56,214 nucleotides of DNA from an uncultured Nocardioidaceae bacterium (GTDB lineage: Bacteria > Actinomycetota > Actinomycetes > Propionibacteriales > Nocardioidaceae). The translations under genes and the position numbers were made by a program. This document shows, piece after piece, positions 1 through 56,214 of the stretch. The stretch is taken from the NCBI GenBank assembly GCA_902805845.1, contig CADCUI010000091.1:1-56214 (forward strand). The letters run 5' to 3'. Position 1 is the stretch's first letter. Each line of letters begins with the position of its first letter. Below the pieces are notes generated by a model, which saw only the letters and a program-made list of their open reading frames with translations, was not told the origin of the DNA and made no database searches.

Positions 1-113
1 AAGGTGAGGCCAGGGCCGACGTGGCGCGCCGCGTCGGCGCGACCGGCCAGGACGAGCCGGAGCCCAGCGACGGCCCCGACGCCCCCGACGGCCCACCCGG
101 GCCGGACCGGTGA
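1..113 (+). CDS. C-terminal end of an upstream gene, truncated by window edge (possibly obgE)
   Basis: An open frame enters from the left edge in phase with base 3 and ends at TGA 111-113. The last ~36 residues are an acidic, Asp/Pro/Gly-rich tail (…DGPDAPDGPPGPDR). In many Actinobacteria the gene immediately before proB is the GTPase gene obgE, and variable acidic C-terminal tails are common there, so ObgE is a guess from context. No diagnostic domain is left in the window. Its stop overlaps the proB start (GTGA), implying translational coupling. Confidence 0.5.
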   Translation, partial: GEARADVARRVGATGQDEPEPSDGPDAPDGPPGPDR

Positions 114-1228
114 GCCGACGCGGCGTCCTCGCCGCCACGCGCGTCGTGGTCAAGGTGGGCTCCTCCTCGCTCACCACCACCGCAGGCGGCATCGACCCCC
201 GTCGGCTGCGCGACCTCGTCGCCACCCTGGCCGGCGCGCGGAACCGCGGCGCGGAGATCGTGCTGGTCTCCAGCGGCGCGATCGCCGCCGGCTTGGCGCC
301 GCTGGGGCTGCGCCGTCGCCCGCGCGACCTCGCCACCCAGCAGGCGGCGGCGTCGGTGGGTCAGGGGCTGCTCGTGCACCGCTACACCGAGGAGCTGGCC
401 AGCCACGGGATCACCACCGGCCAGGTGCTGCTCACCCTCGACGACGTCACCCGCCGCAGCCATCACCAGAACGCCTACCGGACCTTCGCGAAGCTGCTCG
501 AGATGGGCGTGCTGCCGATCGTCAACGAGAACGACACCGTCGCCACCACCGAGATCCGCTTCGGGGACAACGACCGGCTGGCGGCGCTGGTCGCCCACCT
601 TGTCCACGCCGACCTGCTGGTGCTGCTGAGCGACGTCGACGGGCTCTACACCGGTCGTCCCACGGCGCCGGGCAGCCGGCTCCTTCCCGACGTCCGTGGC
701 GAGGACGACCTCACCACCGTCGACGTCGGCCGCCCCGGCGACACGGGGCTCGGCACCGGCGGGATGCAGACGAAGGTGGAGGCCGCCCGGATCGCCACCG
801 GCGCCGGTGTCCCGGTCGTGCTGACCTCCGCCGAGCGAGCGGCGGCCGCACTGGCCGGGGACGAGGTCGGCACGCTGTTCCACCCGACCGGGAGGCGCAG
901 CTCGACGCGGCTGCTGTGGCTGGCCCACGCCACCCGTGGCAAGGGCAGCCTGGTCCTGGACGAGGGTGCCGTGCGCGCGGTGGGTGAGCGCCGCGCCTCG
1001 CTGCTCCCCGCGGGCATCACCGGGGTGACCGGCACGTTCGTGGCCGGTGACCCCGTGGAGGTGGTGGCCGCCGACGGGCGGCCGGTGGCCCGCGGACTGG
1101 TGAACTACGACTCCACGGAGCTCCCCGCGCTGATCGGGCGCTCCACCCGGGACCTCGCGCGGGAGCTCGGCAGCTCCTACGAGCGTGAGGTGATCCACCG
1201 CGACGACATGGTGCTCCTTCGCCGCTGA
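110..1228 (+). CDS. proB: Glutamate 5-kinase (proline biosynthesis)
   Basis: ProB phosphorylates L-glutamate to glutamyl-5-phosphate, the first and feedback-controlled step of proline synthesis, in the cytoplasm. The 372-aa protein has the usual two-domain length. An amino-acid kinase domain starts with VVKVGSSSLTT near residue 14, followed by VSSGAIAAGLAPLGL and the GTGGMQTKVEAA segment around residue 220. A C-terminal PUA-like domain begins near residue 290. The GTG start at 110 overlaps the stop of the preceding gene, so the start is well supported. proA follows after one small gene, as is common in actinobacterial genomes. Confidence 0.97.
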   Translation: MSRRGVLAATRVVVKVGSSSLTTTAGGIDPRRLRDLVATLAGARNRGAEIVLVSSGAIAAGLAPLGLRRRPRDLATQQAAASVGQGLLVHRYTEELASHGITTGQVLLTLDDVTRRSHHQNAYRTFAKLLEMGVLPIVNENDTVATTEIRFGDNDRLAALVAHLVHADLLVLLSDVDGLYTGRPTAPGSRLLPDVRGEDDLTTVDVGRPGDTGLGTGGMQTKVEAARIATGAGVPVVLTSAERAAAALAGDEVGTLFHPTGRRSSTRLLWLAHATRGKGSLVLDEGAVRAVGERRASLLPAGITGVTGTFVAGDPVEVVAADGRPVARGLVNYDSTELPALIGRSTRDLARELGSSYEREVIHRDDMVLLRR

Positions 1229-1384
1229 ACCGCACGTGGTCATCGACCCCCGGAGCCCGGAGTAGACCGCCTGGGCTGCGGAATCCGTCGCCTTCGGGGA
1301 TTTCACCAAGCGTCTGACCGGTTCCGCGGACGCACGCCCTTCTGACCCACGACACTGGGCGGACAACAGCCTGATGGGAGTGCC

Positions 1385-1729
1385 GTGTCCGACGACGCAC
1401 GACTGTGGCACGTGATCGTCACCGTGTCCGGTTCGCCGATGGAACCGCTCATCGTGCGGGCGGCGCTCCAGCGGCTCAGCGAGGAGCGACCGTTCCTCAG
1501 CAGGCTCCGGTTCAGTGCGGACCGTGCGGAGATCTCCTACTGGGACGAGGGCGGGAGCGTCGTGGACGTCGCCTCGCTCGCGCTGCGGCTGTGGCACGAG
1601 CACCGCGACACCGCCCGGCTCCCGTTCTGGGACGTCATCGGGCTCGAGGTGATCGACCAGGACGTGCACGCCAGCCGCGAGCAGTACGACCCGATGGCCG
1701 ACGTGGTCGTCGTCCCCCACGCCTTCTGA
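1385..1729 (+). CDS. Conserved hypothetical protein, 114 aa, between proB and proA
   Basis: I do not recognise a named family. The protein reads as a compact α/β fold (LWHVIVTVSGSPMEPLIVRAAL… helices, then ISYWDEGG, then a long helix LALRLWHEHRDTA and a final strand VVVVP). There is no signal peptide or membrane segment, so it is probably cytoplasmic. The GTG start at 1385 has a GGGAG-like ribosome site just upstream. Codon use is strongly GC3 like its neighbours, which supports real coding. Its stop lies in the first unit of a three-copy 13-bp tandem repeat. Position between proB and proA suggests only co-location, not a proline role. Confidence 0.75.
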   Translation: MSDDARLWHVIVTVSGSPMEPLIVRAALQRLSEERPFLSRLRFSADRAEISYWDEGGSVVDVASLALRLWHEHRDTARLPFWDVIGLEVIDQDVHASREQYDPMADVVVVPHAF

Positions 1730-1759
1730 GGCTGCCTTCTGAGTGTGCCTTCTGACGTC
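1721..1759 (+). repeat. 13-bp tandem repeat x3 across a stop codon
   Basis: Three adjacent 13-bp units beginning GCCTTCTGA (1721-1733, 1734-1746, 1747-1759). Each carries a TGA; because the period is not a multiple of three, the TGAs fall in all three reading frames. The first TGA is the real stop of the 114-aa gene. Confidence 0.85.
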
Positions 1760-1779
1760 TGTCTGCTGACGTCTGACAC

Positions 1780-1785
1780 TACGAT
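1780..1785 (+). promoter_or_regulatory. Putative -10 hexamer for leaderless proA
   Basis: TACGAT ends 7 nt before the proA ATG at 1793, the spacing expected if transcription starts at or next to the start codon. Leaderless mRNAs of this kind are common in Actinobacteria. No clear -35 is visible. Confidence 0.45.
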
Positions 1786-1792
1786 CAGGGGC

Positions 1793-3055
1793 ATGTCCCC
1801 GACGCCCGACCTCGAGACGGCTGTTGCCGCGGTCGCCGCGCGTGCGCGCGAGGCGGCCCACGTGCTCGCTGTCGCCTCACGGGCGACCAAGGACCGCGCC
1901 CTGGGTGCGATGGCCGACGCGCTGGTCGCCGCCACGCCCCGGATCCTGGCAGCGAACGCCGAGGACGTCGCGGCGGCGCGTGCCCAGGGGACCGCCGAGG
2001 CGATCATCGACCGACTCCGGCTGGACGAGGGCCGGGTGGCCGGGATGGCAGAGGGGCTCCGCGAGGTGGCCGCGCTGCCGGACCCGGTCGGCGAGGTCCT
2101 GCGAGGATCCACCCTGGCCAACGGCCTCGAGCTGCGGCAGCTGCGGGTGCCGTTCGGTGTGGTCGGGATGATCTACGAGGCCAGGCCCAACGTGACCGCC
2201 GACGCGGCCGGCATCTGCCTGAAGTCGGGCAACGCGGCGCTGCTGCGCGGCTCGTCGAGCGCCTCGCGCTCGAACGAGGCGATCGTCACCGCGCTCCGGG
2301 ACGCCGCGACGGTCGCCGGGCTGCCGGCGGACGTGGTGCAGCTGGTGCCGGGGGAGGGACACGACGCGGCGAAGGTGCTCATGCGCGCCCGCGGCCTGGT
2401 CGACGTGCTCATCCCGCGGGGTGGCGCCGGGCTCATCCGCTCGGTCGTGGAGGAGTCGACGGTGCCGGTCATCGAGACCGGTGTGGGCAACTGCCACGTG
2501 TACGTCGATGCCGAAGCCGACGCCGACATGGCCCTCGACATCGTCCTCAACTCCAAGACCCACCGCGTCTCGGTCTGCAACGCCGCCGAGTCGCTGCTCG
2601 TGCACGAGGACATCGCCGCGACCTTCCTCCCGCGCGTCGTCGAGGCGCTGCAGCAGGCCGGGGTGACCGTGCACGGCGACCCGGCCTTCACCGCCCACGA
2701 CGGGGTGGTGGCCGCCACCGAGGACGACTACGACCGCGAGTACCTCTCCCTCGACATCTCCGCGGCCGTCGTACCCTCCCTCGAGGCGGCGGTGGACCAC
2801 ATCCGCCGCCACTCCTCGGGGCACACCGAGGCCATCGTGACCGAGTCGCTGGAGTCGGCCAGGCGGTTCACGGCGGCGGTGGACTCGGCAGCGGTGATGG
2901 TCAACGCCAGCACGAGGTTCACCGACGGCGGCGAGCTCGGCTTCGGTGCGGAGATCGGCATCTCCACCCAGAAGCTGCACGCGCGGGGACCGATGGGGCT
3001 TCCCGAGATGACCTCGACCAAGTACGTGGTCACAGGCCATGGCCACACCCGCTGA
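1793..3055 (+). CDS. proA: Glutamate-5-semialdehyde dehydrogenase (gamma-glutamyl phosphate reductase)
   Basis: ProA reduces glutamyl-5-phosphate with NADPH to glutamate-5-semialdehyde, the step after ProB. The 420-aa protein has family-typical length. It shows the conserved stretch [13 protein letters not shown] near residue 123, the KSGNA segment near 144, and the catalytic cysteine C262 in [13 protein letters not shown]. The C-terminal part ends with GARGPMGL-type ProA sequence ([16 protein letters not shown]). I chose the ATG at 1793 over a GTG at 1745 because homologues begin close to this point and a -10-like hexamer sits 7 nt upstream. Its stop lies inside the next gene. Confidence 0.96.
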
Positions 3056-3662
3056 GCAGGTCGACGCGAGCTCGCTCGACGTCTGGACCGACGTCGAGGC
3101 CGAGCGGGTCGGCACCGCGGCGACCGTGGTCACCTTCGTGCGCACAGCCATCGCGGTGGTGCTCGCCGGGGTGGCCGCGCGCGAGGACAGCCTGCCCCTG
3201 CTGGTGGCGTCGCTCGGGGTCTACTGGGTCGGCGACATGCTCGACGGCGCGGTGGCCCGGGTGCTGGGCTGCGAGACGCGGATCGGCGCCGCCCTCGACA
3301 TCCTGTGCGACCGCTTCTGCGCGGCCGCGTTCTACGTGGGCCTGATGTGGCTCGACCCCGACCTGGCCCCGGCGGTGCTCGTCTACCTGGCCGAGTTCAT
3401 GGTCGTGGACTGCTTCCTGTCGCTGGCCTTCTTGGCGTGGCCGATCCGCAGCCCGAACTACTTCTACGTCGTCGACCGGCCGCTCTGGCTGTGGAACTGG
3501 TCAAAACCCGGCAAGGCGGTCAACTCCTCGCTCTTCGCCGTGCTGCTGCTCGTGACCGGATGGGTGGCGGTGGGGGTGGCGATCGCCTCCGCTCTGCTCC
3601 TGCTCAAGTGCCTGTCGCTGGCACGGCTCATGCGGCTCGGTCTGCCGATCCCGGCCCGGTAA
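3039..3662 (+). CDS. CDP-alcohol phosphatidyltransferase family membrane protein
   Basis: This family moves a phosphatidyl group from CDP-diacylglycerol (or a related CDP-alcohol) to an acceptor in the membrane. The catalytic motif D-x2-D-G-x2-A-R-x8-G-x3-D-x3-D is complete between D66 and D91 (starting DMLDGAVAR). The 207-aa length and several hydrophobic helices (about 30-60, 92-125, 160-200) fit the family. The acceptor alcohol cannot be told from sequence. The start ATG at 3039 overlaps the proA stop by 17 nt, so it is probably co-translated with proA, although a lipid role is unrelated to proline. Confidence 0.85.
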
Positions 3663-3665
3663 GGT
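3660..3665 (+). promoter_or_regulatory. Putative -10 hexamer for the leaderless 48-aa gene
   Basis: TAAGGT ends 7 nt before the ATG at 3673 and overlaps the stop of the previous gene; the spacing is that of a leaderless transcript. Confidence 0.35.
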
Positions 3666-3672
3666 GTCGCCC

Positions 3673-3819
3673 ATGGCGCACACCCTGGTCAGGCTCGCGG
3701 AGTCCACCTCCGAGCATGCCGAGGTCAACCCCTGGCTGATCGGCGGACTGACGCTCCTGCTGCTCCTGGCCCTGCTGCTCGCGGTCGTCGCCTTCGGCGG
3801 CGGCCGCGAGCACTCCTGA
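3673..3819 (+). CDS. Small single-pass membrane protein, 48 aa, upstream of nadD
   Basis: A short frame from ATG 3673 to TGA 3819. Its first ~22 residues are hydrophilic (MAHTLVRLAESTSEHAEVNP), followed by one strong transmembrane helix WLIGGLTLLLLLALLLAVV and a short GGGREHS tail. The clean hydrophobicity pattern, GC3-rich codons and position immediately before nadD (6-nt gap) argue for a real gene. I do not know its function. The topology suggests an N-out or N-in single-span peptide; no partner domain is evident. Confidence 0.65.
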   Translation: MAHTLVRLAESTSEHAEVNPWLIGGLTLLLLLALLLAVVAFGGGREHS

Positions 3820-3825
3820 GGTTCC

Positions 3826-4479
3826 GTGCCCGACGCGGCGTCCCCCTCACGCGAGTCCCGCCCCCGCCGTCGCCTGGGAGTGATGGGCGGCACCTTCGAT
3901 CCGATCCACCACGGTCACCTGGTCGCGGCCAGTGAGGTCCAGGCCTGGTTCGACCTCGACGAGGTCGTGTTCGTGCCGACCGGTCAGCCCTACCAGAAGT
4001 CCGAGCGGTCGGTGTCCCCCGCGGAGCACCGCTACCTGATGACGGTCATCGCCACCGCCTCGAATCCCCGCTTCACCGTCTCCCGGGTCGACATCGAGCG
4101 GCCCGGACCGACGTACACCATCGACACGCTCACCGACCTCACCACCCAGCAGCCCGACGCGGACCTCTACTTCATCACCGGCGCAGACGCGCTGCCCGAC
4201 ATCCTCGGGTGGCGCTCGGCCCAGGAGATGTTCGAGCTGGCCCACTTCGTGGGATGCACACGGCCGGGCTACCGGATGGCTCCCGCCGCGCTCGAGGGGA
4301 TGCCACCGGACCGCGTCACGGTCGTGGAGATCCCGGCCCTGGCCATCTCCTCCAGCGAGTGCCGCACCCGCACCGCCCGCGGCGAGCCGGTCTGGTACCT
4401 CGTGCCCGACGGCGTCGTCCAGTACATCTCCAAGCACCACCTCTACCAGCGCCAACCCATGCCCCAGGGAGTCTCGTGA
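3826..4479 (+). CDS. nadD: Nicotinate-nucleotide adenylyltransferase
   Basis: NadD joins nicotinate mononucleotide and ATP to give deamido-NAD+, a committed NAD biosynthesis step in the cytoplasm. The nucleotidyltransferase signature [11 protein letters not shown] is at residues 21-31, and the C-terminal ISSSECR motif corresponds to the family's ISSTxIR phosphate-binding loop. The 217-aa length is typical with a short basic N-terminal extension. The GTG start at 3826 is the first in frame after the preceding gene. The stop overlaps the rsfS GTG, the nadD-rsfS pairing seen throughout bacteria. Confidence 0.95.
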
Positions 4480-4859
4480 CCGCCACCGACCACGCACTGG
4501 AGCTCGTCCGCGCCGCTGCCCAGGCAGCCTCGGACAAGCTCGGCGAGCACATCCTCGCCTACGACGTGAGCGAGCAGCTGATCATCACCGACGCCTTCCT
4601 CCTCTGCTCCGCTGCCAACGACCGGCAGGTCCGCGCCATCGTCGACGCCGTCGAGGACCGGCTGCGCGAGCTCGGCGCCAAGCCGGTACGACGGGAAGGT
4701 GAGCGGGAGGGCCGCTGGGTGCTCCTCGACTACGCCGACATCGTGGTCCACGTCCAGCACGAGGACGAGCGCGCCTTCTACGCCTTGGAGCGGCTCTGGC
4801 GCGACTGTCCGCTGGTCGAGCTGCCGGCGAGCGTGACCAGCGGACGCAGTGGCGGCTGA
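4476..4859 (+). CDS. rsfS: Ribosome silencing factor RsfS
   Basis: RsfS binds ribosomal protein L14 (uL14) on the 50S subunit and blocks subunit joining when nutrients are scarce. The 127-aa protein has the DUF143 pattern: a helix [15 protein letters not shown], the central D-V-S-x-x-L-I-I-T-D strand near residue 27, and the late [13 protein letters not shown] segment near residue 81. The GTG start at 4476 sits in the GTGA overlap with nadD. It is followed by a long perfect palindrome that could act as terminator. Confidence 0.94.
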
Positions 4860-4889
4860 TCCACCGGCCCACGCTGCACCCACGCGTTC

Positions 4890-4943
4890 TCGCCTCGTCC
4901 GATCGGGCGCGGCACACAGCGCGCGCCCGATCGGACGAGGCGG
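4890..4943. repeat. Long palindrome, copy 1 of a dispersed pair (hairpin, possible terminator)
   Basis: Perfect inverted repeat with arms at 4891-4911 and 4922-4942 around a ~10-nt loop. The core is CTCGTCCGATCGGGCGC. A near-identical palindrome occurs at 45355-45408. Here it lies between rsfS and tRNA-Ala and has no T-tract, so it may be a REP-like element rather than a classical terminator. Confidence 0.8.
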
Positions 4944-5063
4944 GTGGCCCTCATCACCCGACGGTGGGGCGAAGCGGCTGGGCGGGGTTCGCGTCGCCTC
5001 GAGCCTTTGGCTAGGATTCCCTGGTTGCCCCGGCAGGCTGGTCGACGACCGGCCAGGGGCGGC

Positions 5064-5136
5064 GGGGCTGTAGCGCAGCTGGTAGCGCACCTCCATGGCA
5101 TGGAGGGGGTCAGGGGTTCGAGTCCCCTCAGCTCCA
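5064..5136 (+). tRNA. tRNA-Ala (anticodon GGC)
   Basis: A full 73-nt cloverleaf can be folded by eye. The acceptor stem is GGGGCTG/CAGCTCC with the G3-U70 wobble that identifies alanine tRNAs. The D stem is GCGC/GCGC, the anticodon stem CCTCC/GGAGG closes loop ATGGCAT with anticodon GGC at 5097-5099, and the T arm is AGGGG-TTCGAGT-CCCCT. The discriminator is A5136 and CCA is not encoded. It sits at the left border of the catabolic island. Confidence 0.96.
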
Positions 5137-5253
5137 CCGGATCGTGCGTCACAGGCTGGGCCGCCCCTCCGCGTGCCACCAGCACCTGCACGGATTGATG
5201 CTTTTTGTCCCTGCTCGCACCCGGCGGGACCGATCGGGGCACCCGGGGTGCCC

Positions 5254-5300
5254 TTGCAGACGGCTGGCGGCAGTGTTTGAATGTGGACAGACCTCTATCC
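5254..5300 (+). promoter_or_regulatory. Promoter and regulator operator for the sulfonate ABC operon
   Basis: TTGCAG (5254-5259), 17-nt spacer, TTGAAT (5277-5282), then GGACAGACCTCTATCC at 5285-5300, two bases after the -10 box. The 16-mer is one of six related dyads in the island. It is also framed by TGTGGA/TCCACA. A bound regulator here would cover the transcription start. The rest of 5137-5351 shows no gene. Confidence 0.65.
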
Positions 5301-5351
5301 ACATGCCGTACGTCACATGGGTAGGCGCCCCGCAACCGAGAGGTAGGCCCG

Positions 5352-6179
5352 GTGAAGAGCCAGACAATCTCGAAAGAGACCGTCGACGAGTTGGCGCGCG
5401 ACCACAAACCGCTGCTGAGCGTGGAGCACGCCCAAATCGGATACGTCGTGAACGGCAAGGCACACGTCGCGGTCGGGGATGCCTCGTTCGAGGTCTACCC
5501 CGGCGAGAAGATCATGCTGCTGGGTCCGTCGGGGTGTGGAAAGTCCACCCTGTTGAAGGCGGTCGCCGGGTTCATCGAGCCCTTCGCCGGCAACATCAAG
5601 CTGGCGACCCGCGACACCCTCGTGCCGGGGCCGGACCGCGCCGTGGTCTTCCAGGAGTTCGACCAGCTGTTCCCCTGGAAGAGCGTCCGCGACAACATCA
5701 TCTACCCACAGCGCATGATCGGTCGCGACAAGGACGAGGCCGGGCGCCGTGCGGACGAGTACCTCACGCTCATGCACCTCGAGCCGGCTGCCGACCGCTA
5801 CCCGCACCAGCTGTCCGGCGGGATGAAGCAGCGCGTGGCGATCGCCCGGGCGTTGGCCATGGACCCGGCGATCCTCTTGATGGACGAGCCGTTCGGCGCC
5901 CTGGACGCGCAGACGCGGTCCCGGTTGCAGCAAGAGCTCAACGAGGTCGCCGAGCGCACCGGCGTGACGATCCTTTTCGTGACGCACAGCATCCAGGAGG
6001 CGGTGTACGTGGGGCACCGCGTCGTCGTCCTCAACAACCCCCCGTCGACCGTGGTGGAGGTCGTGGACGTCCGCGACGTGCACGACCCGGCGGACGAGGG
6101 ATTCAGCGAAGCCATGGTCCACCTGAGGTCGTTGCTGTCCGCCGGCGACGAGACGCTGTCCGACGCGGCGTTCGAATAG
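5352..6179 (+). CDS. ABC transporter ATP-binding protein, taurine/sulfonate/nitrate type (TauB/SsuB-like)
   Basis: This is the ATPase of an importer whose permease and lipoprotein follow in the same operon. Walker A GPSGCGKST is at 58-66, the Q-loop QEFDQLFPW near 101, the signature LSGGMKQR at 154-161 and Walker B ILLMDEP at 174-180, followed by FGALD. The sequence style is that of the NitT/TauT family, importers of small anionic organics such as sulfonates. GTG at 5352 is preceded by a GAGAGG ribosome site. The operator-bearing promoter upstream links it to the sulfonate regulon, so uptake of sulfolactate or a precursor is the likely task. Confidence 0.88.
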   Translation: MKSQTISKETVDELARDHKPLLSVEHAQIGYVVNGKAHVAVGDASFEVYPGEKIMLLGPSGCGKSTLLKAVAGFIEPFAGNIKLATRDTLVPGPDRAVVFQEFDQLFPWKSVRDNIIYPQRMIGRDKDEAGRRADEYLTLMHLEPAADRYPHQLSGGMKQRVAIARALAMDPAILLMDEPFGALDAQTRSRLQQELNEVAERTGVTILFVTHSIQEAVYVGHRVVVLNNPPSTVVEVVDVRDVHDPADEGFSEAMVHLRSLLSAGDETLSDAAFE

Positions 6180-6187
6180 GAGATGAC

Positions 6188-7042
6188 GTGACTACTCTGC
6201 AACGCGACCAAGACCTCTCCGTGCCCCGCGACGACGGCAAGGTCCGGACCTCGCGCAAGACATGGGGCTCCCTGCCCACTGGCCCCCGACGGGCTTTGCT
6301 CCTCCTGGCACTGGTGGCCATCTGGCAGGCGTACGTCAGCATCTCGGGCGTGAACCCGCTGCTCATCTCGAGCCCCTGGGACGTCGCGAAGGCTCTGGTG
6401 GAGGGATTCGTCGAGGGACGGTTGCTCGACGCCACGCTGATCACTCTTCGCATCCTCCTGCTCAGCATGCTCATCGGGATGGTCATCGCGGCAGTGATGA
6501 CCACGCTGGCGACCTGGACCCGGATCGGCGAGGACATCCTGGTGCTGCTGACCTCGATCCTGAACCCGCTGCCGTCGATCGCCATCCTGCCCCTGGCGAT
6601 CCTGTGGTTCGGTCTCAACACGACAGCTCTCACCGTGGTCATCGCGAACGCCGTGATCTGGCCGATCGCGATCAACGTCAGCATGGGTTTCCGAACCGTC
6701 AACCCGACCCTGCTCGCGGTGGGCCGGAACATCGGCCTCTCCGGGTGGCGCCTCGTCCGTGACGTCCTCGTGCCCGCAGCACTGCCCCACACCATCAGCG
6801 GTCTCAAGACCGGTTGGGCGTTCGGCTGGAGAACGATCATCGCGGCCGAGCTCGTGTTCGGTGTTGCAGGCGGCAAGGGGGGTCTCGGGTTCTTCATCAA
6901 CGACGCGCGCTACTTCCTCCGGACACCGGAGATCTTCGCAGGGCTGGTCACCATCGCCCTCATCGGTATCGCGCTTGACCTGGTCTTCTCGTACGTCGAG
7001 AAGAAGACGGTCGTGAAGTGGGGGATGAAGAGCGGAACCTGA
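6188..7042 (+). CDS. ABC transporter permease, taurine/sulfonate/nitrate type (TauC/SsuC-like)
   Basis: Inner-membrane channel subunit of the importer. From GTG 6188 (AGGAG at 6179-6183 upstream) the 284-aa product has a charged N-terminus and about six transmembrane helices. The cytoplasmic coupling loop ending in NIGLSGWRLVRDVLVPAALP near residue 200 fits the binding-protein-dependent permease (EAA) motif. It carries the typical WRTIIAAELVFGVAGGKGGLG stretch of SsuC/TauC permeases after it. The gene is 8 nt downstream of the ATPase gene, so the two are co-transcribed. Confidence 0.88.
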   Translation: MTTLQRDQDLSVPRDDGKVRTSRKTWGSLPTGPRRALLLLALVAIWQAYVSISGVNPLLISSPWDVAKALVEGFVEGRLLDATLITLRILLLSMLIGMVIAAVMTTLATWTRIGEDILVLLTSILNPLPSIAILPLAILWFGLNTTALTVVIANAVIWPIAINVSMGFRTVNPTLLAVGRNIGLSGWRLVRDVLVPAALPHTISGLKTGWAFGWRTIIAAELVFGVAGGKGGLGFFINDARYFLRTPEIFAGLVTIALIGIALDLVFSYVEKKTVVKWGMKSGT

Positions 7043-7094
7043 TGGTGCCAGCTGGCCTGTACACGGACCGAACAGTGGAAGTGGGAATCACACA

Positions 7095-8093
7095 ATGATG
7101 TCGTTGACGAAGAACGTCCGCACGAGTCTCGCGGTAGGGACGACGGCCGTGATGGCGATGGCCCTGGCGAGCTGTGGTGGTGGCGGGGGGTCGGCCTCCG
7201 GCGACTGCGAGCCGGCCACGAAGGTGGCCATCGCCTATCAGCCGGGGCTGGGATATGCCTCGCTGCTCATCGCCAAGCAGGAGAAGACTGTCGAGAAGGC
7301 GCTGCCGGATGTCGACGTGACCTGGCAGGAGATGAACTCCGGATCAGCGATCCGGGACGGGATCGTTGGAGGCAACCTGCAGGTGGGCGCGGGTGGCATC
7401 GGCCCGTTCCTGGTAGGGCTGGATGCCGGAGTGGACTGGAAGGTCCTCTCGGGGCTCAACAACATGAGCCTGTACCTGAACACGATGGACTCGAGCATCA
7501 CGAACCTCGAGGACCTGGAGGGAGCCGGCAGCATCGCCATGCCGGCGCCGGACTCGATCCAGGCGGTGGTGCTCCGCAAGGGCGCCGAGGAGGAGCTCGG
7601 TGACGCGAAGGCGCTGGACTCCCAGATCGTCTCGATGGGCCACCCGGACGGGGTCCAGGCGCTGATCGGTGGGCAGATCGCCGCCCACCTCACCTCGCCG
7701 CCGTTCCAGGCCCAGGAGATCGACGAGGGCGCGACCAAGCTCCTCGACAGCTATCAGCTGTTCGACGAGCACACCTTCAACAGCATCTTCACCAAGACCG
7801 ACTTCGCCGAGTGCAACCCGAAGGTCGTCGAGGAGCTGGTGACCGTCGTCGCCGACGCGAACGCGATGCTGACCGACGAGCCTGCCCAGGCTGCGAAGGT
7901 GCTGTCCGAGGAGATGGGGATCCCGGCCGCTGAGGTCGAGGAGCAGGTCACCTCTGAGGACGTGGCCTTCGTCAACACTCCCACCGGCTTCGCCACGTTC
8001 GCGGAGTTCATGGAGTCCATCGGGATGATCCAGGAGGTCCCGGAGACGGGAGACATGTTCTTCGACACCGAGGCCACCGCAGACGCCAGCTGA
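7095..8093 (+). CDS. ABC transporter substrate-binding lipoprotein (TauA/SsuA-like)
   Basis: A 332-aa extracytoplasmic solute receptor. The N-terminus has a basic start, a hydrophobic stretch and a lipobox LAS|C with C27 as the lipidated residue, then a Gly/Ser linker. The mature protein resembles the NMT1/SsuA fold: VAIAYQPGLGYASLLIAKQ, then LQVGAGGIGPFLVGLDAGVD, then NLEDLEG. Two ATGs (7095, 7098) could serve as the start. It closes the ABC operon and is followed by a strong terminator. The ligand is unknown; the island makes sulfolactate or a related sulfonate the first candidate. Confidence 0.85.
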   Translation: MMSLTKNVRTSLAVGTTAVMAMALASCGGGGGSASGDCEPATKVAIAYQPGLGYASLLIAKQEKTVEKALPDVDVTWQEMNSGSAIRDGIVGGNLQVGAGGIGPFLVGLDAGVDWKVLSGLNNMSLYLNTMDSSITNLEDLEGAGSIAMPAPDSIQAVVLRKGAEEELGDAKALDSQIVSMGHPDGVQALIGGQIAAHLTSPPFQAQEIDEGATKLLDSYQLFDEHTFNSIFTKTDFAECNPKVVEELVTVVADANAMLTDEPAQAAKVLSEEMGIPAAEVEEQVTSEDVAFVNTPTGFATFAEFMESIGMIQEVPETGDMFFDTEATADAS

Positions 8094-8115
8094 CAGGCCC
8101 GAGCACGCCCGAGAT

Positions 8116-8159
8116 GTGCCCGCACCGCGGCCAGGTCCACCTGGTCGCGGTGCGGGCAC
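8116..8159. terminator. Bidirectional hairpin between the ABC operon and the sdh-fum operon
   Basis: Perfect 14-bp stem GTGCCCGCACCGCG (8116-8129) with CGCGGTGCGGGCAC (8146-8159), enclosing a smaller CCAGG/CCTGG stem. It lies between two convergent operons. There is no T-run on either side. Confidence 0.7.
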
Positions 8160-8200
8160 GGTCGTCTGGCGCTCGCTGCGCTGCTCGACGTATAGGGCTC

Positions 8201-8806
8201 TCAGTCGTCGAGCAGCGCGTATGCGGCGGCCAGGTGCGCCTGGGTGTGCGCCTTGACCTGCTGGTACGACGAGGTCCCGTTGGCGTCCATCGTGACGAAG
8301 AGCGGACCGAAGTTCCTGACCCGGAACTTCCACAGGCACTCGGGCATGAGGTCCTCCCAGAGGACCTCCTCGATCTCCTCGATCTGCAACGTCTCCCAGC
8401 TGGCTGCTCCACCGGTGATCGAGAGGTACACACCACCCAGCGTGGCGAAGTGCTGCAGCGAGTCCTGGCTGAGACCACCCTTGCCGATGATGGCCCGAGC
8501 GCCGAGGTCCTCCAGGCAGCCGCGCGTGAACCTGTCCATCCGCATGGAGGTGGTCGTCCCGACCGACACCGGGATGTAGCGCTCGCCCTCCATCCTCACG
8601 CTGGGTGCGGTGTGGATGAAGACCGCGCCCTCGAAGTCGGCGCCCTCGGGCCGCTGTCCCTTGTCGAAGAACCGGATGAGCGAGGCGTCCCGCACTCCCC
8701 AGACCGTCCCGTCGAGCCACACCTCGTCACCGGCCCGGAGGTCGCGGACGACGTCCTCGGTGAGCGGGGCCCGCAGCTGCAGGGTGCGCGCCGTCTCAGT
8801 AGCCAT
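8201..8806 (-). CDS. Class I fumarate hydratase, beta (C-terminal) subunit
   Basis: With the alpha subunit this would form a [4Fe-4S] hydro-lyase interconverting fumarate and (S)-malate. The 201-aa protein matches the separate beta chain of two-subunit class I fumarases. It shows an N-terminal LRAGDEVWLDGTV strand, IHTAPSVR, the GTTTSMRMD motif near residue 83, and the GKGG turn near 108. L-tartrate dehydratase beta is an alternative in the same family. It is the last gene of a six-gene minus-strand operon and overlaps the alpha gene by 11 nt. Confidence 0.85.
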   Translation of the reverse strand: MATETARTLQLRAPLTEDVVRDLRAGDEVWLDGTVWGVRDASLIRFFDKGQRPEGADFEGAVFIHTAPSVRMEGERYIPVSVGTTTSMRMDRFTRGCLEDLGARAIIGKGGLSQDSLQHFATLGGVYLSITGGAASWETLQIEEIEEVLWEDLMPECLWKFRVRNFGPLFVTMDANGTSSYQQVKAHTQAHLAAAYALLDD

Positions 8807-9698
8807 AGCTGACTGCGCCGTCGCTCGAGATGGTCGCGGCCGCCCTCTCGCCGCGCCAGCACTGGATGTTCACAGCGACGGGATTCATGGAGATGTGCGT
8901 CGCGGCGTACTCGACGTGGACGGCGAAGGAGGTGACGCTCCCGCCGAGGCCCTGCGGGCCGATGCCCGTCGCGTTGATGGCGGCGAGCAGCTTCTGCTCC
9001 ATCGCCGCGACCTCGGGCTCCGGGTGCGGCTCCCCGACCGGCCTCAGGATCGCCTTCTTCGCCAGACCGGCGCACAGGTCCGCGGTGCCACCGATGCCGA
9101 CACCGACGACGGTGGGCGGGCACGGACGGGGGCCGGCGTCGATCACGCTGTCGAGGACGAACCGCTTGACTCCGGAGATCCCCTCGGCGGGTGAGAGCAT
9201 CTTCAGGTAGGACATGTTCTCGGACCCCGAGCCCTTGGGGACGAGCAGGATCTCCAGCTCCTCGCTGCCGTCGACGAACTCGACGTGGACGTCGGGGATC
9301 CCCACGCCGGTGTTGTCCTGACGGTTCTCGCGGGTGATCGGGTGGACGACGCTCGACCTCAGGTCGTGCTCCTTCGTCGCGACCGCGATCCCACGGCGAA
9401 GCGCATCGATCAGCTTGGCGCCGTTGACCGGGAAGTCGGTGCCGAGCTTGACGAAGAACACGCAGATCCCGGTGTCCTGGCACACGATGATTCCGGTGCG
9501 GTCGGAGACGTCGATGGACTTCACCATCACGTCCAGCCGGGTCCTGGCCCCTCCGACCTCGACCTCAGCGACCCTGTTGACGGCCGACCTGACGTCTGGA
9601 GGCAGGTCGGTCAGCGCCTTCTTGTAGAGCCCGGCAGAGACCTGGACCAGATCGTCGTAGAGCGAGTCCGATCCCGTCTGGATGTAGCGGGGGAGCAT
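8796..9698 (-). CDS. Class I fumarate hydratase, alpha (N-terminal, [4Fe-4S]) subunit
   Basis: Cluster-bearing half of the two-subunit fumarase. From ATG 9698 (AGGAAGG ribosome site upstream) the product is 300 aa. Likely cluster ligands are C73 in the CQDTG motif, C193 in PCPPTVVGVGIGG and C280 in NIQCW, the usual three-cysteine arrangement. The HPITRENRQDNTG stretch near residue 119 is also typical. Most aerobic Actinobacteria rely on class II fumarase for the TCA cycle, so this oxygen-sensitive type in a catabolic operon suggests a dedicated role. Tartrate dehydratase alpha remains possible. Confidence 0.85.
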   Translation of the reverse strand: MLPRYIQTGSDSLYDDLVQVSAGLYKKALTDLPPDVRSAVNRVAEVEVGGARTRLDVMVKSIDVSDRTGIIVCQDTGICVFFVKLGTDFPVNGAKLIDALRRGIAVATKEHDLRSSVVHPITRENRQDNTGVGIPDVHVEFVDGSEELEILLVPKGSGSENMSYLKMLSPAEGISGVKRFVLDSVIDAGPRPCPPTVVGVGIGGTADLCAGLAKKAILRPVGEPHPEPEVAAMEQKLLAAINATGIGPQGLGGSVTSFAVHVEYAATHISMNPVAVNIQCWRGERAAATISSDGAVSYGY

Positions 9699-9709
9699 GG
9701 TGGACCTTC

Positions 9710-10108
9710 CTAGCTGGTGCCGATGATGCTGTAGGTCAGGGTGGCGACGCCGATGATGAAGAGCACGATGGTCCCGCCGGCGCCGATGGCGATCCAGCGC
9801 CCCGCCGAGCGGGCGTCCGGGCGATGGTCCCGGATCACGTTCGCCATGCCGGCCATGGCGTGGAGGAGCGCAGATCCGAGGAGGAGTGCGTCCCACACGA
9901 TCCACAGGCCGGACGACCAACGTCTGGTGACGAACGTCGAGCCGGTCTCGGCGACGTCGTTGACGATGTGGGTCAGCCCGTAGTGGCCCAGCGCGAGCAC
10001 CGCGAGCATGACGCCGGTGATCCTGATCGTGAGGTAGACACCGCGTTGTCCCACCCGGCTGAGGCGAGGCGTGGACGTGGCCGGCGTGGCCGACGTGCGC
10101 GTGCTCAT
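9710..10108 (-). CDS. Succinate dehydrogenase/fumarate reductase membrane anchor subunit (SdhD-like)
   Basis: A 132-aa protein with three transmembrane helices (about 35-60, 72-97, 105-130) and histidines suited to haem or quinone binding (LGHYGLTH, LLHAMAGM). Its position directly after the C-subunit gene, overlapping it by 4 nt (ATGA), identifies it as the second anchor. ATG 10108 was chosen because longer frames run into the neighbouring gene. Confidence 0.8.
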   Translation of the reverse strand: MSTRTSATPATSTPRLSRVGQRGVYLTIRITGVMLAVLALGHYGLTHIVNDVAETGSTFVTRRWSSGLWIVWDALLLGSALLHAMAGMANVIRDHRPDARSAGRWIAIGAGGTIVLFIIGVATLTYSIIGTS

Positions 10109-10611
10109 GCCGCCACCACCGGACGCAGGATCACGATGCTGCCGGCCAGCGTCGCGAGCAGGCTCACGACCACGACTACGTTCAGGATCTTCGTCGCGGC
10201 AGCAGAGCCGAGGTCCCAGGCGTCGATCGCGATGAGCCGAAGTCCGTTGAGGGCGTGGAAGAGCAGGGCGAACAACAACCCACATTCGAACAGCCGCATG
10301 ATGACCGTCCCGTACAGGTCGTGGACGTCGTCGTAGATCGACGCAGAGATCGCGAAGAGGGAGACGTCGATGATGTGGAGGGCAAGGAAGGCGAAGATCG
10401 CGATGCCGGTCACCCGGTGGGCGTAGAACGCCAGCCGGTTTGCCTCGGTCCGCTCACTGGGCAGCCGTCCCAGCCTCCACAGCAGGGTCCTCGACCAGAG
10501 GGCGCCACCGTCGACACGCCTCGCCTCGCGGACCACCATGACGACGCTGGCCACGATCGCGACGTTCACCGCGGTGAACGCGGACAGGAAGACGAGCTGG
10601 GCAGTCGTCAC
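10105..10611 (-). CDS. Succinate dehydrogenase cytochrome b556-type subunit (SdhC-like)
   Basis: The 168-aa protein has an N-terminal helix, then RLAFYAHRVTGIAIFAFLA, which matches the HRxTG signature of cytochrome b556 subunits. It continues with LHIID and FHALNGLRLI, a classical haem-ligand/quinone region. Four hydrophobic segments are visible. The GTG start at 10611 lies in a GTGA overlap with the flavoprotein stop. With SdhD it would anchor the complex and pass electrons between succinate/fumarate and the quinone pool. Confidence 0.85.
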   Translation of the reverse strand: MTTAQLVFLSAFTAVNVAIVASVVMVVREARRVDGGALWSRTLLWRLGRLPSERTEANRLAFYAHRVTGIAIFAFLALHIIDVSLFAISASIYDDVHDLYGTVIMRLFECGLLFALLFHALNGLRLIAIDAWDLGSAAATKILNVVVVVSLLATLAGSIVILRPVVAA

Positions 10612-12347
10612 GGCTGCTCCACCTCCGCCTCTTCGGGCGCCGGCCGGGCCGACCGCGAGAACTCCACCGGTCGCTCCGTGATGTCGATCGAGCCGTCGAC
10701 CGTCTGTGTGGCCACGAGGTACTTCAGCCACTCGGAGTCGTCTCGCTCAGGGAAGTCCGACCGCGCGTGGGCGCCGCGGGTCTCCGTGCGGAGTGCCGCG
10801 GTCCGGACGATGATCTTGGCCACCGAGAGCTGGTTCTGGAGGTCGAGCGCCTCGTTCCAAGCGGGGTTGAAGGCGGCCGGTCCCGGCACGGACACCAGCG
10901 CCAGCTGCTCCTCCAACGTGTCGATCTCTCTGATCGCCGCGGCGAGGCCCTCGGCGTTGCGCACCACGCCGCAGTGCTCCCACATCACGTTCTTGAGACG
11001 AGTGGTCAGCTCGAAGGGCAGGATGCCCTCGGGCCGGTCGAGCGGCGCGGCTGCGATCGCCATCGCCCGCTCGACGTCGGCGATGTCGATCTCCGGGTGC
11101 TCCCGGGTCCGCGCCACCACCGCGGCCGTGTCGCCGGCCCGACAGCCGAAGACGGTCGACTCGGCGACGCCGTTGCCCCCGAGACGGTTTGCGCCGTGGA
11201 CACCGCCGGCGTCCTCGCCGGCGACGAGCAGGCCCTCCACGGCCGTGCGGCAGTCGGGGTCGATGATCGCCCCTCCCATGTGGAAGTGCGCGGTGGGGGA
11301 GACCTCGACGGGGCCGGTGGCCAGGTCACTGCCGATCTGTCGGGTCCTGGCCACCATCCCCGGGAAGCGCTTCTCCACCTCGGCAGAGCCCAGGTGGGAG
11401 ATGTCGATCAGCACTCCACCCATGTCGGTGCCGCGTCCTGCCATGATCTCCATGTAGCTCGAGCGGGACACGACGTCCCTAGTCGAGCGCTCCATCCGCA
11501 CCGGGTCGTATTTGGTCATGTAGCGCTCACCGTGCGCGTTGAGAAGGTGAGCGCCGGCGCCACGGAGCCCCTCCTCCAGCACCGCCCCTGTCATCCGGGC
11601 CTTGCCCACCAGCAGGCCGGTGGGGTGGAACTGCATCATCTCCATGTCGCGGACCGCGAGCCCGGCACGCACACACATCGCGACACCGTCGCCCGTCTTC
11701 TCCCGCGAGGGGGCGGCGATCTTGTACATGGTCGCCGCCCCTCCGGTGGCGATGACCACCACCCGGGCCCGCACCACCACGAACTTGCCGTTCTTGATGT
11801 TCAGGCAGGTGAGACCGGCGACCGAACCGTCGGCTGCCCGGATCAGGTCCAGCCCACGCACGTCCTCCAGCTCGCGAGGACGGACGCGGAACATCTGGTC
11901 CCGCAGCCGGGCCATGATCTCGATGCCGGTGAGGTCGCCGCGGTGCACGGTGCGGTCGAACGACTGTCCTGCAAAGGCCTTCTGCTTGATGGTGCCGTCG
12001 TCCGCCCGGTCGAAGAAGCAGCCGACCTTGGTCTCGAGCTCGTGGATCACCTTGGGCGCGTCGTTCACGAGCGTCCAGGCGAGGTCCTGGTTGTTGAGGT
12101 ATTTGCCGCCGTCCAGCGTGTCGTCGAAGTGGTTCGCGATCGAGTCCATCGGGCTGAGCACGGCGTTGTAGCCGCCCTGCACCATCCGCGTGCAGCCCGA
12201 CCGACCGACCGCGCCCTTGCTGATCACGGTGATGTCGAGGTCGGGATCGGCGGCGTGCGCGTGGAGCACGGCCATCAGGCCGGCACCCCCACTGCCGACG
12301 ATCGCGACGTCGGTGAACACCTCGTCGTACGCCGCTGTCGTGGTCAT
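10608..12347 (-). CDS. Succinate dehydrogenase/fumarate reductase flavoprotein subunit
   Basis: Catalytic subunit oxidising succinate (or reducing fumarate). The 579-aa product has the FAD-binding VGSGGAG at 17-23, the substrate motifs HPTG at 241-244, EEGLRGAG near 258, PTAHFHMGG at 351-359, and RLGGNG near 388. Oddly, the histidine that carries covalent FAD in the E. coli enzymes (RSHT…QGG) is not present: the local sequence is GRSGCTRMVQGG, with C52 five residues before Q57. FAD may therefore be non-covalent, as in some fumarate reductases and NadB. ATG 12347 overlaps the stop of the iron-sulfur gene (ATGA). Confidence 0.9.
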   Translation of the reverse strand: MTTTAAYDEVFTDVAIVGSGGAGLMAVLHAHAADPDLDITVISKGAVGRSGCTRMVQGGYNAVLSPMDSIANHFDDTLDGGKYLNNQDLAWTLVNDAPKVIHELETKVGCFFDRADDGTIKQKAFAGQSFDRTVHRGDLTGIEIMARLRDQMFRVRPRELEDVRGLDLIRAADGSVAGLTCLNIKNGKFVVVRARVVVIATGGAATMYKIAAPSREKTGDGVAMCVRAGLAVRDMEMMQFHPTGLLVGKARMTGAVLEEGLRGAGAHLLNAHGERYMTKYDPVRMERSTRDVVSRSSYMEIMAGRGTDMGGVLIDISHLGSAEVEKRFPGMVARTRQIGSDLATGPVEVSPTAHFHMGGAIIDPDCRTAVEGLLVAGEDAGGVHGANRLGGNGVAESTVFGCRAGDTAAVVARTREHPEIDIADVERAMAIAAAPLDRPEGILPFELTTRLKNVMWEHCGVVRNAEGLAAAIREIDTLEEQLALVSVPGPAAFNPAWNEALDLQNQLSVAKIIVRTAALRTETRGAHARSDFPERDDSEWLKYLVATQTVDGSIDITERPVEFSRSARPAPEEAEVEQP

Positions 12348-13054
12348 CGGTCCTCCACCCTCCCGGTGCGGACGCGCCGAATGGCGCGAGCCGGATCCAG
12401 CCCCTTGGGGCACACTCCCGTGCAGCCATAGATGAGGTGGCAGCGATCCGCCCCGTCCTGCCCCGACACGACGTCGAGCCGGGTGCGGCCGGCGGCGTCG
12501 CGGGAGTCGTTGATCAGCACCATGGCCCGCGTGAGGGCAGCCGGTCCGAGGAACGTCTTGTGCTGACCGGAGACGCCGCAGCTGGAGTAGCAGGCGCCGC
12601 ACTGGATGCAGTCGAGCGACGGGTCGATGGCCTCCCGCTCCTCGGAGTCGGGACGTACGACGGCGGGCTCGTCGAGCGACTCCTTCGGGTCGAGGTACGG
12701 GGTGATGCGTGACCACTGCTCCCAGAACGGCGCCATGTCGACGACCAGGTCGCGCACCACCGGGTAGCCGGCCATCGGCGCGATCTCGATCTCGCGGGCG
12801 TGGTCCTGGACCAGGGCCTGGCAGGCGAGGACGGAGCGGCCGTCGACCCGCAGGGTGCAGGTGCCGCACATGGCGACGCGGCACGAGAACCTGAAGCCGA
12901 TGGAGGGGTCGTGCTCACGCTGGACGGCGAGGAGCACGTCGAGGACCGTCATGGCAGGAAAGCGCTCGACCTCGAACCGCTCCTGCGACTCCTCCGCGCT
13001 GCGCTTGATCCGCACCTGCAGCCGCCCTGTCGGTGCACCGGCTTCCTTCGGCAT
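12344..13054 (-). CDS. Succinate dehydrogenase/fumarate reductase iron-sulfur subunit
   Basis: The 236-aa electron-transfer subunit has a plant-ferredoxin-type [2Fe-2S] site (C58, C63, C66, C78). It also has a C-terminal part with CIQCGACYSSC (C149, C152, C155, C159) and CHLIYGCTGVCPKGLDP (C205, C211, C215), the ligands of the [4Fe-4S] and [3Fe-4S] clusters. It is the first gene of the minus-strand operon B-A-C-D-fumA-fumB. GTAGGAG precedes ATG 13054. The regulator dyad lies 12 bp upstream, so the complex is controlled with the sulfonate genes and is probably not the housekeeping complex II. Confidence 0.9.
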   Translation of the reverse strand: MPKEAGAPTGRLQVRIKRSAEESQERFEVERFPAMTVLDVLLAVQREHDPSIGFRFSCRVAMCGTCTLRVDGRSVLACQALVQDHAREIEIAPMAGYPVVRDLVVDMAPFWEQWSRITPYLDPKESLDEPAVVRPDSEEREAIDPSLDCIQCGACYSSCGVSGQHKTFLGPAALTRAMVLINDSRDAAGRTRLDVVSGQDGADRCHLIYGCTGVCPKGLDPARAIRRVRTGRVEDR

Positions 13055-13065
13055 GTGGCTCCTAC

Positions 13066-13127
13066 GGTAAGAGGTCTGACCAACGTCTGCCGATGCCTGT
13101 TTACCCTGCGCAACGGTGACCCGTCAA
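13066..13127 (-). promoter_or_regulatory. Promoter and regulator operator for the sdh-fum operon
   Basis: On the minus strand: TTGACG (13127-13122), 18-nt spacer, TAAACA (13103-13098), then GGTCAGACCTCTTACC at 13081-13066, just before the ribosome site of the first gene. The 16-mer matches the island-wide dyad. Confidence 0.65.
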
Positions 13128-13144
13128 GAATGCCTCGGGGCTGG

Positions 13145-13198
13145 TTGACAGTGGCGAAACGCCGAGGCTAAAGTCTGGATGAGGTCAGACCACTGACC
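13145..13198 (+). promoter_or_regulatory. Promoter and regulator operator for suyAB
   Basis: TTGACA (13145-13150), 18-nt spacer, TAAAGT (13169-13174): the best sigma70-type promoter in the window. The dyad GGTCAGACCACTGACC, a perfect 6-4-6 inverted repeat, lies at 13183-13198 over the expected start of transcription. AGGAAGG follows as ribosome site for suyA. Confidence 0.72.
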
Positions 13199-13215
13199 AG
13201 GAAGGCAGGTTCGAC

Positions 13216-13518
13216 ATGGCCGAGCAAGGCCCTTCTTTCCTCGCGCACAAGTCCGGGGACGCGGTCGCGGTCGCGGTCCGGGACATCAAGCCAGGAAACG
13301 CCGTCGTCGGATATCTCGACGAGACGCCCAGTGTCGACGTGGAGGTGCGCGCAGACGTTCCCCTCGGGCACAAGGTGGCCCTGACCGACACCGCGTCCGG
13401 GGCCGACGTCATCGAGTACGGCGTGCGCACAGCAATCGCAACAGCGGACATCGTCAAGGGTGACTACGTCCACACCCACAACGTGAGGAGCGCACGGTGG
13501 CAGAACAGCGTCGCCTGA
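13216..13518 (+). CDS. suyA: (R)-sulfolactate sulfo-lyase small subunit (SAF domain, UxaA-family N-terminal part)
   Basis: SuyA is the small subunit of the iron-dependent lyase that splits (2R)-3-sulfolactate into pyruvate and sulfite. The 100-aa protein is a single SAF domain: GDAVAVAVRDIKPG, then GHKVAL at 51-56, VIEYG at 65-69, and VHTHN at 85-89 (the metal/substrate-binding histidines). Such free-standing small subunits are typical of SuyAB, whereas altronate and galactarate dehydratases usually carry this domain fused. The assignment is strengthened by SlcC-, ComC-, TauE- and Soe-like neighbours. An altronate dehydratase-type subunit is the main alternative. Confidence 0.78.
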   Translation: MAEQGPSFLAHKSGDAVAVAVRDIKPGNAVVGYLDETPSVDVEVRADVPLGHKVALTDTASGADVIEYGVRTAIATADIVKGDYVHTHNVRSARWQNSVA

Positions 13519-14657
13519 CCGGCTTCCGGCGTCAGAACGGCGCCGTAGGCACGAGGAACCATGTCGCCATCCTGCCGGTTGACGACCTCTCCAACGCGGC
13601 GGCCGAAGGCATCGCCTCGCTGGTCCCCGGCACGTTGGCGCTGCCGCACGCGTTCGGTCGGCTCCAGTTCGGAGAGGACCTGGAGCTCACCTTCCGAACC
13701 CTCATCGGCATCGGCTCGAACCCCAACGTCGCCGCGGTCGTCGTCATCGGCATCGAGCCGAACTGGACGAACAGGATCGTCGAGGGGATCGCGAAGACCG
13801 GCAAGCCGGTGGAGGGCATCTCGATCGAGGGGCGCGGTGACCTGAAGGTCGTCGAGCAGGCTGCTCGCATCGCGCAGGGCTACCTGCAGGAGGCCAGCGA
13901 GCTCCAGCGTGAGCCCGTGGACCGCTCGGAGATCATGCTGACGACCAAGGACGGCGAGTCGGACACGACCACCGGCCTGGGTTCCTGCCGCATCACGGCC
14001 TACCTCAGCGACAAGTGGGTCGAGGCCGGCGGCACGATGATCTTCGGCGAGACCAGCGAGCTGACCGGCGGTGAGCACCTCATCGCCGAGCGCTGCGTCG
14101 ACGACACGGTGCGCAGCCGGTTCCAGGAGTTCTACGACGGCTACATCGAGATGATCGAAGCCACCGGGGCCAACCTGCTCGGTTCGCAGCCGACCCAGGG
14201 GAACATCGCCGGCGGTCTCTCGACGATCGAGGAGAAGGCGATGGGCAACATCGTCAAGACCGGGACGGCACCGATCGTGGGCGCGCTCGCGCCCGCCGAG
14301 GCGCCGACGCGAGCGGGGCTGCACTTCATGGACACCTCCTCGGCCGCGGCTGAGTGCGTCACGCTGATGGCTGCGGCCGGCGGCGTGGTCAACCTCTTCC
14401 CGACCGGGCAGGGCAACGTGATCGGGAACCCGGTCCAGCCGGTCGTGAAGATCACGGCCAACCCCAAGACGGCCGCGTCCATGGCCGACCACATGGACGT
14501 GGACTGCTCGGACATGCTGACGCGTGGCCGGTCCGTCGAGGAAGCCGGTGACGAGCTCATCGACATCGTCGAGCGGACGATCAACGGGCGGCTGACCGCG
14601 GCCGAGTCGCTCGGGCACCGCGAGTTCACGATCACCAAGCTGTACCGAAGCGCATAA
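13497..14657 (+). CDS. suyB: (R)-sulfolactate sulfo-lyase large subunit (UxaA family)
   Basis: Catalytic partner of SuyA, 386 aa. It has the UxaA/GarD-type layout: GxxRxNGxVGxRNH at the start, VVVIGIEPNW near 81-90, GESDTTTG at 153-160, SELTGGEHL at 188-195, FMDTSSAAAE near 278, FPTGQGNVIGNP at 301-312, and HMDVDCSD with C337 as a candidate iron ligand. To my recollection these motifs fit SuyB better than altronate dehydratase. GTG 13497 overlaps the end of suyA by 22 nt, implying a fixed subunit ratio. The products, pyruvate and sulfite, explain the sulfite-handling genes nearby. Confidence 0.8.
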   Translation: MAEQRRLTGFRRQNGAVGTRNHVAILPVDDLSNAAAEGIASLVPGTLALPHAFGRLQFGEDLELTFRTLIGIGSNPNVAAVVVIGIEPNWTNRIVEGIAKTGKPVEGISIEGRGDLKVVEQAARIAQGYLQEASELQREPVDRSEIMLTTKDGESDTTTGLGSCRITAYLSDKWVEAGGTMIFGETSELTGGEHLIAERCVDDTVRSRFQEFYDGYIEMIEATGANLLGSQPTQGNIAGGLSTIEEKAMGNIVKTGTAPIVGALAPAEAPTRAGLHFMDTSSAAAECVTLMAAAGGVVNLFPTGQGNVIGNPVQPVVKITANPKTAASMADHMDVDCSDMLTRGRSVEEAGDELIDIVERTINGRLTAAESLGHREFTITKLYRSA

Positions 14658-14959
14658 TTCGCCGCCCTGTGGCTGGGTGTCTCCTCCTTCGCGAGGCCGG
14701 CACCCGGCCCGGGGCGTCCTTCTGAGGGCGGGGACGTGACGTGGACCTGATGACCGTGGACCTGGTGCGGCTGACGGCGTACTGCGGGCCGGCGGCCCCC
14801 GCCGCGGAGCGGGGAACCGACGCCCGCGCCTCGAGCGCCGACGCGAAGCCCTCAGGGCGCCTCCAGGAGGCCTTGCGGCGCGCCGGCCGGACCCGAGGTT
14901 CTGCGCTCCACCCTCGGCGTCCTCGGGCGCGGTCAGCGGCGTCCTGACAAGGGATCTGC
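14658..14959 (+). other. 302-bp intergenic stretch between suyB and the TauE-like gene
   Basis: No convincing gene. A 68-codon frame at 14741-14947 has an Arg/Ala/Pro-rich, low-complexity translation with no recognisable fold and looks like chance in GC-rich DNA. No copy of the regulator dyad and no clear -35/-10 pair is visible. The TauE gene could be read through from suyAB or have a weak promoter here. A decayed gene cannot be excluded. Confidence 0.5.
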
Positions 14960-15718
14960 GTGGCTGATCCCACTCTGCTCGTTCTCGGCGCGCTGGTAGT
15001 CCTCTCGGCCACGTTCCTCGCTGGGGTCGTCGGGTTCGCCTACGGTCTCGTGGCGCTGCCCCTGCTGCTCCTCGTCGGAGTGCCTCTCGTCGACGTCGTC
15101 GTCATCAACCTGGTCATCGGCCTGGCGAGCCGGCTGAGTGTGGTCGCCCGCAGGCATGCGGATGTGACGTGGGCACGGGCTCGGCTGCTCCTGCTGGGCT
15201 GTGTGCCCGGCGTGCTGCTCGGTGTGCTCACGCGGGACCGTCTCGACACCGAGGTGATCCAGCTCGCTGCCGGAGTCGTGACCCTGGTGGCCGTGTCGTT
15301 GATCGCCCGAGGCGGTATCAAGAGCCAGCCACGCAGCTCGACGCCTCCCGTGGTCGTGGTGGCCGGGGGGCTGGGAGGCTTCCTCGGCGCGACCACCAGC
15401 CTCAACGGCGTGCCGCCTGCCCTGCTCCTGACCGGTGACCGGGCGAGTGCGCGCAGCATGGTGGCGGACCTGGCTGTCTACTTCGTCATCGGCAACATCG
15501 TGACGCTGCTGATCCTCTCCCAGTCGGGCCAGGCGCCCTCGAGCTGGGTGTGGTCCGCCCTGGTGCTGTGGGTTCCCGTGGGGCTGGCGGGCAACCTTCT
15601 CGGCGTCGCGCTCGGCCCGAAGATGCCCTACGCCCTGTTCCGGCGGCTCACCATCGCGGTGATCGTGGCCAGCGGGGTCGCCTCCTCGGCACAGGCCGTC
15701 CGCGCCATGCTCGGCTGA
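14960..15718 (+). CDS. TauE/SafE-family membrane transporter, probable sulfite exporter
   Basis: A 252-aa polytopic protein with about eight transmembrane helices in two repeats. The first repeat has ATFLAGVVGFAYGLVALPLLLL, the second GGLGGFLGATTSLNGVPPALLL, the paired glycine-rich half-motifs of the TauE/SafE (COG0730) family. Members next to sulfonate-degradation genes are thought to export sulfite or sulfoacetate. Following suyAB directly, it would relieve sulfite toxicity. GTG 14960 has AAGGGA upstream. The 3' end is convergent with the regulator gene and lies in a 14-bp duplication. Confidence 0.85.
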   Translation: MADPTLLVLGALVVLSATFLAGVVGFAYGLVALPLLLLVGVPLVDVVVINLVIGLASRLSVVARRHADVTWARARLLLLGCVPGVLLGVLTRDRLDTEVIQLAAGVVTLVAVSLIARGGIKSQPRSSTPPVVVVAGGLGGFLGATTSLNGVPPALLLTGDRASARSMVADLAVYFVIGNIVTLLILSQSGQAPSSWVWSALVLWVPVGLAGNLLGVALGPKMPYALFRRLTIAVIVASGVASSAQAVRAMLG

Positions 15719-15741
15719 TCAGTCCGGGCTGATCAGTCCGG
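15714..15741. repeat. 14-bp tandem duplication across two convergent stop codons
   Basis: GCTGATCAGTCCGG occurs twice (15714-15727, 15728-15741). It carries a TGA for the plus-strand transporter gene and a TCA (minus-strand stop) for the regulator gene, each duplicated 14 bp away in another frame. Confidence 0.85.
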
Positions 15742-16509
15742 GCTGGCTGCTTCCCCCGGGGCGATCGTCTCGGCGGCGACCACCTGGATCCGTCGGTTCG
15801 CGGCCTCCCGCGCACTCTTGACGTGGTTGCGTGCTGCTTCCGCCGCTGCTGCGGAGTCGCCCTCGAACAGGGCGTCCAGGATCAGCTGGTGCTCCTGCCG
15901 CGACTGTTCCGCACGGCCCTCGATCGCCAGCGTGGTCTGCATGCCGGTCCTCATCAGCTCGTTCAGCACCCCTTGGGTCTGCTCGAGCAGCCTGTTGCCG
16001 GCAGCCTGCACGATGCGGAGGTGGAACGTCGCATCGAGCTGCTGGAGCAGGTCGTAGTCCCGCGGCTCCTGGGCGAGGGCCTCGCCGAGGGCATGGAAAG
16101 CTGCCTCCACCCCCGCCAGGGCGGCGTCGTCCTTGTTCTGTGCCGCCCACAGGGCTGCCGGCACCTCGAGCACCTCGCGCATCGCGAAGAGCTCCGCGAG
16201 GTTGTGGTCCAGCTTCGCCAGCGACTCCCTCAGGCTTTTCTGCGCGGAGGGTTCCTCGACGAACACCCCCTGGCCGTGCTTGACGACCAGGCGACCTTCG
16301 GCCTGCAGCGAGCGGACCGCCTCACGCAGCGAGGGTCGGCTGACGCGCAGCGTGGCGGCGAGCTCCCGCTCGGACGGGAGCCGGTCGCCGGGGGCAAGCC
16401 GGTGGGAGGACATGTAGCGCAGGATCTCCACACGGATGCGCGAGTTGAGCGTCCCGCCGCCGACCGGCTGCCAGTCCTCGGGAGCCAGCGGTGCTATGTC
16501 AGAAGCCAT
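15733..16509 (-). CDS. FadR-subfamily GntR transcriptional regulator, likely local regulator of the sulfonate island
   Basis: The 258-aa protein has an N-terminal winged helix-turn-helix (about 22-86: RIRVEILRYMSSHRL, PGDRLPSERELA, VSRPSLREAVRSL) and a C-terminal all-helical FCD ligand domain (about 101-240). D159, H163, H207 and H229 fit the metal-binding FCD type that senses small carboxylates. It is the only regulator in the island, and a dyad of the shared type lies 57 bp upstream. It probably represses the pathway until an intermediate binds; which one is unknown. ATG 16509 was chosen because the longer frame has no homologous look. Confidence 0.88.
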   Translation of the reverse strand: MASDIAPLAPEDWQPVGGGTLNSRIRVEILRYMSSHRLAPGDRLPSERELAATLRVSRPSLREAVRSLQAEGRLVVKHGQGVFVEEPSAQKSLRESLAKLDHNLAELFAMREVLEVPAALWAAQNKDDAALAGVEAAFHALGEALAQEPRDYDLLQQLDATFHLRIVQAAGNRLLEQTQGVLNELMRTGMQTTLAIEGRAEQSRQEHQLILDALFEGDSAAAAEAARNHVKSAREAANRRIQVVAAETIAPGEAASPD

Positions 16510-16565
16510 CTGAAACCCCCACGCAATCCTTTCTGCGTCTTTCGAATCGCCCTCAGGATATCGGA

Positions 16566-16581
16566 GGTCTGAACTCTGACC
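16566..16581. promoter_or_regulatory. Regulator operator in the divergent regulator/lyase intergenic region
   Basis: GGTCTGAACTCTGACC, matching the 6-4-6 dyad with one arm mismatch. It lies between the minus-strand regulator start (16509) and the plus-strand lyase start (16686), so it could serve autoregulation, the lyase, or both. A TATCCT-like -10 for the regulator lies just downstream of it on the minus strand; TAGCGT at 16631-16636 is a possible -10 for the lyase. Confidence 0.6.
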
Positions 16582-16685
16582 GGGAAATGCCGAAACTCCA
16601 GCCCCTATATTTCCGGCGGCGCAGCACGCGTAGCGTGGGCCACCGACATCAGGTGCGCGGCGCATCTGAGGGAAAGGGGTCTCTC

Positions 16686-18203
16686 ATGCCACCCGCGGAG
16701 AACGAGTCGATCTCTCGTCACCGTCTCTCGGCGCCGCCGGGCCCGGTCTACACGCGGACCGTGCTCGAGCCGAGCTTCCGGTTCATGCTCGACCACTACT
16801 TCGAGGCGCTGCTGGAGACCAACCGCGCCTGGGCGCTCATGCTGGGTGACACCGGAATCGTGCCGGGCGAGCACGTGTCCAGGCTGCTCGCGGCGCTGGA
16901 CACGATGGCCTCGGAGGGGGCAGCGGCGTTCGAGGAGTTCAACCCGGCCCACGAGTACTTCTACTCGCACCTGGAGAACCGCCTCTCACAGCTCGCGGGA
17001 CCCGACGCCGCGGGACAGATCAACGTGGCCCGGACGCGGCCCGAGCCGCTGACGCGGATGGCTCTGCGCGTCAAGATCCTGCGGGTCAGCGAGGGGCTGG
17101 CGCAGCTGACCGATCTGCTGCTCGACCTGGCAGAGCGCGAGGCAGACACCGTGATGCCGCAGTGGACGCACATGCAGCCGGCCCAGCCCTCCACCCTCGG
17201 CCACTACGTGCTCGGCATCGTCGACGCGCTGGATCGCGATGCCGGCCGCATCGAGAGCGCCTACCGCACCACGAACGCCTGCACACTGGGCTGCGGAGCG
17301 CTGGCCGGAACGTCCTACCCGATCGACCGGCTTCTCGTCACGGACCTGTTGGGGTTCGACGACGTCAGGGTGAACACCATCGACTGCGTGGCCTCCGGCG
17401 ACTTCGCGCTCGAGACCACCGCGGCCCTGGCCAACCTGGCCACCACTCTCAGCAGGCTGTGCGAGGACCTGTATCTCTGGCACACGGACGAGTTCGCCCT
17501 GGTGGAGATCGGTGACGCGTTCGCCGGCTCGAGCAGCATGATGCCGCAGAAGAAGAACGCCTACCCCTTCGAGTACGTCCGGGCCAGAGCTGCCCACGCG
17601 GTGGGGGACATGGTCGCCGCCTTCGGCGCGCTCCACAACACCAACTTCGGAGACATCAAGGACGTCGAGGAGGAGATGGTGCCGCCCACCCTCCACTCGT
17701 GCGAGGAGGTGACCAACTCCCTGGAGCTGCTCACCGGGACGTTGGGCTCCCTGACGGTTCACCGGGAGCGGATGGCCGACCGGGCCGCGGCCGGCTTCTC
17801 CACGGCGACCGAGCTCGCCGCAGTCCTGCACCGGGAGACCGACCTCGACTTCCGCACCGCGCACCGTGTCGTGGGTCGGCTCGTCGGGCTGGCCGTCCAG
17901 CGGGGCATCCGTCCCCAGGACGTGGGGTCGGAGCTCCTCGACGAGGCTGCCGGCGAGGTCCTCGGGCGGGAGGCCGGGCTCAGTGCCGACCAGGTCCGTC
18001 GTGCCCTGGACCCCCATGGGTTCATCGCGGCACACACCGTGCTGGGAGGACCGGCACCCGAACCGGTGCGCAGCGCGCTCGCCGACGCGAGGGCCAGGGC
18101 GGAACGCCGACGTGAGTGGCACCATGCCGCCACCACGAGGCTGGCGACGGCCTCGGAGGAGCTGCGACGCCGAGCCGACGCGCACCGTGCGGACAGCTCC
18201 TGA
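16686..18203 (+). CDS. Argininosuccinate lyase/fumarase-superfamily lyase, substrate unknown (fumarate-releasing)
   Basis: The superfamily cleaves a C-N or C-O bond in a succinyl group and releases fumarate. The 505-aa protein has the HMQPAQP motif at 162-168 (catalytic histidine region) and the signature loop GSSSMMPQKKN at 281-291 containing the catalytic serine. The argininosuccinate lyase substrate motif GRSRNDQ is replaced by ARTRPEP near 115-121, and NPD after the signature loop by NAYP, so argininosuccinate is unlikely. The C-terminal ~200 residues are ASL-like. A fumarase and a succinate dehydrogenase sit in the same regulon, matching a fumarate product. ATG 16686 follows GGAAAGGGG. 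Confidence 0.8.
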   Translation: MPPAENESISRHRLSAPPGPVYTRTVLEPSFRFMLDHYFEALLETNRAWALMLGDTGIVPGEHVSRLLAALDTMASEGAAAFEEFNPAHEYFYSHLENRLSQLAGPDAAGQINVARTRPEPLTRMALRVKILRVSEGLAQLTDLLLDLAEREADTVMPQWTHMQPAQPSTLGHYVLGIVDALDRDAGRIESAYRTTNACTLGCGALAGTSYPIDRLLVTDLLGFDDVRVNTIDCVASGDFALETTAALANLATTLSRLCEDLYLWHTDEFALVEIGDAFAGSSSMMPQKKNAYPFEYVRARAAHAVGDMVAAFGALHNTNFGDIKDVEEEMVPPTLHSCEEVTNSLELLTGTLGSLTVHRERMADRAAAGFSTATELAAVLHRETDLDFRTAHRVVGRLVGLAVQRGIRPQDVGSELLDEAAGEVLGREAGLSADQVRRALDPHGFIAAHTVLGGPAPEPVRSALADARARAERRREWHHAATTRLATASEELRRRADAHRADSS

Positions 18204-18231
18204 ACCGGGCACAGTCGGGCATGCGGGGCGC

Positions 18232-18276
18232 TTGCCGCCCCGTGGTGCCCGTGCTTGAATGGCCAGACCTCTTGCC
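18232..18276 (+). promoter_or_regulatory. Promoter and regulator operator for the sulfite-oxidation (soe) operon
   Basis: TTGCCG (18232-18237), 17-nt spacer, TTGAAT (18255-18260), immediately followed by GGCCAGACCTCTTGCC (18261-18276). The layout copies that of the ABC operon promoter (TTGCAG-17-TTGAAT-operator). Confidence 0.65.
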
Positions 18277-18305
18277 ACTGGGCGGTTCCGAAGGGAAGTG
18301 CACTC

Positions 18306-19823
18306 GTGCAGTACGGATTCGCGATCGACCAGCGCACCTGCATCGGGTGCCACGCCTGCACGGTGGCCTGCAAGACCGAGCACGAGATTCCCGTCGGGCA
18401 GTTCCGCACCTGGGTGAAGTACGTCGAGAAGGGTGAGTTCCCCGCGACGACGCGTGACTTCGGGATCATGCGCTGCAACCACTGCACCGATGCTCCGTGC
18501 GTCAAGATCTGCCCCACGAAGGCGCTCTACAAGCGCGACGACGGGATCGTCGACTTCGACGGCGACCGGTGCATCGGCTGCAAGAGCTGCATGCAGGGCT
18601 GCCCGTACGACGCGATCTACATCGACAAGGACACGAACACCGCAGCGAAGTGCAACTTCTGCGCGCACCGCGTGGACGAGGACATCGAACCCGCATGTGT
18701 CACGGTCTGCCCCACGCACTCGATCTGGGTCGGTGACCTGGACGACCCCACCTCGGGCATCAGCCGGCTGATCAACAGTCACCCGACGTCGGTCCGGTCC
18801 CCGGAGCAGAACACGGGACCCAACGTCTTCTACCTCGGCGCGGACCGCGCGGTCCTCGAGCCCCTCGACGCACCGGTGGATGACACCTACATCTGGTCGA
18901 CGCCGGACAAGCATCGGGCCGAGGTGAGCCGGGACCTGCAGGGCGATGCCGCCACCCAGGCACGCACCACCTACAACACCTCCCACCCGCGGCCATGGGG
19001 TTGGCGGGTGGCCACCTATCTCTGGACCAAGGGCCTCGGCGCCGGAGCCCTGGGGCTGGCGGGGCTCGCCCACATCCTCGGCATCGAGCTGGGTGTGGTC
19101 GGGGACTACGTGGCCCCGGCGCTCGCCCTCTTCGGCGCGGCCACGACGGGCGCGCTGCTCGTCTGGGACCTCAAGCGGCCCGACCGCTTCCTCTACATCT
19201 TCACGAAGTCGAACTGGACGTCGTGGATCGTGCTCGGCGCCTACGTGCTCGCCGCCTTCTCGGGTGGCACCGTGCTCTGGCTCCTCGCCGCGATCTTCGA
19301 CATCGGCTGGATGACGTCCGTGCTCGCCTGGCTGGCGCTGCCCGCCAGCGCGATGATGGCCGGATACACCGGGTTCCTCTTCGGGCAGGCCGAGGGACGC
19401 GACCTGTGGCAGTCGCCGTTGCTGTTCTGGCACCTGCTGGTCCAGGCCGTCATGGTGGGTGCAGGAGCCCTGGCCGTGGCACTGCCGTTCGTGGACATCG
19501 GCCAGGACGGCGAGCAGCTCGTCGTGCGTGCGCTGGTCGTGGCCAGCATCGGGCACGTCCTGATGCTGGTCCTCGAGTACCAGGGGCGGCACGTCACCCG
19601 CGGGGCCGCGGCGGCGGCGCACATGGTGACCCACGGGCGTTACGCCACGACGTTCTGGGCGGTGGCAGTGGGAGGGGCGGCTGCGGCTGCTGCACTGGCG
19701 GGCTTCGCGTGGTCGGGCGACTATCTGCTGCCGGCGCTGGTCGCCGGTCTGCTCGCCCAGGTCGCCCTGGTCGTCTACGAGAGCATCTTTGTCCGAGCCG
19801 GCCAGGACGTGCCACTGTCATGA
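18306..19823 (+). CDS. Fused iron-sulfur (SoeB-like) and NrfD/PsrC-type membrane (SoeC-like) subunit of a sulfite-oxidising molybdoenzyme
   Basis: A 505-aa two-part protein. Residues 1-140 carry four [4Fe-4S] sites: C12/15/18/22, C57/60/65/69, C89/92/95/99 and C116/119/131/135. From about 232 to the end come roughly eight transmembrane helices of NrfD type, starting PWGWRVATYLWTKG. It would pass electrons from the molybdenum subunit to quinone. In Allochromatium SoeABC the two parts are separate genes; here they are one polypeptide. GTG 18306 has GAAGGGAAG upstream. A TTG at 18255 in frame is the promoter -10 and is rejected. Polysulfide- or thiosulfate-reductase-like roles are alternatives. 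Confidence 0.8.
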   Translation: MQYGFAIDQRTCIGCHACTVACKTEHEIPVGQFRTWVKYVEKGEFPATTRDFGIMRCNHCTDAPCVKICPTKALYKRDDGIVDFDGDRCIGCKSCMQGCPYDAIYIDKDTNTAAKCNFCAHRVDEDIEPACVTVCPTHSIWVGDLDDPTSGISRLINSHPTSVRSPEQNTGPNVFYLGADRAVLEPLDAPVDDTYIWSTPDKHRAEVSRDLQGDAATQARTTYNTSHPRPWGWRVATYLWTKGLGAGALGLAGLAHILGIELGVVGDYVAPALALFGAATTGALLVWDLKRPDRFLYIFTKSNWTSWIVLGAYVLAAFSGGTVLWLLAAIFDIGWMTSVLAWLALPASAMMAGYTGFLFGQAEGRDLWQSPLLFWHLLVQAVMVGAGALAVALPFVDIGQDGEQLVVRALVVASIGHVLMLVLEYQGRHVTRGAAAAAHMVTHGRYATTFWAVAVGGAAAAAALAGFAWSGDYLLPALVAGLLAQVALVVYESIFVRAGQDVPLS

Positions 19824-19834
19824 AGGAGAACTGA

Positions 19835-22756
19835 ATGACGACCGGGAGCACCACCCCCCACCACGACGCGACCGACGTTCAGGCCGCGCCTCCACAGGCC
19901 CGGCCGGAAGCCGTTCCGGGTGCTCAGCCGGCGTTGCCGGGCGCCCGCAACCACGAGAACCTGCGGAACTTCCCCCCGCCGGACCAGTGGGACTCCTTCG
20001 TCCAGTACGAAGCGAAAGCGCATCCACGCAAGGTGCCCCGCGAGTTCATGCTCATCCCCACGACGTGCTTCAACTGCGAGTCGGCCTGCGGCCTCCTGGC
20101 GTACGTCGACAAGGAGACGCTCTCGATCCGCAAGCTGGAGGGAAACCCAGCCCACCCCGGCTCCCGAGGCAGGAACTGTGCCAAGGGGCCGGCCACGATC
20201 AACCAGGTCACCGACCCGGAGCGGATCCTGCACCCGCTGAAGCGGGTCGGGAAGCGAGGAGCGGGGGAGTGGAAGCAGGTCAGCTGGGACGAAGCTCTGG
20301 ACGACATCGCGGGACGCATCCGCACCGCCATCGTCGAGGGTCGCAACAACGAGGTCATGTACCACGTCGGTCGTCCCGGTGAGGACGGCTTCGCCGAGCG
20401 GTTCCTGGCTGCCTGGGGGGTCGACGGGCACAACAGCCACACGAACATCTGCTCGTCGGGTGCGAGGCTCGGCCAGTCGCTGTGGGGCGGCTTCGACAGG
20501 CCCTCACCCGACTACGCGAACGCCAAGGTGATCCTGCTCCTGTCGAGCCACCTGGAGACCGGTCACTACTTCAACCCGCACGCCCAGCGGATCATGGAGG
20601 GCAAGCTCGACGGCGCCAAGCTCATCGTGGTCGACCCTCGCATGTCCAACACCGCCTCCCACGCCAACCTGTGGGTGGCACCGTGGCCGGGGAGCGAGGC
20701 AGCGATCCTGCTGGCCATCGCCTCCTACCTGCTGCGCACCCGACAGATCGACTCGGGGTACCTCGAGCGCTGGTTCAACTGGGAGACCTACCTGGACAAC
20801 CTCCACCCGGAGGCGCCGCGCACCTTCTCCAGCTTCCTGGACCTGTTGACGACGGACTACGAGAGGTACACGTTCGAGTTCGCCGCCCAGGAGGCGCAGA
20901 TCCCGGTCGAGCGGATCGAGGAGATGGCTCGGATCGTCGCGCAGTGCGACGGCCGGCTGTCGGCCCACATCTGGCGGTCCGCCGCGGCCGGCAACTACGG
21001 CGGGTGGGCGGTTGCCCGCGCCCTGTGGTTCGTGCTGGCGTTGACCGGCAGCATCGGCACCAAGGGCGGGACGAGCCCCAACGGGTGGGACAAGTTCATC
21101 CCGCACGGTCCGAACATGCCCCAGGCCCACGAGTCCTGGAACCATCTCACCTGGCCGGCTGAGTACCCGCTGTCCACGAACGAGATGTCGATCCTGCTGC
21201 CGCACTTCCTCAAGGACGGACGCGGGAAGCTGGATGTGTACTTCAGCCGCGTCTACAACCCCATCTGGACGAACCCCGACGGGTTCAGCTGGCTGGAGTC
21301 CCTCACCGACGAGTCCGCCGTGGGGCTGCACGTCTCCTTGACGCCGACGTGGAGCGAGACCGCGGAGTTCGCGGACTACGTCCTGCCGATGGGGCACTCG
21401 GTGGAGCGCCACGACACCCACTCGTACGAGACCCATGCGGCCAAGTGGCTGGGGTTCCGCCAGCCGGTGCAGCGGGTGGCGATGGAGAAGCTCGGGATGC
21501 CGGTAGGTGACACCCGCGACTCCAACCCGGGAGAGGTCTGGGAGGAGAACGAGTACTGGTTCGAGCTGTCCTGGCGCATCGACCCCGACGGGTCGCTCGG
21601 CATCCGTCAGTACTTCGAGTCGCCGTACCGCGCAGGCGAGAAGATCACCGTCGACGAGTACTACCGGTGGATCTTCGAGAACCAGGTGCCAGGGCTCCCT
21701 GAGAAGGCGGCCGCGCTCGGGTTGACGCCCCTCGAGTACATGCGCAAGTTCGGAGTCGTGGAGGTCGCCAAGGACCTCTACCGGCTCGACGAGCGCCCGC
21801 TGACCGAGGCCGAGCTCGAAGGAGCCGTCGCCGACGACCACGGAGTCCTGCGCAAGCCGACCACCCTGGAGTCGGTCCCGCCCCTGGTGGGCGAGGCCGG
21901 GGCGGTCGGCGTCGTGCACGCCGACGGCACCAAGACGTTCGGGTGGCTCTCCCCCTCCCGCAAGCTCGAGGTCTACAGCCCTGCGATGCGGGACTGGGGC
22001 TGGCCCGAGTACGCGACCCCTCAGTACATCGAGTCGCACGTGAGCCGGCGGAAGGTGGACGGCGACAACGGTGAGTTCGTGCTCGTGCCGACCTTCCGGT
22101 TGCCGACGCTGATCCACACCCGTTCTGGCAATGCCAAGTACCTCAACGAGATCAGCAACACGCACCCCTTGTGGGTGAACGCAAAGGACGCTGAGCGGCT
22201 CGGGTTCCGCACCGGTGACCTCGTGCGCGTGTCGACCAGGATCGGCCACTTCGTCGTCAAGGTCTGGGCGACCGAAGGCATCCGTCCGGGCGTCATCGCG
22301 CTCTCCCACCACATGGGGCGGTGGCGGTTGCGCGACGGCGAGGGAAGCCGCTGGGTGACCGGGCTGGTCGACCTCGATCGGGATTCCGAGGGGATCTGGA
22401 CGATGCGCCAGCGCGGGGGTGTGACCGCCTTCACCTCCGACGACCCCGACAGCGAGAGGATCTCCTGGGACGACCCGGGCGTGCACCAGAACCTGACGTT
22501 CCCCGTGCAGCCCGACCCCTGGTCGGGCATGCACTGCTGGCTGCAGAAGGTGAAGCTCGAGGCGGCGCATCCCGGTGACCGTTACGCCGACGTGGTGGTC
22601 GACACCCGCAAGTCGCGCGAGGTCTATCGTGAGTGGTTGGCGATGACCAGGCCGACGGTGGGACCTGGTGGACAGCGACGTCCGGAGTTCCTGATGCGGC
22701 CCATCAAGCCCAAGCGCAAGGCGTTCCGAGTCCCTGCAGAGGATGGACGGTCGTGA
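19835..22756 (+). CDS. Molybdopterin oxidoreductase large subunit, SoeA-like (probable cytoplasmic sulfite dehydrogenase)
   Basis: The 973-aa protein binds molybdopterin guanine dinucleotide and one [4Fe-4S] cluster (C78, C81, C85, C115 in CFNCESAC…NCAKG). HTNICSSGARLG around C206 offers a cysteine ligand to Mo, as in the PsrA/PhsA/SoeA group. The first 40 residues are hydrophilic and lack a twin-arginine signal, so the active site should face the cytoplasm, as described for SoeA. That suits sulfite made inside the cell by SuyAB. The C-terminal ~200 residues form the dinucleotide-binding domain. The ribosome site AAGGAG precedes ATG 19835, 11 nt after the fused subunit. Confidence 0.83.
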   Translation: MTTGSTTPHHDATDVQAAPPQARPEAVPGAQPALPGARNHENLRNFPPPDQWDSFVQYEAKAHPRKVPREFMLIPTTCFNCESACGLLAYVDKETLSIRKLEGNPAHPGSRGRNCAKGPATINQVTDPERILHPLKRVGKRGAGEWKQVSWDEALDDIAGRIRTAIVEGRNNEVMYHVGRPGEDGFAERFLAAWGVDGHNSHTNICSSGARLGQSLWGGFDRPSPDYANAKVILLLSSHLETGHYFNPHAQRIMEGKLDGAKLIVVDPRMSNTASHANLWVAPWPGSEAAILLAIASYLLRTRQIDSGYLERWFNWETYLDNLHPEAPRTFSSFLDLLTTDYERYTFEFAAQEAQIPVERIEEMARIVAQCDGRLSAHIWRSAAAGNYGGWAVARALWFVLALTGSIGTKGGTSPNGWDKFIPHGPNMPQAHESWNHLTWPAEYPLSTNEMSILLPHFLKDGRGKLDVYFSRVYNPIWTNPDGFSWLESLTDESAVGLHVSLTPTWSETAEFADYVLPMGHSVERHDTHSYETHAAKWLGFRQPVQRVAMEKLGMPVGDTRDSNPGEVWEENEYWFELSWRIDPDGSLGIRQYFESPYRAGEKITVDEYYRWIFENQVPGLPEKAAALGLTPLEYMRKFGVVEVAKDLYRLDERPLTEAELEGAVADDHGVLRKPTTLESVPPLVGEAGAVGVVHADGTKTFGWLSPSRKLEVYSPAMRDWGWPEYATPQYIESHVSRRKVDGDNGEFVLVPTFRLPTLIHTRSGNAKYLNEISNTHPLWVNAKDAERLGFRTGDLVRVSTRIGHFVVKVWATEGIRPGVIALSHHMGRWRLRDGEGSRWVTGLVDLDRDSEGIWTMRQRGGVTAFTSDDPDSERISWDDPGVHQNLTFPVQPDPWSGMHCWLQKVKLEAAHPGDRYADVVVDTRKSREVYREWLAMTRPTVGPGGQRRPEFLMRPIKPKRKAFRVPAEDGRS

Positions 22757-23874
22757 GCCTCCTGCGCCGCTCCTCGTCGCCTCGCGTCGACCTCGAGGCG
22801 GTCCGCGCGGCAGTGGCGAGGGTGGAGGACCCGGAGATCCACCGCCCGCTCGGGGAGCTCGGCATGCTCGGTGCGGTGGACGTCGACCGGGAGGGCAGGG
22901 TGAGGGTCGAGGTACGTCTCACGACTCCTTCCTGTCCGCTCAAGGAGACGTTCCGGGACCAGGTCACCTCAGCGGTCCACAGCGTTGCGCCTTCGGTGCC
23001 GGTGGGCATCGCCTTCGGCGCTCTCGACGACCGCGCCCGCCGGGACCTCGCGATGACCCTCCGAGGTCCTGACACCGGTGGCGTCCCCGTCGTGGCTCCG
23101 AGGATCTACGCGGTGGCCAGTGGGAAGGGCGGCGTCGGCAAGTCGTCGATCACGGCGAACCTGGCGGTGTCGCTCGCCGGCCAGGGACTGTCCGTGGGGC
23201 TGCTGGACGCCGACGTCTGGGGCTACTCCGTGCCGCAGCTCTTCGGCACCCGGCGCGCCCCCGTGGCGCTCAACGGACTGATGTTCCCGGTCGAGGCACA
23301 TGGCGTGCGGCTGATGAGCACCGGCTTCCTGGTCGCCGACGACGAGCCGGTCATCTGGCGCGGACCGATGCTGCACAAGGCTCTGGAACAGTTCCTCGGC
23401 GACGTTCACTGGGGCGAGCTGGACGTGCTCCTGATGGACCTGCCGCCGGGCACTGGAGACATCACGCTCTCCCTGCTGGAGCTCGTCCCGTCGGCGGCCC
23501 TGCTGGCGGTGACGACGCCACAGCAGGCGGCGCGAAGCGTGGCGAGTCGCGTCGGCCGGATGGCGCTGGACGCCCGGATGCCCGTGGCCGGTGTCGTCGA
23601 GAACATGTCGACGGCGACCTGCCAGGCCTGCGGCCACGGGACACCGCTGTTCGGCGAGGGCGGCGGCGCGCGGCTTGCGGACGAGCTGGGCGTCTCCCTG
23701 CTGGCCCAGGTGCCGTTGGACCTCGCGATGCGGGAGGCCGGGGACGCCGGCGTGCCGGTGGTACGCCGGGACCCGACCGCGGCATCCTCCCTCGTCCTCG
23801 GCTCGCTGGCAGCCAGCCTCCCGACCGTACGGCGGAGCATGGTCGGCGTGCCCCTACCGCTCAGCGTCGCCTGA
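22753..23874 (+). CDS. Mrp/NBP35-family P-loop ATPase with N-terminal MIP18 domain (Fe-S cluster carrier)
   Basis: Mrp/ApbC proteins hold and pass Fe-S clusters. The 373-aa product has an N-terminal MIP18/DUF59 domain (about 13-95, with C61 in PSCPLKET) and a deviant Walker A SGKGGVGKSS at 123-132. It also has DLPPGTGD near 229-236 and the C-x-x-C pair C290/C293 (TATCQACGHGTPLFG) for the bridging cluster. The GTG start overlaps the stop of the SoeA-like gene (GTGA). Tight coupling suggests delivery of clusters to the five-cluster Soe complex, and perhaps to the fumarase and SuyAB. Confidence 0.88.
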   Translation: MSLLRRSSSPRVDLEAVRAAVARVEDPEIHRPLGELGMLGAVDVDREGRVRVEVRLTTPSCPLKETFRDQVTSAVHSVAPSVPVGIAFGALDDRARRDLAMTLRGPDTGGVPVVAPRIYAVASGKGGVGKSSITANLAVSLAGQGLSVGLLDADVWGYSVPQLFGTRRAPVALNGLMFPVEAHGVRLMSTGFLVADDEPVIWRGPMLHKALEQFLGDVHWGELDVLLMDLPPGTGDITLSLLELVPSAALLAVTTPQQAARSVASRVGRMALDARMPVAGVVENMSTATCQACGHGTPLFGEGGGARLADELGVSLLAQVPLDLAMREAGDAGVPVVRRDPTAASSLVLGSLAASLPTVRRSMVGVPLPLSVA

Positions 23875-23891
23875 ACGAAGGAGAAGTGACC

Positions 23892-24224
23892 ATGGCTGAG
23901 GACGACAAGGCGAGGACGACGGACAAGGAGAGCGACGCGATCGGCGGCTTCTTCTCGTCCGCGCGACATCGCCCCGAGTCTCCGAGCGCCCTCGGGTCGG
24001 AGCCCAGCGACGGGCGGGAGTCGAAGGAGCTGCCCGGCCCTCCGGGGGACATCGACACCAGCGCCCAGGTTGCCCACGAGGACTACGAGGCCGCGGACGA
24101 CGTCCCCGGCACCGACGCTGCGGACCAGATGACCGCTGCGGAGGCAGCAGGCCAGGTGGCCTACGGAAGTGGCGACACCGACGGCTCCGTCGCTCCGACA
24201 GGCGTCGAGAGCTCCTCCGGGTGA
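23892..24224 (+). CDS. Small acidic hydrophilic protein, 110 aa, unknown
   Basis: Last gene of the soe operon, 17 nt after mrp, with GAAGGAG upstream of ATG 23892. The sequence is rich in Asp, Glu, Ser, Gly and Ala, has no cysteine, no hydrophobic core and no membrane segment, and looks intrinsically disordered. A short patch AIGGFFSSARHRP near residue 16 is the only non-polar part. I recognise no family. The good ribosome site and operon position support translation. Association with the Soe enzyme or its maturation is possible from context only. Confidence 0.6.
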   Translation: MAEDDKARTTDKESDAIGGFFSSARHRPESPSALGSEPSDGRESKELPGPPGDIDTSAQVAHEDYEAADDVPGTDAADQMTAAEAAGQVAYGSGDTDGSVAPTGVESSSG

Positions 24225-24279
24225 GCTGAGCCCCGAGCTCACCGGCGGGACCGGGCGGTGAGACACCGCCGAGCTCAGC
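24225..24279. terminator. Bidirectional terminator between the soe and slcC operons
   Basis: Nested inverted repeats between convergent operons: outer GCTGAG (24225-24230)/CTCAGC (24274-24279) and inner GGCGGTG (24254-24260)/CACCGCC (24264-24270) with a 3-nt loop. No T-tract. Confidence 0.6.
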
Positions 24280-25795
24280 CCTCCTCCTCCTCCATCAGGT
24301 GGACCGTCGTCGTGTCGCCGAGCACGCGGGTGAGGATCTTGGCCATGTGGGGTCGCGCCTCGCGGACCTCGATCGTGACCCCTGAGGTCTCGGCCTCCTC
24401 GACGAGGTCGCGCAGCATCAACGCGCCCGTCAGGTCCACCCGGCCGAGTCCGCTGAGGTGGATGACCACGCGCGACAGCGCGGGCTGCTCGGATATCAGC
24501 TGGTTGACCGCCCTCTCCATCCCGGGCGCGGAGCCGAAGTACAGCACGCCGGAGGGCCAGAGGTGGAGCGTGTCGCCCTCTGCTGTGGACGGGACACTGA
24601 GCTGGACCTCGCGCCAGAGGTGCACCGCGAGCGCCATGCCCACGCCGAGGAGGACGGCCCGGTCGATCCGGGGTGCGAGGAGGAGGGTGGCGACGACCGT
24701 GACGGCGCCGACGCTGAACTGGAGCGGCGACCAGCGCCAGAGCCGCACCGGGGTGAGGAAGTCGACGAGCGTGACGGCCGCCGCGATCACGATGCCCGCG
24801 AGCACGGCCTTGGGCAGTGGCGCCAGCGCGCTCGTGAAGGGCAGCATGGCGACGAGGATCAGCCCCGTGCAGGCGCCGCTCCAGCGCGTGCGTGCCCCGG
24901 CGAGCCGGTTGAGGGCGGACCGGGAGAACGACCCGCCGACGGGGTAGCCGCCGGCGAAGCCGGCGGCCACGTTCGCCAGTCCCTGACCGATGAACTCCTT
25001 GTTGGAGTCCCAGGGCCGCCGTTCCTCGGCGGCGTACCGACGGGCGATCGAGGCCGGTTCGGCGAACCCGACGAGCGCGATGACGACCGCCGGAAGCAGC
25101 AGCGATCCCAGGTCCCTCAGCGGCAGGTCGGTCTCCACGGCCAGCCGGACCGGGACGTCCCCCACCACGCTTCCGGAGTAGTCGACGTAGGCGCTCCACA
25201 CGGTGGCGCCCACGACCGCCAGGAGCGCTCCGGGGAAGAAGGGGGACAACCGTCGCCCACCCAGCATGGCGACGAGGGCCAGCGCTCCCAACGTCAGGTC
25301 CACCAGGGACCAGGCTGTCGGGTCGCGAAGGGCGCCGAAGGCGGTGACGAGCGGGTTGGAGCCCTCGACGTCCACCCCGACGAGGGTGGGGATCTGGGAG
25401 GCCACGATGAGAACGGCCGCGGCCGAGGTGAAGCTCGTCACCACCGGTTGCGACATGAGGTAGGCGATCGGTCCGCCTCCACCGAGCCCGACGGCGAGGC
25501 GGACGACGCCCACGGTGACGGCCAGGAGCGCTGCGAGCAGGGCCAACCTCGTCGTGTAGGGGTCGGCGACGGTGGCAAGGGCTCCGAAGGTCAGCAGGCT
25601 GGTCACTGCCGTCGGCCCGGTCTGGAGGTACGGCGAGGACCCGACGAGTGCGCCGCCGATCGCACCCGCAGACGCCGCGTAGAGGCCGTGCACCGGGTCC
25701 AGGCCGGCGATCTCCGCGTAGGCCATCGCCTGGGGGATCGCCACGAGTGCGACGCTGAAACCGGCGACGAGGTCTCCGCGGACTGGCTTCAGCAC
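24275..25795 (-). CDS. SulP-family anion transporter with C-terminal STAS domain
   Basis: The 506-aa protein has the SulP N-terminal pattern ALVAIPQAMAYAEIAGLDPVHGLYAA, roughly 12-14 transmembrane segments to about residue 395, and a STAS domain from about 405 (VVIHLSGLGRVDLTGALMLRDLVEEAE near 460-485). SulP members carry sulfate, bicarbonate or dicarboxylates. It is third in an operon behind slcC and comC, so it should move a pathway anion: sulfate out, or a sulfonate in. GTG 25795 is the first start after the ComC stop, with a 43-nt gap. Direction and ligand cannot be read from sequence. Confidence 0.85.
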   Translation of the reverse strand: MLKPVRGDLVAGFSVALVAIPQAMAYAEIAGLDPVHGLYAASAGAIGGALVGSSPYLQTGPTAVTSLLTFGALATVADPYTTRLALLAALLAVTVGVVRLAVGLGGGGPIAYLMSQPVVTSFTSAAAVLIVASQIPTLVGVDVEGSNPLVTAFGALRDPTAWSLVDLTLGALALVAMLGGRRLSPFFPGALLAVVGATVWSAYVDYSGSVVGDVPVRLAVETDLPLRDLGSLLLPAVVIALVGFAEPASIARRYAAEERRPWDSNKEFIGQGLANVAAGFAGGYPVGGSFSRSALNRLAGARTRWSGACTGLILVAMLPFTSALAPLPKAVLAGIVIAAAVTLVDFLTPVRLWRWSPLQFSVGAVTVVATLLLAPRIDRAVLLGVGMALAVHLWREVQLSVPSTAEGDTLHLWPSGVLYFGSAPGMERAVNQLISEQPALSRVVIHLSGLGRVDLTGALMLRDLVEEAETSGVTIEVREARPHMAKILTRVLGDTTTVHLMEEEEG

Positions 25796-25838
25796 CGGTT
25801 CATCGTGCCCGGCCGGCCGTCGGGTCGCGCGACCGCCC

Positions 25839-26861
25839 TCAAGGAGCGTCGACCTCGCCGAGCCTGTTCCTCAGCTCTGCCCACAGCTCGTCAGAGAGCT
25901 CCACCACGTCGCTGTCCGAGACGTCTCCCACCGCGACCCGCCGGGACCCGGGGACGCGGCCGCCCATCTCGCGCGTCCGCGCGGCCAGGTCCTGCATGCG
26001 CCTGGCGGCCGCGTCGGGATCGCCGCCGGCGTCGAGCTTGGTCGGATCCAGGACGACGATCAGGTGGGCGATGCTCTGCGGCTGGTCCTGGCTCTGCACG
26101 TCGAAGAAGTCGGGGACGTCGGCAGACAGCAGGGGGCCGACGAGCCCGGCGGTCAGCGCCTCGACCATGAAGGCGAGCGCGAACCCCTTGGCTCCTCCGA
26201 GCGGTGCCAGGAGCCCGGTGAGGGCGGCCTGCGCGTCGTTCGTCGGCACCCCCTCCGCGTCCAGCGCCCAGCCGTCCGGCAGCGGGCGTCCCTCGCGTGC
26301 GTACGCCGCGATCTTGCCCCGCGCGACGGTGCTGAGCGCCATGTCGACGATGACCGGCCCGCCGTCGAGCGGAAACCCGGCGGCGACAGGGGAGGTCGAC
26401 AGCAGCGCACGGGTCCCGCCCCAGGCAGGAAGCACAGCCGGACCGCAGGAGAAGACGAGAGCGACCATTCCGGCCGCGGCGGCATCGGCGGCGTACACAC
26501 CGAGCGCGCCGCAGTGTCCGGAGTTCCCGACCGCGACACCGCTGATGCCGTACTGGCTCGCCCGGGTCACCGCTTCCTCGGTCGCCCGGGACATCTGCCA
26601 GTGACCCATGCCGCCACGTCCGTCCAGCGTGAGGAGCGGCCCCGTGTCCAGCGTGGTGACCAGCTCGGCGTCCGCGGGGAACCCTCCGGCGTTCGTCCGG
26701 TCGAGGTAGACAGGGAGCCTCAGGAACCCGTGCGAACCGATGCCCCACCGCTCGGCCAGGACCAGGACGCGAGCGGTGGCCCGTGCCTTGTCGGCGTCGA
26801 GGCCGGTGCGGACGAGCAGCTCTGTGGCGAGGGCGGTTGCTTCCTCGAGGGTGACCTTCAT
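25839..26861 (-). CDS. comC: Malate/L-lactate (LDH2/MDH2) family oxidoreductase, probable (R)-sulfolactate dehydrogenase ComC
   Basis: Members reduce 2-keto acids with NAD(P)H using an unusual non-Rossmann fold. The 340-aa protein has the catalytic histidine region WGIGSHGFLRLP (H44), NSGHCGALGVY (H116), MALSTVARGKI and GWALDAEGVPTNDA. In the SlcC/ComC route this enzyme reduces sulfopyruvate to (R)-sulfolactate, the SuyAB substrate. The gene overlaps the SlcC-like stop by 4 nt (ATGA), which is the pairing described in sulfolactate degraders. Alone the family cannot separate malate, lactate and sulfolactate; the symbol rests on context. Confidence 0.75.
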   Translation of the reverse strand: MKVTLEEATALATELLVRTGLDADKARATARVLVLAERWGIGSHGFLRLPVYLDRTNAGGFPADAELVTTLDTGPLLTLDGRGGMGHWQMSRATEEAVTRASQYGISGVAVGNSGHCGALGVYAADAAAAGMVALVFSCGPAVLPAWGGTRALLSTSPVAAGFPLDGGPVIVDMALSTVARGKIAAYAREGRPLPDGWALDAEGVPTNDAQAALTGLLAPLGGAKGFALAFMVEALTAGLVGPLLSADVPDFFDVQSQDQPQSIAHLIVVLDPTKLDAGGDPDAAARRMQDLAARTREMGGRVPGSRRVAVGDVSDSDVVELSDELWAELRNRLGEVDAP

Positions 26862-27859
26862 CCGCCCACCTTCCGGGCCGGGCGCCGGTGCCGTCCCACG
26901 GCGTGCTCGGCCTCGCCGCCCTGCAGGACCGTGTCGATGTCGCTGCAGAGCAGCTCGCTGATGCGCGCCTGCGCCTGACCGGTGATACCGGCCACGTGGG
27001 GGCTGAGCACCACGCTCGACATCTTGTGGAGGCGGCTGTCACCCGGTGGCTCCTGCTCCCGGACGTCGAGGCCTGCGCCGTACAGATGACCCCGGTCGAG
27101 GGCGTCGGCCAGAGCCTCCTCGTCCACGACCTCGCCGCGGCCCACGTTGACGAGGATGGCGTCCGGTCGCATCAGGGCGATCAGTCGGGCGTCGATCATG
27201 TGCTGGGTCGCCGGTGTGGACGGGAGGTGCACGCTGAGCACGTCGGACGCGGCGACGACCTCGTCCACGGGCAGGAGCTGGATGCCGAGCTCCTCGAGCT
27301 CGGGCATCGTCGGGTCGATGTGCGGGTCGTGGGCCACGACCGTCATTCCCAGTCCCCGGGCCAGCCGAGCGGTGGCACGGGCCGTCGCCCCCGCCGAGAG
27401 GAGCCCCCAGGTCCCGCCCGCCAGCTCCTTGCCCGGCTGACGCTGCCAGGTGCCCTCGCGAACCGCCGAGTCGAGCGCGACGACGTGGCGGGCGACCGCG
27501 AGGGCGAGCCCGACCGCGTGCTCGGCCACGCTCGTCGCGTTCGCGCCCAGCGCGGCCACGACGACGACGCCGAGGTCGTCGGCGGCGGTGATGTCGAGGT
27601 TGTCGAGCCCTACTCCCGCCCTGGCCACCACCTGCACGGAGGGGGTGGCCTCGAGCAGCTCCCTGGTGACCTGCGTCTTGTTGCGGACCACCAGGGCCGA
27701 GGCTCCGGTGGCCGCCTCGTGGAGCATCGTGGTGTCCGCGCCGGCCTCGGGGGTGCGGCGCACCGGTCGTCTGCGTGCGAGCTGGTCGAAGGCGTCTCCC
27801 CAGACGTCCTCGACGACCGCGACGGCGCCGTTCCCGCTGTCGTCCCTGTCAGCTGCCAC
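26858..27859 (-). CDS. slcC: D-3-phosphoglycerate dehydrogenase-family protein, probable (S)-sulfolactate dehydrogenase SlcC
   Basis: SlcC oxidises (S)-sulfolactate to sulfopyruvate with NAD+. The 333-aa protein has the D-2-hydroxyacid dehydrogenase layout: RAGVGLDNLD at 80-89 and catalytic R241 (NVGRGEVVDE), E270 (REQEPP) and H288 (LSPHVAG). The nucleotide-binding GxGxxG is altered to S155-A-G157-A-T-A160, so cofactor binding may differ. It leads the operon slcC-comC-sulP. GAGGAG precedes GTG 27859, and an operator-bearing promoter lies upstream. The general family also includes phosphoglycerate and glyoxylate dehydrogenases; the specific name rests on the ComC pairing. Confidence 0.75.
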   Translation of the reverse strand: MAADRDDSGNGAVAVVEDVWGDAFDQLARRRPVRRTPEAGADTTMLHEAATGASALVVRNKTQVTRELLEATPSVQVVARAGVGLDNLDITAADDLGVVVVAALGANATSVAEHAVGLALAVARHVVALDSAVREGTWQRQPGKELAGGTWGLLSAGATARATARLARGLGMTVVAHDPHIDPTMPELEELGIQLLPVDEVVAASDVLSVHLPSTPATQHMIDARLIALMRPDAILVNVGRGEVVDEEALADALDRGHLYGAGLDVREQEPPGDSRLHKMSSVVLSPHVAGITGQAQARISELLCSDIDTVLQGGEAEHAVGRHRRPARKVGG

Positions 27860-27901
27860 GTTGACTCCTCGACCGGCTTGACGGCGCCCGATCGCGGCTG
27901 C

Positions 27902-27951
27902 GGTCAGACCTCTGTCCTGCCGACTCTAGGCCCGACGCTGCTGCACTGCAA
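27902..27951 (-). promoter_or_regulatory. Promoter and regulator operator for slcC-comC-sulP
   Basis: On the minus strand: TTGCAG (27951-27946), 17-nt spacer, TAGAGT (27928-27923), then the dyad, read on the plus strand as GGTCAGACCTCTGTCC at 27902-27917, five bases beyond the -10 box. Confidence 0.66.
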
Positions 27952-28040
27952 CCGCCGGAGGTCCGTGCCCGATCGAGGTGCGCGCGGCTCGGAATGCTCG
28001 CCCGAGAGTAGGACGCCTGGCCCATGAGACGGTGGTGGCG

Positions 28041-28589
28041 ATGACCAGTCGAGGAGGCGGCTCAGCGGCGCTGATCGGGCCCGAGGAGCCGGACGACGTG
28101 CGAGCCATCCGCGCGCTCACGCTGGCCGCCTTCCCCGACCAGCCCGCCGTCGCCGAGCTGGTCGAGCTCATCCGGGCCTCGTCCGACTACGTCCCCGGTC
28201 TCGCCCTGGTGGCACGGTACGACTCCGAGGTCGTCGGCCACGTCATGATCAGCCACGCCGCGCTCGTCGACGACCGTGGCGTCCGGCGGCGGGTCGGCGT
28301 CCTGTCGCCGCTCTCGGTCCTGCCGAGGCGGCAGCGTCAGGGCATCGGGAGGCTCCTGGTCACCAGCGCCCTCCGGTCCGCGGAGGCCCACGGCGAGCCG
28401 CTGGTGGTCCTCGAAGGCAGTCCGCACTACTACCCGCGACTGGGGTTCGAGCCCGCGGCGGCGCACGGCATCACCATCGAGCTGCCGGACTGGGCACCGC
28501 CGGAGGCGGCGATGGTCCACCTGCTCTCCGGCTATCGGCCCGAGCACCGCGGTCGGGTGGAGTACCCGCCGGCGTTCGACGGCATCTAG
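28041..28589 (+). CDS. GNAT-family N-acetyltransferase
   Basis: The 182-aa product resembles the YhbS-type GNAT branch. It has EEPDDVRAIRALTLAAF at the N-terminus, VVGHVMISHAAL, the acetyl-CoA-binding region LSPLSVLPRRQRQGIGRLL (R/Q-x-x-G-x-G/A pattern at about 95-110) and VVLEGSPHYYPRLGFEPA. It would transfer an acyl group from acetyl-CoA to an amine; the acceptor is unknown. ATG 28041 is the first in frame with a plausible GGTGG site. The stop overlaps that of the next, opposite gene in a palindromic CTAG. No operator is present, so it marks the outside of the island. Confidence 0.85.
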   Translation: MTSRGGGSAALIGPEEPDDVRAIRALTLAAFPDQPAVAELVELIRASSDYVPGLALVARYDSEVVGHVMISHAALVDDRGVRRRVGVLSPLSVLPRRQRQGIGRLLVTSALRSAEAHGEPLVVLEGSPHYYPRLGFEPAAAHGITIELPDWAPPEAAMVHLLSGYRPEHRGRVEYPPAFDGI

Positions 28590-30049
28590 CCGCGGGCGGC
28601 GCCGTATCCCAGCAGGGCCGCCAGTCCCAACGCGCTGCGTGGTGCGTACGCCGTGCGCCAGAGACCGCCGTGGACGGCGGCGTACGCCTCGTCCTGCCAC
28701 GGATGCGCGTGCGCCGGCCCGCCGCCGGTGTGCAGGTCGTGCACCAGGAGCGCTGCCATGAGGACGTTGGAGGTAGCCGGCTCGAACACCTCGATGCCGA
28801 AGCGGTGCGCGCCGGCGTACGCCGCGGCGAGGGCTCGATTCTTCACCACCGACCGGGTCCGGGTCGGAGGGGCCACGTTCATCGACACCACGACACCCGA
28901 GTCACGGGCAATCGTCGCCCGCCACCGCTGGAGCCGCTTGGCGAGGGCGTAGTTCGGCCCCTGCTGCGGGACCAGGCTGTCGTTGATCCCGAGGTCGCCT
29001 TCCGCGGGATACGCCCGCCTCAGCAGCCGTCCGCCGCTGGCGGCTCGCAGCGGTCGGCCGAGCAGCCTGCCGGTCGCGGTCCGACGTGCGTAGCAGCGGT
29101 TGGCGTGCTCGACGGCCTCCCGCGGCACCACGAAGACGTCGGTCGGCGTGGCGAGGAACGCGAGCGCGAGATCGTCTCGGTCAGCCAGCAACCGGGTGGT
29201 CAGCGCGTCGACGGCGACCGAGACCCGGACGTTGTCGGCGCCGTCGGCGTAGACGTAGTTGCCGAGCACCAGCCGTCCCGGGAGCCTGGCCACCCAGTCG
29301 CCGACCGCGGGCGCCTGCCGGACGAGGTCCGCCCCCGCGCGCTGCTCCGCGGGGCCGTTGCCGTCGGACACCGGCACGAGGAGCGTCCCGGCCGACGTCC
29401 GGGCCGTGGCGAGCAGGCGCTCCCACACCGCCGGTCGGGGGAGGTCGACGGCCGCCACCGTGGCGCCCCAGCGCAGCAGCGCCTGCAGCGGCCCCATCTC
29501 CGCGCCGGCGCCGAGCACCGCGACCGTGTGACCGTCCATCCTGAGCCACTCCGGATGGGTCAACACCTCGCGCACGGCGTCGGCGGCCGACGGCTCGATC
29601 ACGCCGTCCTCCACCCAGCGGTCGAGCCGCGCCCTCAGCTCGTCGCCCTGGAGCCGACGTCCTCGGTAGGGGAGCGAGAGCCGGTCCTCCGGGCCTGCCG
29701 TCCCGGCGATCTCGACGGTGCCCCACGTCGTGCTCGAGACGGAGGTCACCCAGTCCTCGAGGGGCTGCTCGGTGTCCTGCTCGACCACCGTCATGCGCGA
29801 GCGGAGCGCGGCCACTCCGTCGGCCGCGATACCGACCGCTGCCCGGCGCGACGGCAGGCCGGCCTCGACCAGCCGTCGGAAGTGCGGCAGGTAGCCGGTG
29901 CGCCAGCTCGCCTCTCGTTCCGCCTGGGCCGCGCCGACGGGGTCCGCCTCGCGAAGGGCGTCGGCGGCGACCGCCCGACCGACACGGCTGGTGCTCCGGG
30001 TGCCTGCGGGGGAGCGCTCGAAGACCACGCCGGCTGGTTCGTCGCTCAT
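28586..30049 (-). CDS. Uncharacterised 487-aa protein with a Rossmann-like motif
   Basis: I recognise no named family. An early helical region (about 30-90) is followed near residue 174 by HTVAVLGAGAEMGPLQALLRWGATVAAVDLPRP, which reads as a β-α-β dinucleotide-binding unit with GAGAEMG. Later segments are LGNYVYADGADNVRVSVAVDAL, a NDSLVPQQGPNYALAKRLQRWRA stretch, and VVVSMNVAPPTRTRSVVKN. The C-terminus is mildly hydrophobic (ALGLAALLGYGAA). The LGINDSLVPQQGPNYALAKR region looks reductase-like. Function is unknown; an SDR-like NAD(P) enzyme is one possibility. Confidence 0.7.
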   Translation of the reverse strand: MSDEPAGVVFERSPAGTRSTSRVGRAVAADALREADPVGAAQAEREASWRTGYLPHFRRLVEAGLPSRRAAVGIAADGVAALRSRMTVVEQDTEQPLEDWVTSVSSTTWGTVEIAGTAGPEDRLSLPYRGRRLQGDELRARLDRWVEDGVIEPSAADAVREVLTHPEWLRMDGHTVAVLGAGAEMGPLQALLRWGATVAAVDLPRPAVWERLLATARTSAGTLLVPVSDGNGPAEQRAGADLVRQAPAVGDWVARLPGRLVLGNYVYADGADNVRVSVAVDALTTRLLADRDDLALAFLATPTDVFVVPREAVEHANRCYARRTATGRLLGRPLRAASGGRLLRRAYPAEGDLGINDSLVPQQGPNYALAKRLQRWRATIARDSGVVVSMNVAPPTRTRSVVKNRALAAAYAGAHRFGIEVFEPATSNVLMAALLVHDLHTGGGPAHAHPWQDEAYAAVHGGLWRTAYAPRSALGLAALLGYGAARG

Positions 30050-30095
30050 CGCGAGACCATGCCGCGACCGACGTGCGGCCCCACCTTCCGCGCCG

Positions 30096-30605
30096 TCAGC
30101 CCTCGAAAGCCGATGACCTCGCGCCGGGCATGGTGGCCAGCAGCTCGCGTCCCTGGGCGGCGTGCTTGTGCTCGACGAGCACCTCGTAGCGGGTGGCCAC
30201 GATCACCTTCACGGAGCTGAAGTCCCGCCGGCCCCGGGTCGCGGCGTAGCCCACCAGCGCCCAGATCAGGCCGAAGAGCGCGCCGAACAGCACCGTCGAC
30301 AGGATCAGCGCCAACACGTTCGTCTCGCCGAAGAACGACAGGATCAGGCCTACGAAGAGCCCCATCCACGCACCCGACAGCAGTCCGCCCAGCGCCACCC
30401 GGCCCGTCGTGAGCCGCCCGGTGACGCGTTCCATCTGCTTGAGGTCGGTGCCGACGATGAGGCAGTTCTCGACGGGGAAGCCGTTGTCGGAGAGGTGGTC
30501 GACAGCCCGCTGGGCCTCCGCGTAGTCGGCGTAGACGCCCAGGGACTGGGGGAAGTCGAGCGTCAGGCCCGACTTGAGGGTGCGCAGGTTCGCCTGGTTG
30601 GTCAT
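30096..30605 (-). CDS. General stress protein, YflT/GSP17M-like with two central membrane helices
   Basis: The 169-aa protein starts with the actinobacterial pattern [53 protein letters not shown] (a ~55-residue YflT-type domain; only key parts are cited here as [14 protein letters not shown] and [10 protein letters not shown]). Two glycine-rich transmembrane helices follow (about 75-95 and 98-120), then a tail with [16 protein letters not shown]. Such proteins are often induced by heat or osmotic stress. ATG 30605 was chosen for its GGGAAGG ribosome site. Biochemical function is unknown for the family. Confidence 0.8.
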
Positions 30606-30706
30606 GTGCCCAACCTTCCCACTGTCGGGCAGGTCAATGCTCCGGCCGCCGCCGAGCACCGAGGCCGGTGCTCGTCGTGCGGCGCTGGTTCCGCCATGAT
30701 GGCGCC

Positions 30707-31174
30707 ATGGCGACGTCCAGTTCGACAGAGGTGACCGAGGTCCGGCCCGACGGCGGCGTGGTGGTCGGTGACGACGGGTCGGACACTGCGGCCGAGGCCG
30801 TCGTGGAGGCCGCGGGCGAGGCGGTTCGCCGGGGGGTTCGCCTCCACGTGCTCCGGGCCTGGACGATCACGCACGCCGTCCGACCTGCTGACGTCCCGCA
30901 GGGGATCGTGCCCAGCATCGCGGAGTTCGAGGCGGCCACCCATGCCGCCGAGGAGAGGCGGGTCGGCGAGCTCCTCACCGGCTCGACCGCCGAGGTGAGC
31001 GTCCACGTCTGTCACGCGGCGCCCGCGAAGGCCCTGATCACCGCCAGCGAGAAGGCCGAACTGGTCGTGGTGGGCTCCCGGGGACGCGGCGGCTTCCGCT
31101 CGCTGCTTCTGGGCTCGGTGGCCGAGCAGGTCATCCGGCACGCCTCCTGCTCGGTCCTCCTCGTGCGTCGGTGA
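30707..31174 (+). CDS. Universal stress protein (UspA family)
   Basis: A 155-aa single UspA domain. The N-terminal [15 protein letters not shown] supplies the nucleotide-contacting Asp, and the C-terminal [23 protein letters not shown] gives the ATP-binding G-x2-G-x9-G(S) motif near 124-139, followed by a final strand [11 protein letters not shown]-binding Usp proteins act in stress and dormancy responses. The CATGAT hexamer six bases before ATG 30707 may be the -10 of a leaderless transcript. It is divergent from the general stress gene, which fits shared stress function. Confidence 0.9.
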
Positions 31175-31177
31175 CGC

Positions 31178-32401
31178 TCACGTCCGGGAGGCGCTCCGGG
31201 TCGCCAGCTCGTCCTCGATGACGACCGGCTTGCCGACGATCGTGGCCAGCCACGCCGTCACCAGCGACATCGCCGTGAGCGTCAGCAGCGGCCAGGTCCA
31301 GCCGCCCGTGGCCTCGTAGAGCACCCCCACGCCGAAGGGACCCACCGCCGCGACGGCGTACCCGACGCTCTGGGTGAACCCGGAGAGCGCCGCGGTGCCG
31401 TCGGAGGTGCGGCTGCGCATCCCGATGAGGGCGAGCACGACGGGGAAGACGCTGTTCGCCGTGCCGACGAGCAGCGCCCACAGCCAGGCGCCGGGCCGTG
31501 GGAGCAGGACCAGCCCGAGGTAGCCGACGGGGTAGCAGGCGAGCAGCGCCAGCATCAGCCTGGTCTGGTCGGTGACCCGGCCGGCAGCGACCGGCAGCCA
31601 CAGGGACAGCGGGATGCTGATTCCGGTGACGACCCCCAGCAGCAGTCCTGCGGTGCCGGCGGAGAACCCGGCGTCGCGGTACACCTGGGCGAACCAGCCG
31701 AACACGGCGTACGCCTGGGCCGACTGCAGGCCGAAGAGCAGGGCCATCGCCCAGCCCAGCCGGGTGCGAGCCACCTCCCGCAGCGAGACACGTCGCTGCT
31801 CGGGGCGGGGGACGGCGTCGCGGCGCACCAGGAACAGCCACGGCACCGCGGCAACGGCGGCGACCCCCGCCCACACGCCGAGGCCCCACCGCCACGAGCC
31901 CAGCTGCTGGGCCACCGGGACCGTCAGCACCGACGCCGCGGTCAGCCCGGTGGCGAGCGAGGTGGTGTAGAGGGCGGTGAACAGCCCGACCCGGTCCGGG
32001 AAGTGGAGCTTGACCAGCGAGGGGAGCAGGACGTTCGCGGTGGCCATGCCTGCCAGCGCCAGGACCGACATGACGAGGAAGAGCGGGACCGAGGTGGTCA
32101 TCGCCCGCACCACGAGCCCCGCCACCACGGCGACGAGCGAGAGCAGCGTGACCCGGTGCACGCCGGTCGCCCGCGCCGCCGCCGGTGCGAGCGCACCGAA
32201 CGCGCCGAACGCCACGACGGGGAGCGCGGTGAGCACTCCTGCGGCGACGTTGCCCATGGCGAGGCCGGAGGTGACCTCGGCGAGCACCGGTCCCACGCTG
32301 ACGGCTGCCGGCCTGAGGTTGAACGCCAGCACCAGCACACCGCAGACCACCAGAGCCCGCTCCAGGCGGGTGTCCTGGGAGGGCGGTGCTTCGTCCGGCA
32401 C
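31178..32401 (-). CDS. MFS transporter, CynX/NimT-like
   Basis: The 407-aa protein has 12 predicted transmembrane helices. The first carries the motif LAFNLRPAAVSVGPVL that marks the CynX/NimT (cyanate/nitroimidazole) branch of the major facilitator superfamily. A central basic loop (about 200-215) separates the halves. Substrate is unknown; several members export small toxic molecules. GTG 32401 is the first in-frame start. The gene is convergent with uspA (3-nt gap) and has 150 bp upstream to galE without a clear additional gene. Confidence 0.85.
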   Translation of the reverse strand: MPDEAPPSQDTRLERALVVCGVLVLAFNLRPAAVSVGPVLAEVTSGLAMGNVAAGVLTALPVVAFGAFGALAPAAARATGVHRVTLLSLVAVVAGLVVRAMTTSVPLFLVMSVLALAGMATANVLLPSLVKLHFPDRVGLFTALYTTSLATGLTAASVLTVPVAQQLGSWRWGLGVWAGVAAVAAVPWLFLVRRDAVPRPEQRRVSLREVARTRLGWAMALLFGLQSAQAYAVFGWFAQVYRDAGFSAGTAGLLLGVVTGISIPLSLWLPVAAGRVTDQTRLMLALLACYPVGYLGLVLLPRPGAWLWALLVGTANSVFPVVLALIGMRSRTSDGTAALSGFTQSVGYAVAAVGPFGVGVLYEATGGWTWPLLTLTAMSLVTAWLATIVGKPVVIEDELATRSASRT

Positions 32402-32551
32402 GTCAGGTGATCGTCATGCCGCCGTGGAGCCGGACCATGCCAGAACCGTCATGCGCGGCAATGTAACGCGGGGTCACGGACGCTCTCCACGCGGTGTACC
32501 CGCGGCAAACCGTCCACGACACGCGCACAGTCGTGACAGAGCAGCGCGGGT

Positions 32552-33556
32552 TCAGTCGTAGCCGAGGACCGACTTCCGGTGCCGGCCCCATTCGAGTGCC
32601 GACGCGATCGCGTCGTCGATGGTCAGCGACGACGTCCAGCCCAGGACGTCGCGCGCCTTGTCGACGTTGGCGAAGGCACCGACGGCGTCCCCCGGGCGCG
32701 GCGGCGCCTCCCGCAGCGGGACCTCCTTGCCGAACACCCGCTCGAACGACTTGACCAGCTCCCGGACGGTGACGCCTTCGCCGGTGCCGATGTTGATGAC
32801 CGTGCTCGGCGCCTGCACCTCTGTCAGCACCTCGTCGAAGCGCTCGACGGCGACGACGTGGGCCCGGGCCAGGTCCCACACGTGGATGTAGTCGCGGATG
32901 CCGGTCCCGTCCCGCGTCGGGTGCTCGGTCCCGGTGATCGTGAACGCGTCCTTGAGTCCCTGCGCCGCCATCACCAGCTGGCCCAGCACGTGCGACGGCT
33001 CGCGCGCGTAGATGCCGGACTCGAGGTCGGGGTCGGAACCTATCGGGTTGAAGTAGCGCAGGACGATCGCGCGCAGGTCCGTGGCCGCCGCCATGTCGGT
33101 GAGCACCATCTCCATGACCTGCTTGGTGCGGGCGTACGGCGAGAGCGGCTCGAGCGGGGAGTCCTCGTCGACCTCGAAGTCCTCGCTCTTGGCGTAGAGG
33201 GACGCGCTGGAGGAGAACAGCACCCGCGGCTTGCCGAGCGAATCGAGCTGGTCGAACAGCTCCAGCGACTTCGCGACGTTGTCGCGGTAGTACTCGTAGG
33301 GCTTCTCCACCGACTCCGGCACCACGATGCGGGCAGCCATGTGGATCGTGGAGTCGATGTCGGGGTGCTCCTCGACGACCCTCGCGACGAGGTCGCGGTC
33401 GGCGATGTCGCCCTCGTAGAAGATCCGGTCCTTGACGAAGACCCGCGGGCCGGAGAGCAGCGAGTCGAGGATGACCGGTGTGTGCCCGGCCTCCTCGAGA
33501 GCCTTTGCGGTGGTCGAGCCGATGTAGCCGGCGCCGCCGGTCACGAGAACCTTCAC
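32552..33556 (-). CDS. galE: UDP-glucose 4-epimerase
   Basis: GalE interconverts UDP-glucose and UDP-galactose with tightly bound NAD+. The 334-aa protein begins with VLVTGGAGYIGS (GxxGxxG, 5-15), then DSLLSG, a catalytic serine in FSSSASLYA, and the YxxxK pair in SPYARTK near residue 149. The later VDKARDVLGW stretch is typical for the family. The minus-strand GTG at 33556 is supported by a -10-like TATGGT six bases upstream, indicating a leaderless mRNA. Specificity for UDP-galactose versus other UDP-sugars is inferred from similarity only. Confidence 0.9.
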   Translation of the reverse strand: MKVLVTGGAGYIGSTTAKALEEAGHTPVILDSLLSGPRVFVKDRIFYEGDIADRDLVARVVEEHPDIDSTIHMAARIVVPESVEKPYEYYRDNVAKSLELFDQLDSLGKPRVLFSSSASLYAKSEDFEVDEDSPLEPLSPYARTKQVMEMVLTDMAAATDLRAIVLRYFNPIGSDPDLESGIYAREPSHVLGQLVMAAQGLKDAFTITGTEHPTRDGTGIRDYIHVWDLARAHVVAVERFDEVLTEVQAPSTVINIGTGEGVTVRELVKSFERVFGKEVPLREAPPRPGDAVGAFANVDKARDVLGWTSSLTIDDAIASALEWGRHRKSVLGYD

Positions 33557-33562
33557 TACTCG

Positions 33563-33568
33563 ACCATA
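33563..33568 (-). promoter_or_regulatory. Putative -10 hexamer for leaderless galE
   Basis: TATGGT on the minus strand ends six bases before the GTG start at 33556. No clear -35 seen. Confidence 0.4.
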
Positions 33569-33699
33569 TCGGCGCCGAGCCGCGACGAGACATCGGCTCG
33601 GGCGCGACATCTCGATTCTCCGGCATAGATGAGGAGGCGCAAACGGCCGGGCGGGAGTAGCGTGCCAGCGAGTCACTCCATCCAGCCCCAGGAGGCGCC

Positions 33700-35400
33700 G
33701 TGATCCCGGCAGCGGCAGAGACCACGCTCCGTCTCGACGCGAACTGGGTCGACTACCTCTTGGTAGCGCTCTACTTCGCGTTCGTGCTCGGTATCGGCAT
33801 CGCCGCGAAGCGGTCGGTGTCGAGCAGCATCGACTTCTTCCTCTCGGGCCGCTCCTTGCCGGCGTGGGTGACCGGGCTCGCCTTCATCTCCGCGAACCTC
33901 GGTGCTGTCGAGATCATCGGCATGTCGGCCAACGGGGCCAACTACGGCATTCCGACGGTGCACTACTTCTGGATCGGCGCCGTGCCGGCGATGTTGTTCC
34001 TCGGTGTCGTGATGATGCCGTTCTACTACGGCTCGAAGGTCCGCTCGGTCCCCGAGTTCATGCGGCGACGGTTCGGGACCGGTGCCCACCTGGTCAACGC
34101 GCTCAGCTTCGCGGTGGCCCAGCTGCTCATCGCGGGCATCAACCTGTACCTGCTCGCGAGCATCGTGGAGATCCTGCTCGGGTGGCCGCTGTGGGTGTCG
34201 CTCCTGCTCGCCGCAGCGGTGGTGCTCACCTACACCGCCCTCGGCGGCTTGTCGGCGGCGATCTACAACGAGGTGCTCCAGTTCTTCGTGATCGTCGCCG
34301 CGCTCCTCCCGCTGACCATCGTGGGGCTGTACAAGGTGGGCGGGTGGGACGGCCTCACCGACCGGATCACCGCCACGACCGGTGGCTCCGAGCAGCTCTC
34401 CTCCTGGCCCGGCACCGCGCTCACCGGCATCGACAGCCCGGTGCTCTCGGTGATCGGGCTCGTCTTCGGTCTCGGCTTCGTGCTGTCCTTCGGCTACTGG
34501 ACCACCAACTTCGTCGAGGTGCAGCGGGCGATGGCCTCGAGCTCGATCTCGGCGGCACAGCGGGCGCCGATCATCGGGGCGTTCCCCAAGATGTTCATCC
34601 CGTTCATCGTGATCCTGCCCGGCATGATCGCCGGTGTCCTCATCACCGAGATCGCGGAGCCGAAGGCAGCGGGCGGGGAGCCCGACTACAACAACGCACT
34701 GCTCTACATGATCCGCGACCTGCTTCCGAACGGGATGCTCGGCGTGGCGATCGCCGGGCTGCTCGCGTCGTTCATGGCCGGCATGGCGGCCAACATCTCG
34801 GCCTTCAACACGGTCTTCTCCTACGACCTGTGGCAGACCTACGTCCGCAAGGACAAGCCCGACGACTACTACACCTCCGTGGGGCGGATCGCCACGGTCG
34901 GCGCAACGCTGACCGCGATCGGCACAGCGACGTTCGCCGCGTCGTACAGCAACATCATGGACTATCTCCAGACGCTGTTCGGCTTCTTCAACGCGCCCCT
35001 GTTCGCCACCTTCATCCTCGGCATGTTCTGGAAGCGGATGACGCCGACCGCGGGCTGGATGGGGCTGGTCAGCGGCACGCTGGCGGCCGTCTTCGTCGGC
35101 ATCCTCAGCGAGGACGCCCTCGGTGGTCTCTCCACGGGAGTGCTGCCGCTCAGCGGGCAGGGGGCGAGCTTCGTGGCGGCAGGAGCAGCATTCGTCGTCG
35201 ACATCCTCGTCTCGGTCGCGGTCAGCGTCATGACCAAGCCGAAGGCAGAGTCCGAGCTGAAGGGGCTGGTCTACTCGCTGACCCCGAAGTCGGACTTCCA
35301 CGACGAGAACGAGGGGGCACTGCCCTGGTTCCAGCAGCCGACCAAGCTGGCGGGGATCGGCCTCGTCATCGTCATCGTCCTCAACATCCTGTTCTGGTAG
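33700..35400 (+). CDS. Sodium:solute symporter (SSS family, SGLT-like)
   Basis: A 566-aa secondary transporter with about 13-14 transmembrane helices. Residues near 65-100 read GAVEIIGMSANGANYGIPTV, and further on come PEFMRRRFG, LGGLSAAIYNEVLQ and GYWTTNFVEVQRA. These are landmarks of the SSS/SGLT family, which couples Na+ to uptake of sugars, inositol or organic acids. Next to galE a sugar substrate would make sense, but the pair is divergent and this is only inference. GTG 33700 follows GGAGG. A small two-helix protein is encoded 15 nt downstream. Confidence 0.88.
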   Translation: MIPAAAETTLRLDANWVDYLLVALYFAFVLGIGIAAKRSVSSSIDFFLSGRSLPAWVTGLAFISANLGAVEIIGMSANGANYGIPTVHYFWIGAVPAMLFLGVVMMPFYYGSKVRSVPEFMRRRFGTGAHLVNALSFAVAQLLIAGINLYLLASIVEILLGWPLWVSLLLAAAVVLTYTALGGLSAAIYNEVLQFFVIVAALLPLTIVGLYKVGGWDGLTDRITATTGGSEQLSSWPGTALTGIDSPVLSVIGLVFGLGFVLSFGYWTTNFVEVQRAMASSSISAAQRAPIIGAFPKMFIPFIVILPGMIAGVLITEIAEPKAAGGEPDYNNALLYMIRDLLPNGMLGVAIAGLLASFMAGMAANISAFNTVFSYDLWQTYVRKDKPDDYYTSVGRIATVGATLTAIGTATFAASYSNIMDYLQTLFGFFNAPLFATFILGMFWKRMTPTAGWMGLVSGTLAAVFVGILSEDALGGLSTGVLPLSGQGASFVAAGAAFVVDILVSVAVSVMTKPKAESELKGLVYSLTPKSDFHDENEGALPWFQQPTKLAGIGLVIVIVLNILFW

Positions 35401-35415
35401 AAGGAGCCCCGACTC

Positions 35416-35706
35416 ATGGCGCACTCGACGAGGCCTGACACCGGCAAGGTGAAGCGACGGGCAGGGGTCTTCGACATCCGGACCTTCATCGCCGCACTCA
35501 TCGGCCTCTACGGCCTGGTGCTGGTGATCCTCGGCCTGGTCGGACCGAGCGAGGAGCAGCTGCAGAAGAGCAACGGTCTGGACATCAACCTCTGGGCCGG
35601 GCTCGGGATGCTGATCGCGGCTGCGCTGTTCCAGGGCTGGGCGATGTGGCGACCGGTCGTGGTGCCGAAGGACACGACCACACCGAGCGAGTCCGACGAC
35701 AGGTAG
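35416..35706 (+). CDS. Small membrane protein, 96 aa, partner of the SSS symporter gene
   Basis: Two transmembrane helices are visible: FIAALIGLYGLVLVILGLVG (about 24-43) and INLWAGLGMLIAAALFQGWAMW (about 58-80). They are separated by a polar loop and flanked by basic N-terminal (GKVKRRAG) and acidic C-terminal residues. AAGGAG precedes ATG 35416. The 15-nt gap to the symporter gene implies one operon. I recognise no named family; an accessory or regulatory subunit of the transporter is an inference from context. Confidence 0.75.
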   Translation: MAHSTRPDTGKVKRRAGVFDIRTFIAALIGLYGLVLVILGLVGPSEEQLQKSNGLDINLWAGLGMLIAAALFQGWAMWRPVVVPKDTTTPSESDDR

Positions 35707-35735
35707 GCACCCCCCTGGCGCGCGCGGGCCTTGAC

Positions 35736-35766
35736 TGGACAGCTTCGCGACCCGCGGGGCTACCAT
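35736..35766 (+). promoter_or_regulatory. Putative promoter of the leuS leader
   Basis: TGGACA (35736-35741) and TACCAT (35761-35766), 19-nt spacer. TACCAT ends six bases before the leader-peptide ATG at 35773, matching other leaderless starts in the window. Confidence 0.5.
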
Positions 35767-35772
35767 GGATCC

Positions 35773-35799
35773 ATGCGGACTCAAGCGCTCCTTATGTAG
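35773..35799 (+). CDS. leuS leader peptide MRTQALLM with tandem leucine codons
   Basis: Nine codons including the stop: ATG CGG ACT CAA GCG, then CTC CTT (two adjacent Leu codons at 35788-35793), ATG and TAG. The stop overlaps the first base of an 11-bp hairpin that is followed directly by an intrinsic terminator in front of leuS. No ribosome site is visible, but the -10-like box six bases upstream fits a leaderless message. I read it as the sensor of a ribosome-mediated attenuator that responds to charged tRNA-Leu. The second Leu codon, CTT, is rare in GC-rich genomes, which would aid stalling. Confidence 0.6.
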   Translation: MRTQALLM

Positions 35800-35855
35800 G
35801 CCGCGTCGACCATCGCGCTCGACGCGGCCACCCCTCGTTCCCGAGGGGTTTTTTT
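35799..35855 (+). terminator. Hairpin plus intrinsic terminator (attenuator) upstream of leuS
   Basis: First hairpin: GGCCGCGTCGA (35799-35809)/TCGACGCGGCC (35819-35829). Second: ACCCCTCG (35830-35837)/CGAGGGGT (35842-35849) followed by seven Ts (35849-35855), a textbook rho-independent terminator. No obvious alternative antiterminator pairing was found by eye. Confidence 0.8.
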
Positions 35856-35898
35856 GTGCCACCAGTCAGCCGAAAACATGCGAACGCGAGGGATCGAG

Positions 35899-38410
<2,512 letters not shown>

Positions 38411-38412
<2 letters not shown>

Positions 38413-38446
38413 CCCGCGGGACGCGCCGGTGGCGTGTCGGCGGGTC
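38411..38446 (+). terminator. Hairpin at the end of leuS
   Basis: Nested stems GACCCGC (38411-38417)/GCGGGTC (38440-38446) and inner GACGCGCC/GGCGTGTC. It begins in the leuS stop codon and lacks a T-run. Confidence 0.55.
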
Positions 38447-38469
38447 GGTCCCTCCCGGGTGAGCGTCGG

Positions 38470-38475
38470 TATCCT
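38470..38475 (+). promoter_or_regulatory. Putative -10 hexamer for leaderless degV
   Basis: TATCCT ends six bases before the ATG at 38482, and there is no ribosome site at that ATG. Confidence 0.5.
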
Positions 38476-38481
38476 GCGCGC

Positions 38482-39339
38482 ATGCCGAAGGTCGCCGTCG
38501 TCACCGACTCGACGGCCGCGCTCCCACCTGAGGTCGCGGCGGAGGCCGGCATCACCGTGGTGCCGCTTCAGGTCGTGATCGGCGCGCGCTCCTACGACGA
38601 CGGCATCGACCCGGAGGCCAGTCCCGACCAGGTGGCGAAATCACTCAAGGACTACGTGCCCGTGAGCACGTCGCGGCCGACGCCGGCGCTGCTCCTGGAG
38701 GCCTACGAGCAGGCTGCGGCGCTGGGCGCCGAGGAGATCGTCTCGGTGCACGTGTCCGGAGAGCTCAGCGGCACCGTCGAGTCCGCCCTGCTGGCGGCGC
38801 GGCAGTCCCCGGTGCCCGTGCACGTGGTCGACAGCAGGCAGGTGGGCGCCGGGACCGGCTACGCGGCGCTCACGGCGGCGGAGGTGGTCGCGGGAGGCGG
38901 CACGGGGGAGGAGGCCGCGGTCGCGGCTCGCAGTCGCGCGGAGAGGACCGTGTCGCTGTTCTTCGTCGACACCCTGGAGTACCTGCGACGGGGCGGGCGT
39001 GTCGGCGCGGCAGCCGCGCTGCTCGGTTCGGCGCTCGCCGTGAAGCCGATCCTGCGCCTCGAGGAGGGCCGCGTGAGCCCGCTGGGGAAGGTGCGCACCT
39101 CCGGCCGCGCGCTGGCCCGGCTCACCGAGCTGGCGGTGACGGCCGCCGGCGACGACGAGGTCGACGTCACGGTGTCCCACCTGGCAAACCTGGCCGTGGC
39201 GGAGGCACTGGCAGCGGACCTGGGCCAGCGGCTCGAGCGCGGCCTGGGCGGCCGTCACGTGCCGGTGAGCGAGGTCCCCGCGGTCCTGGGGGCCCACGTC
39301 GGTCCGGGGCTGGTCGGGGTCACCGTCGCTCCCAGGTGA
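38482..39339 (+). CDS. DegV family fatty-acid-binding protein
   Basis: DegV (FakB-like) proteins bind fatty acids and, in Firmicutes, present them to the kinase FakA. The 285-aa product starts VAVVTDSTAALPPEVA, followed by ITVVPLQVVIGARSYDDGID and PVSTSRPTPALLLEAYEQ, with the conserved serine/threonine ligand contacts. SGELSGTVESALLA near residue 93 and FFVDTLEYLRRGGRV near 160 complete the signature. ATG 38482 was chosen over a GTG at 38434 because of homologous N-termini and the -10-like box. Its role in Actinobacteria is unclear. Confidence 0.92.
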   Translation: MPKVAVVTDSTAALPPEVAAEAGITVVPLQVVIGARSYDDGIDPEASPDQVAKSLKDYVPVSTSRPTPALLLEAYEQAAALGAEEIVSVHVSGELSGTVESALLAARQSPVPVHVVDSRQVGAGTGYAALTAAEVVAGGGTGEEAAVAARSRAERTVSLFFVDTLEYLRRGGRVGAAAALLGSALAVKPILRLEEGRVSPLGKVRTSGRALARLTELAVTAAGDDEVDVTVSHLANLAVAEALAADLGQRLERGLGGRHVPVSEVPAVLGAHVGPGLVGVTVAPR

Positions 39340-39400
39340 GTGTTGCGGCCGGTTGTCCCCAGGCGGGCGCCGGCCGGTGGCGAGACTGGCGGGACGTTCC

Positions 39401-39406
39401 TAGCGT
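39401..39406 (+). promoter_or_regulatory. Putative -10 hexamer for leaderless comEA
   Basis: TAGCGT ends six bases before ATG 39413. The same hexamer precedes the lyase gene (16631) and the symporter gene (33658). Confidence 0.45.
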
Positions 39407-39412
39407 TCGCCC

Positions 39413-40426
39413 ATGCGCAGCAGGCCCGTCGACGACCGTGTCATCGAGGTCACCCGTCGCCGCCTGGCGGTGCTGACCGCCGAGCTCGCTGCCGCTCGTG
39501 GTGAGGCGACGCCCGGCGCGACCGCTACGGTGCCTGGGCCGGACGAGGCGGTCGTCAGGGCGGCCGATGCCGGCCCGGCGTTGGCGGCGCCGGGAGCCGG
39601 CGGTCTCGCCCCAACGGCTGTTCCTGTCGGGCGCCACGCCCATCGACGTCTGTCGTGGCTTCGTCGGCTGCGCGGCTGGATGGGTGACCGCACGCCTGAC
39701 CTGACCGTGCCGCGGGCACACCTCGGCGCGGGACAGGCGGCGCTCGTGCTGGTCATCGTGGCGGCCGGTCTCCTGGTCGCGGCGTGGTGGCTGGTTCGTG
39801 CCGGAGGGATGGGCGGCGCGCCGGGAGAGGTGGCACCGCCTCGACCGGCGGCCTTTGCCAGCCCGACCGCGACCAGCGCCTCTGCACCGGCCGCCCCCGT
39901 CCCGGGCACCGCGCCGGGCACTGCGCTGGGCACCGCGCCGGCGTCCTCGAGCGGTGCGCCGGCGTCCTCGAGCGTTGCGCCGGAGATCGTCGTCGACGTG
40001 GTGGGCAGGGTCCGGCGACCGGGGATCGCCGTGCTGCCGGCCGGGTCCCGGGTGGTCGACGCGGTTCGTGCCGCGGGCGGGATGAAGCCCGGTGTCGACC
40101 GCCGCGCGGTCAACCTGGCGCGCCAGCTGATGGACGGCGAGCAGGTGCTGGTGGGGGTCGCGGGAGGCGGCGCGGTCCTACGCGTCCCACCGGTGATCAC
40201 CGCCCCTTCGGCAGGCGCCAGCGGCACGCCGACGGCCCTGGTCAACCTCAACACCGCCGACCAGGCGACGCTGGAGACCCTGCCCGGTGTGGGCCCGGTG
40301 ACCGCTCAGGCGATCCTGCAGTGGCGCACCGAGCACGGCGGCTTCACCGCGGTCGACGAGCTGCTCGAGGTCAGCGGCATCGGGGAGGCGACGTTGGCCG
40401 AGATCGCCCCGCACGTCACCGTGTGA
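39413..40426 (+). CDS. comEA: ComEA-like DNA-binding protein (SLBB plus helix-hairpin-helix)
   Basis: ComEA binds DNA outside the membrane during uptake. The 337-aa protein has a basic cytoplasmic N-terminus, one transmembrane helix (about 108-127) and an Ala/Pro/Ser-rich linker with a duplicated 21-bp DNA unit. An SLBB-like domain follows (VVDVVGRVRRPGIAVLPAGSRVVDA near 195-220), then a C-terminal HhH pair, LVNLNTADQATLETLPGVGPVTA and VSGIGEATLAEIAPHV. The length exceeds simple ComEA because of the N-terminal region. The stop overlaps the comEC start (GTGTGAG). Natural competence in this lineage is not established. Confidence 0.9.
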   Translation: MRSRPVDDRVIEVTRRRLAVLTAELAAARGEATPGATATVPGPDEAVVRAADAGPALAAPGAGGLAPTAVPVGRHAHRRLSWLRRLRGWMGDRTPDLTVPRAHLGAGQAALVLVIVAAGLLVAAWWLVRAGGMGGAPGEVAPPRPAAFASPTATSASAPAAPVPGTAPGTALGTAPASSSGAPASSSVAPEIVVDVVGRVRRPGIAVLPAGSRVVDAVRAAGGMKPGVDRRAVNLARQLMDGEQVLVGVAGGGAVLRVPPVITAPSAGASGTPTALVNLNTADQATLETLPGVGPVTAQAILQWRTEHGGFTAVDELLEVSGIGEATLAEIAPHVTV

Positions 40427-42741
40427 GCCACCCGACCACAGCTGCCGGGAGCGGCGCCGAGGAGCTGCGGGCGACGTCGGCCCTGGACCTCCGGACGACG
40501 TGCCTGGGTGCCGCCGCGTGGGCGGGTGCCTTGCTCGGCACCTCGGCCGGCGGCATCGGTCTGGCGGCGGTACTCGTGGCGGTGCTCACGGCGGTGCTCC
40601 TTGCCGGCGCGATGGCGTGGCGACGCCGACGGCTCGTCGGCGCCTGCCTCGTCACCGCCGCGGCGGTCGCCGGGATGGCGGGGGTGCGCGCCGAGGCCAC
40701 CACGGAGGGACCGGTGGCCGCCTTCGCGAAGGAGCGAGCCGTCGCCGAGGCCGTGCTCGTGGTGCGCTCCGACCCCGTCCTGAGATCGGGCCGGTTCGGG
40801 GACTACGTCGTCGCCCGGAGCCGGCTCCGCTCCCTCGTCGTGCGAGGCACGTCGGTGCGGTCGTCAGTGCCGGTCCTCGTGGTCGGCGGGAAGGCGTGGC
40901 GGGGGGTCGAACTCGGGTCGGTGGTCCGGTGGACGGCACGGCTGGGGCCCGCGCAGACCGCCCAGGAGGCGGCGGTGCTGTCCGGCGACGCGGCGCCTGA
41001 GGTGCTTCGCGGACCGTCGTCGGTGCTTCGAGGTGCGGCAGCCGTGCGGGCCGCCGTACGCCGAGCTGCCGGCTCCGGCCCCCCTGAGGGGTCAGCCCTG
41101 GTGCCCGCCCTGGTCACCGGTGACGACCAGCAGCTGCCCGAGGCGGTCACCGACGACTTCCGGACGGCGGGCCTGACCCATCTCACCGCTGTGTCGGGCA
41201 CCAACCTGACCCTGGTGCTCGCGTTCCTGCTCCTGCTGGCCCGCTGGTGCGGTATCCGTGGGCGTGGTCACCTGGTCGTGGGCCTCTGCGGGGTCGTCGG
41301 GTTCGTGCTCCTCGCCCGGCCCGAGCCGTCCGTGGTCAGGGCGGCGGCGATGGGCACGGTGGCCCTGCTCGGGCTGGGGACGGGAGGACGCGCGACCGGC
41401 GTTCGGGCCCTCGGCGCAGCGGTGCTGGTGCTGCTCGTCGTCGACCCCTGGCTGGCAGTCTCGCCCGGATTCGCGCTGTCGGTCCTCGCGACCGCCGGCA
41501 TCCTCTTCGTGGCGCCTGCCTTCCGGGATGCGCTCGCCACCTGGATGCCGCGGCCGCTCGCGGAGGCGGTGGCGGTGCCGCTGGCGGCTCAGCTGGCGTG
41601 CACGCCGCTGGTGGCGGCGTTGTCCGGTGAGGTGAGCTTGGTGGCGGTGGCCGCCAACCTCGTCGCGGCGCCGGTCGTGGGTCCGGCCACGGTGCTGGGG
41701 CTGGCCGCCGGTCTGGTGGTGCTGGTGCTCCCGCCGGCTGGGCAGCTGCTCGGCTGGTTGGCGAGCTGGGCTGCCGAGGTCATCGTGGTCGTGGCGCACC
41801 GGGCAGCGGAGCTGCCGGTGGCGTCGGTCGGCTGGCCCACCGGCCACGTCGGCCTTGCGGTCCTGACGGTGCTCTGCGTGGGCCTCACCGTGGCCGCCAC
41901 CGGGGTGCTGCGGAGCCGCACCGCGTCGGCGGCCGTCACGGCGCTCTGTGCCCTGGTCGTCATCTTCCCGCTCCCGTCACCTGGCTGGCCGCCCGACGGC
42001 TGGGTCATGGTCATGTGCGACGTCGGCCAGGGTGACGCGGTGGTGGTCCGCACGGGGGAGGGTGAGGGCGTGGTCGTGGACGCCGGCCCCGATCCCGCCC
42101 TCGTCGACGCGTGCCTGCGGCGGCTGGGAGTCGACCGCATCCCGGCCGTCGTGCTGACCCACTTCCACGCGGACCACGTGGACGGCCTGCCGGGGGTGCT
42201 GCGTGGCCGGTCGGTGGGTGAGGTCGAGGTCGATGCGCTGCGGCTGCCCGCGGACGCGGCGCAGCAGGTCGACCGGTGGGCCGCGGCGGAGGACGTGCCG
42301 ATCCGGGTCCCGGCGTACGGCGAGCGCGTGACCCTCGGGGAGGTCACCTGGCAGGTGGTGGCGCCCCGCCGGATCCTGTCGGACAGTCCCAACGACGCCT
42401 CGGTGGTCCTGCTCGTGGAGACGCACGGGCTGCGGGTGCTGCTCACCGGCGACGTGGAACCGACCTCGCAGGCGGCGCTGCTGCGCGAGCCGCTCGGCCC
42501 GGTCGACGTCCTCAAGGTGCCCCACCACGGCAGCCGCTACCAGGACCGCCGACTGCTGGGTCAGCTGGGAGCACGCGTCGCGCTGGTCTCCGCCGGTGCC
42601 GACAACGACTACGGCCACCCCGACAAGGGCACGCTGGCCGTGCTGGAGGCCGCCGGCGCCCTCGTTCGTCGTACCGACCGGCACGGCGACATCGCCGTCG
42701 TGGTGCACGACGGTCGGCTTCGGGTGGTGACCCGCCGGTGA
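40423..42741 (+). CDS. comEC: ComEC/Rec2 DNA-uptake channel protein with metallo-beta-lactamase-like domain
   Basis: A 772-aa membrane protein thought to pass single-stranded DNA inward. The N-terminal part has several helices, then a competence domain near residue 250 (LTHLTAVSGTNLTLVLAF, the ComEC signature HLTAVSGTN) with many more helices. The C-terminal third is an MBL-type hydrolase: VGQGDAVVV near 535, THFHADHVDGL near 578, LLTGDVEP and KVPHHGSRYQD. GTG 40423 was chosen for the 4-nt overlap with comEA. The stop lies in the first of two 10-bp repeats. Confidence 0.93.
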   Translation: MSHPTTAAGSGAEELRATSALDLRTTCLGAAAWAGALLGTSAGGIGLAAVLVAVLTAVLLAGAMAWRRRRLVGACLVTAAAVAGMAGVRAEATTEGPVAAFAKERAVAEAVLVVRSDPVLRSGRFGDYVVARSRLRSLVVRGTSVRSSVPVLVVGGKAWRGVELGSVVRWTARLGPAQTAQEAAVLSGDAAPEVLRGPSSVLRGAAAVRAAVRRAAGSGPPEGSALVPALVTGDDQQLPEAVTDDFRTAGLTHLTAVSGTNLTLVLAFLLLLARWCGIRGRGHLVVGLCGVVGFVLLARPEPSVVRAAAMGTVALLGLGTGGRATGVRALGAAVLVLLVVDPWLAVSPGFALSVLATAGILFVAPAFRDALATWMPRPLAEAVAVPLAAQLACTPLVAALSGEVSLVAVAANLVAAPVVGPATVLGLAAGLVVLVLPPAGQLLGWLASWAAEVIVVVAHRAAELPVASVGWPTGHVGLAVLTVLCVGLTVAATGVLRSRTASAAVTALCALVVIFPLPSPGWPPDGWVMVMCDVGQGDAVVVRTGEGEGVVVDAGPDPALVDACLRRLGVDRIPAVVLTHFHADHVDGLPGVLRGRSVGEVEVDALRLPADAAQQVDRWAAAEDVPIRVPAYGERVTLGEVTWQVVAPRRILSDSPNDASVVLLVETHGLRVLLTGDVEPTSQAALLREPLGPVDVLKVPHHGSRYQDRRLLGQLGARVALVSAGADNDYGHPDKGTLAVLEAAGALVRRTDRHGDIAVVVHDGRLRVVTRR

Positions 42742-42819
42742 GCGCCGGTGAGCGCCTGCATGGAGGGCGGGTCGGGCAGACATGCAGGGCGGGTCGGGCA
42801 GACATGCAGGGCGGGTCGG
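42734..42819 (+). repeat. Two adjoining tandem repeats between comEC and holA (10 bp x2; 22 bp x2.8)
   Basis: GCCGGTGAGC occurs at 42734-42743 and 42744-42753, duplicating the comEC TGA in another frame. It is followed by a 22-bp unit starting CATGCAGGGCGGGTCGGGC (the first copy has CATGGAGG) at 42759-42780, 42781-42802 and, partial, 42803-42819. Units are contiguous with no spacers. Confidence 0.85.
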
Positions 42820-42864
42820 CGGGCGAGCCGGCCTGTCGGTGCGCTGTGGCAGGGTGGTCTCGAC

Positions 42865-43884
42865 ATGGCAGACAGGACACCTCGCAAGGCGCCCTCCTCC
42901 GACGCGGCGGGCAAGGCCCTCCATCCGTTGGGGTCGGTCACGCTGGTCACCGGGCCCGAGGAGCTCCTCAACGAGCGGCTCGTGGCGGGTGCGCGGGCGG
43001 CGGTACGACGCAGCGACCCCGAGGCGGAGACCAGCGAGACCTCGGGGGACCAGCTCACGATGGCCGCGCTCGGGGAGCTGTCGGCGCCGTCGCTGTTCTC
43101 CTCGACCCGCTTCGTCGTCGTCACCGCCCTTGATGAGGTGCCCGCCGACGTCCACGACGGTCTCGTCACCTACGCGACGCAGCCCGACCCCGACATCGCG
43201 TTGGTGCTCGTGCACTCGGGCGGGCCGAAGGGCAGCGGACTGCTCGGGCGGCTGCGGAAGCTGCCGACCGTGGCCGAGCACCGCTCGGAGGCGGTCAGGG
43301 GCCGGGGGCTGGCCGAGTTCGTCCACGCGGAGGCGCGTCGGCACGGCAGCCGGGTCGATGCTGAGGCGACGACACTGCTGGTGGAGGCGGTGGGCGGTGA
43401 CCTGCGCGCGCTGGCAGGAGCTGTCGAGCAGCTCACCCAGGACTTCCCGGGGCGGCCGCTGACCCGTGACGTCGTGGCTCCCTACTTCTCCGGCCGAGCC
43501 GATGTGAAGGGCTACGAGATCGCCGACCACGCCCTCTACGGCCGGACGGCCGCCGCCCTCGAGGAGCTCCGATGGGCGCTGGACATCGGTGTCGGGGGAC
43601 CGGCGATCACGGGGTCCTTTGCCTCCGCAGTCCGGGGACTGGCCCGGCTGGTAGGCGCCGCCCGCGGCCTGAGAGACGCCGACCTGGCCAAGGACGTGGG
43701 CGTGCCGCCGTGGAAGCTGCGGGCGCTGCGCGAGCAGGCACGGGGTTGGGACGAGCACGGTCTCGCCGTCGCGATCCGCGCCGTCGCCCGCGCCGACGCG
43801 GACGTCAAGGGCGCCTCGGCCAACGCCGCCTACGCGCTGGAGCGGATGGTCCTGGCGATCACCGGCGCCCGCCTCGAGCGCTGA
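42865..43884 (+). CDS. holA: DNA polymerase III delta subunit
   Basis: HolA is the clamp-loader subunit that opens the sliding clamp. The 339-aa protein starts near GSVTLVTGPEELLNERLV, the degenerate P-loop region of delta subunits. Then come LFSSTRFVVVTALDEVP, a GGDLRALAGAVEQL segment near 175, and a C-terminal helical domain with KDVGVPPWKLRALREQARGW typical of the family. The ATG at 42865 was preferred over a GTG at 42748, whose extra codons would run through the tandem repeats. The comEC-holA-rpsT order is widely conserved. Confidence 0.93.
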   Translation: MADRTPRKAPSSDAAGKALHPLGSVTLVTGPEELLNERLVAGARAAVRRSDPEAETSETSGDQLTMAALGELSAPSLFSSTRFVVVTALDEVPADVHDGLVTYATQPDPDIALVLVHSGGPKGSGLLGRLRKLPTVAEHRSEAVRGRGLAEFVHAEARRHGSRVDAEATTLLVEAVGGDLRALAGAVEQLTQDFPGRPLTRDVVAPYFSGRADVKGYEIADHALYGRTAAALEELRWALDIGVGGPAITGSFASAVRGLARLVGAARGLRDADLAKDVGVPPWKLRALREQARGWDEHGLAVAIRAVARADADVKGASANAAYALERMVLAITGARLER

Positions 43885-43947
43885 CCCCGGGGCCGGCCGG
43901 CTTCGAGCGCTTTCCCGCATGCGCCTGCGGGGCGCAAAAATCGAGAA

Positions 43948-43973
43948 GGGCGCCCCACCAAGGTGGAGCGCCC
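43948..43973 (-). terminator. Terminator of rpsT
   Basis: Hairpin GGGCGC…GCGCCC with inner CCACC/GGTGG around a 2-nt loop. On the minus strand it is followed within a few bases by a TTTTT run (opposite 43936-43940). It may also serve holA from the other side. Confidence 0.7.
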
Positions 43974-43987
43974 GAGCCCGAGAGGCC

Positions 43988-44248
43988 TCAGAGCGAAGCG
44001 GCCTTCTTCGCGATGGCCGACTTGCGGTTGGCGGCCTGGTTCTTGTGGATCACACCCGCCGACGCAGCCTTGTCCAGCTTGCGGGACGCGGCCTTGGCGA
44101 GCTCCTGCGCGCGGTCACGCTCCCCGGACGAGGCGGCCTCCCGGAACTGACGCACCGCGGTCTTGAGGGCGGACTTCACCGACTTGTTGCGCAGGTGCGC
44201 AGCCTCGTTCTGTCGGTTGCGCTTGATCTGGGACTTGATGTTCGCCAC
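43988..44248 (-). CDS. rpsT: 30S ribosomal protein S20
   Basis: Small basic ribosomal protein binding 16S rRNA. The 86-aa sequence starts [20 protein letters not shown] and continues with [13 protein letters not shown] and [18 protein letters not shown], an unmistakable S20 pattern. It is transcribed away from holA and ends before a hairpin with T-run. As in many genomes it stands alone between holA and lepA. Confidence 0.98.
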
Positions 44249-44370
44249 GGAGCAGGCCTCAGTGTCTTCTCGAAAGGGGAGTGGGACGGTTCACGGCGCG
44301 GGGCGCACCGGTAGCGCACGCGACCCACAACTTTAGCAGCGGCCCGCACCGCTTCCCAAACCGCCGGAGG

Positions 44371-45330
44371 TCACCAACCGCGCCGGGCGCAGAGCCAGGC
44401 CCAGGAGGCTTCGGAGTACCACCGGGCGTGCACTCGCAGGTACGGCGAGGACGGCGGCACGGGTCGGTCGCGCCCCTCGAGCATGAAGCCGCAGAACCCG
44501 GCGATCAACGAGTCGATGTCGTCGGCGGGCACCTCGGCCGTCAGCCGGCGGGAGGCGAGAAGTGCGTCGGCATCGAGACCGTCCCCGAACGCCGACACCA
44601 GCAGGAAGACCGTGTCAGCCCACGAGGGGCCCAGGGCGGGCCCGTTCCAGTCGCACAGCCAGGCCTTCCCGGTCGCGTCGACGATGAAGTTGTCGTCGCG
44701 GGCATCGAGATGCAGGAAGTGGCCACTGTCGGGGAGGTCCTGGGCGCGCAGTGACAACGAGGCGGCCTCGTCCAGGTGCGGCCACGTCGGGTCGACCGCC
44801 CGCACGTGCTCCCACCCCGTGAGGAGCCGGGGGAGCACCACGGTGAGCGGCTCCAGACGCAGCTGCTCCGGGACGGGCGCCAGCCGCTCAGCCACCGTCT
44901 CCAGCGCGTCGAGGCACGCGTCGAGCTGCGCCGGGTCCCACGGGCGCCGGGGATTGGCTCCGTCGACGCACTCGAAGCCGAGCACGACCCACAGGTCGTC
45001 CTCGTGCGACCACAGCAGCCGGGGCGCGGGCACCCCCTCCGGCAGCAGCTGGAGGGTGCGTGCCTCCGCGGAGTAGGCATCGGCGAAGGGGCGCTGCGCC
45101 TTTCGGCTGGCCGCCTTCACGAAGGCCGTGGAGCCGTCCGCCGCGGTCAGCCGTGAGGCGAAGCCGGGGGTGAAGCCGGCAGCCTGCGACCGGGCCTCGA
45201 CGACCGGCGCGCCGAGCCGTCGCTCGACCAGGTCGCGCACGCCGGGGGCCAGGTGCTGCCACTCCAGGCGCCGGGCGGTGCGACCGTGAGGCACCTGCGG
45301 AACGTCGGGGAGGGCGGGCGGCACCGGCAT
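44371..45330 (-). CDS. Aminoglycoside phosphotransferase-fold kinase (APH family), substrate unknown
   Basis: The 319-aa protein has a kinase-like fold. An N-terminal glycine-rich region AAGFTPGFASRL near 43-54 and TAFVKAA supply the ATP lysine. The Brenner motif LHLDARDDNFIVD gives the catalytic Asp and Asn near 205-212, and LCDWNGP supplies the metal Asp. Members phosphorylate aminoglycosides, choline, homoserine or other metabolites, so resistance cannot be claimed. ATG 45330 is the first start inside a GC-rich frame; the palindromic repeat lies just upstream, between it and lepA. Confidence 0.8.
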   Translation of the reverse strand: MPVPPALPDVPQVPHGRTARRLEWQHLAPGVRDLVERRLGAPVVEARSQAAGFTPGFASRLTAADGSTAFVKAASRKAQRPFADAYSAEARTLQLLPEGVPAPRLLWSHEDDLWVVLGFECVDGANPRRPWDPAQLDACLDALETVAERLAPVPEQLRLEPLTVVLPRLLTGWEHVRAVDPTWPHLDEAASLSLRAQDLPDSGHFLHLDARDDNFIVDATGKAWLCDWNGPALGPSWADTVFLLVSAFGDGLDADALLASRRLTAEVPADDIDSLIAGFCGFMLEGRDRPVPPSSPYLRVHARWYSEASWAWLCARRGW

Positions 45331-45354
45331 GGCTCCATCAAAGCGCCCCTCCCG

Positions 45355-45408
45355 CCGCCTCGTCCGACCGGGCGCGCTGGATACAGCGCGCCCGATCGGA
45401 CGAGGCGG
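45355..45408. repeat. Long palindrome, copy 2 of a dispersed pair
   Basis: Inverted repeat with arms 45356-45379 and 45384-45407 and one mismatch, loop GATA. The core is almost identical to the palindrome at 4890-4943. Here it lies between divergently transcribed genes, so it cannot be a simple terminator. Confidence 0.8.
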
Positions 45409-45447
45409 GGGCTGTGGCGGGTGGGGTGATGCGGGAGGATGGACCTC

Positions 45448-47321
<1,874 letters not shown>

Positions 47322-47334
<13 letters not shown>

Positions 47335-47357
47335 GCCGGGACCGGGACCGTCGCTGA
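47322..47357 (+). repeat. 23-bp partial tandem duplication across the lepA stop
   Basis: GGACCGTCGCTGA occurs at 47322-47334 and 47345-47357. The second TGA lies in another frame than the true stop. Confidence 0.75.
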
Positions 47358-47386
47358 CGGGGGACAGAGGCCGTCGCCGACGGTGT

Positions 47387-47392
47387 TAGGGT
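47387..47392 (+). promoter_or_regulatory. Putative -10 box for the cobalamin riboswitch transcript
   Basis: TAGGGT, about 38 nt before the first riboswitch helix. No convincing -35 at standard spacing. Confidence 0.35.
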
Positions 47393-47429
47393 GAGGCGCC
47401 GCCGACCGGCGGCACCACACATCGCGTTC

Positions 47430-47524
47430 CTCGCAGACCAGGGGAAGCCGGTCCAAGTCCGGCGCTGACCCGCAACCGTAGCCCGCCGCCTCGCGCGTCG
47501 GGGAGCCGGAACACCTGCTGCGAG
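47430..47524 (+). promoter_or_regulatory. Cobalamin riboswitch (conserved core)
   Basis: Closing helix CTCGCAG (47430-47436)/CTGCGAG (47518-47524). Inside are the diagnostic strings GGGGAAGCCGGT, AAGTCCGG, GCTGACCCGCAACCGTA and a B12-box-like AGCCGGAACACCTGCTG. The downstream 47525-47601 contains CAGGG/CCCTG complementary segments that could form the expression platform before the AAGGAA ribosome site of the next gene. Adenosylcobalamin-type repression of the following six-gene transcript is expected. Confidence 0.9.
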
Positions 47525-47601
47525 TGACCTGACACCACGCTGTCGCGGAAAGCAGGGTGGGTGCGCGAGCCCCCTCCCTGCCTGCAGCGGGAAGGAACCT
47601 C

Positions 47602-48672
47602 ATGCGCACTCCTGCGCCCCTGCGCCGAGTCGTGCTCGGCCTCACCACCTCCGCCGTCCTCGTCGGCGGCACGCTGGTCGGCACCCCGGCCGAAGCGGCT
47701 ACTCCGCAGGCCGAGTCGGCCGCCGGCTGGCTCACCACCGAGCTGCAGGACGGCGTGCTCGTCCTGCAGGGCTTCCCGTCGTACGGGCCCACCCTCGACG
47801 TCTTCTTCGCCTTTGACAGCCTCGGCGTACGTCGGGGCGCCCGCGGCGCCATCCTGGCCGCGCTCGCCGACAACGTCGGCAGCTACATCGGTGCCGGCCG
47901 GGAGTCGTACGCCGGTCCGACGGGCAAGCTGCTCACGGCGGCCACCGCCGACCGCCGGGACCCGCGTGACTTCGGCGGCGTGAACCTCGTGGCGAGGCTG
48001 GCCGACCGCATCCGCACCGGCGACGGGCCGCAGCGCGGGCGCGCCGTGGACCGCAGCCAGTACGGCGAGTACTCCAACACCATCGGCCAGTCGTTCGTCG
48101 TGCGCGGTCTGGCCGCGGCCGACCACCGGCTGCTCCGCGCCACGACTCGCTTCCTGCTCAAGCAGCAGTGCCCCGCCGGGTTCTTCCGGGAGGACATGGA
48201 CTCCTCCGACTTCACCTGCCGGAGCGGGCGGGGCGAGGGGCTGAGCGCCCCCAGCGTGGACAGCACCGCGTACGCCGTGATGGCACTGTCCGTCGCGCGC
48301 CGCAACGGCGTCGCCGGTCTGGGCGACGACATCCGCGACGCCGTCTCGTGGCTGCGGGACCGGCAGAACGACAACGGGTCCTTCAACGGGGTCTCGGGTC
48401 CCAGCGCCAACTCCACCGGCCTGGTGGCCACCGTGCTGCCCGGCCGGTTCGAGCGCGCCGCGAACCGCGCGCTGCGGTGGCTCAGCCGTCGCCAGGTCAC
48501 CGCGCGAAACTCCGATGGCACCGCGCTGGCCGGAGACGTCGGAGCCATCGCCAACAACGGGCGGGCGTTCCGTGACGGCGCTCAGGACGGCATCACCGAT
48601 GGCACCCGGGGCAGCTGGTACCTCGCCACCGCCCAGAGCGCCGCGGCCCTGGACGACCTGCCGAGGCGCTGA
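47602..48672 (+). CDS. Secreted prenyltransferase/terpene-cyclase-repeat (alpha/alpha-barrel) protein, intrinsic-factor-like, probable B12 binder
   Basis: The 356-aa protein has a Sec signal peptide (basic MRTPAPLRR, hydrophobic core, AEA|A cut near residue 35) and several helical repeats of the squalene-cyclase/prenyltransferase type (GPTLDVFFAFDSLG, STAYAVMALSVARR, WLRDRQNDNGSFNGV, GSWYLATAQSAAAL). The same α6/α6 toroid forms the large domain of transcobalamin and intrinsic factor. It is the first gene behind a cobalamin riboswitch and before an ECF transporter, so extracellular capture of cobalamin is the natural reading. Enzymatic terpene chemistry is unlikely given export. ATG 47602 follows GGAAGGAA. 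Confidence 0.8.
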   Translation: MRTPAPLRRVVLGLTTSAVLVGGTLVGTPAEAATPQAESAAGWLTTELQDGVLVLQGFPSYGPTLDVFFAFDSLGVRRGARGAILAALADNVGSYIGAGRESYAGPTGKLLTAATADRRDPRDFGGVNLVARLADRIRTGDGPQRGRAVDRSQYGEYSNTIGQSFVVRGLAAADHRLLRATTRFLLKQQCPAGFFREDMDSSDFTCRSGRGEGLSAPSVDSTAYAVMALSVARRNGVAGLGDDIRDAVSWLRDRQNDNGSFNGVSGPSANSTGLVATVLPGRFERAANRALRWLSRRQVTARNSDGTALAGDVGAIANNGRAFRDGAQDGITDGTRGSWYLATAQSAAALDDLPRR

Positions 48673-49724
48673 TGCACCGAGCGCGAGCACCGCAGGCGCT
48701 GGTCGCCGCCGTCCTCTGGGTGGCGGCCGGCGTCGCGACGGCCGTCGGGGTGACCGCGGCCCCGGTGCACGCCGCCGCAGGCAGGTGCCCGCAGGGAGAG
48801 GGCGTGACGGTCGTGGTGGACTACGGCCCGCTCGGCGGCGGTGTGCACCTCGCCTGCGACCCCGCTGGTGCCGGCGAGTCGGCGCGGACGGTCATGGAGC
48901 GCACCGGCTTCGACCTGGACTGGGTGCGCACGGAGCCCGGGTTCGTCTGCGCCATCAACTCACGGCCGGACCCTGACCGCAGCTGCCAGCGGACCCCGCC
49001 CGCAGAGGCCTACTGGGGACTCTTCTGGTCCGACGGCACGTCGTCGTGGAGGTACTCGACCCTCGGCGCCGCCGGCCTCGACGTTCCCGACGGCGGGTCG
49101 ATCGGCTGGCGGTTCCAGGACGGCGGGGGCCGCGACAACCCGGGAGCCGCACCCACCTCGTCGACGCCCTCGGCCACCCCGACCCCGTCCCCGCAGCCGA
49201 GCCCGACCCGACAGCCCGAGCCTCCCGGCGGCTCGGGCGGCGGCTCGGGCGGCGGCTCGGGCGGCGGTGCTGGAGGCGGCTCGGAAGGCGGCGCTGACGG
49301 CGGGTCCGGCGGCTCTTCGTCGGGCCCCGCCCCGGACGAGCCGAGTCCCTCCCAGGGGACTCCGACGCCGCCCGCGGACCAGGGTGACGAGGCCGACGGC
49401 CCGACGGGCGAAGGGTCCGGCGAACCCGGTGACTCCGTGGGCGCGGGCGGCACGCAGGGCGGGGACAAGGCCGGCAAGCGCCCCGACATGCAGCCCGACA
49501 AGCAAACCGACAAGCAGCTGGGGCCGCGTCAGCGGGACGACGACCGACCGGCGTCCTCGGAGCAGGGCCGGACGGGGAGGTCGACCGTCGCCTCGGCCGA
49601 CGTCCTGGAGAACCAGGCGACGAGGCCCGGGATCGGTGATGGGGTGCTCACCGCGATGGCGATGACGTCCGTGGTGCTGCTCGGGGCGGCTGCCGGCGTC
49701 GTCGGCTGGCGCAGGAGGAGCTGA
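48672..49724 (+). CDS. Cell-surface protein with DUF4430/transcobalamin-C-like domain and C-terminal anchor
   Basis: The 350-aa protein has a signal peptide (to about 36) and a globular domain of ~115 residues: GEGVTVVVDYGPLGGGVHLA, then TGFDLDWVR and YWGLFWSDGTSSWRYSTLGA. This resembles DUF4430, the small β domain of transcobalamins, and actinobacterial SCO2322-type proteins. A long Gly/Ser/Pro-rich linker (about 155-310, with GGSGGGSGGG units) and a C-terminal transmembrane helix ending WRRRS follow. With the preceding gene (TGATG overlap) it would supply the second half of an intrinsic-factor-like pair, tethered to the cell. Confidence 0.75.
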   Translation: MHRARAPQALVAAVLWVAAGVATAVGVTAAPVHAAAGRCPQGEGVTVVVDYGPLGGGVHLACDPAGAGESARTVMERTGFDLDWVRTEPGFVCAINSRPDPDRSCQRTPPAEAYWGLFWSDGTSSWRYSTLGAAGLDVPDGGSIGWRFQDGGGRDNPGAAPTSSTPSATPTPSPQPSPTRQPEPPGGSGGGSGGGSGGGAGGGSEGGADGGSGGSSSGPAPDEPSPSQGTPTPPADQGDEADGPTGEGSGEPGDSVGAGGTQGGDKAGKRPDMQPDKQTDKQLGPRQRDDDRPASSEQGRTGRSTVASADVLENQATRPGIGDGVLTAMAMTSVVLLGAAAGVVGWRRRS

Positions 49725-49732
49725 CCGGCTCC

Positions 49733-50836
49733 ATGGGACGTCCGAGGAGTCCCGTCCTGCCGCGCGACCTGCATCCGGGGGCCTGGTGGATCTGGGCCCT
49801 CGGGCTGGCGGCCGCGGCGTCACGGACCACCAACCCGTGGCTGCTCGTGATCATCGTGCTCGTGGCGTCGGTGACCGTGCTGTCCCGTCGTACCGACGCG
49901 CCGTGGGCGCTGTCGTTCCGCCTCTACCTCGCCCTCGGGCTGTTCGTCGTCTGCCTCCGGGTGGTGTTCCGGGTGCTGCTCGGCGGTGGCTACGGGGACA
50001 CCCTGCTGCTCGACCTCCCCCTCGTGCCGCTTCCGGACTGGGCTGCGGGCATCACGCTGCTCGGGCCGGTGACCGCCGAGTCGATCCTCGCCGGCCTGTA
50101 CGACGGGATGCGGCTGGCGGCCGTCATCATCTGCGTGGGCGCCGCGAACTCACTGGCGAACCCGCGCCGCATGCTGGCCTCGCTGCCGCCGGCGCTCTAC
50201 GAGGTCGGCACCGCTGTCGTCATCGCGCTGTCGCTCTTCCCCCAGCTGGCGGAGAGCGTGCAACGGGTGCGCCGCGCGCGCCGGCTGCGGGGAGACCCCG
50301 GACGCGGCGTCGGTGCGCTGCGCCGGGTCGTGGTGCCGGTTCTCGAGGACGCGCTCGAGCGGTCGCTCGCGCTGGCAGCCAGCATGGACGCGCGCGGGTA
50401 CGGGCGGGCCGGCGAGCTGCCGGCCGGCCAGCGGCGCGTCACCGGAGCGCTCCTGGTCACCGGGCTGCTCGGGCTGTGCGTCGGCAGCTACGCGTTCCTG
50501 GACGCGACGGCCCCGCGGTCGCTGTCGTGGCCGATGCTGGTGGGCGGCGTGCTGCTCGCCGGCGCCGGCTTCGTCGCCGCCGGTCGACGGGTGCACCGCA
50601 CCCGCTACCGGCCCGACAGCTGGCGGGCCGCCGACGTGCTGACCGCGGCGACCGGCGTCGCCGTGGCAGTGCTGGTGACGGTCGTGGCAGCGGGTCGACC
50701 CGACGTGGCGATCCCCGACCCGGCCGCGCCGCCGGCGCTCTCGGTCCTGGCGCTGGTCGCGGTCATGCTCGGGGTCCTTCCCGCCTTCGCCACCCCGGCT
50801 CCGATCTCCTTGCTGCGCCCGGAGCCCGCCCGGTGA
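49733..50836 (+). CDS. ECF transporter transmembrane (T) component, CbiQ/EcfT family
   Basis: The scaffold subunit couples ATPases to the substrate-binding S component. The 367-aa protein has an EcfT core with about five to six helices, and two Ala-Arg-containing coupling helices: VRRARRLRGD near 180 and MDARGYGRAGELP near 217. The C-terminal extension adds three helices. It starts 8 nt after the surface-protein gene and its stop overlaps the ATPase start. Together with the next two genes it completes an ECF importer, most likely for cobalamin or a precursor. Confidence 0.87.
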   Translation: MGRPRSPVLPRDLHPGAWWIWALGLAAAASRTTNPWLLVIIVLVASVTVLSRRTDAPWALSFRLYLALGLFVVCLRVVFRVLLGGGYGDTLLLDLPLVPLPDWAAGITLLGPVTAESILAGLYDGMRLAAVIICVGAANSLANPRRMLASLPPALYEVGTAVVIALSLFPQLAESVQRVRRARRLRGDPGRGVGALRRVVVPVLEDALERSLALAASMDARGYGRAGELPAGQRRVTGALLVTGLLGLCVGSYAFLDATAPRSLSWPMLVGGVLLAGAGFVAAGRRVHRTRYRPDSWRAADVLTAATGVAVAVLVTVVAAGRPDVAIPDPAAPPALSVLALVAVMLGVLPAFATPAPISLLRPEPAR

Positions 50837-52437
50837 TCGAGTGGGAGCAGGTGAGCTTCGCGTTCGACGGCGCCGAGCGGCCGACCTTGCGCCAGGTGGA
50901 CCTGGAGGTCGCCGAGTCCGAGATGGTCCTGCTGGCGGGTCGCACCGGCTCGGGGAAATCGACGCTGCTGCGGACGGTCAACGGGCTGGTGCCGCACTTC
51001 ACCGGCGGCCGCCTCGGTGGCGAGGTGAGGATCGACGGTCGCAGCGTCCGGCGCCGTACGCCGCGCGAGCTCGCTGACGTCGTCGGGTACGTCGGTCAGG
51101 ACCCGGTGACGACCTTCGTGACCGACGTGGTCGAGGAGGAGCTCGCCTACGGCATGGAGCAGCTGGGGCTGGACCCGCAGACGATGCGCCGGCGGGTGGA
51201 GGAGACCCTGGACCTCCTCGGGATCGCCGACCTCCGGTCCCGGCCGCTGCGCACGCTCTCCGGAGGCCAGCAGCAGCGGGTGGCCATCGGCGCGGTCCTC
51301 ACGATGCACCCGCGGATCCTGGTCCTCGACGAGCCGACCTCGGCGTTGGACCCGACCGCGGCCGAGGACGTGCTGTCGACCGTGTCCCGGCTGGTGGAGG
51401 ACCTGGGACTGACGGTGCTCCTGGCCGAGCACCGGCTGGAGCGGGTGGTCCCGTTCGCCGACCGACTGGTGGTGATCGAGGACGGTGCCGTGCGCAGCGG
51501 CGATCCCGCGGAGCTGCTGGCGTCGTCCCCGGTCGCGCCGCCGGTCGTGGAGCTGGGTCGGCTCGCCGGCTGGCGACCGCTGCCGTTGACGGTCCGCGAG
51601 GCGCGTCGGCGCACCGGAGGACTGCGCGACCGGCTCGGGGACGCGCCACCTGCCGCTCGTCGAGGCCCCGGTGCTCCGGAGCCGAGGGGTGCAGCACTGG
51701 TGGCCCGAGGGGTCGTCGTCCGCTACGGCACCACGGTGGCGGTGCGCGAGGTGTCGGTGGCCGTGCCCCGTGGCGAGGTGGTCGCGGTCATGGGCCGCAA
51801 CGGCTCGGGCAAGTCGTCGCTGCTCTGGGCGCTGCAGGGCACCGGGCGCCGCGACGGCGGCTCGGTGTCGGTCGCGGGCTCCGACCCGGGCGCGCTGGCG
51901 CCGGACCGGGCACGTGCGCTGGTCGGACTCGTGCCCCAGACCGCGACCGACCTGCTCTATCTCGAGACCGTCGAGGCCGAGTGCGACGCCGCCGACCGCC
52001 AGTCCGACGCCGGGGACGGCACCTGCCGCTCGATCCTCGACCGACTGGCGCCCGGGATCGACGGCGAGCGGCACCCACGCGACCTCTCCGAGGGTCAGCG
52101 ACTGGCCCTGGTGCTGGCCATCGTGCTTGCCGCCCGACCGGCCGTGGTCGCGCTGGACGAGCCGACCCGGGGGCTCGACTACGCCGCGAAGGAGCAGCTC
52201 GCGGCGATCCTGACCGACCTGACCCGACGAGACCACGGCGTCGTGGTCGCCACCCACGATGTCGAGTTCGTGGCATCGGTCGCCGACCAGGTCGTGGTGA
52301 TGGCCGGCGGCGAGGTGGTCTCGGCGGGGCCGACGGTGCGGGTTCTCGCCGAGTCGCCCGCCTTCGCGCCCCAGCTGTCCAAGGTGCTCGGAGACGGTTG
52401 GCTCACCGTCGAGCAGGTGCGGCAGGCCTTGCTGTGA
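50833..52437 (+). CDS. ECF transporter ATPase, two ABC domains fused (EcfA-EcfA')
   Basis: One 534-aa polypeptide carries both ATPases. The first domain has Walker A GRTGSGKST at 36-44, signature LSGGQQQR near 138, and Walker B ILVLDEPTSALD. The second, from about 290, has GRNGSGKSS, the signature changed to LSEGQRLA, and VVALDEPTRGLD. The altered second signature suggests that one of the two ATP sites is weaker. GTG 50833 overlaps the T-component stop (GTGA) and its own stop overlaps the S-component start, so subunit ratios are translationally coupled. Confidence 0.9.
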   Translation: MIEWEQVSFAFDGAERPTLRQVDLEVAESEMVLLAGRTGSGKSTLLRTVNGLVPHFTGGRLGGEVRIDGRSVRRRTPRELADVVGYVGQDPVTTFVTDVVEEELAYGMEQLGLDPQTMRRRVEETLDLLGIADLRSRPLRTLSGGQQQRVAIGAVLTMHPRILVLDEPTSALDPTAAEDVLSTVSRLVEDLGLTVLLAEHRLERVVPFADRLVVIEDGAVRSGDPAELLASSPVAPPVVELGRLAGWRPLPLTVREARRRTGGLRDRLGDAPPAARRGPGAPEPRGAALVARGVVVRYGTTVAVREVSVAVPRGEVVAVMGRNGSGKSSLLWALQGTGRRDGGSVSVAGSDPGALAPDRARALVGLVPQTATDLLYLETVEAECDAADRQSDAGDGTCRSILDRLAPGIDGERHPRDLSEGQRLALVLAIVLAARPAVVALDEPTRGLDYAAKEQLAAILTDLTRRDHGVVVATHDVEFVASVADQVVVMAGGEVVSAGPTVRVLAESPAFAPQLSKVLGDGWLTVEQVRQALL

Positions 52438-53294
52438 CCGCCCGCGACCTCGACCTGACGCCCGGGGCCGGTCGGCCTCCGGGCCCTCGACGTGCGCTCC
52501 CGGTCGGCCGGCGCTCCGCGGTGGTGCTGGCGCTGGCCAGCGTCGCCGGCCTGGTGATGTTCGTGTGGCCGCTGCTGCTGGTGCCGAACCCGGGCGCGGG
52601 CCAGACGAACCCACCCTTCGTTTTCCTCGCGCTGCTGCCGGTGCTCGTCCTCGTCGTCCTGGTGGAGCTCACCGAGGGCGGCATGGACGCCAAGGCGCTG
52701 GCGATGCTCGGGGTCCTGACCGCCGTCAACGCCGCCCTCCGCTCGCTGGGCGCCGGGCTGGCAGGGGTGGAGCTGGTGTTCTTCCTGCTCATCCTCGCCG
52801 GGCGTGTGTTCGGCCCGGGCCTCGGCTTCGTGCTGGGCTGCACGTCGCTGTTCGCCTCGGCGCTGCTGACCTCGGGGGTGGGCCCGTGGCTTCCCTACCA
52901 GATGCTCTGCTCGGCGTGGATCGGTCTCGGCGCGGGGCTGCTGCCGGACCGGGTCGCCGGGCGGCCGCTGCGGGGCAGGACGGAGATCGCCCTGCTGGTG
53001 GGGTACGGCGTGCTCGCGGCGTACGTCTTCGGACTGCTCATGAACCTGTCCTCCTGGCCGTACACCCTCGGCGTCGCGGTCCCGGGGCACGAGGGGTCGC
53101 TGGCCTTCGTCCCCGGGGCGCCGGTGCTGGAGAACCTCCACAGGTTCGGCATCTACACCCTCCTGACCTCGACCGGGGGCTGGGACACCGGACGGGCCAT
53201 CACCAACTCGCTGGCCATCGTGCTGCTCGGACCGGCGATCCTCGCCACCCTCCGTCGCGCCGCACGTCGCGCGTCGTACGAGAAGGTCGACTGA
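52434..53294 (+). CDS. ECF transporter substrate-binding (S) component, probably for cobalamin
   Basis: The 286-aa integral membrane protein would bind the vitamin. After a polar 30-residue start it shows about six to seven helices. Landmarks are LGVLTAVNAALRSLGAGLAG near residue 99, LAGRVFGPGLGFVLGCTSLFASALLTSG near 122, and PWLPYQMLCSAWIGLGAGLLP. This NxxxR plus FGPxxGFxxG arrangement fits CbrT-type S components. Specificity is inferred from the riboswitch, not from contact residues. GTG 52434 overlaps the ATPase stop. Confidence 0.85.
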   Translation: MTARDLDLTPGAGRPPGPRRALPVGRRSAVVLALASVAGLVMFVWPLLLVPNPGAGQTNPPFVFLALLPVLVLVVLVELTEGGMDAKALAMLGVLTAVNAALRSLGAGLAGVELVFFLLILAGRVFGPGLGFVLGCTSLFASALLTSGVGPWLPYQMLCSAWIGLGAGLLPDRVAGRPLRGRTEIALLVGYGVLAAYVFGLLMNLSSWPYTLGVAVPGHEGSLAFVPGAPVLENLHRFGIYTLLTSTGGWDTGRAITNSLAIVLLGPAILATLRRAARRASYEKVD

Positions 53295-54215
53295 GTGGGG
53301 GACACGACGGGACCAGCGGGGCTCCGGCTGCCGGAGGGCGTGCTGGCGATGGCCGTCCGCGACGGTGACTGGGCCCGCTGGGTGGAGTCGCTCCCCGGGT
53401 CGGCGCAGGGACTGCTCGAGGAGTGGCAGCTGGGCCTGGACGGCCCGGCGCAGCACGGCTACTGCTCCCTGGTGCTGCCGGTGCGCACTCCCGCGGGAAG
53501 ACCGGCGATGCTCAAGGTCGGCTACCCCGACGACGAGTCCGAGCACGAGCACCTGGCGCTCCGGCACTGGGCGGGACACGGGACGGTGCAGCTGCTCCGT
53601 GCCGACCCCCGGCGCAGGGCGCTGCTCCTCGAGCGCCTGCACCCCGAACAGCTCACCGAGATCGACGACATCGAGGCCTGCGAGGTGGTGGCCGGGCTCT
53701 ACCGCCGGCTGCACGTGCCCGCCCCGCCGCAGCTGCGGCGGCTGAGCGACCGCCTCGGCAGGTGGGTCGACCGGCTGTCCGCGCTCCCGCGTCGCGCGCC
53801 GCTTCCGCACCGGCTGGTCGAGCAGGCGCTGTCCATCGCGGGGGACCTGCGCAGCGACGCCGCCACCGACGGGGTGCTCGTGCACGGCGACCTCCACTAC
53901 GACAACGTGCTTGCCGCCGACCGTGAGCCGTGGTTGGTGATCGACCCCAAGCCACTCAGCGGTGACCCGCATTTCGAGCCCGCGCCCATGCTGTGGAACC
54001 GCTGGGACGAGGTGGTCGCCGGCGGTGACGTGCGCGGCGCCGTACGCCGCAGGTTCCACACCCTGGTCGACGGTGCCGAGCTCGACGAGGACCGGGCTCG
54101 TGACTGGGTCGTCCTGCGCGAGGTGCTCAACGCGGCCGCAGAGCTCGACGAGCCGACGCCCGACCCCGACCGCATCACGACGGGCATCACCATCGCCAAG
54201 GCCGTGCAGGACTGA
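53295..54215 (+). CDS. APH(6)/hydroxyurea-phosphotransferase-like kinase
   Basis: The 306-aa protein resembles the streptomycin 6-phosphotransferase branch. It shows PAMLKVGYPDDESEHEH near 72-90 (ATP-binding lysine and glutamates), then LVHGDLHYDNVLA (catalytic Asp and Asn), and LVIDPKPLSGDPHFEPAPMLWNR (metal Asp and family signature). Members phosphorylate streptomycin, hydroxyurea or unidentified small molecules. GTG 53295 directly follows the S-component stop, so it could be expressed under the cobalamin riboswitch, but a B12-related role would be new and is only suggested by position. Confidence 0.83.
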   Translation: MGDTTGPAGLRLPEGVLAMAVRDGDWARWVESLPGSAQGLLEEWQLGLDGPAQHGYCSLVLPVRTPAGRPAMLKVGYPDDESEHEHLALRHWAGHGTVQLLRADPRRRALLLERLHPEQLTEIDDIEACEVVAGLYRRLHVPAPPQLRRLSDRLGRWVDRLSALPRRAPLPHRLVEQALSIAGDLRSDAATDGVLVHGDLHYDNVLAADREPWLVIDPKPLSGDPHFEPAPMLWNRWDEVVAGGDVRGAVRRRFHTLVDGAELDEDRARDWVVLREVLNAAAELDEPTPDPDRITTGITIAKAVQD

Positions 54216-54329
54216 GGGCGCGGCGACGTCTACCAGCCCCTATCTCGGTGAACTAGGTTTTCCCCACGAGCAAAGTCCGTGGCCCCGCGTGATGCTCGGT
54301 CACGGCGCGACATCGAAGAGGTGTGCCGG

Positions 54330-56171
54330 TTGTCACCCGTAGCCAGAGATCTCACCGCGGTCGAGCAGCGGCCTGCCACGATCGGTGAGCAGTTCCTCCA
54401 GCGCGTCAGGAGCAGCGGCGACCGTGAGGCCTACCGCTACCCGGTGGGCGACCGGTGGGAGTCGCTCAGCTGGGCCGAGACGGGGGAGAAGGTGAGCCGG
54501 CTGGCCGCGGGGCTCGTCGCCCTGGGCATCGAGCCGGAGCAACGGGTGGGGATCGCCTCGGGCACCCGTGTCGAGTGGATCCTCGCCGACCTCGCGATCC
54601 TCTGCGCCGGGGCGGCCACGACGACCGTCTACCCCTCGACCATCGCCGATGACGTTGGCTACATCCTCGCCGACTCCGAGTGCCGCATCGTGTTCGCGGA
54701 GGACGACACCCAGGTCGCGAAGCTGCGGGAGAACCGCGCCGAGCTGCCGATGCTGGGGAAGGTGGTCACCTTCGACCCGGCCACGCGCTCGGAAGGCGAC
54801 ACCGCCGACGGCGACTGGGTGATCGGCCTGGACGACCTCGAGAGGCTCGGCGCCGACCTGCTCGCGCAGGAGCCCACGGTCGTCGAGACCCGGATCACCA
54901 AGACGTCCGGTGACTCCCTCGCGACCCTGATCTACACCTCGGGCACCACCGGCCGGCCCAAGGGTGTGCGCCTGCGCCACAGCTCCTGGACCTACGAGGG
55001 CGCCGCGGTCGAGGCGCTGGACATCCTCTCCCAGGACGACCTCCAGTACCTCTGGCTGCCGATGGCCCACTCGTTCGGCAAGGTGCTCCTCTCGACGCAG
55101 CTGGCGTGCGGCTTCGCCACCGCGGTCGACGGCCGCGTCGACAAGCTCATCGAGAACCTCGCCGTCGTGAAGCCCACGTTCATGGGGGCTGCGCCGCGGA
55201 TCTTCGAGAAGGCCCACGGCCGCATCGTGACGATGCAGAAGCAGGAGGGTGGCGCGAAGGAGAAGATCTTCAACGCCGCGTTCTCCGTCGGCTTCAAGGT
55301 CAAGCGGCTGCAGGAGCAGGGCAAGTCGGTGCCCTTGCCGCTGCGGGCGCAGCACGCGCTCTTCGACCGGTTGGTGTTCAGCAAGATCCGCGACCGGTTC
55401 GGTGGGCGCGTCCGGTTCTTCATCTCGGGCGCCGCCGCGCTCAACCGCGAGGTCGCGGAGTGGTTCCACGTCGCCGGCATCCTCATCCTCGAGGGCTACG
55501 GCCTGACCGAGACGTCGGCCGGCTCGCTGGTCAACCACCCCGACGACTACAGGTTCGGCACCGTCGGCCTGGTCTTCCCGGGCTCCGAGGTCAAGATCGC
55601 CGACGACGGTGAGGTGCTCATCAAGGGGCCAGGGGTGATGGAGGGCTACCACAACATGCCGGAGGCCACGCAGGAGACGCTGGTCGACGGCTGGCTCCAC
55701 ACCGGCGACATCGGGGACTTCGACGGCCAGCACCTGCGCATCACCGACCGCAAGAAGGACCTCTTCAAGACGTCAGGAGGCAAGTACATCGCCCCGTCGG
55801 CGATCGAGTCCCAGTTCAAGGCGATCTGCCCGTTGGCCAGCCAGTTCCTGGTGCACGGGGCCGAGCGCAACTACTGCGTCGCGCTGATCACCCTCGACCC
55901 GGACGCCGTCGCGAGCTGGGCCCAGCACGAGGGTAGGACGGGGATGGCCTACGAGGAGATCGTCACGCTGGCCGAGGTCGAGAAGGTGGTCGAGGGGTAC
56001 GTCGGTGAGCTGAACAAGCGGCTCAACCGGTGGGAGTCGATCAAGAAGTGGGTCATCCTCGACCACGACCTGACCGTCGAGTCGGGGGAGCTCACCCCGT
56101 CGATGAAGGTCAAGCGCAGGGTGGTCGAGGACAACTACCGGGACAAGATCGAGGCCATGTACGACTCCTGA
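54330..56171 (+). CDS. Long-chain fatty acid-CoA ligase (AMP-forming)
   Basis: The enzyme activates fatty acids to acyl-CoA via an acyl-AMP. The product (613 aa from TTG 54330) has the P-loop YTSGTTGRPKGV near residue 198, EGYGLTETSAG near 389, the hinge motif DRKKDLFKTSGGKYIAPS near 473, and a C-terminal GELTPSMKVKRRVV with the catalytic lysine. It resembles mycobacterial FadD15. I prefer TTG 54330 because GAGGT lies just upstream. A GTG at 54279 would add 17 residues with poor GC3 and no ribosome site. A TAGGTT box at 54252-54257 may be the promoter -10; otherwise 54216-54329 holds nothing clear. Confidence 0.93.
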   Translation: MSPVARDLTAVEQRPATIGEQFLQRVRSSGDREAYRYPVGDRWESLSWAETGEKVSRLAAGLVALGIEPEQRVGIASGTRVEWILADLAILCAGAATTTVYPSTIADDVGYILADSECRIVFAEDDTQVAKLRENRAELPMLGKVVTFDPATRSEGDTADGDWVIGLDDLERLGADLLAQEPTVVETRITKTSGDSLATLIYTSGTTGRPKGVRLRHSSWTYEGAAVEALDILSQDDLQYLWLPMAHSFGKVLLSTQLACGFATAVDGRVDKLIENLAVVKPTFMGAAPRIFEKAHGRIVTMQKQEGGAKEKIFNAAFSVGFKVKRLQEQGKSVPLPLRAQHALFDRLVFSKIRDRFGGRVRFFISGAAALNREVAEWFHVAGILILEGYGLTETSAGSLVNHPDDYRFGTVGLVFPGSEVKIADDGEVLIKGPGVMEGYHNMPEATQETLVDGWLHTGDIGDFDGQHLRITDRKKDLFKTSGGKYIAPSAIESQFKAICPLASQFLVHGAERNYCVALITLDPDAVASWAQHEGRTGMAYEEIVTLAEVEKVVEGYVGELNKRLNRWESIKKWVILDHDLTVESGELTPSMKVKRRVVEDNYRDKIEAMYDS

Positions 56172-56214
56172 CCAGCCACCCACCCACTCGCCCGCCCCGA
56201 TCCCAGCCCCCCGC

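Follow-up and report, generated by a model that had tools for sequence, protein, structure and literature searches.

An actinobacterial sulfonate island encodes a candidate cofactor-free sulfoacrylate hydratase of argininosuccinate lyase fold

Background

An uncultured Nocardioidaceae bacterium (assembly GCA_902805845.1, contig CADCUI010000091.1; the whole stretch analysed, 56,214 nucleotides, is called the window below) encodes, among genes for sulfonate use, a relative of argininosuccinate lyase (ASL) whose substrate motif has been replaced. What would such an enzyme act on? The original prediction was the release of fumarate from a sulfonated succinate, with the fumarate consumed by the fumarase and succinate dehydrogenase (SDH) homologues encoded nearby. 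We propose instead, with confidence somewhat above an even chance, that the lyase is a cofactor-free sulfoacrylate hydratase (“sulfo-fumarase”) built on the ASL fold.

In its accessible text, PMC11489063 describes 3-sulfopropanoate as a sulfosugar fermentation product that Bilophila uses as electron acceptor, and states that its degradation by bacteria had not been reported before. The same text cites a thesis on homotaurine in Roseovarius nubinhibens for a route from 3-sulfopropanoate via sulfoacrylate to sulfolactate, which is the route proposed here, but names, in that accessible part, no genes or enzymes for these steps. Our literature search, conducted mostly without subscription papers, found no paper on this hydratase.

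Results and discussion

The lyase gene runs on the plus strand from an ATG at 16686 to a stop at 18203 and encodes 505 amino acids; an alternative GTG lies upstream at 16491, and the ATG is backed by the aligned N-termini of 10 orthologues (ISRERL; ISRHRL in the window). Matches to Lyase_1 (2e-37) and ASL_C2 (2.6e-13) are far beyond chance, and a GSSxMPxKxN-type signature together with a helical fold places the protein in the aspartase/fumarase superfamily, in which a flexible-loop serine and the MPQKKN loop stabilise an aci-carboxylate. The catalytic motifs GSSSMMPQKKN (residues 281-291) and HMQPAQP (162-168) are intact, as had been predicted. The substrate motif is ARTRPEP (115-121) where ASLs have ARSRNDQ; the predicted replacement of SRNDQ was found in 11/11 orthologues, but the arginine of the motif itself (R118) is kept, with Thr in place of Ser, Pro of Asn, Glu of Asp and Pro of Gln around it.

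The lyase is distinct from the arginine-biosynthetic enzyme of its host, as the original prediction had it. It passes the argH model TIGR00838 (331.8 bits against a cut-off of 279.5), while the host’s own ArgH, which carries SRNDQ, scores 562.9 bits and adjoins ArgG (330.5 bits) on contig 35; a true ArgH was rejected for the lyase because of this separate pair. No arginine genes were found in the lyase cluster. On the FumC model TIGR00979 the lyase reaches only 20.2 bits (cut-off 664.75), which sets this member of the ASL branch apart from class II fumarase, although the chemistry proposed for it, cofactor-free hydration of an unsaturated diacid in trans, is the same.

The replaced motif is rare among relatives. 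Among 81 ASL-like proteins (the best 80 loci of a scan of genome contigs, in which further orthologues are possibly missing, plus the host ArgH), 78 had SRND, two RTRPEP and one RTLPPP. RTRPEP is invariant in all 11 lyase orthologues, the window included, which come from Actinobacteria, Salinisphaera and two haloarchaea. Besides that of the window, no orthologue was found among 293 sampled genomes of the order (E 1e-100) or 394 of the class (E 1e-80), and in the lyase tree the window groups with lyases of Pseudonocardiaceae (support 99/98).

Three further ASL-like genes were noted elsewhere: i) a Sedimentisphaerales MAG (L015, 272-12358) encodes a lyase with RTLPPP (35% identity), with a ComA-family gene, a FumA-like gene (51% identical to that of the window), a PF03601 protein and an MmgE/PrpD protein within ~10 kb and URO-D proteins on both sides, and this lyase is possibly another sulfonate-handling ASL branch; ii) Tamaricihabitans (L014) has a second ASL-like gene (16-1023; G648:C19:15336-16643; 36% identity) ~9 kb from its lyase; iii) a Geminicoccaceae plasmid (L162, 8974-10488) carries an ‘argH’ with SRND (38-41% identity) within an operon that also encodes an ABC transporter and CoA transferases, and this gene is probably a further non-arginine ASL.

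With ArgH the lyase has in common the fold, the Lyase_1 and ASL_C2 domains and residues T161-H162, S283, K289, N291 and R118. On the other hand, 11/11 orthologues depart from ASL at six positions (window numbering): N119P, D120E, Q121P, D293Y, Y323D and Q328E. The 11 aligned ArgH proteins, five of them scored against the argH model, have SRNDQ in 11/11 and show the ASL residue at all six positions, with the exception of Asp293, which is present in 10/11. Asp293, Tyr323 and Gln328 presumably form the leaving-group side of the ASL active site, and the functions assigned here to other single residues of ASL and SDH are likewise presumed. A pocket that has lost the amine-side residues but kept the catalytic ones would fit a small sulfonate substrate plus water. 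The same changes disfavour N- or O-succinyl conjugates of cysteate or sulfolactate, which had been suggested as substrates. They also count, together with the host’s ArgG-ArgH pair and the FumC score, against the idea that the whole module handles ordinary succinate, fumarate and malate, with the lyase acting either as a C4 fumarase or as a paralogous ASL; this reading, which draws on the argH score above the cut-off, appears improbable to us.

Two relatives with other leaving groups are informative. EDDS lyase of Chelativorans (PDB 6g3d, 6rx8) is the best PDB match by sequence (~222 bits, 31% identity) and superposes well (Z about 40-41), a likeness that favours fumarate release, but it retains both SRND and the Asp that follows its MPQKKNP loop, each absent from the lyase family in the alignment, and it releases an amine. 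The AlphaFold model of the lyase (pLDDT 91.3, pTM 0.90) matched ASL and EDDS lyase at Z about 40-43, which demonstrates the fold and not the function: the structural modelling that had been suggested thus bore out the common fold but did not separate ASL from EDDS lyase as the nearer relative.

The second is XcbC, which belongs to coenzyme M (CoM) biosynthesis in Xanthobacter autotrophicus Py2 and is reported, in the accessible text of PMC8727900, to form sulfoacrylate by eliminating phosphate. The Xanthobacter protein, confirmed on the XcbC model (742 bits), belongs to the ASL superfamily, likewise has no SRND, and shows R118, R119, E120 and Y293 at the lyase positions; Glu120 and Tyr293 are common to both and not found in ArgH, but the two proteins are only 28% identical and XcbC has Tyr in place of His162. 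One might suppose from this, and from XcbC (NF052535, 265.8 bits) being the second-best NCBIfam model, that the lyase makes sulfoacrylate from phosphosulfolactate. However, the cut-off is 575 bits, and since SRND proteins reach 204-255 bits on the same model the rank says little; XcbC identity was rejected on these scores. No ComA-like gene was found among the window genes scanned, and we regard such a reaction as very improbable.

The lyase lies in an island between a tRNA-Ala(GGC) at its left edge (5064..5138, +) and a 402-aa open reading frame at its right end (28586-29794), which had no Pfam or NCBIfam match. In 4/4 congeneric genomes the tRNA-Ala and the genes on either side were found with no sulfonate genes between them (tblastn, E 1e-8), so the island is an insertion beside this tRNA gene; a search of the island (5139-29794) for a tRNA-type attachment repeat gave none, and the window genes scanned there included no integrase.

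On the left, a sulfonate-type ABC transporter is encoded by genes for an ATPase (5352..6179, +), a permease resembling SaoP, TauC and SsuC below the cut-offs of those models (6188..7042, +) and an SsuA-like substrate-binding protein (7095..8093, +; 109 bits, cut-off 163.5). The two-subunit fumarase homologue and the SDH-like complex of the original prediction are both real: on the minus strand follow the class I fumarase-type beta (FumB-like, 8201..8806) and alpha (FumA-like, 8796..9698) subunits, the second proposed sulfoacrylate hydratase (8201-9698), and then, at 9710-13054, a putative SdhD-like anchor (9710..10009; no Pfam match, 71% identical in RHA1), an SdhC-like anchor (10105..10611; PF01127), an SdhA-like flavoprotein, the proposed 3-sulfopropanoate dehydrogenase (10608..12347), and an SdhB-like iron-sulfur subunit (12344..13054).

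Divergently, on the plus strand, lie SuyA-like (SAF domain, 13216..13518) and SuyB-like (GD_AH domains, 13497..14657) subunits of a sulfolactate sulfo-lyase and a member of the TauE/SafE sulfite exporter family (14960..15718), and next a GntR/FCD regulator (15733..16413, -; PF07729, PF00392; start uncertain, maybe 16665) divergent from the lyase. Downstream of the lyase are a 4Fe-4S and NrfD fusion resembling SoeB-SoeC (18306..19823, +), an SoeA-like molybdopterin oxidoreductase for which sulfite oxidation is predicted (19835..22756, +) and an Mrp/NUBPL-type Fe-S carrier (22753..23874, +), followed on the minus strand by a SulP family transporter (24275..25795), an Ldh_2 family protein similar to the ComC/SlcD sulfolactate dehydrogenases (25839..26861; NF040650 177.5 bits, cut-off 500) and an SlcC-like D-2-hydroxyacid dehydrogenase (26858..27859). 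The labels SlcC, ComC, SuyAB and SoeABC are those that we presume to go with these family matches.

That these genes form a sulfonate regulon, as had been predicted, is supported by an operator-like 16-mer, GNNCAGACCTCTNNCC, which we had first spotted by eye. It is exact before the ABC unit (5285..5300, +), in the sdh/suy intergenic region (13066..13081, -), before soeBC (18261..18276, +) and before slcC (27902..27917, +); a second sdh/suy intergenic site (13183-13198) has one mismatch, and a degenerate site between gntR and the lyase (16566..16581, +) has two. An 8-mer common to five and a 9-mer common to four of seven upstream stretches each arose in 1/1000 simulations, the seven stretches having been chosen by hand with the pattern already noticed. 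No site was found in the tauE and sulP upstream stretches. Across the whole window a relaxed pattern gave six matches, not above chance (19/100 shuffles as high), matches at up to two mismatches numbered 12 (31/100 shuffles as high) and occur within genes too, and a generic GntR half-site pattern gave four matches against 4.41 expected. The case for an operator in the window rests only on the four exact sites and their promoter positions. In relatives, all six Pseudonocardiaceae loci have a site with at most two mismatches 13-65 bases upstream of the lyase start; in the same scan of bacterial loci, the lyases of L147 and L016 had no such site nearby.

Do the fumarase and SDH homologues consume fumarate, as had been supposed? 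Elsewhere in the host genome, contig 20 encodes a housekeeping SdhA (979.4 bits on TIGR01811) and contig 66 a FumC-type fumarase (556.8 bits, below the cut-off of 664.75); an L-aspartate oxidase is present as well. Island homologues burning fumarate would duplicate the housekeeping enzymes, and the steps that the cluster encodes downstream of sulfolactate point to another role. The SdhA-like protein misses the cut-offs of both SDH models (TIGR01816, 383.1 against 727.35; TIGR01812, 459 against 567.3). It preserves the SDH catalytic residues, which suits an ordinary C4 module, but 29/29 members of its subfamily have Glu at residue 258, a position that is Thr or Ser in four controls and, by alignment, Thr in the SdhA of 1nek. 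In the substrate loop EEG replaces (T/S)E(G/S/A) in 29/29, and this is a possible marker for 3-sulfopropanoate dehydrogenases. Glu258, the housekeeping enzymes and the exchange of genes described next all speak against fumarate as the compound consumed.

The lyase and the class I fumarase homologue are largely mutually exclusive. Of 29 SDH-like loci, 10 had only the lyase, 18 only the class I fumarase and one, the window, both; none had neither. Inclusion required an SdhA-like protein at least 48% identical to that of the window, on stretches of 4.6 to 31.7 kb. Besides the window, the set comprised L014 and L016, L147, L139-L146 from the class to which the Salinisphaera genome belongs, L156-L160 from the family of the Tamaricihabitans genome, and 12 of the 17 plasmid records within this identity range (H44, H45, H49, H52 and H55 being left out). 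Without the three loci that had entered through the lyase (window, L014 and L016), eight lyase-only and 18 fumarase-only loci remain, with none having both or neither. Two more distant loci, L148 (4.8 kb) and L149, drawn from 25 matches at 37-42% identity and outside the subfamily, show neither gene.

The exchange is visible gene by gene: Salinisphaera L016 and the gammaproteobacterial L139, L140 and L145 have suyAB, ABC, sdhBA, slcC and ldh2 in common, and the hydratase slot holds the lyase in the former and fumAB in the latter. It also extends to whole genomes, as a lyase orthologue was found in 3/3 lyase-type genomes (E 3.8e-159 or better) and in 0/8 fumarase-type genomes, where the best match (4.6e-72) and identities of at most 39% are in the ArgH range; there was none in 10 plasmid records either, a search covering plasmids only. 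Moreover, on two haloarchaeal plasmids the lyase adjoins sdhAB and genes for TauE and SuyAB-like proteins, and neither plasmid gave a FumA-like match. In the SDH tree, the starred branches require at least two lyase/fumarase changes, and the window pairs (100/98) with Rhodococcus jostii RHA1, which is of fumarase type only, within a starred set of nine containing eight lyase-type rows. The window may be an intermediate that gained fumAB while keeping the lyase. The RHA1 locus itself (L010, pRHL1, 2804-19125) has TauE, SDH-like and fumAB genes 69-86% identical to those of the window, a SuyA match with no SuyB match nearby, and an integrase-core (transposase-type) gene.

Fumarate release by the lyase, from sulfosuccinate with sulfite leaving or from the succinyl conjugates, leaves this swap unexplained. 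It can point to the co-encoded SDH and fumarase homologues, but SDH-like and fumAB genes without the lyase occur beside TauE or sulfate-exporter genes, and a sulfite-eliminating role was rejected because SuyAB-like proteins are already encoded alongside. We consider it improbable, much like the ordinary C4 module. Proteobacterial plasmid clusters of the SDH-like subfamily adjoin TauE or sulfate-exporter genes, that of the NT-25 plasmid additionally with a GabD-type aldehyde dehydrogenase; two other plasmid clusters have no TauE among the adjoining genes listed.

The neighbours of the two hydratase candidates differ. Among lyase-only loci SuyB was found in 9/10 (the tenth, L157, ends at a contig end), ldh2 in 9/10 and slcC in 8/10, and sulfolactate is therefore the likely product. 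Among fumarase-only loci, only 4/18 had a SuyB match (L094, L139, L140 and L145) and 5/18 had slcC and ldh2. Since the sulfolactate end was not seen at most fumarase-type loci, the two hydratases may act in different pathways in some cases, and the SuyB count lowered our confidence in the hydratase and in the mirror pathway described below. For an ordinary C4 module the counts cut both ways: the scarcity of SuyB at fumAB-type loci favours it, but the presence of SuyB beside the lyase in nearly all lyase-only loci does not. Loci L011-L013, L095-L099, L141-L144 and L146 are fumAB-type with SDH-like genes and no SuyB match; their class I fumarase is more distant, with FumA, where listed, ~33-36% identical to that of the window.

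Reading from gene content, swap pattern, conserved substitutions and fold, all taken from sequence, we propose the substrate, direction, stereochemistry and every reaction of the following arc. The SDH-like membrane complex, whose substrate we infer to be 3-sulfopropanoate, would oxidise it to 3-sulfoacrylate, a counterpart of fumarate that bears a sulfonate group; the lyase would add water to give 3-sulfolactate, by the anti addition/elimination chemistry of its superfamily; SlcC-like and ComC/SlcD-like dehydrogenases would adjust the enantiomer; SuyAB-like proteins would cleave sulfolactate to pyruvate and sulfite; and an SoeABC-like enzyme with TauE/SulP-type transporters would dispose of the sulfur. 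The cluster looks like a mirror, made with sulfonates, of the succinate-fumarate-malate sequence. Elsewhere the same hydration would fall to the two-subunit class I fumarase homologue, of a family that is Fe-S dependent and unrelated to the lyase, although it takes the same position beside the SDH-like genes and is proposed to catalyse the same reaction; only in the window do the two co-occur (n=29 loci). Fumarate itself offers a precedent for two unrelated hydratases, FumA and FumC. As the window encodes the fumarase homologue too, the lyase there is maybe redundant or otherwise employed, and the strain may use the two for different enantiomers.

An alternative is that the lyase makes sulfoacrylate by eliminating ammonia from cysteate, as a sulfo-aspartase, or from an N-substituted cysteate, and that the fumarase hydrates it. 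The superfamily performs amine eliminations, and cysteate is to sulfonates what aspartate is to carboxylates. The window has its separate fumarase homologue, and most lyase-type genomes keep one elsewhere: class I fumarase (PF05681) was found on other contigs of 6/6 lyase-type Pseudonocardiaceae genomes and of G955, with Salinisphaera the sole case of none among the eight lyase-only genomes searched. Such enzymes might hydrate sulfoacrylate. However, lyase-only clusters would then be without a dedicated hydratase for the SDH product, and Asp293, present in 10/11 ArgH and in EDDS lyase, is Tyr in 11/11 orthologues. We hold this alternative to be unlikely and retain sulfoacrylate hydration as the preferred role of the lyase.

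Conclusions

Bacteria and haloarchaea may run an arc from 3-sulfopropanoate through sulfoacrylate to sulfolactate with two unrelated forms of hydratase, an Fe-S class I enzyme and a cofactor-free enzyme of ASL fold, with the window as if caught in mid-replacement; for this wider picture we see the chances as evenly balanced. Our literature search met the pathway only as a thesis citation, and the superfamily variant proposed for it would be new. If the assignments are right, they provide candidate genes with which Actinobacteria, Proteobacteria and haloarchaea would convert 3-sulfopropanoate to pyruvate and sulfite, RTRPEP would be a marker that separates some argH-annotated genes from arginine biosynthesis, and a new reaction of the superfamily becomes directly testable in vitro.
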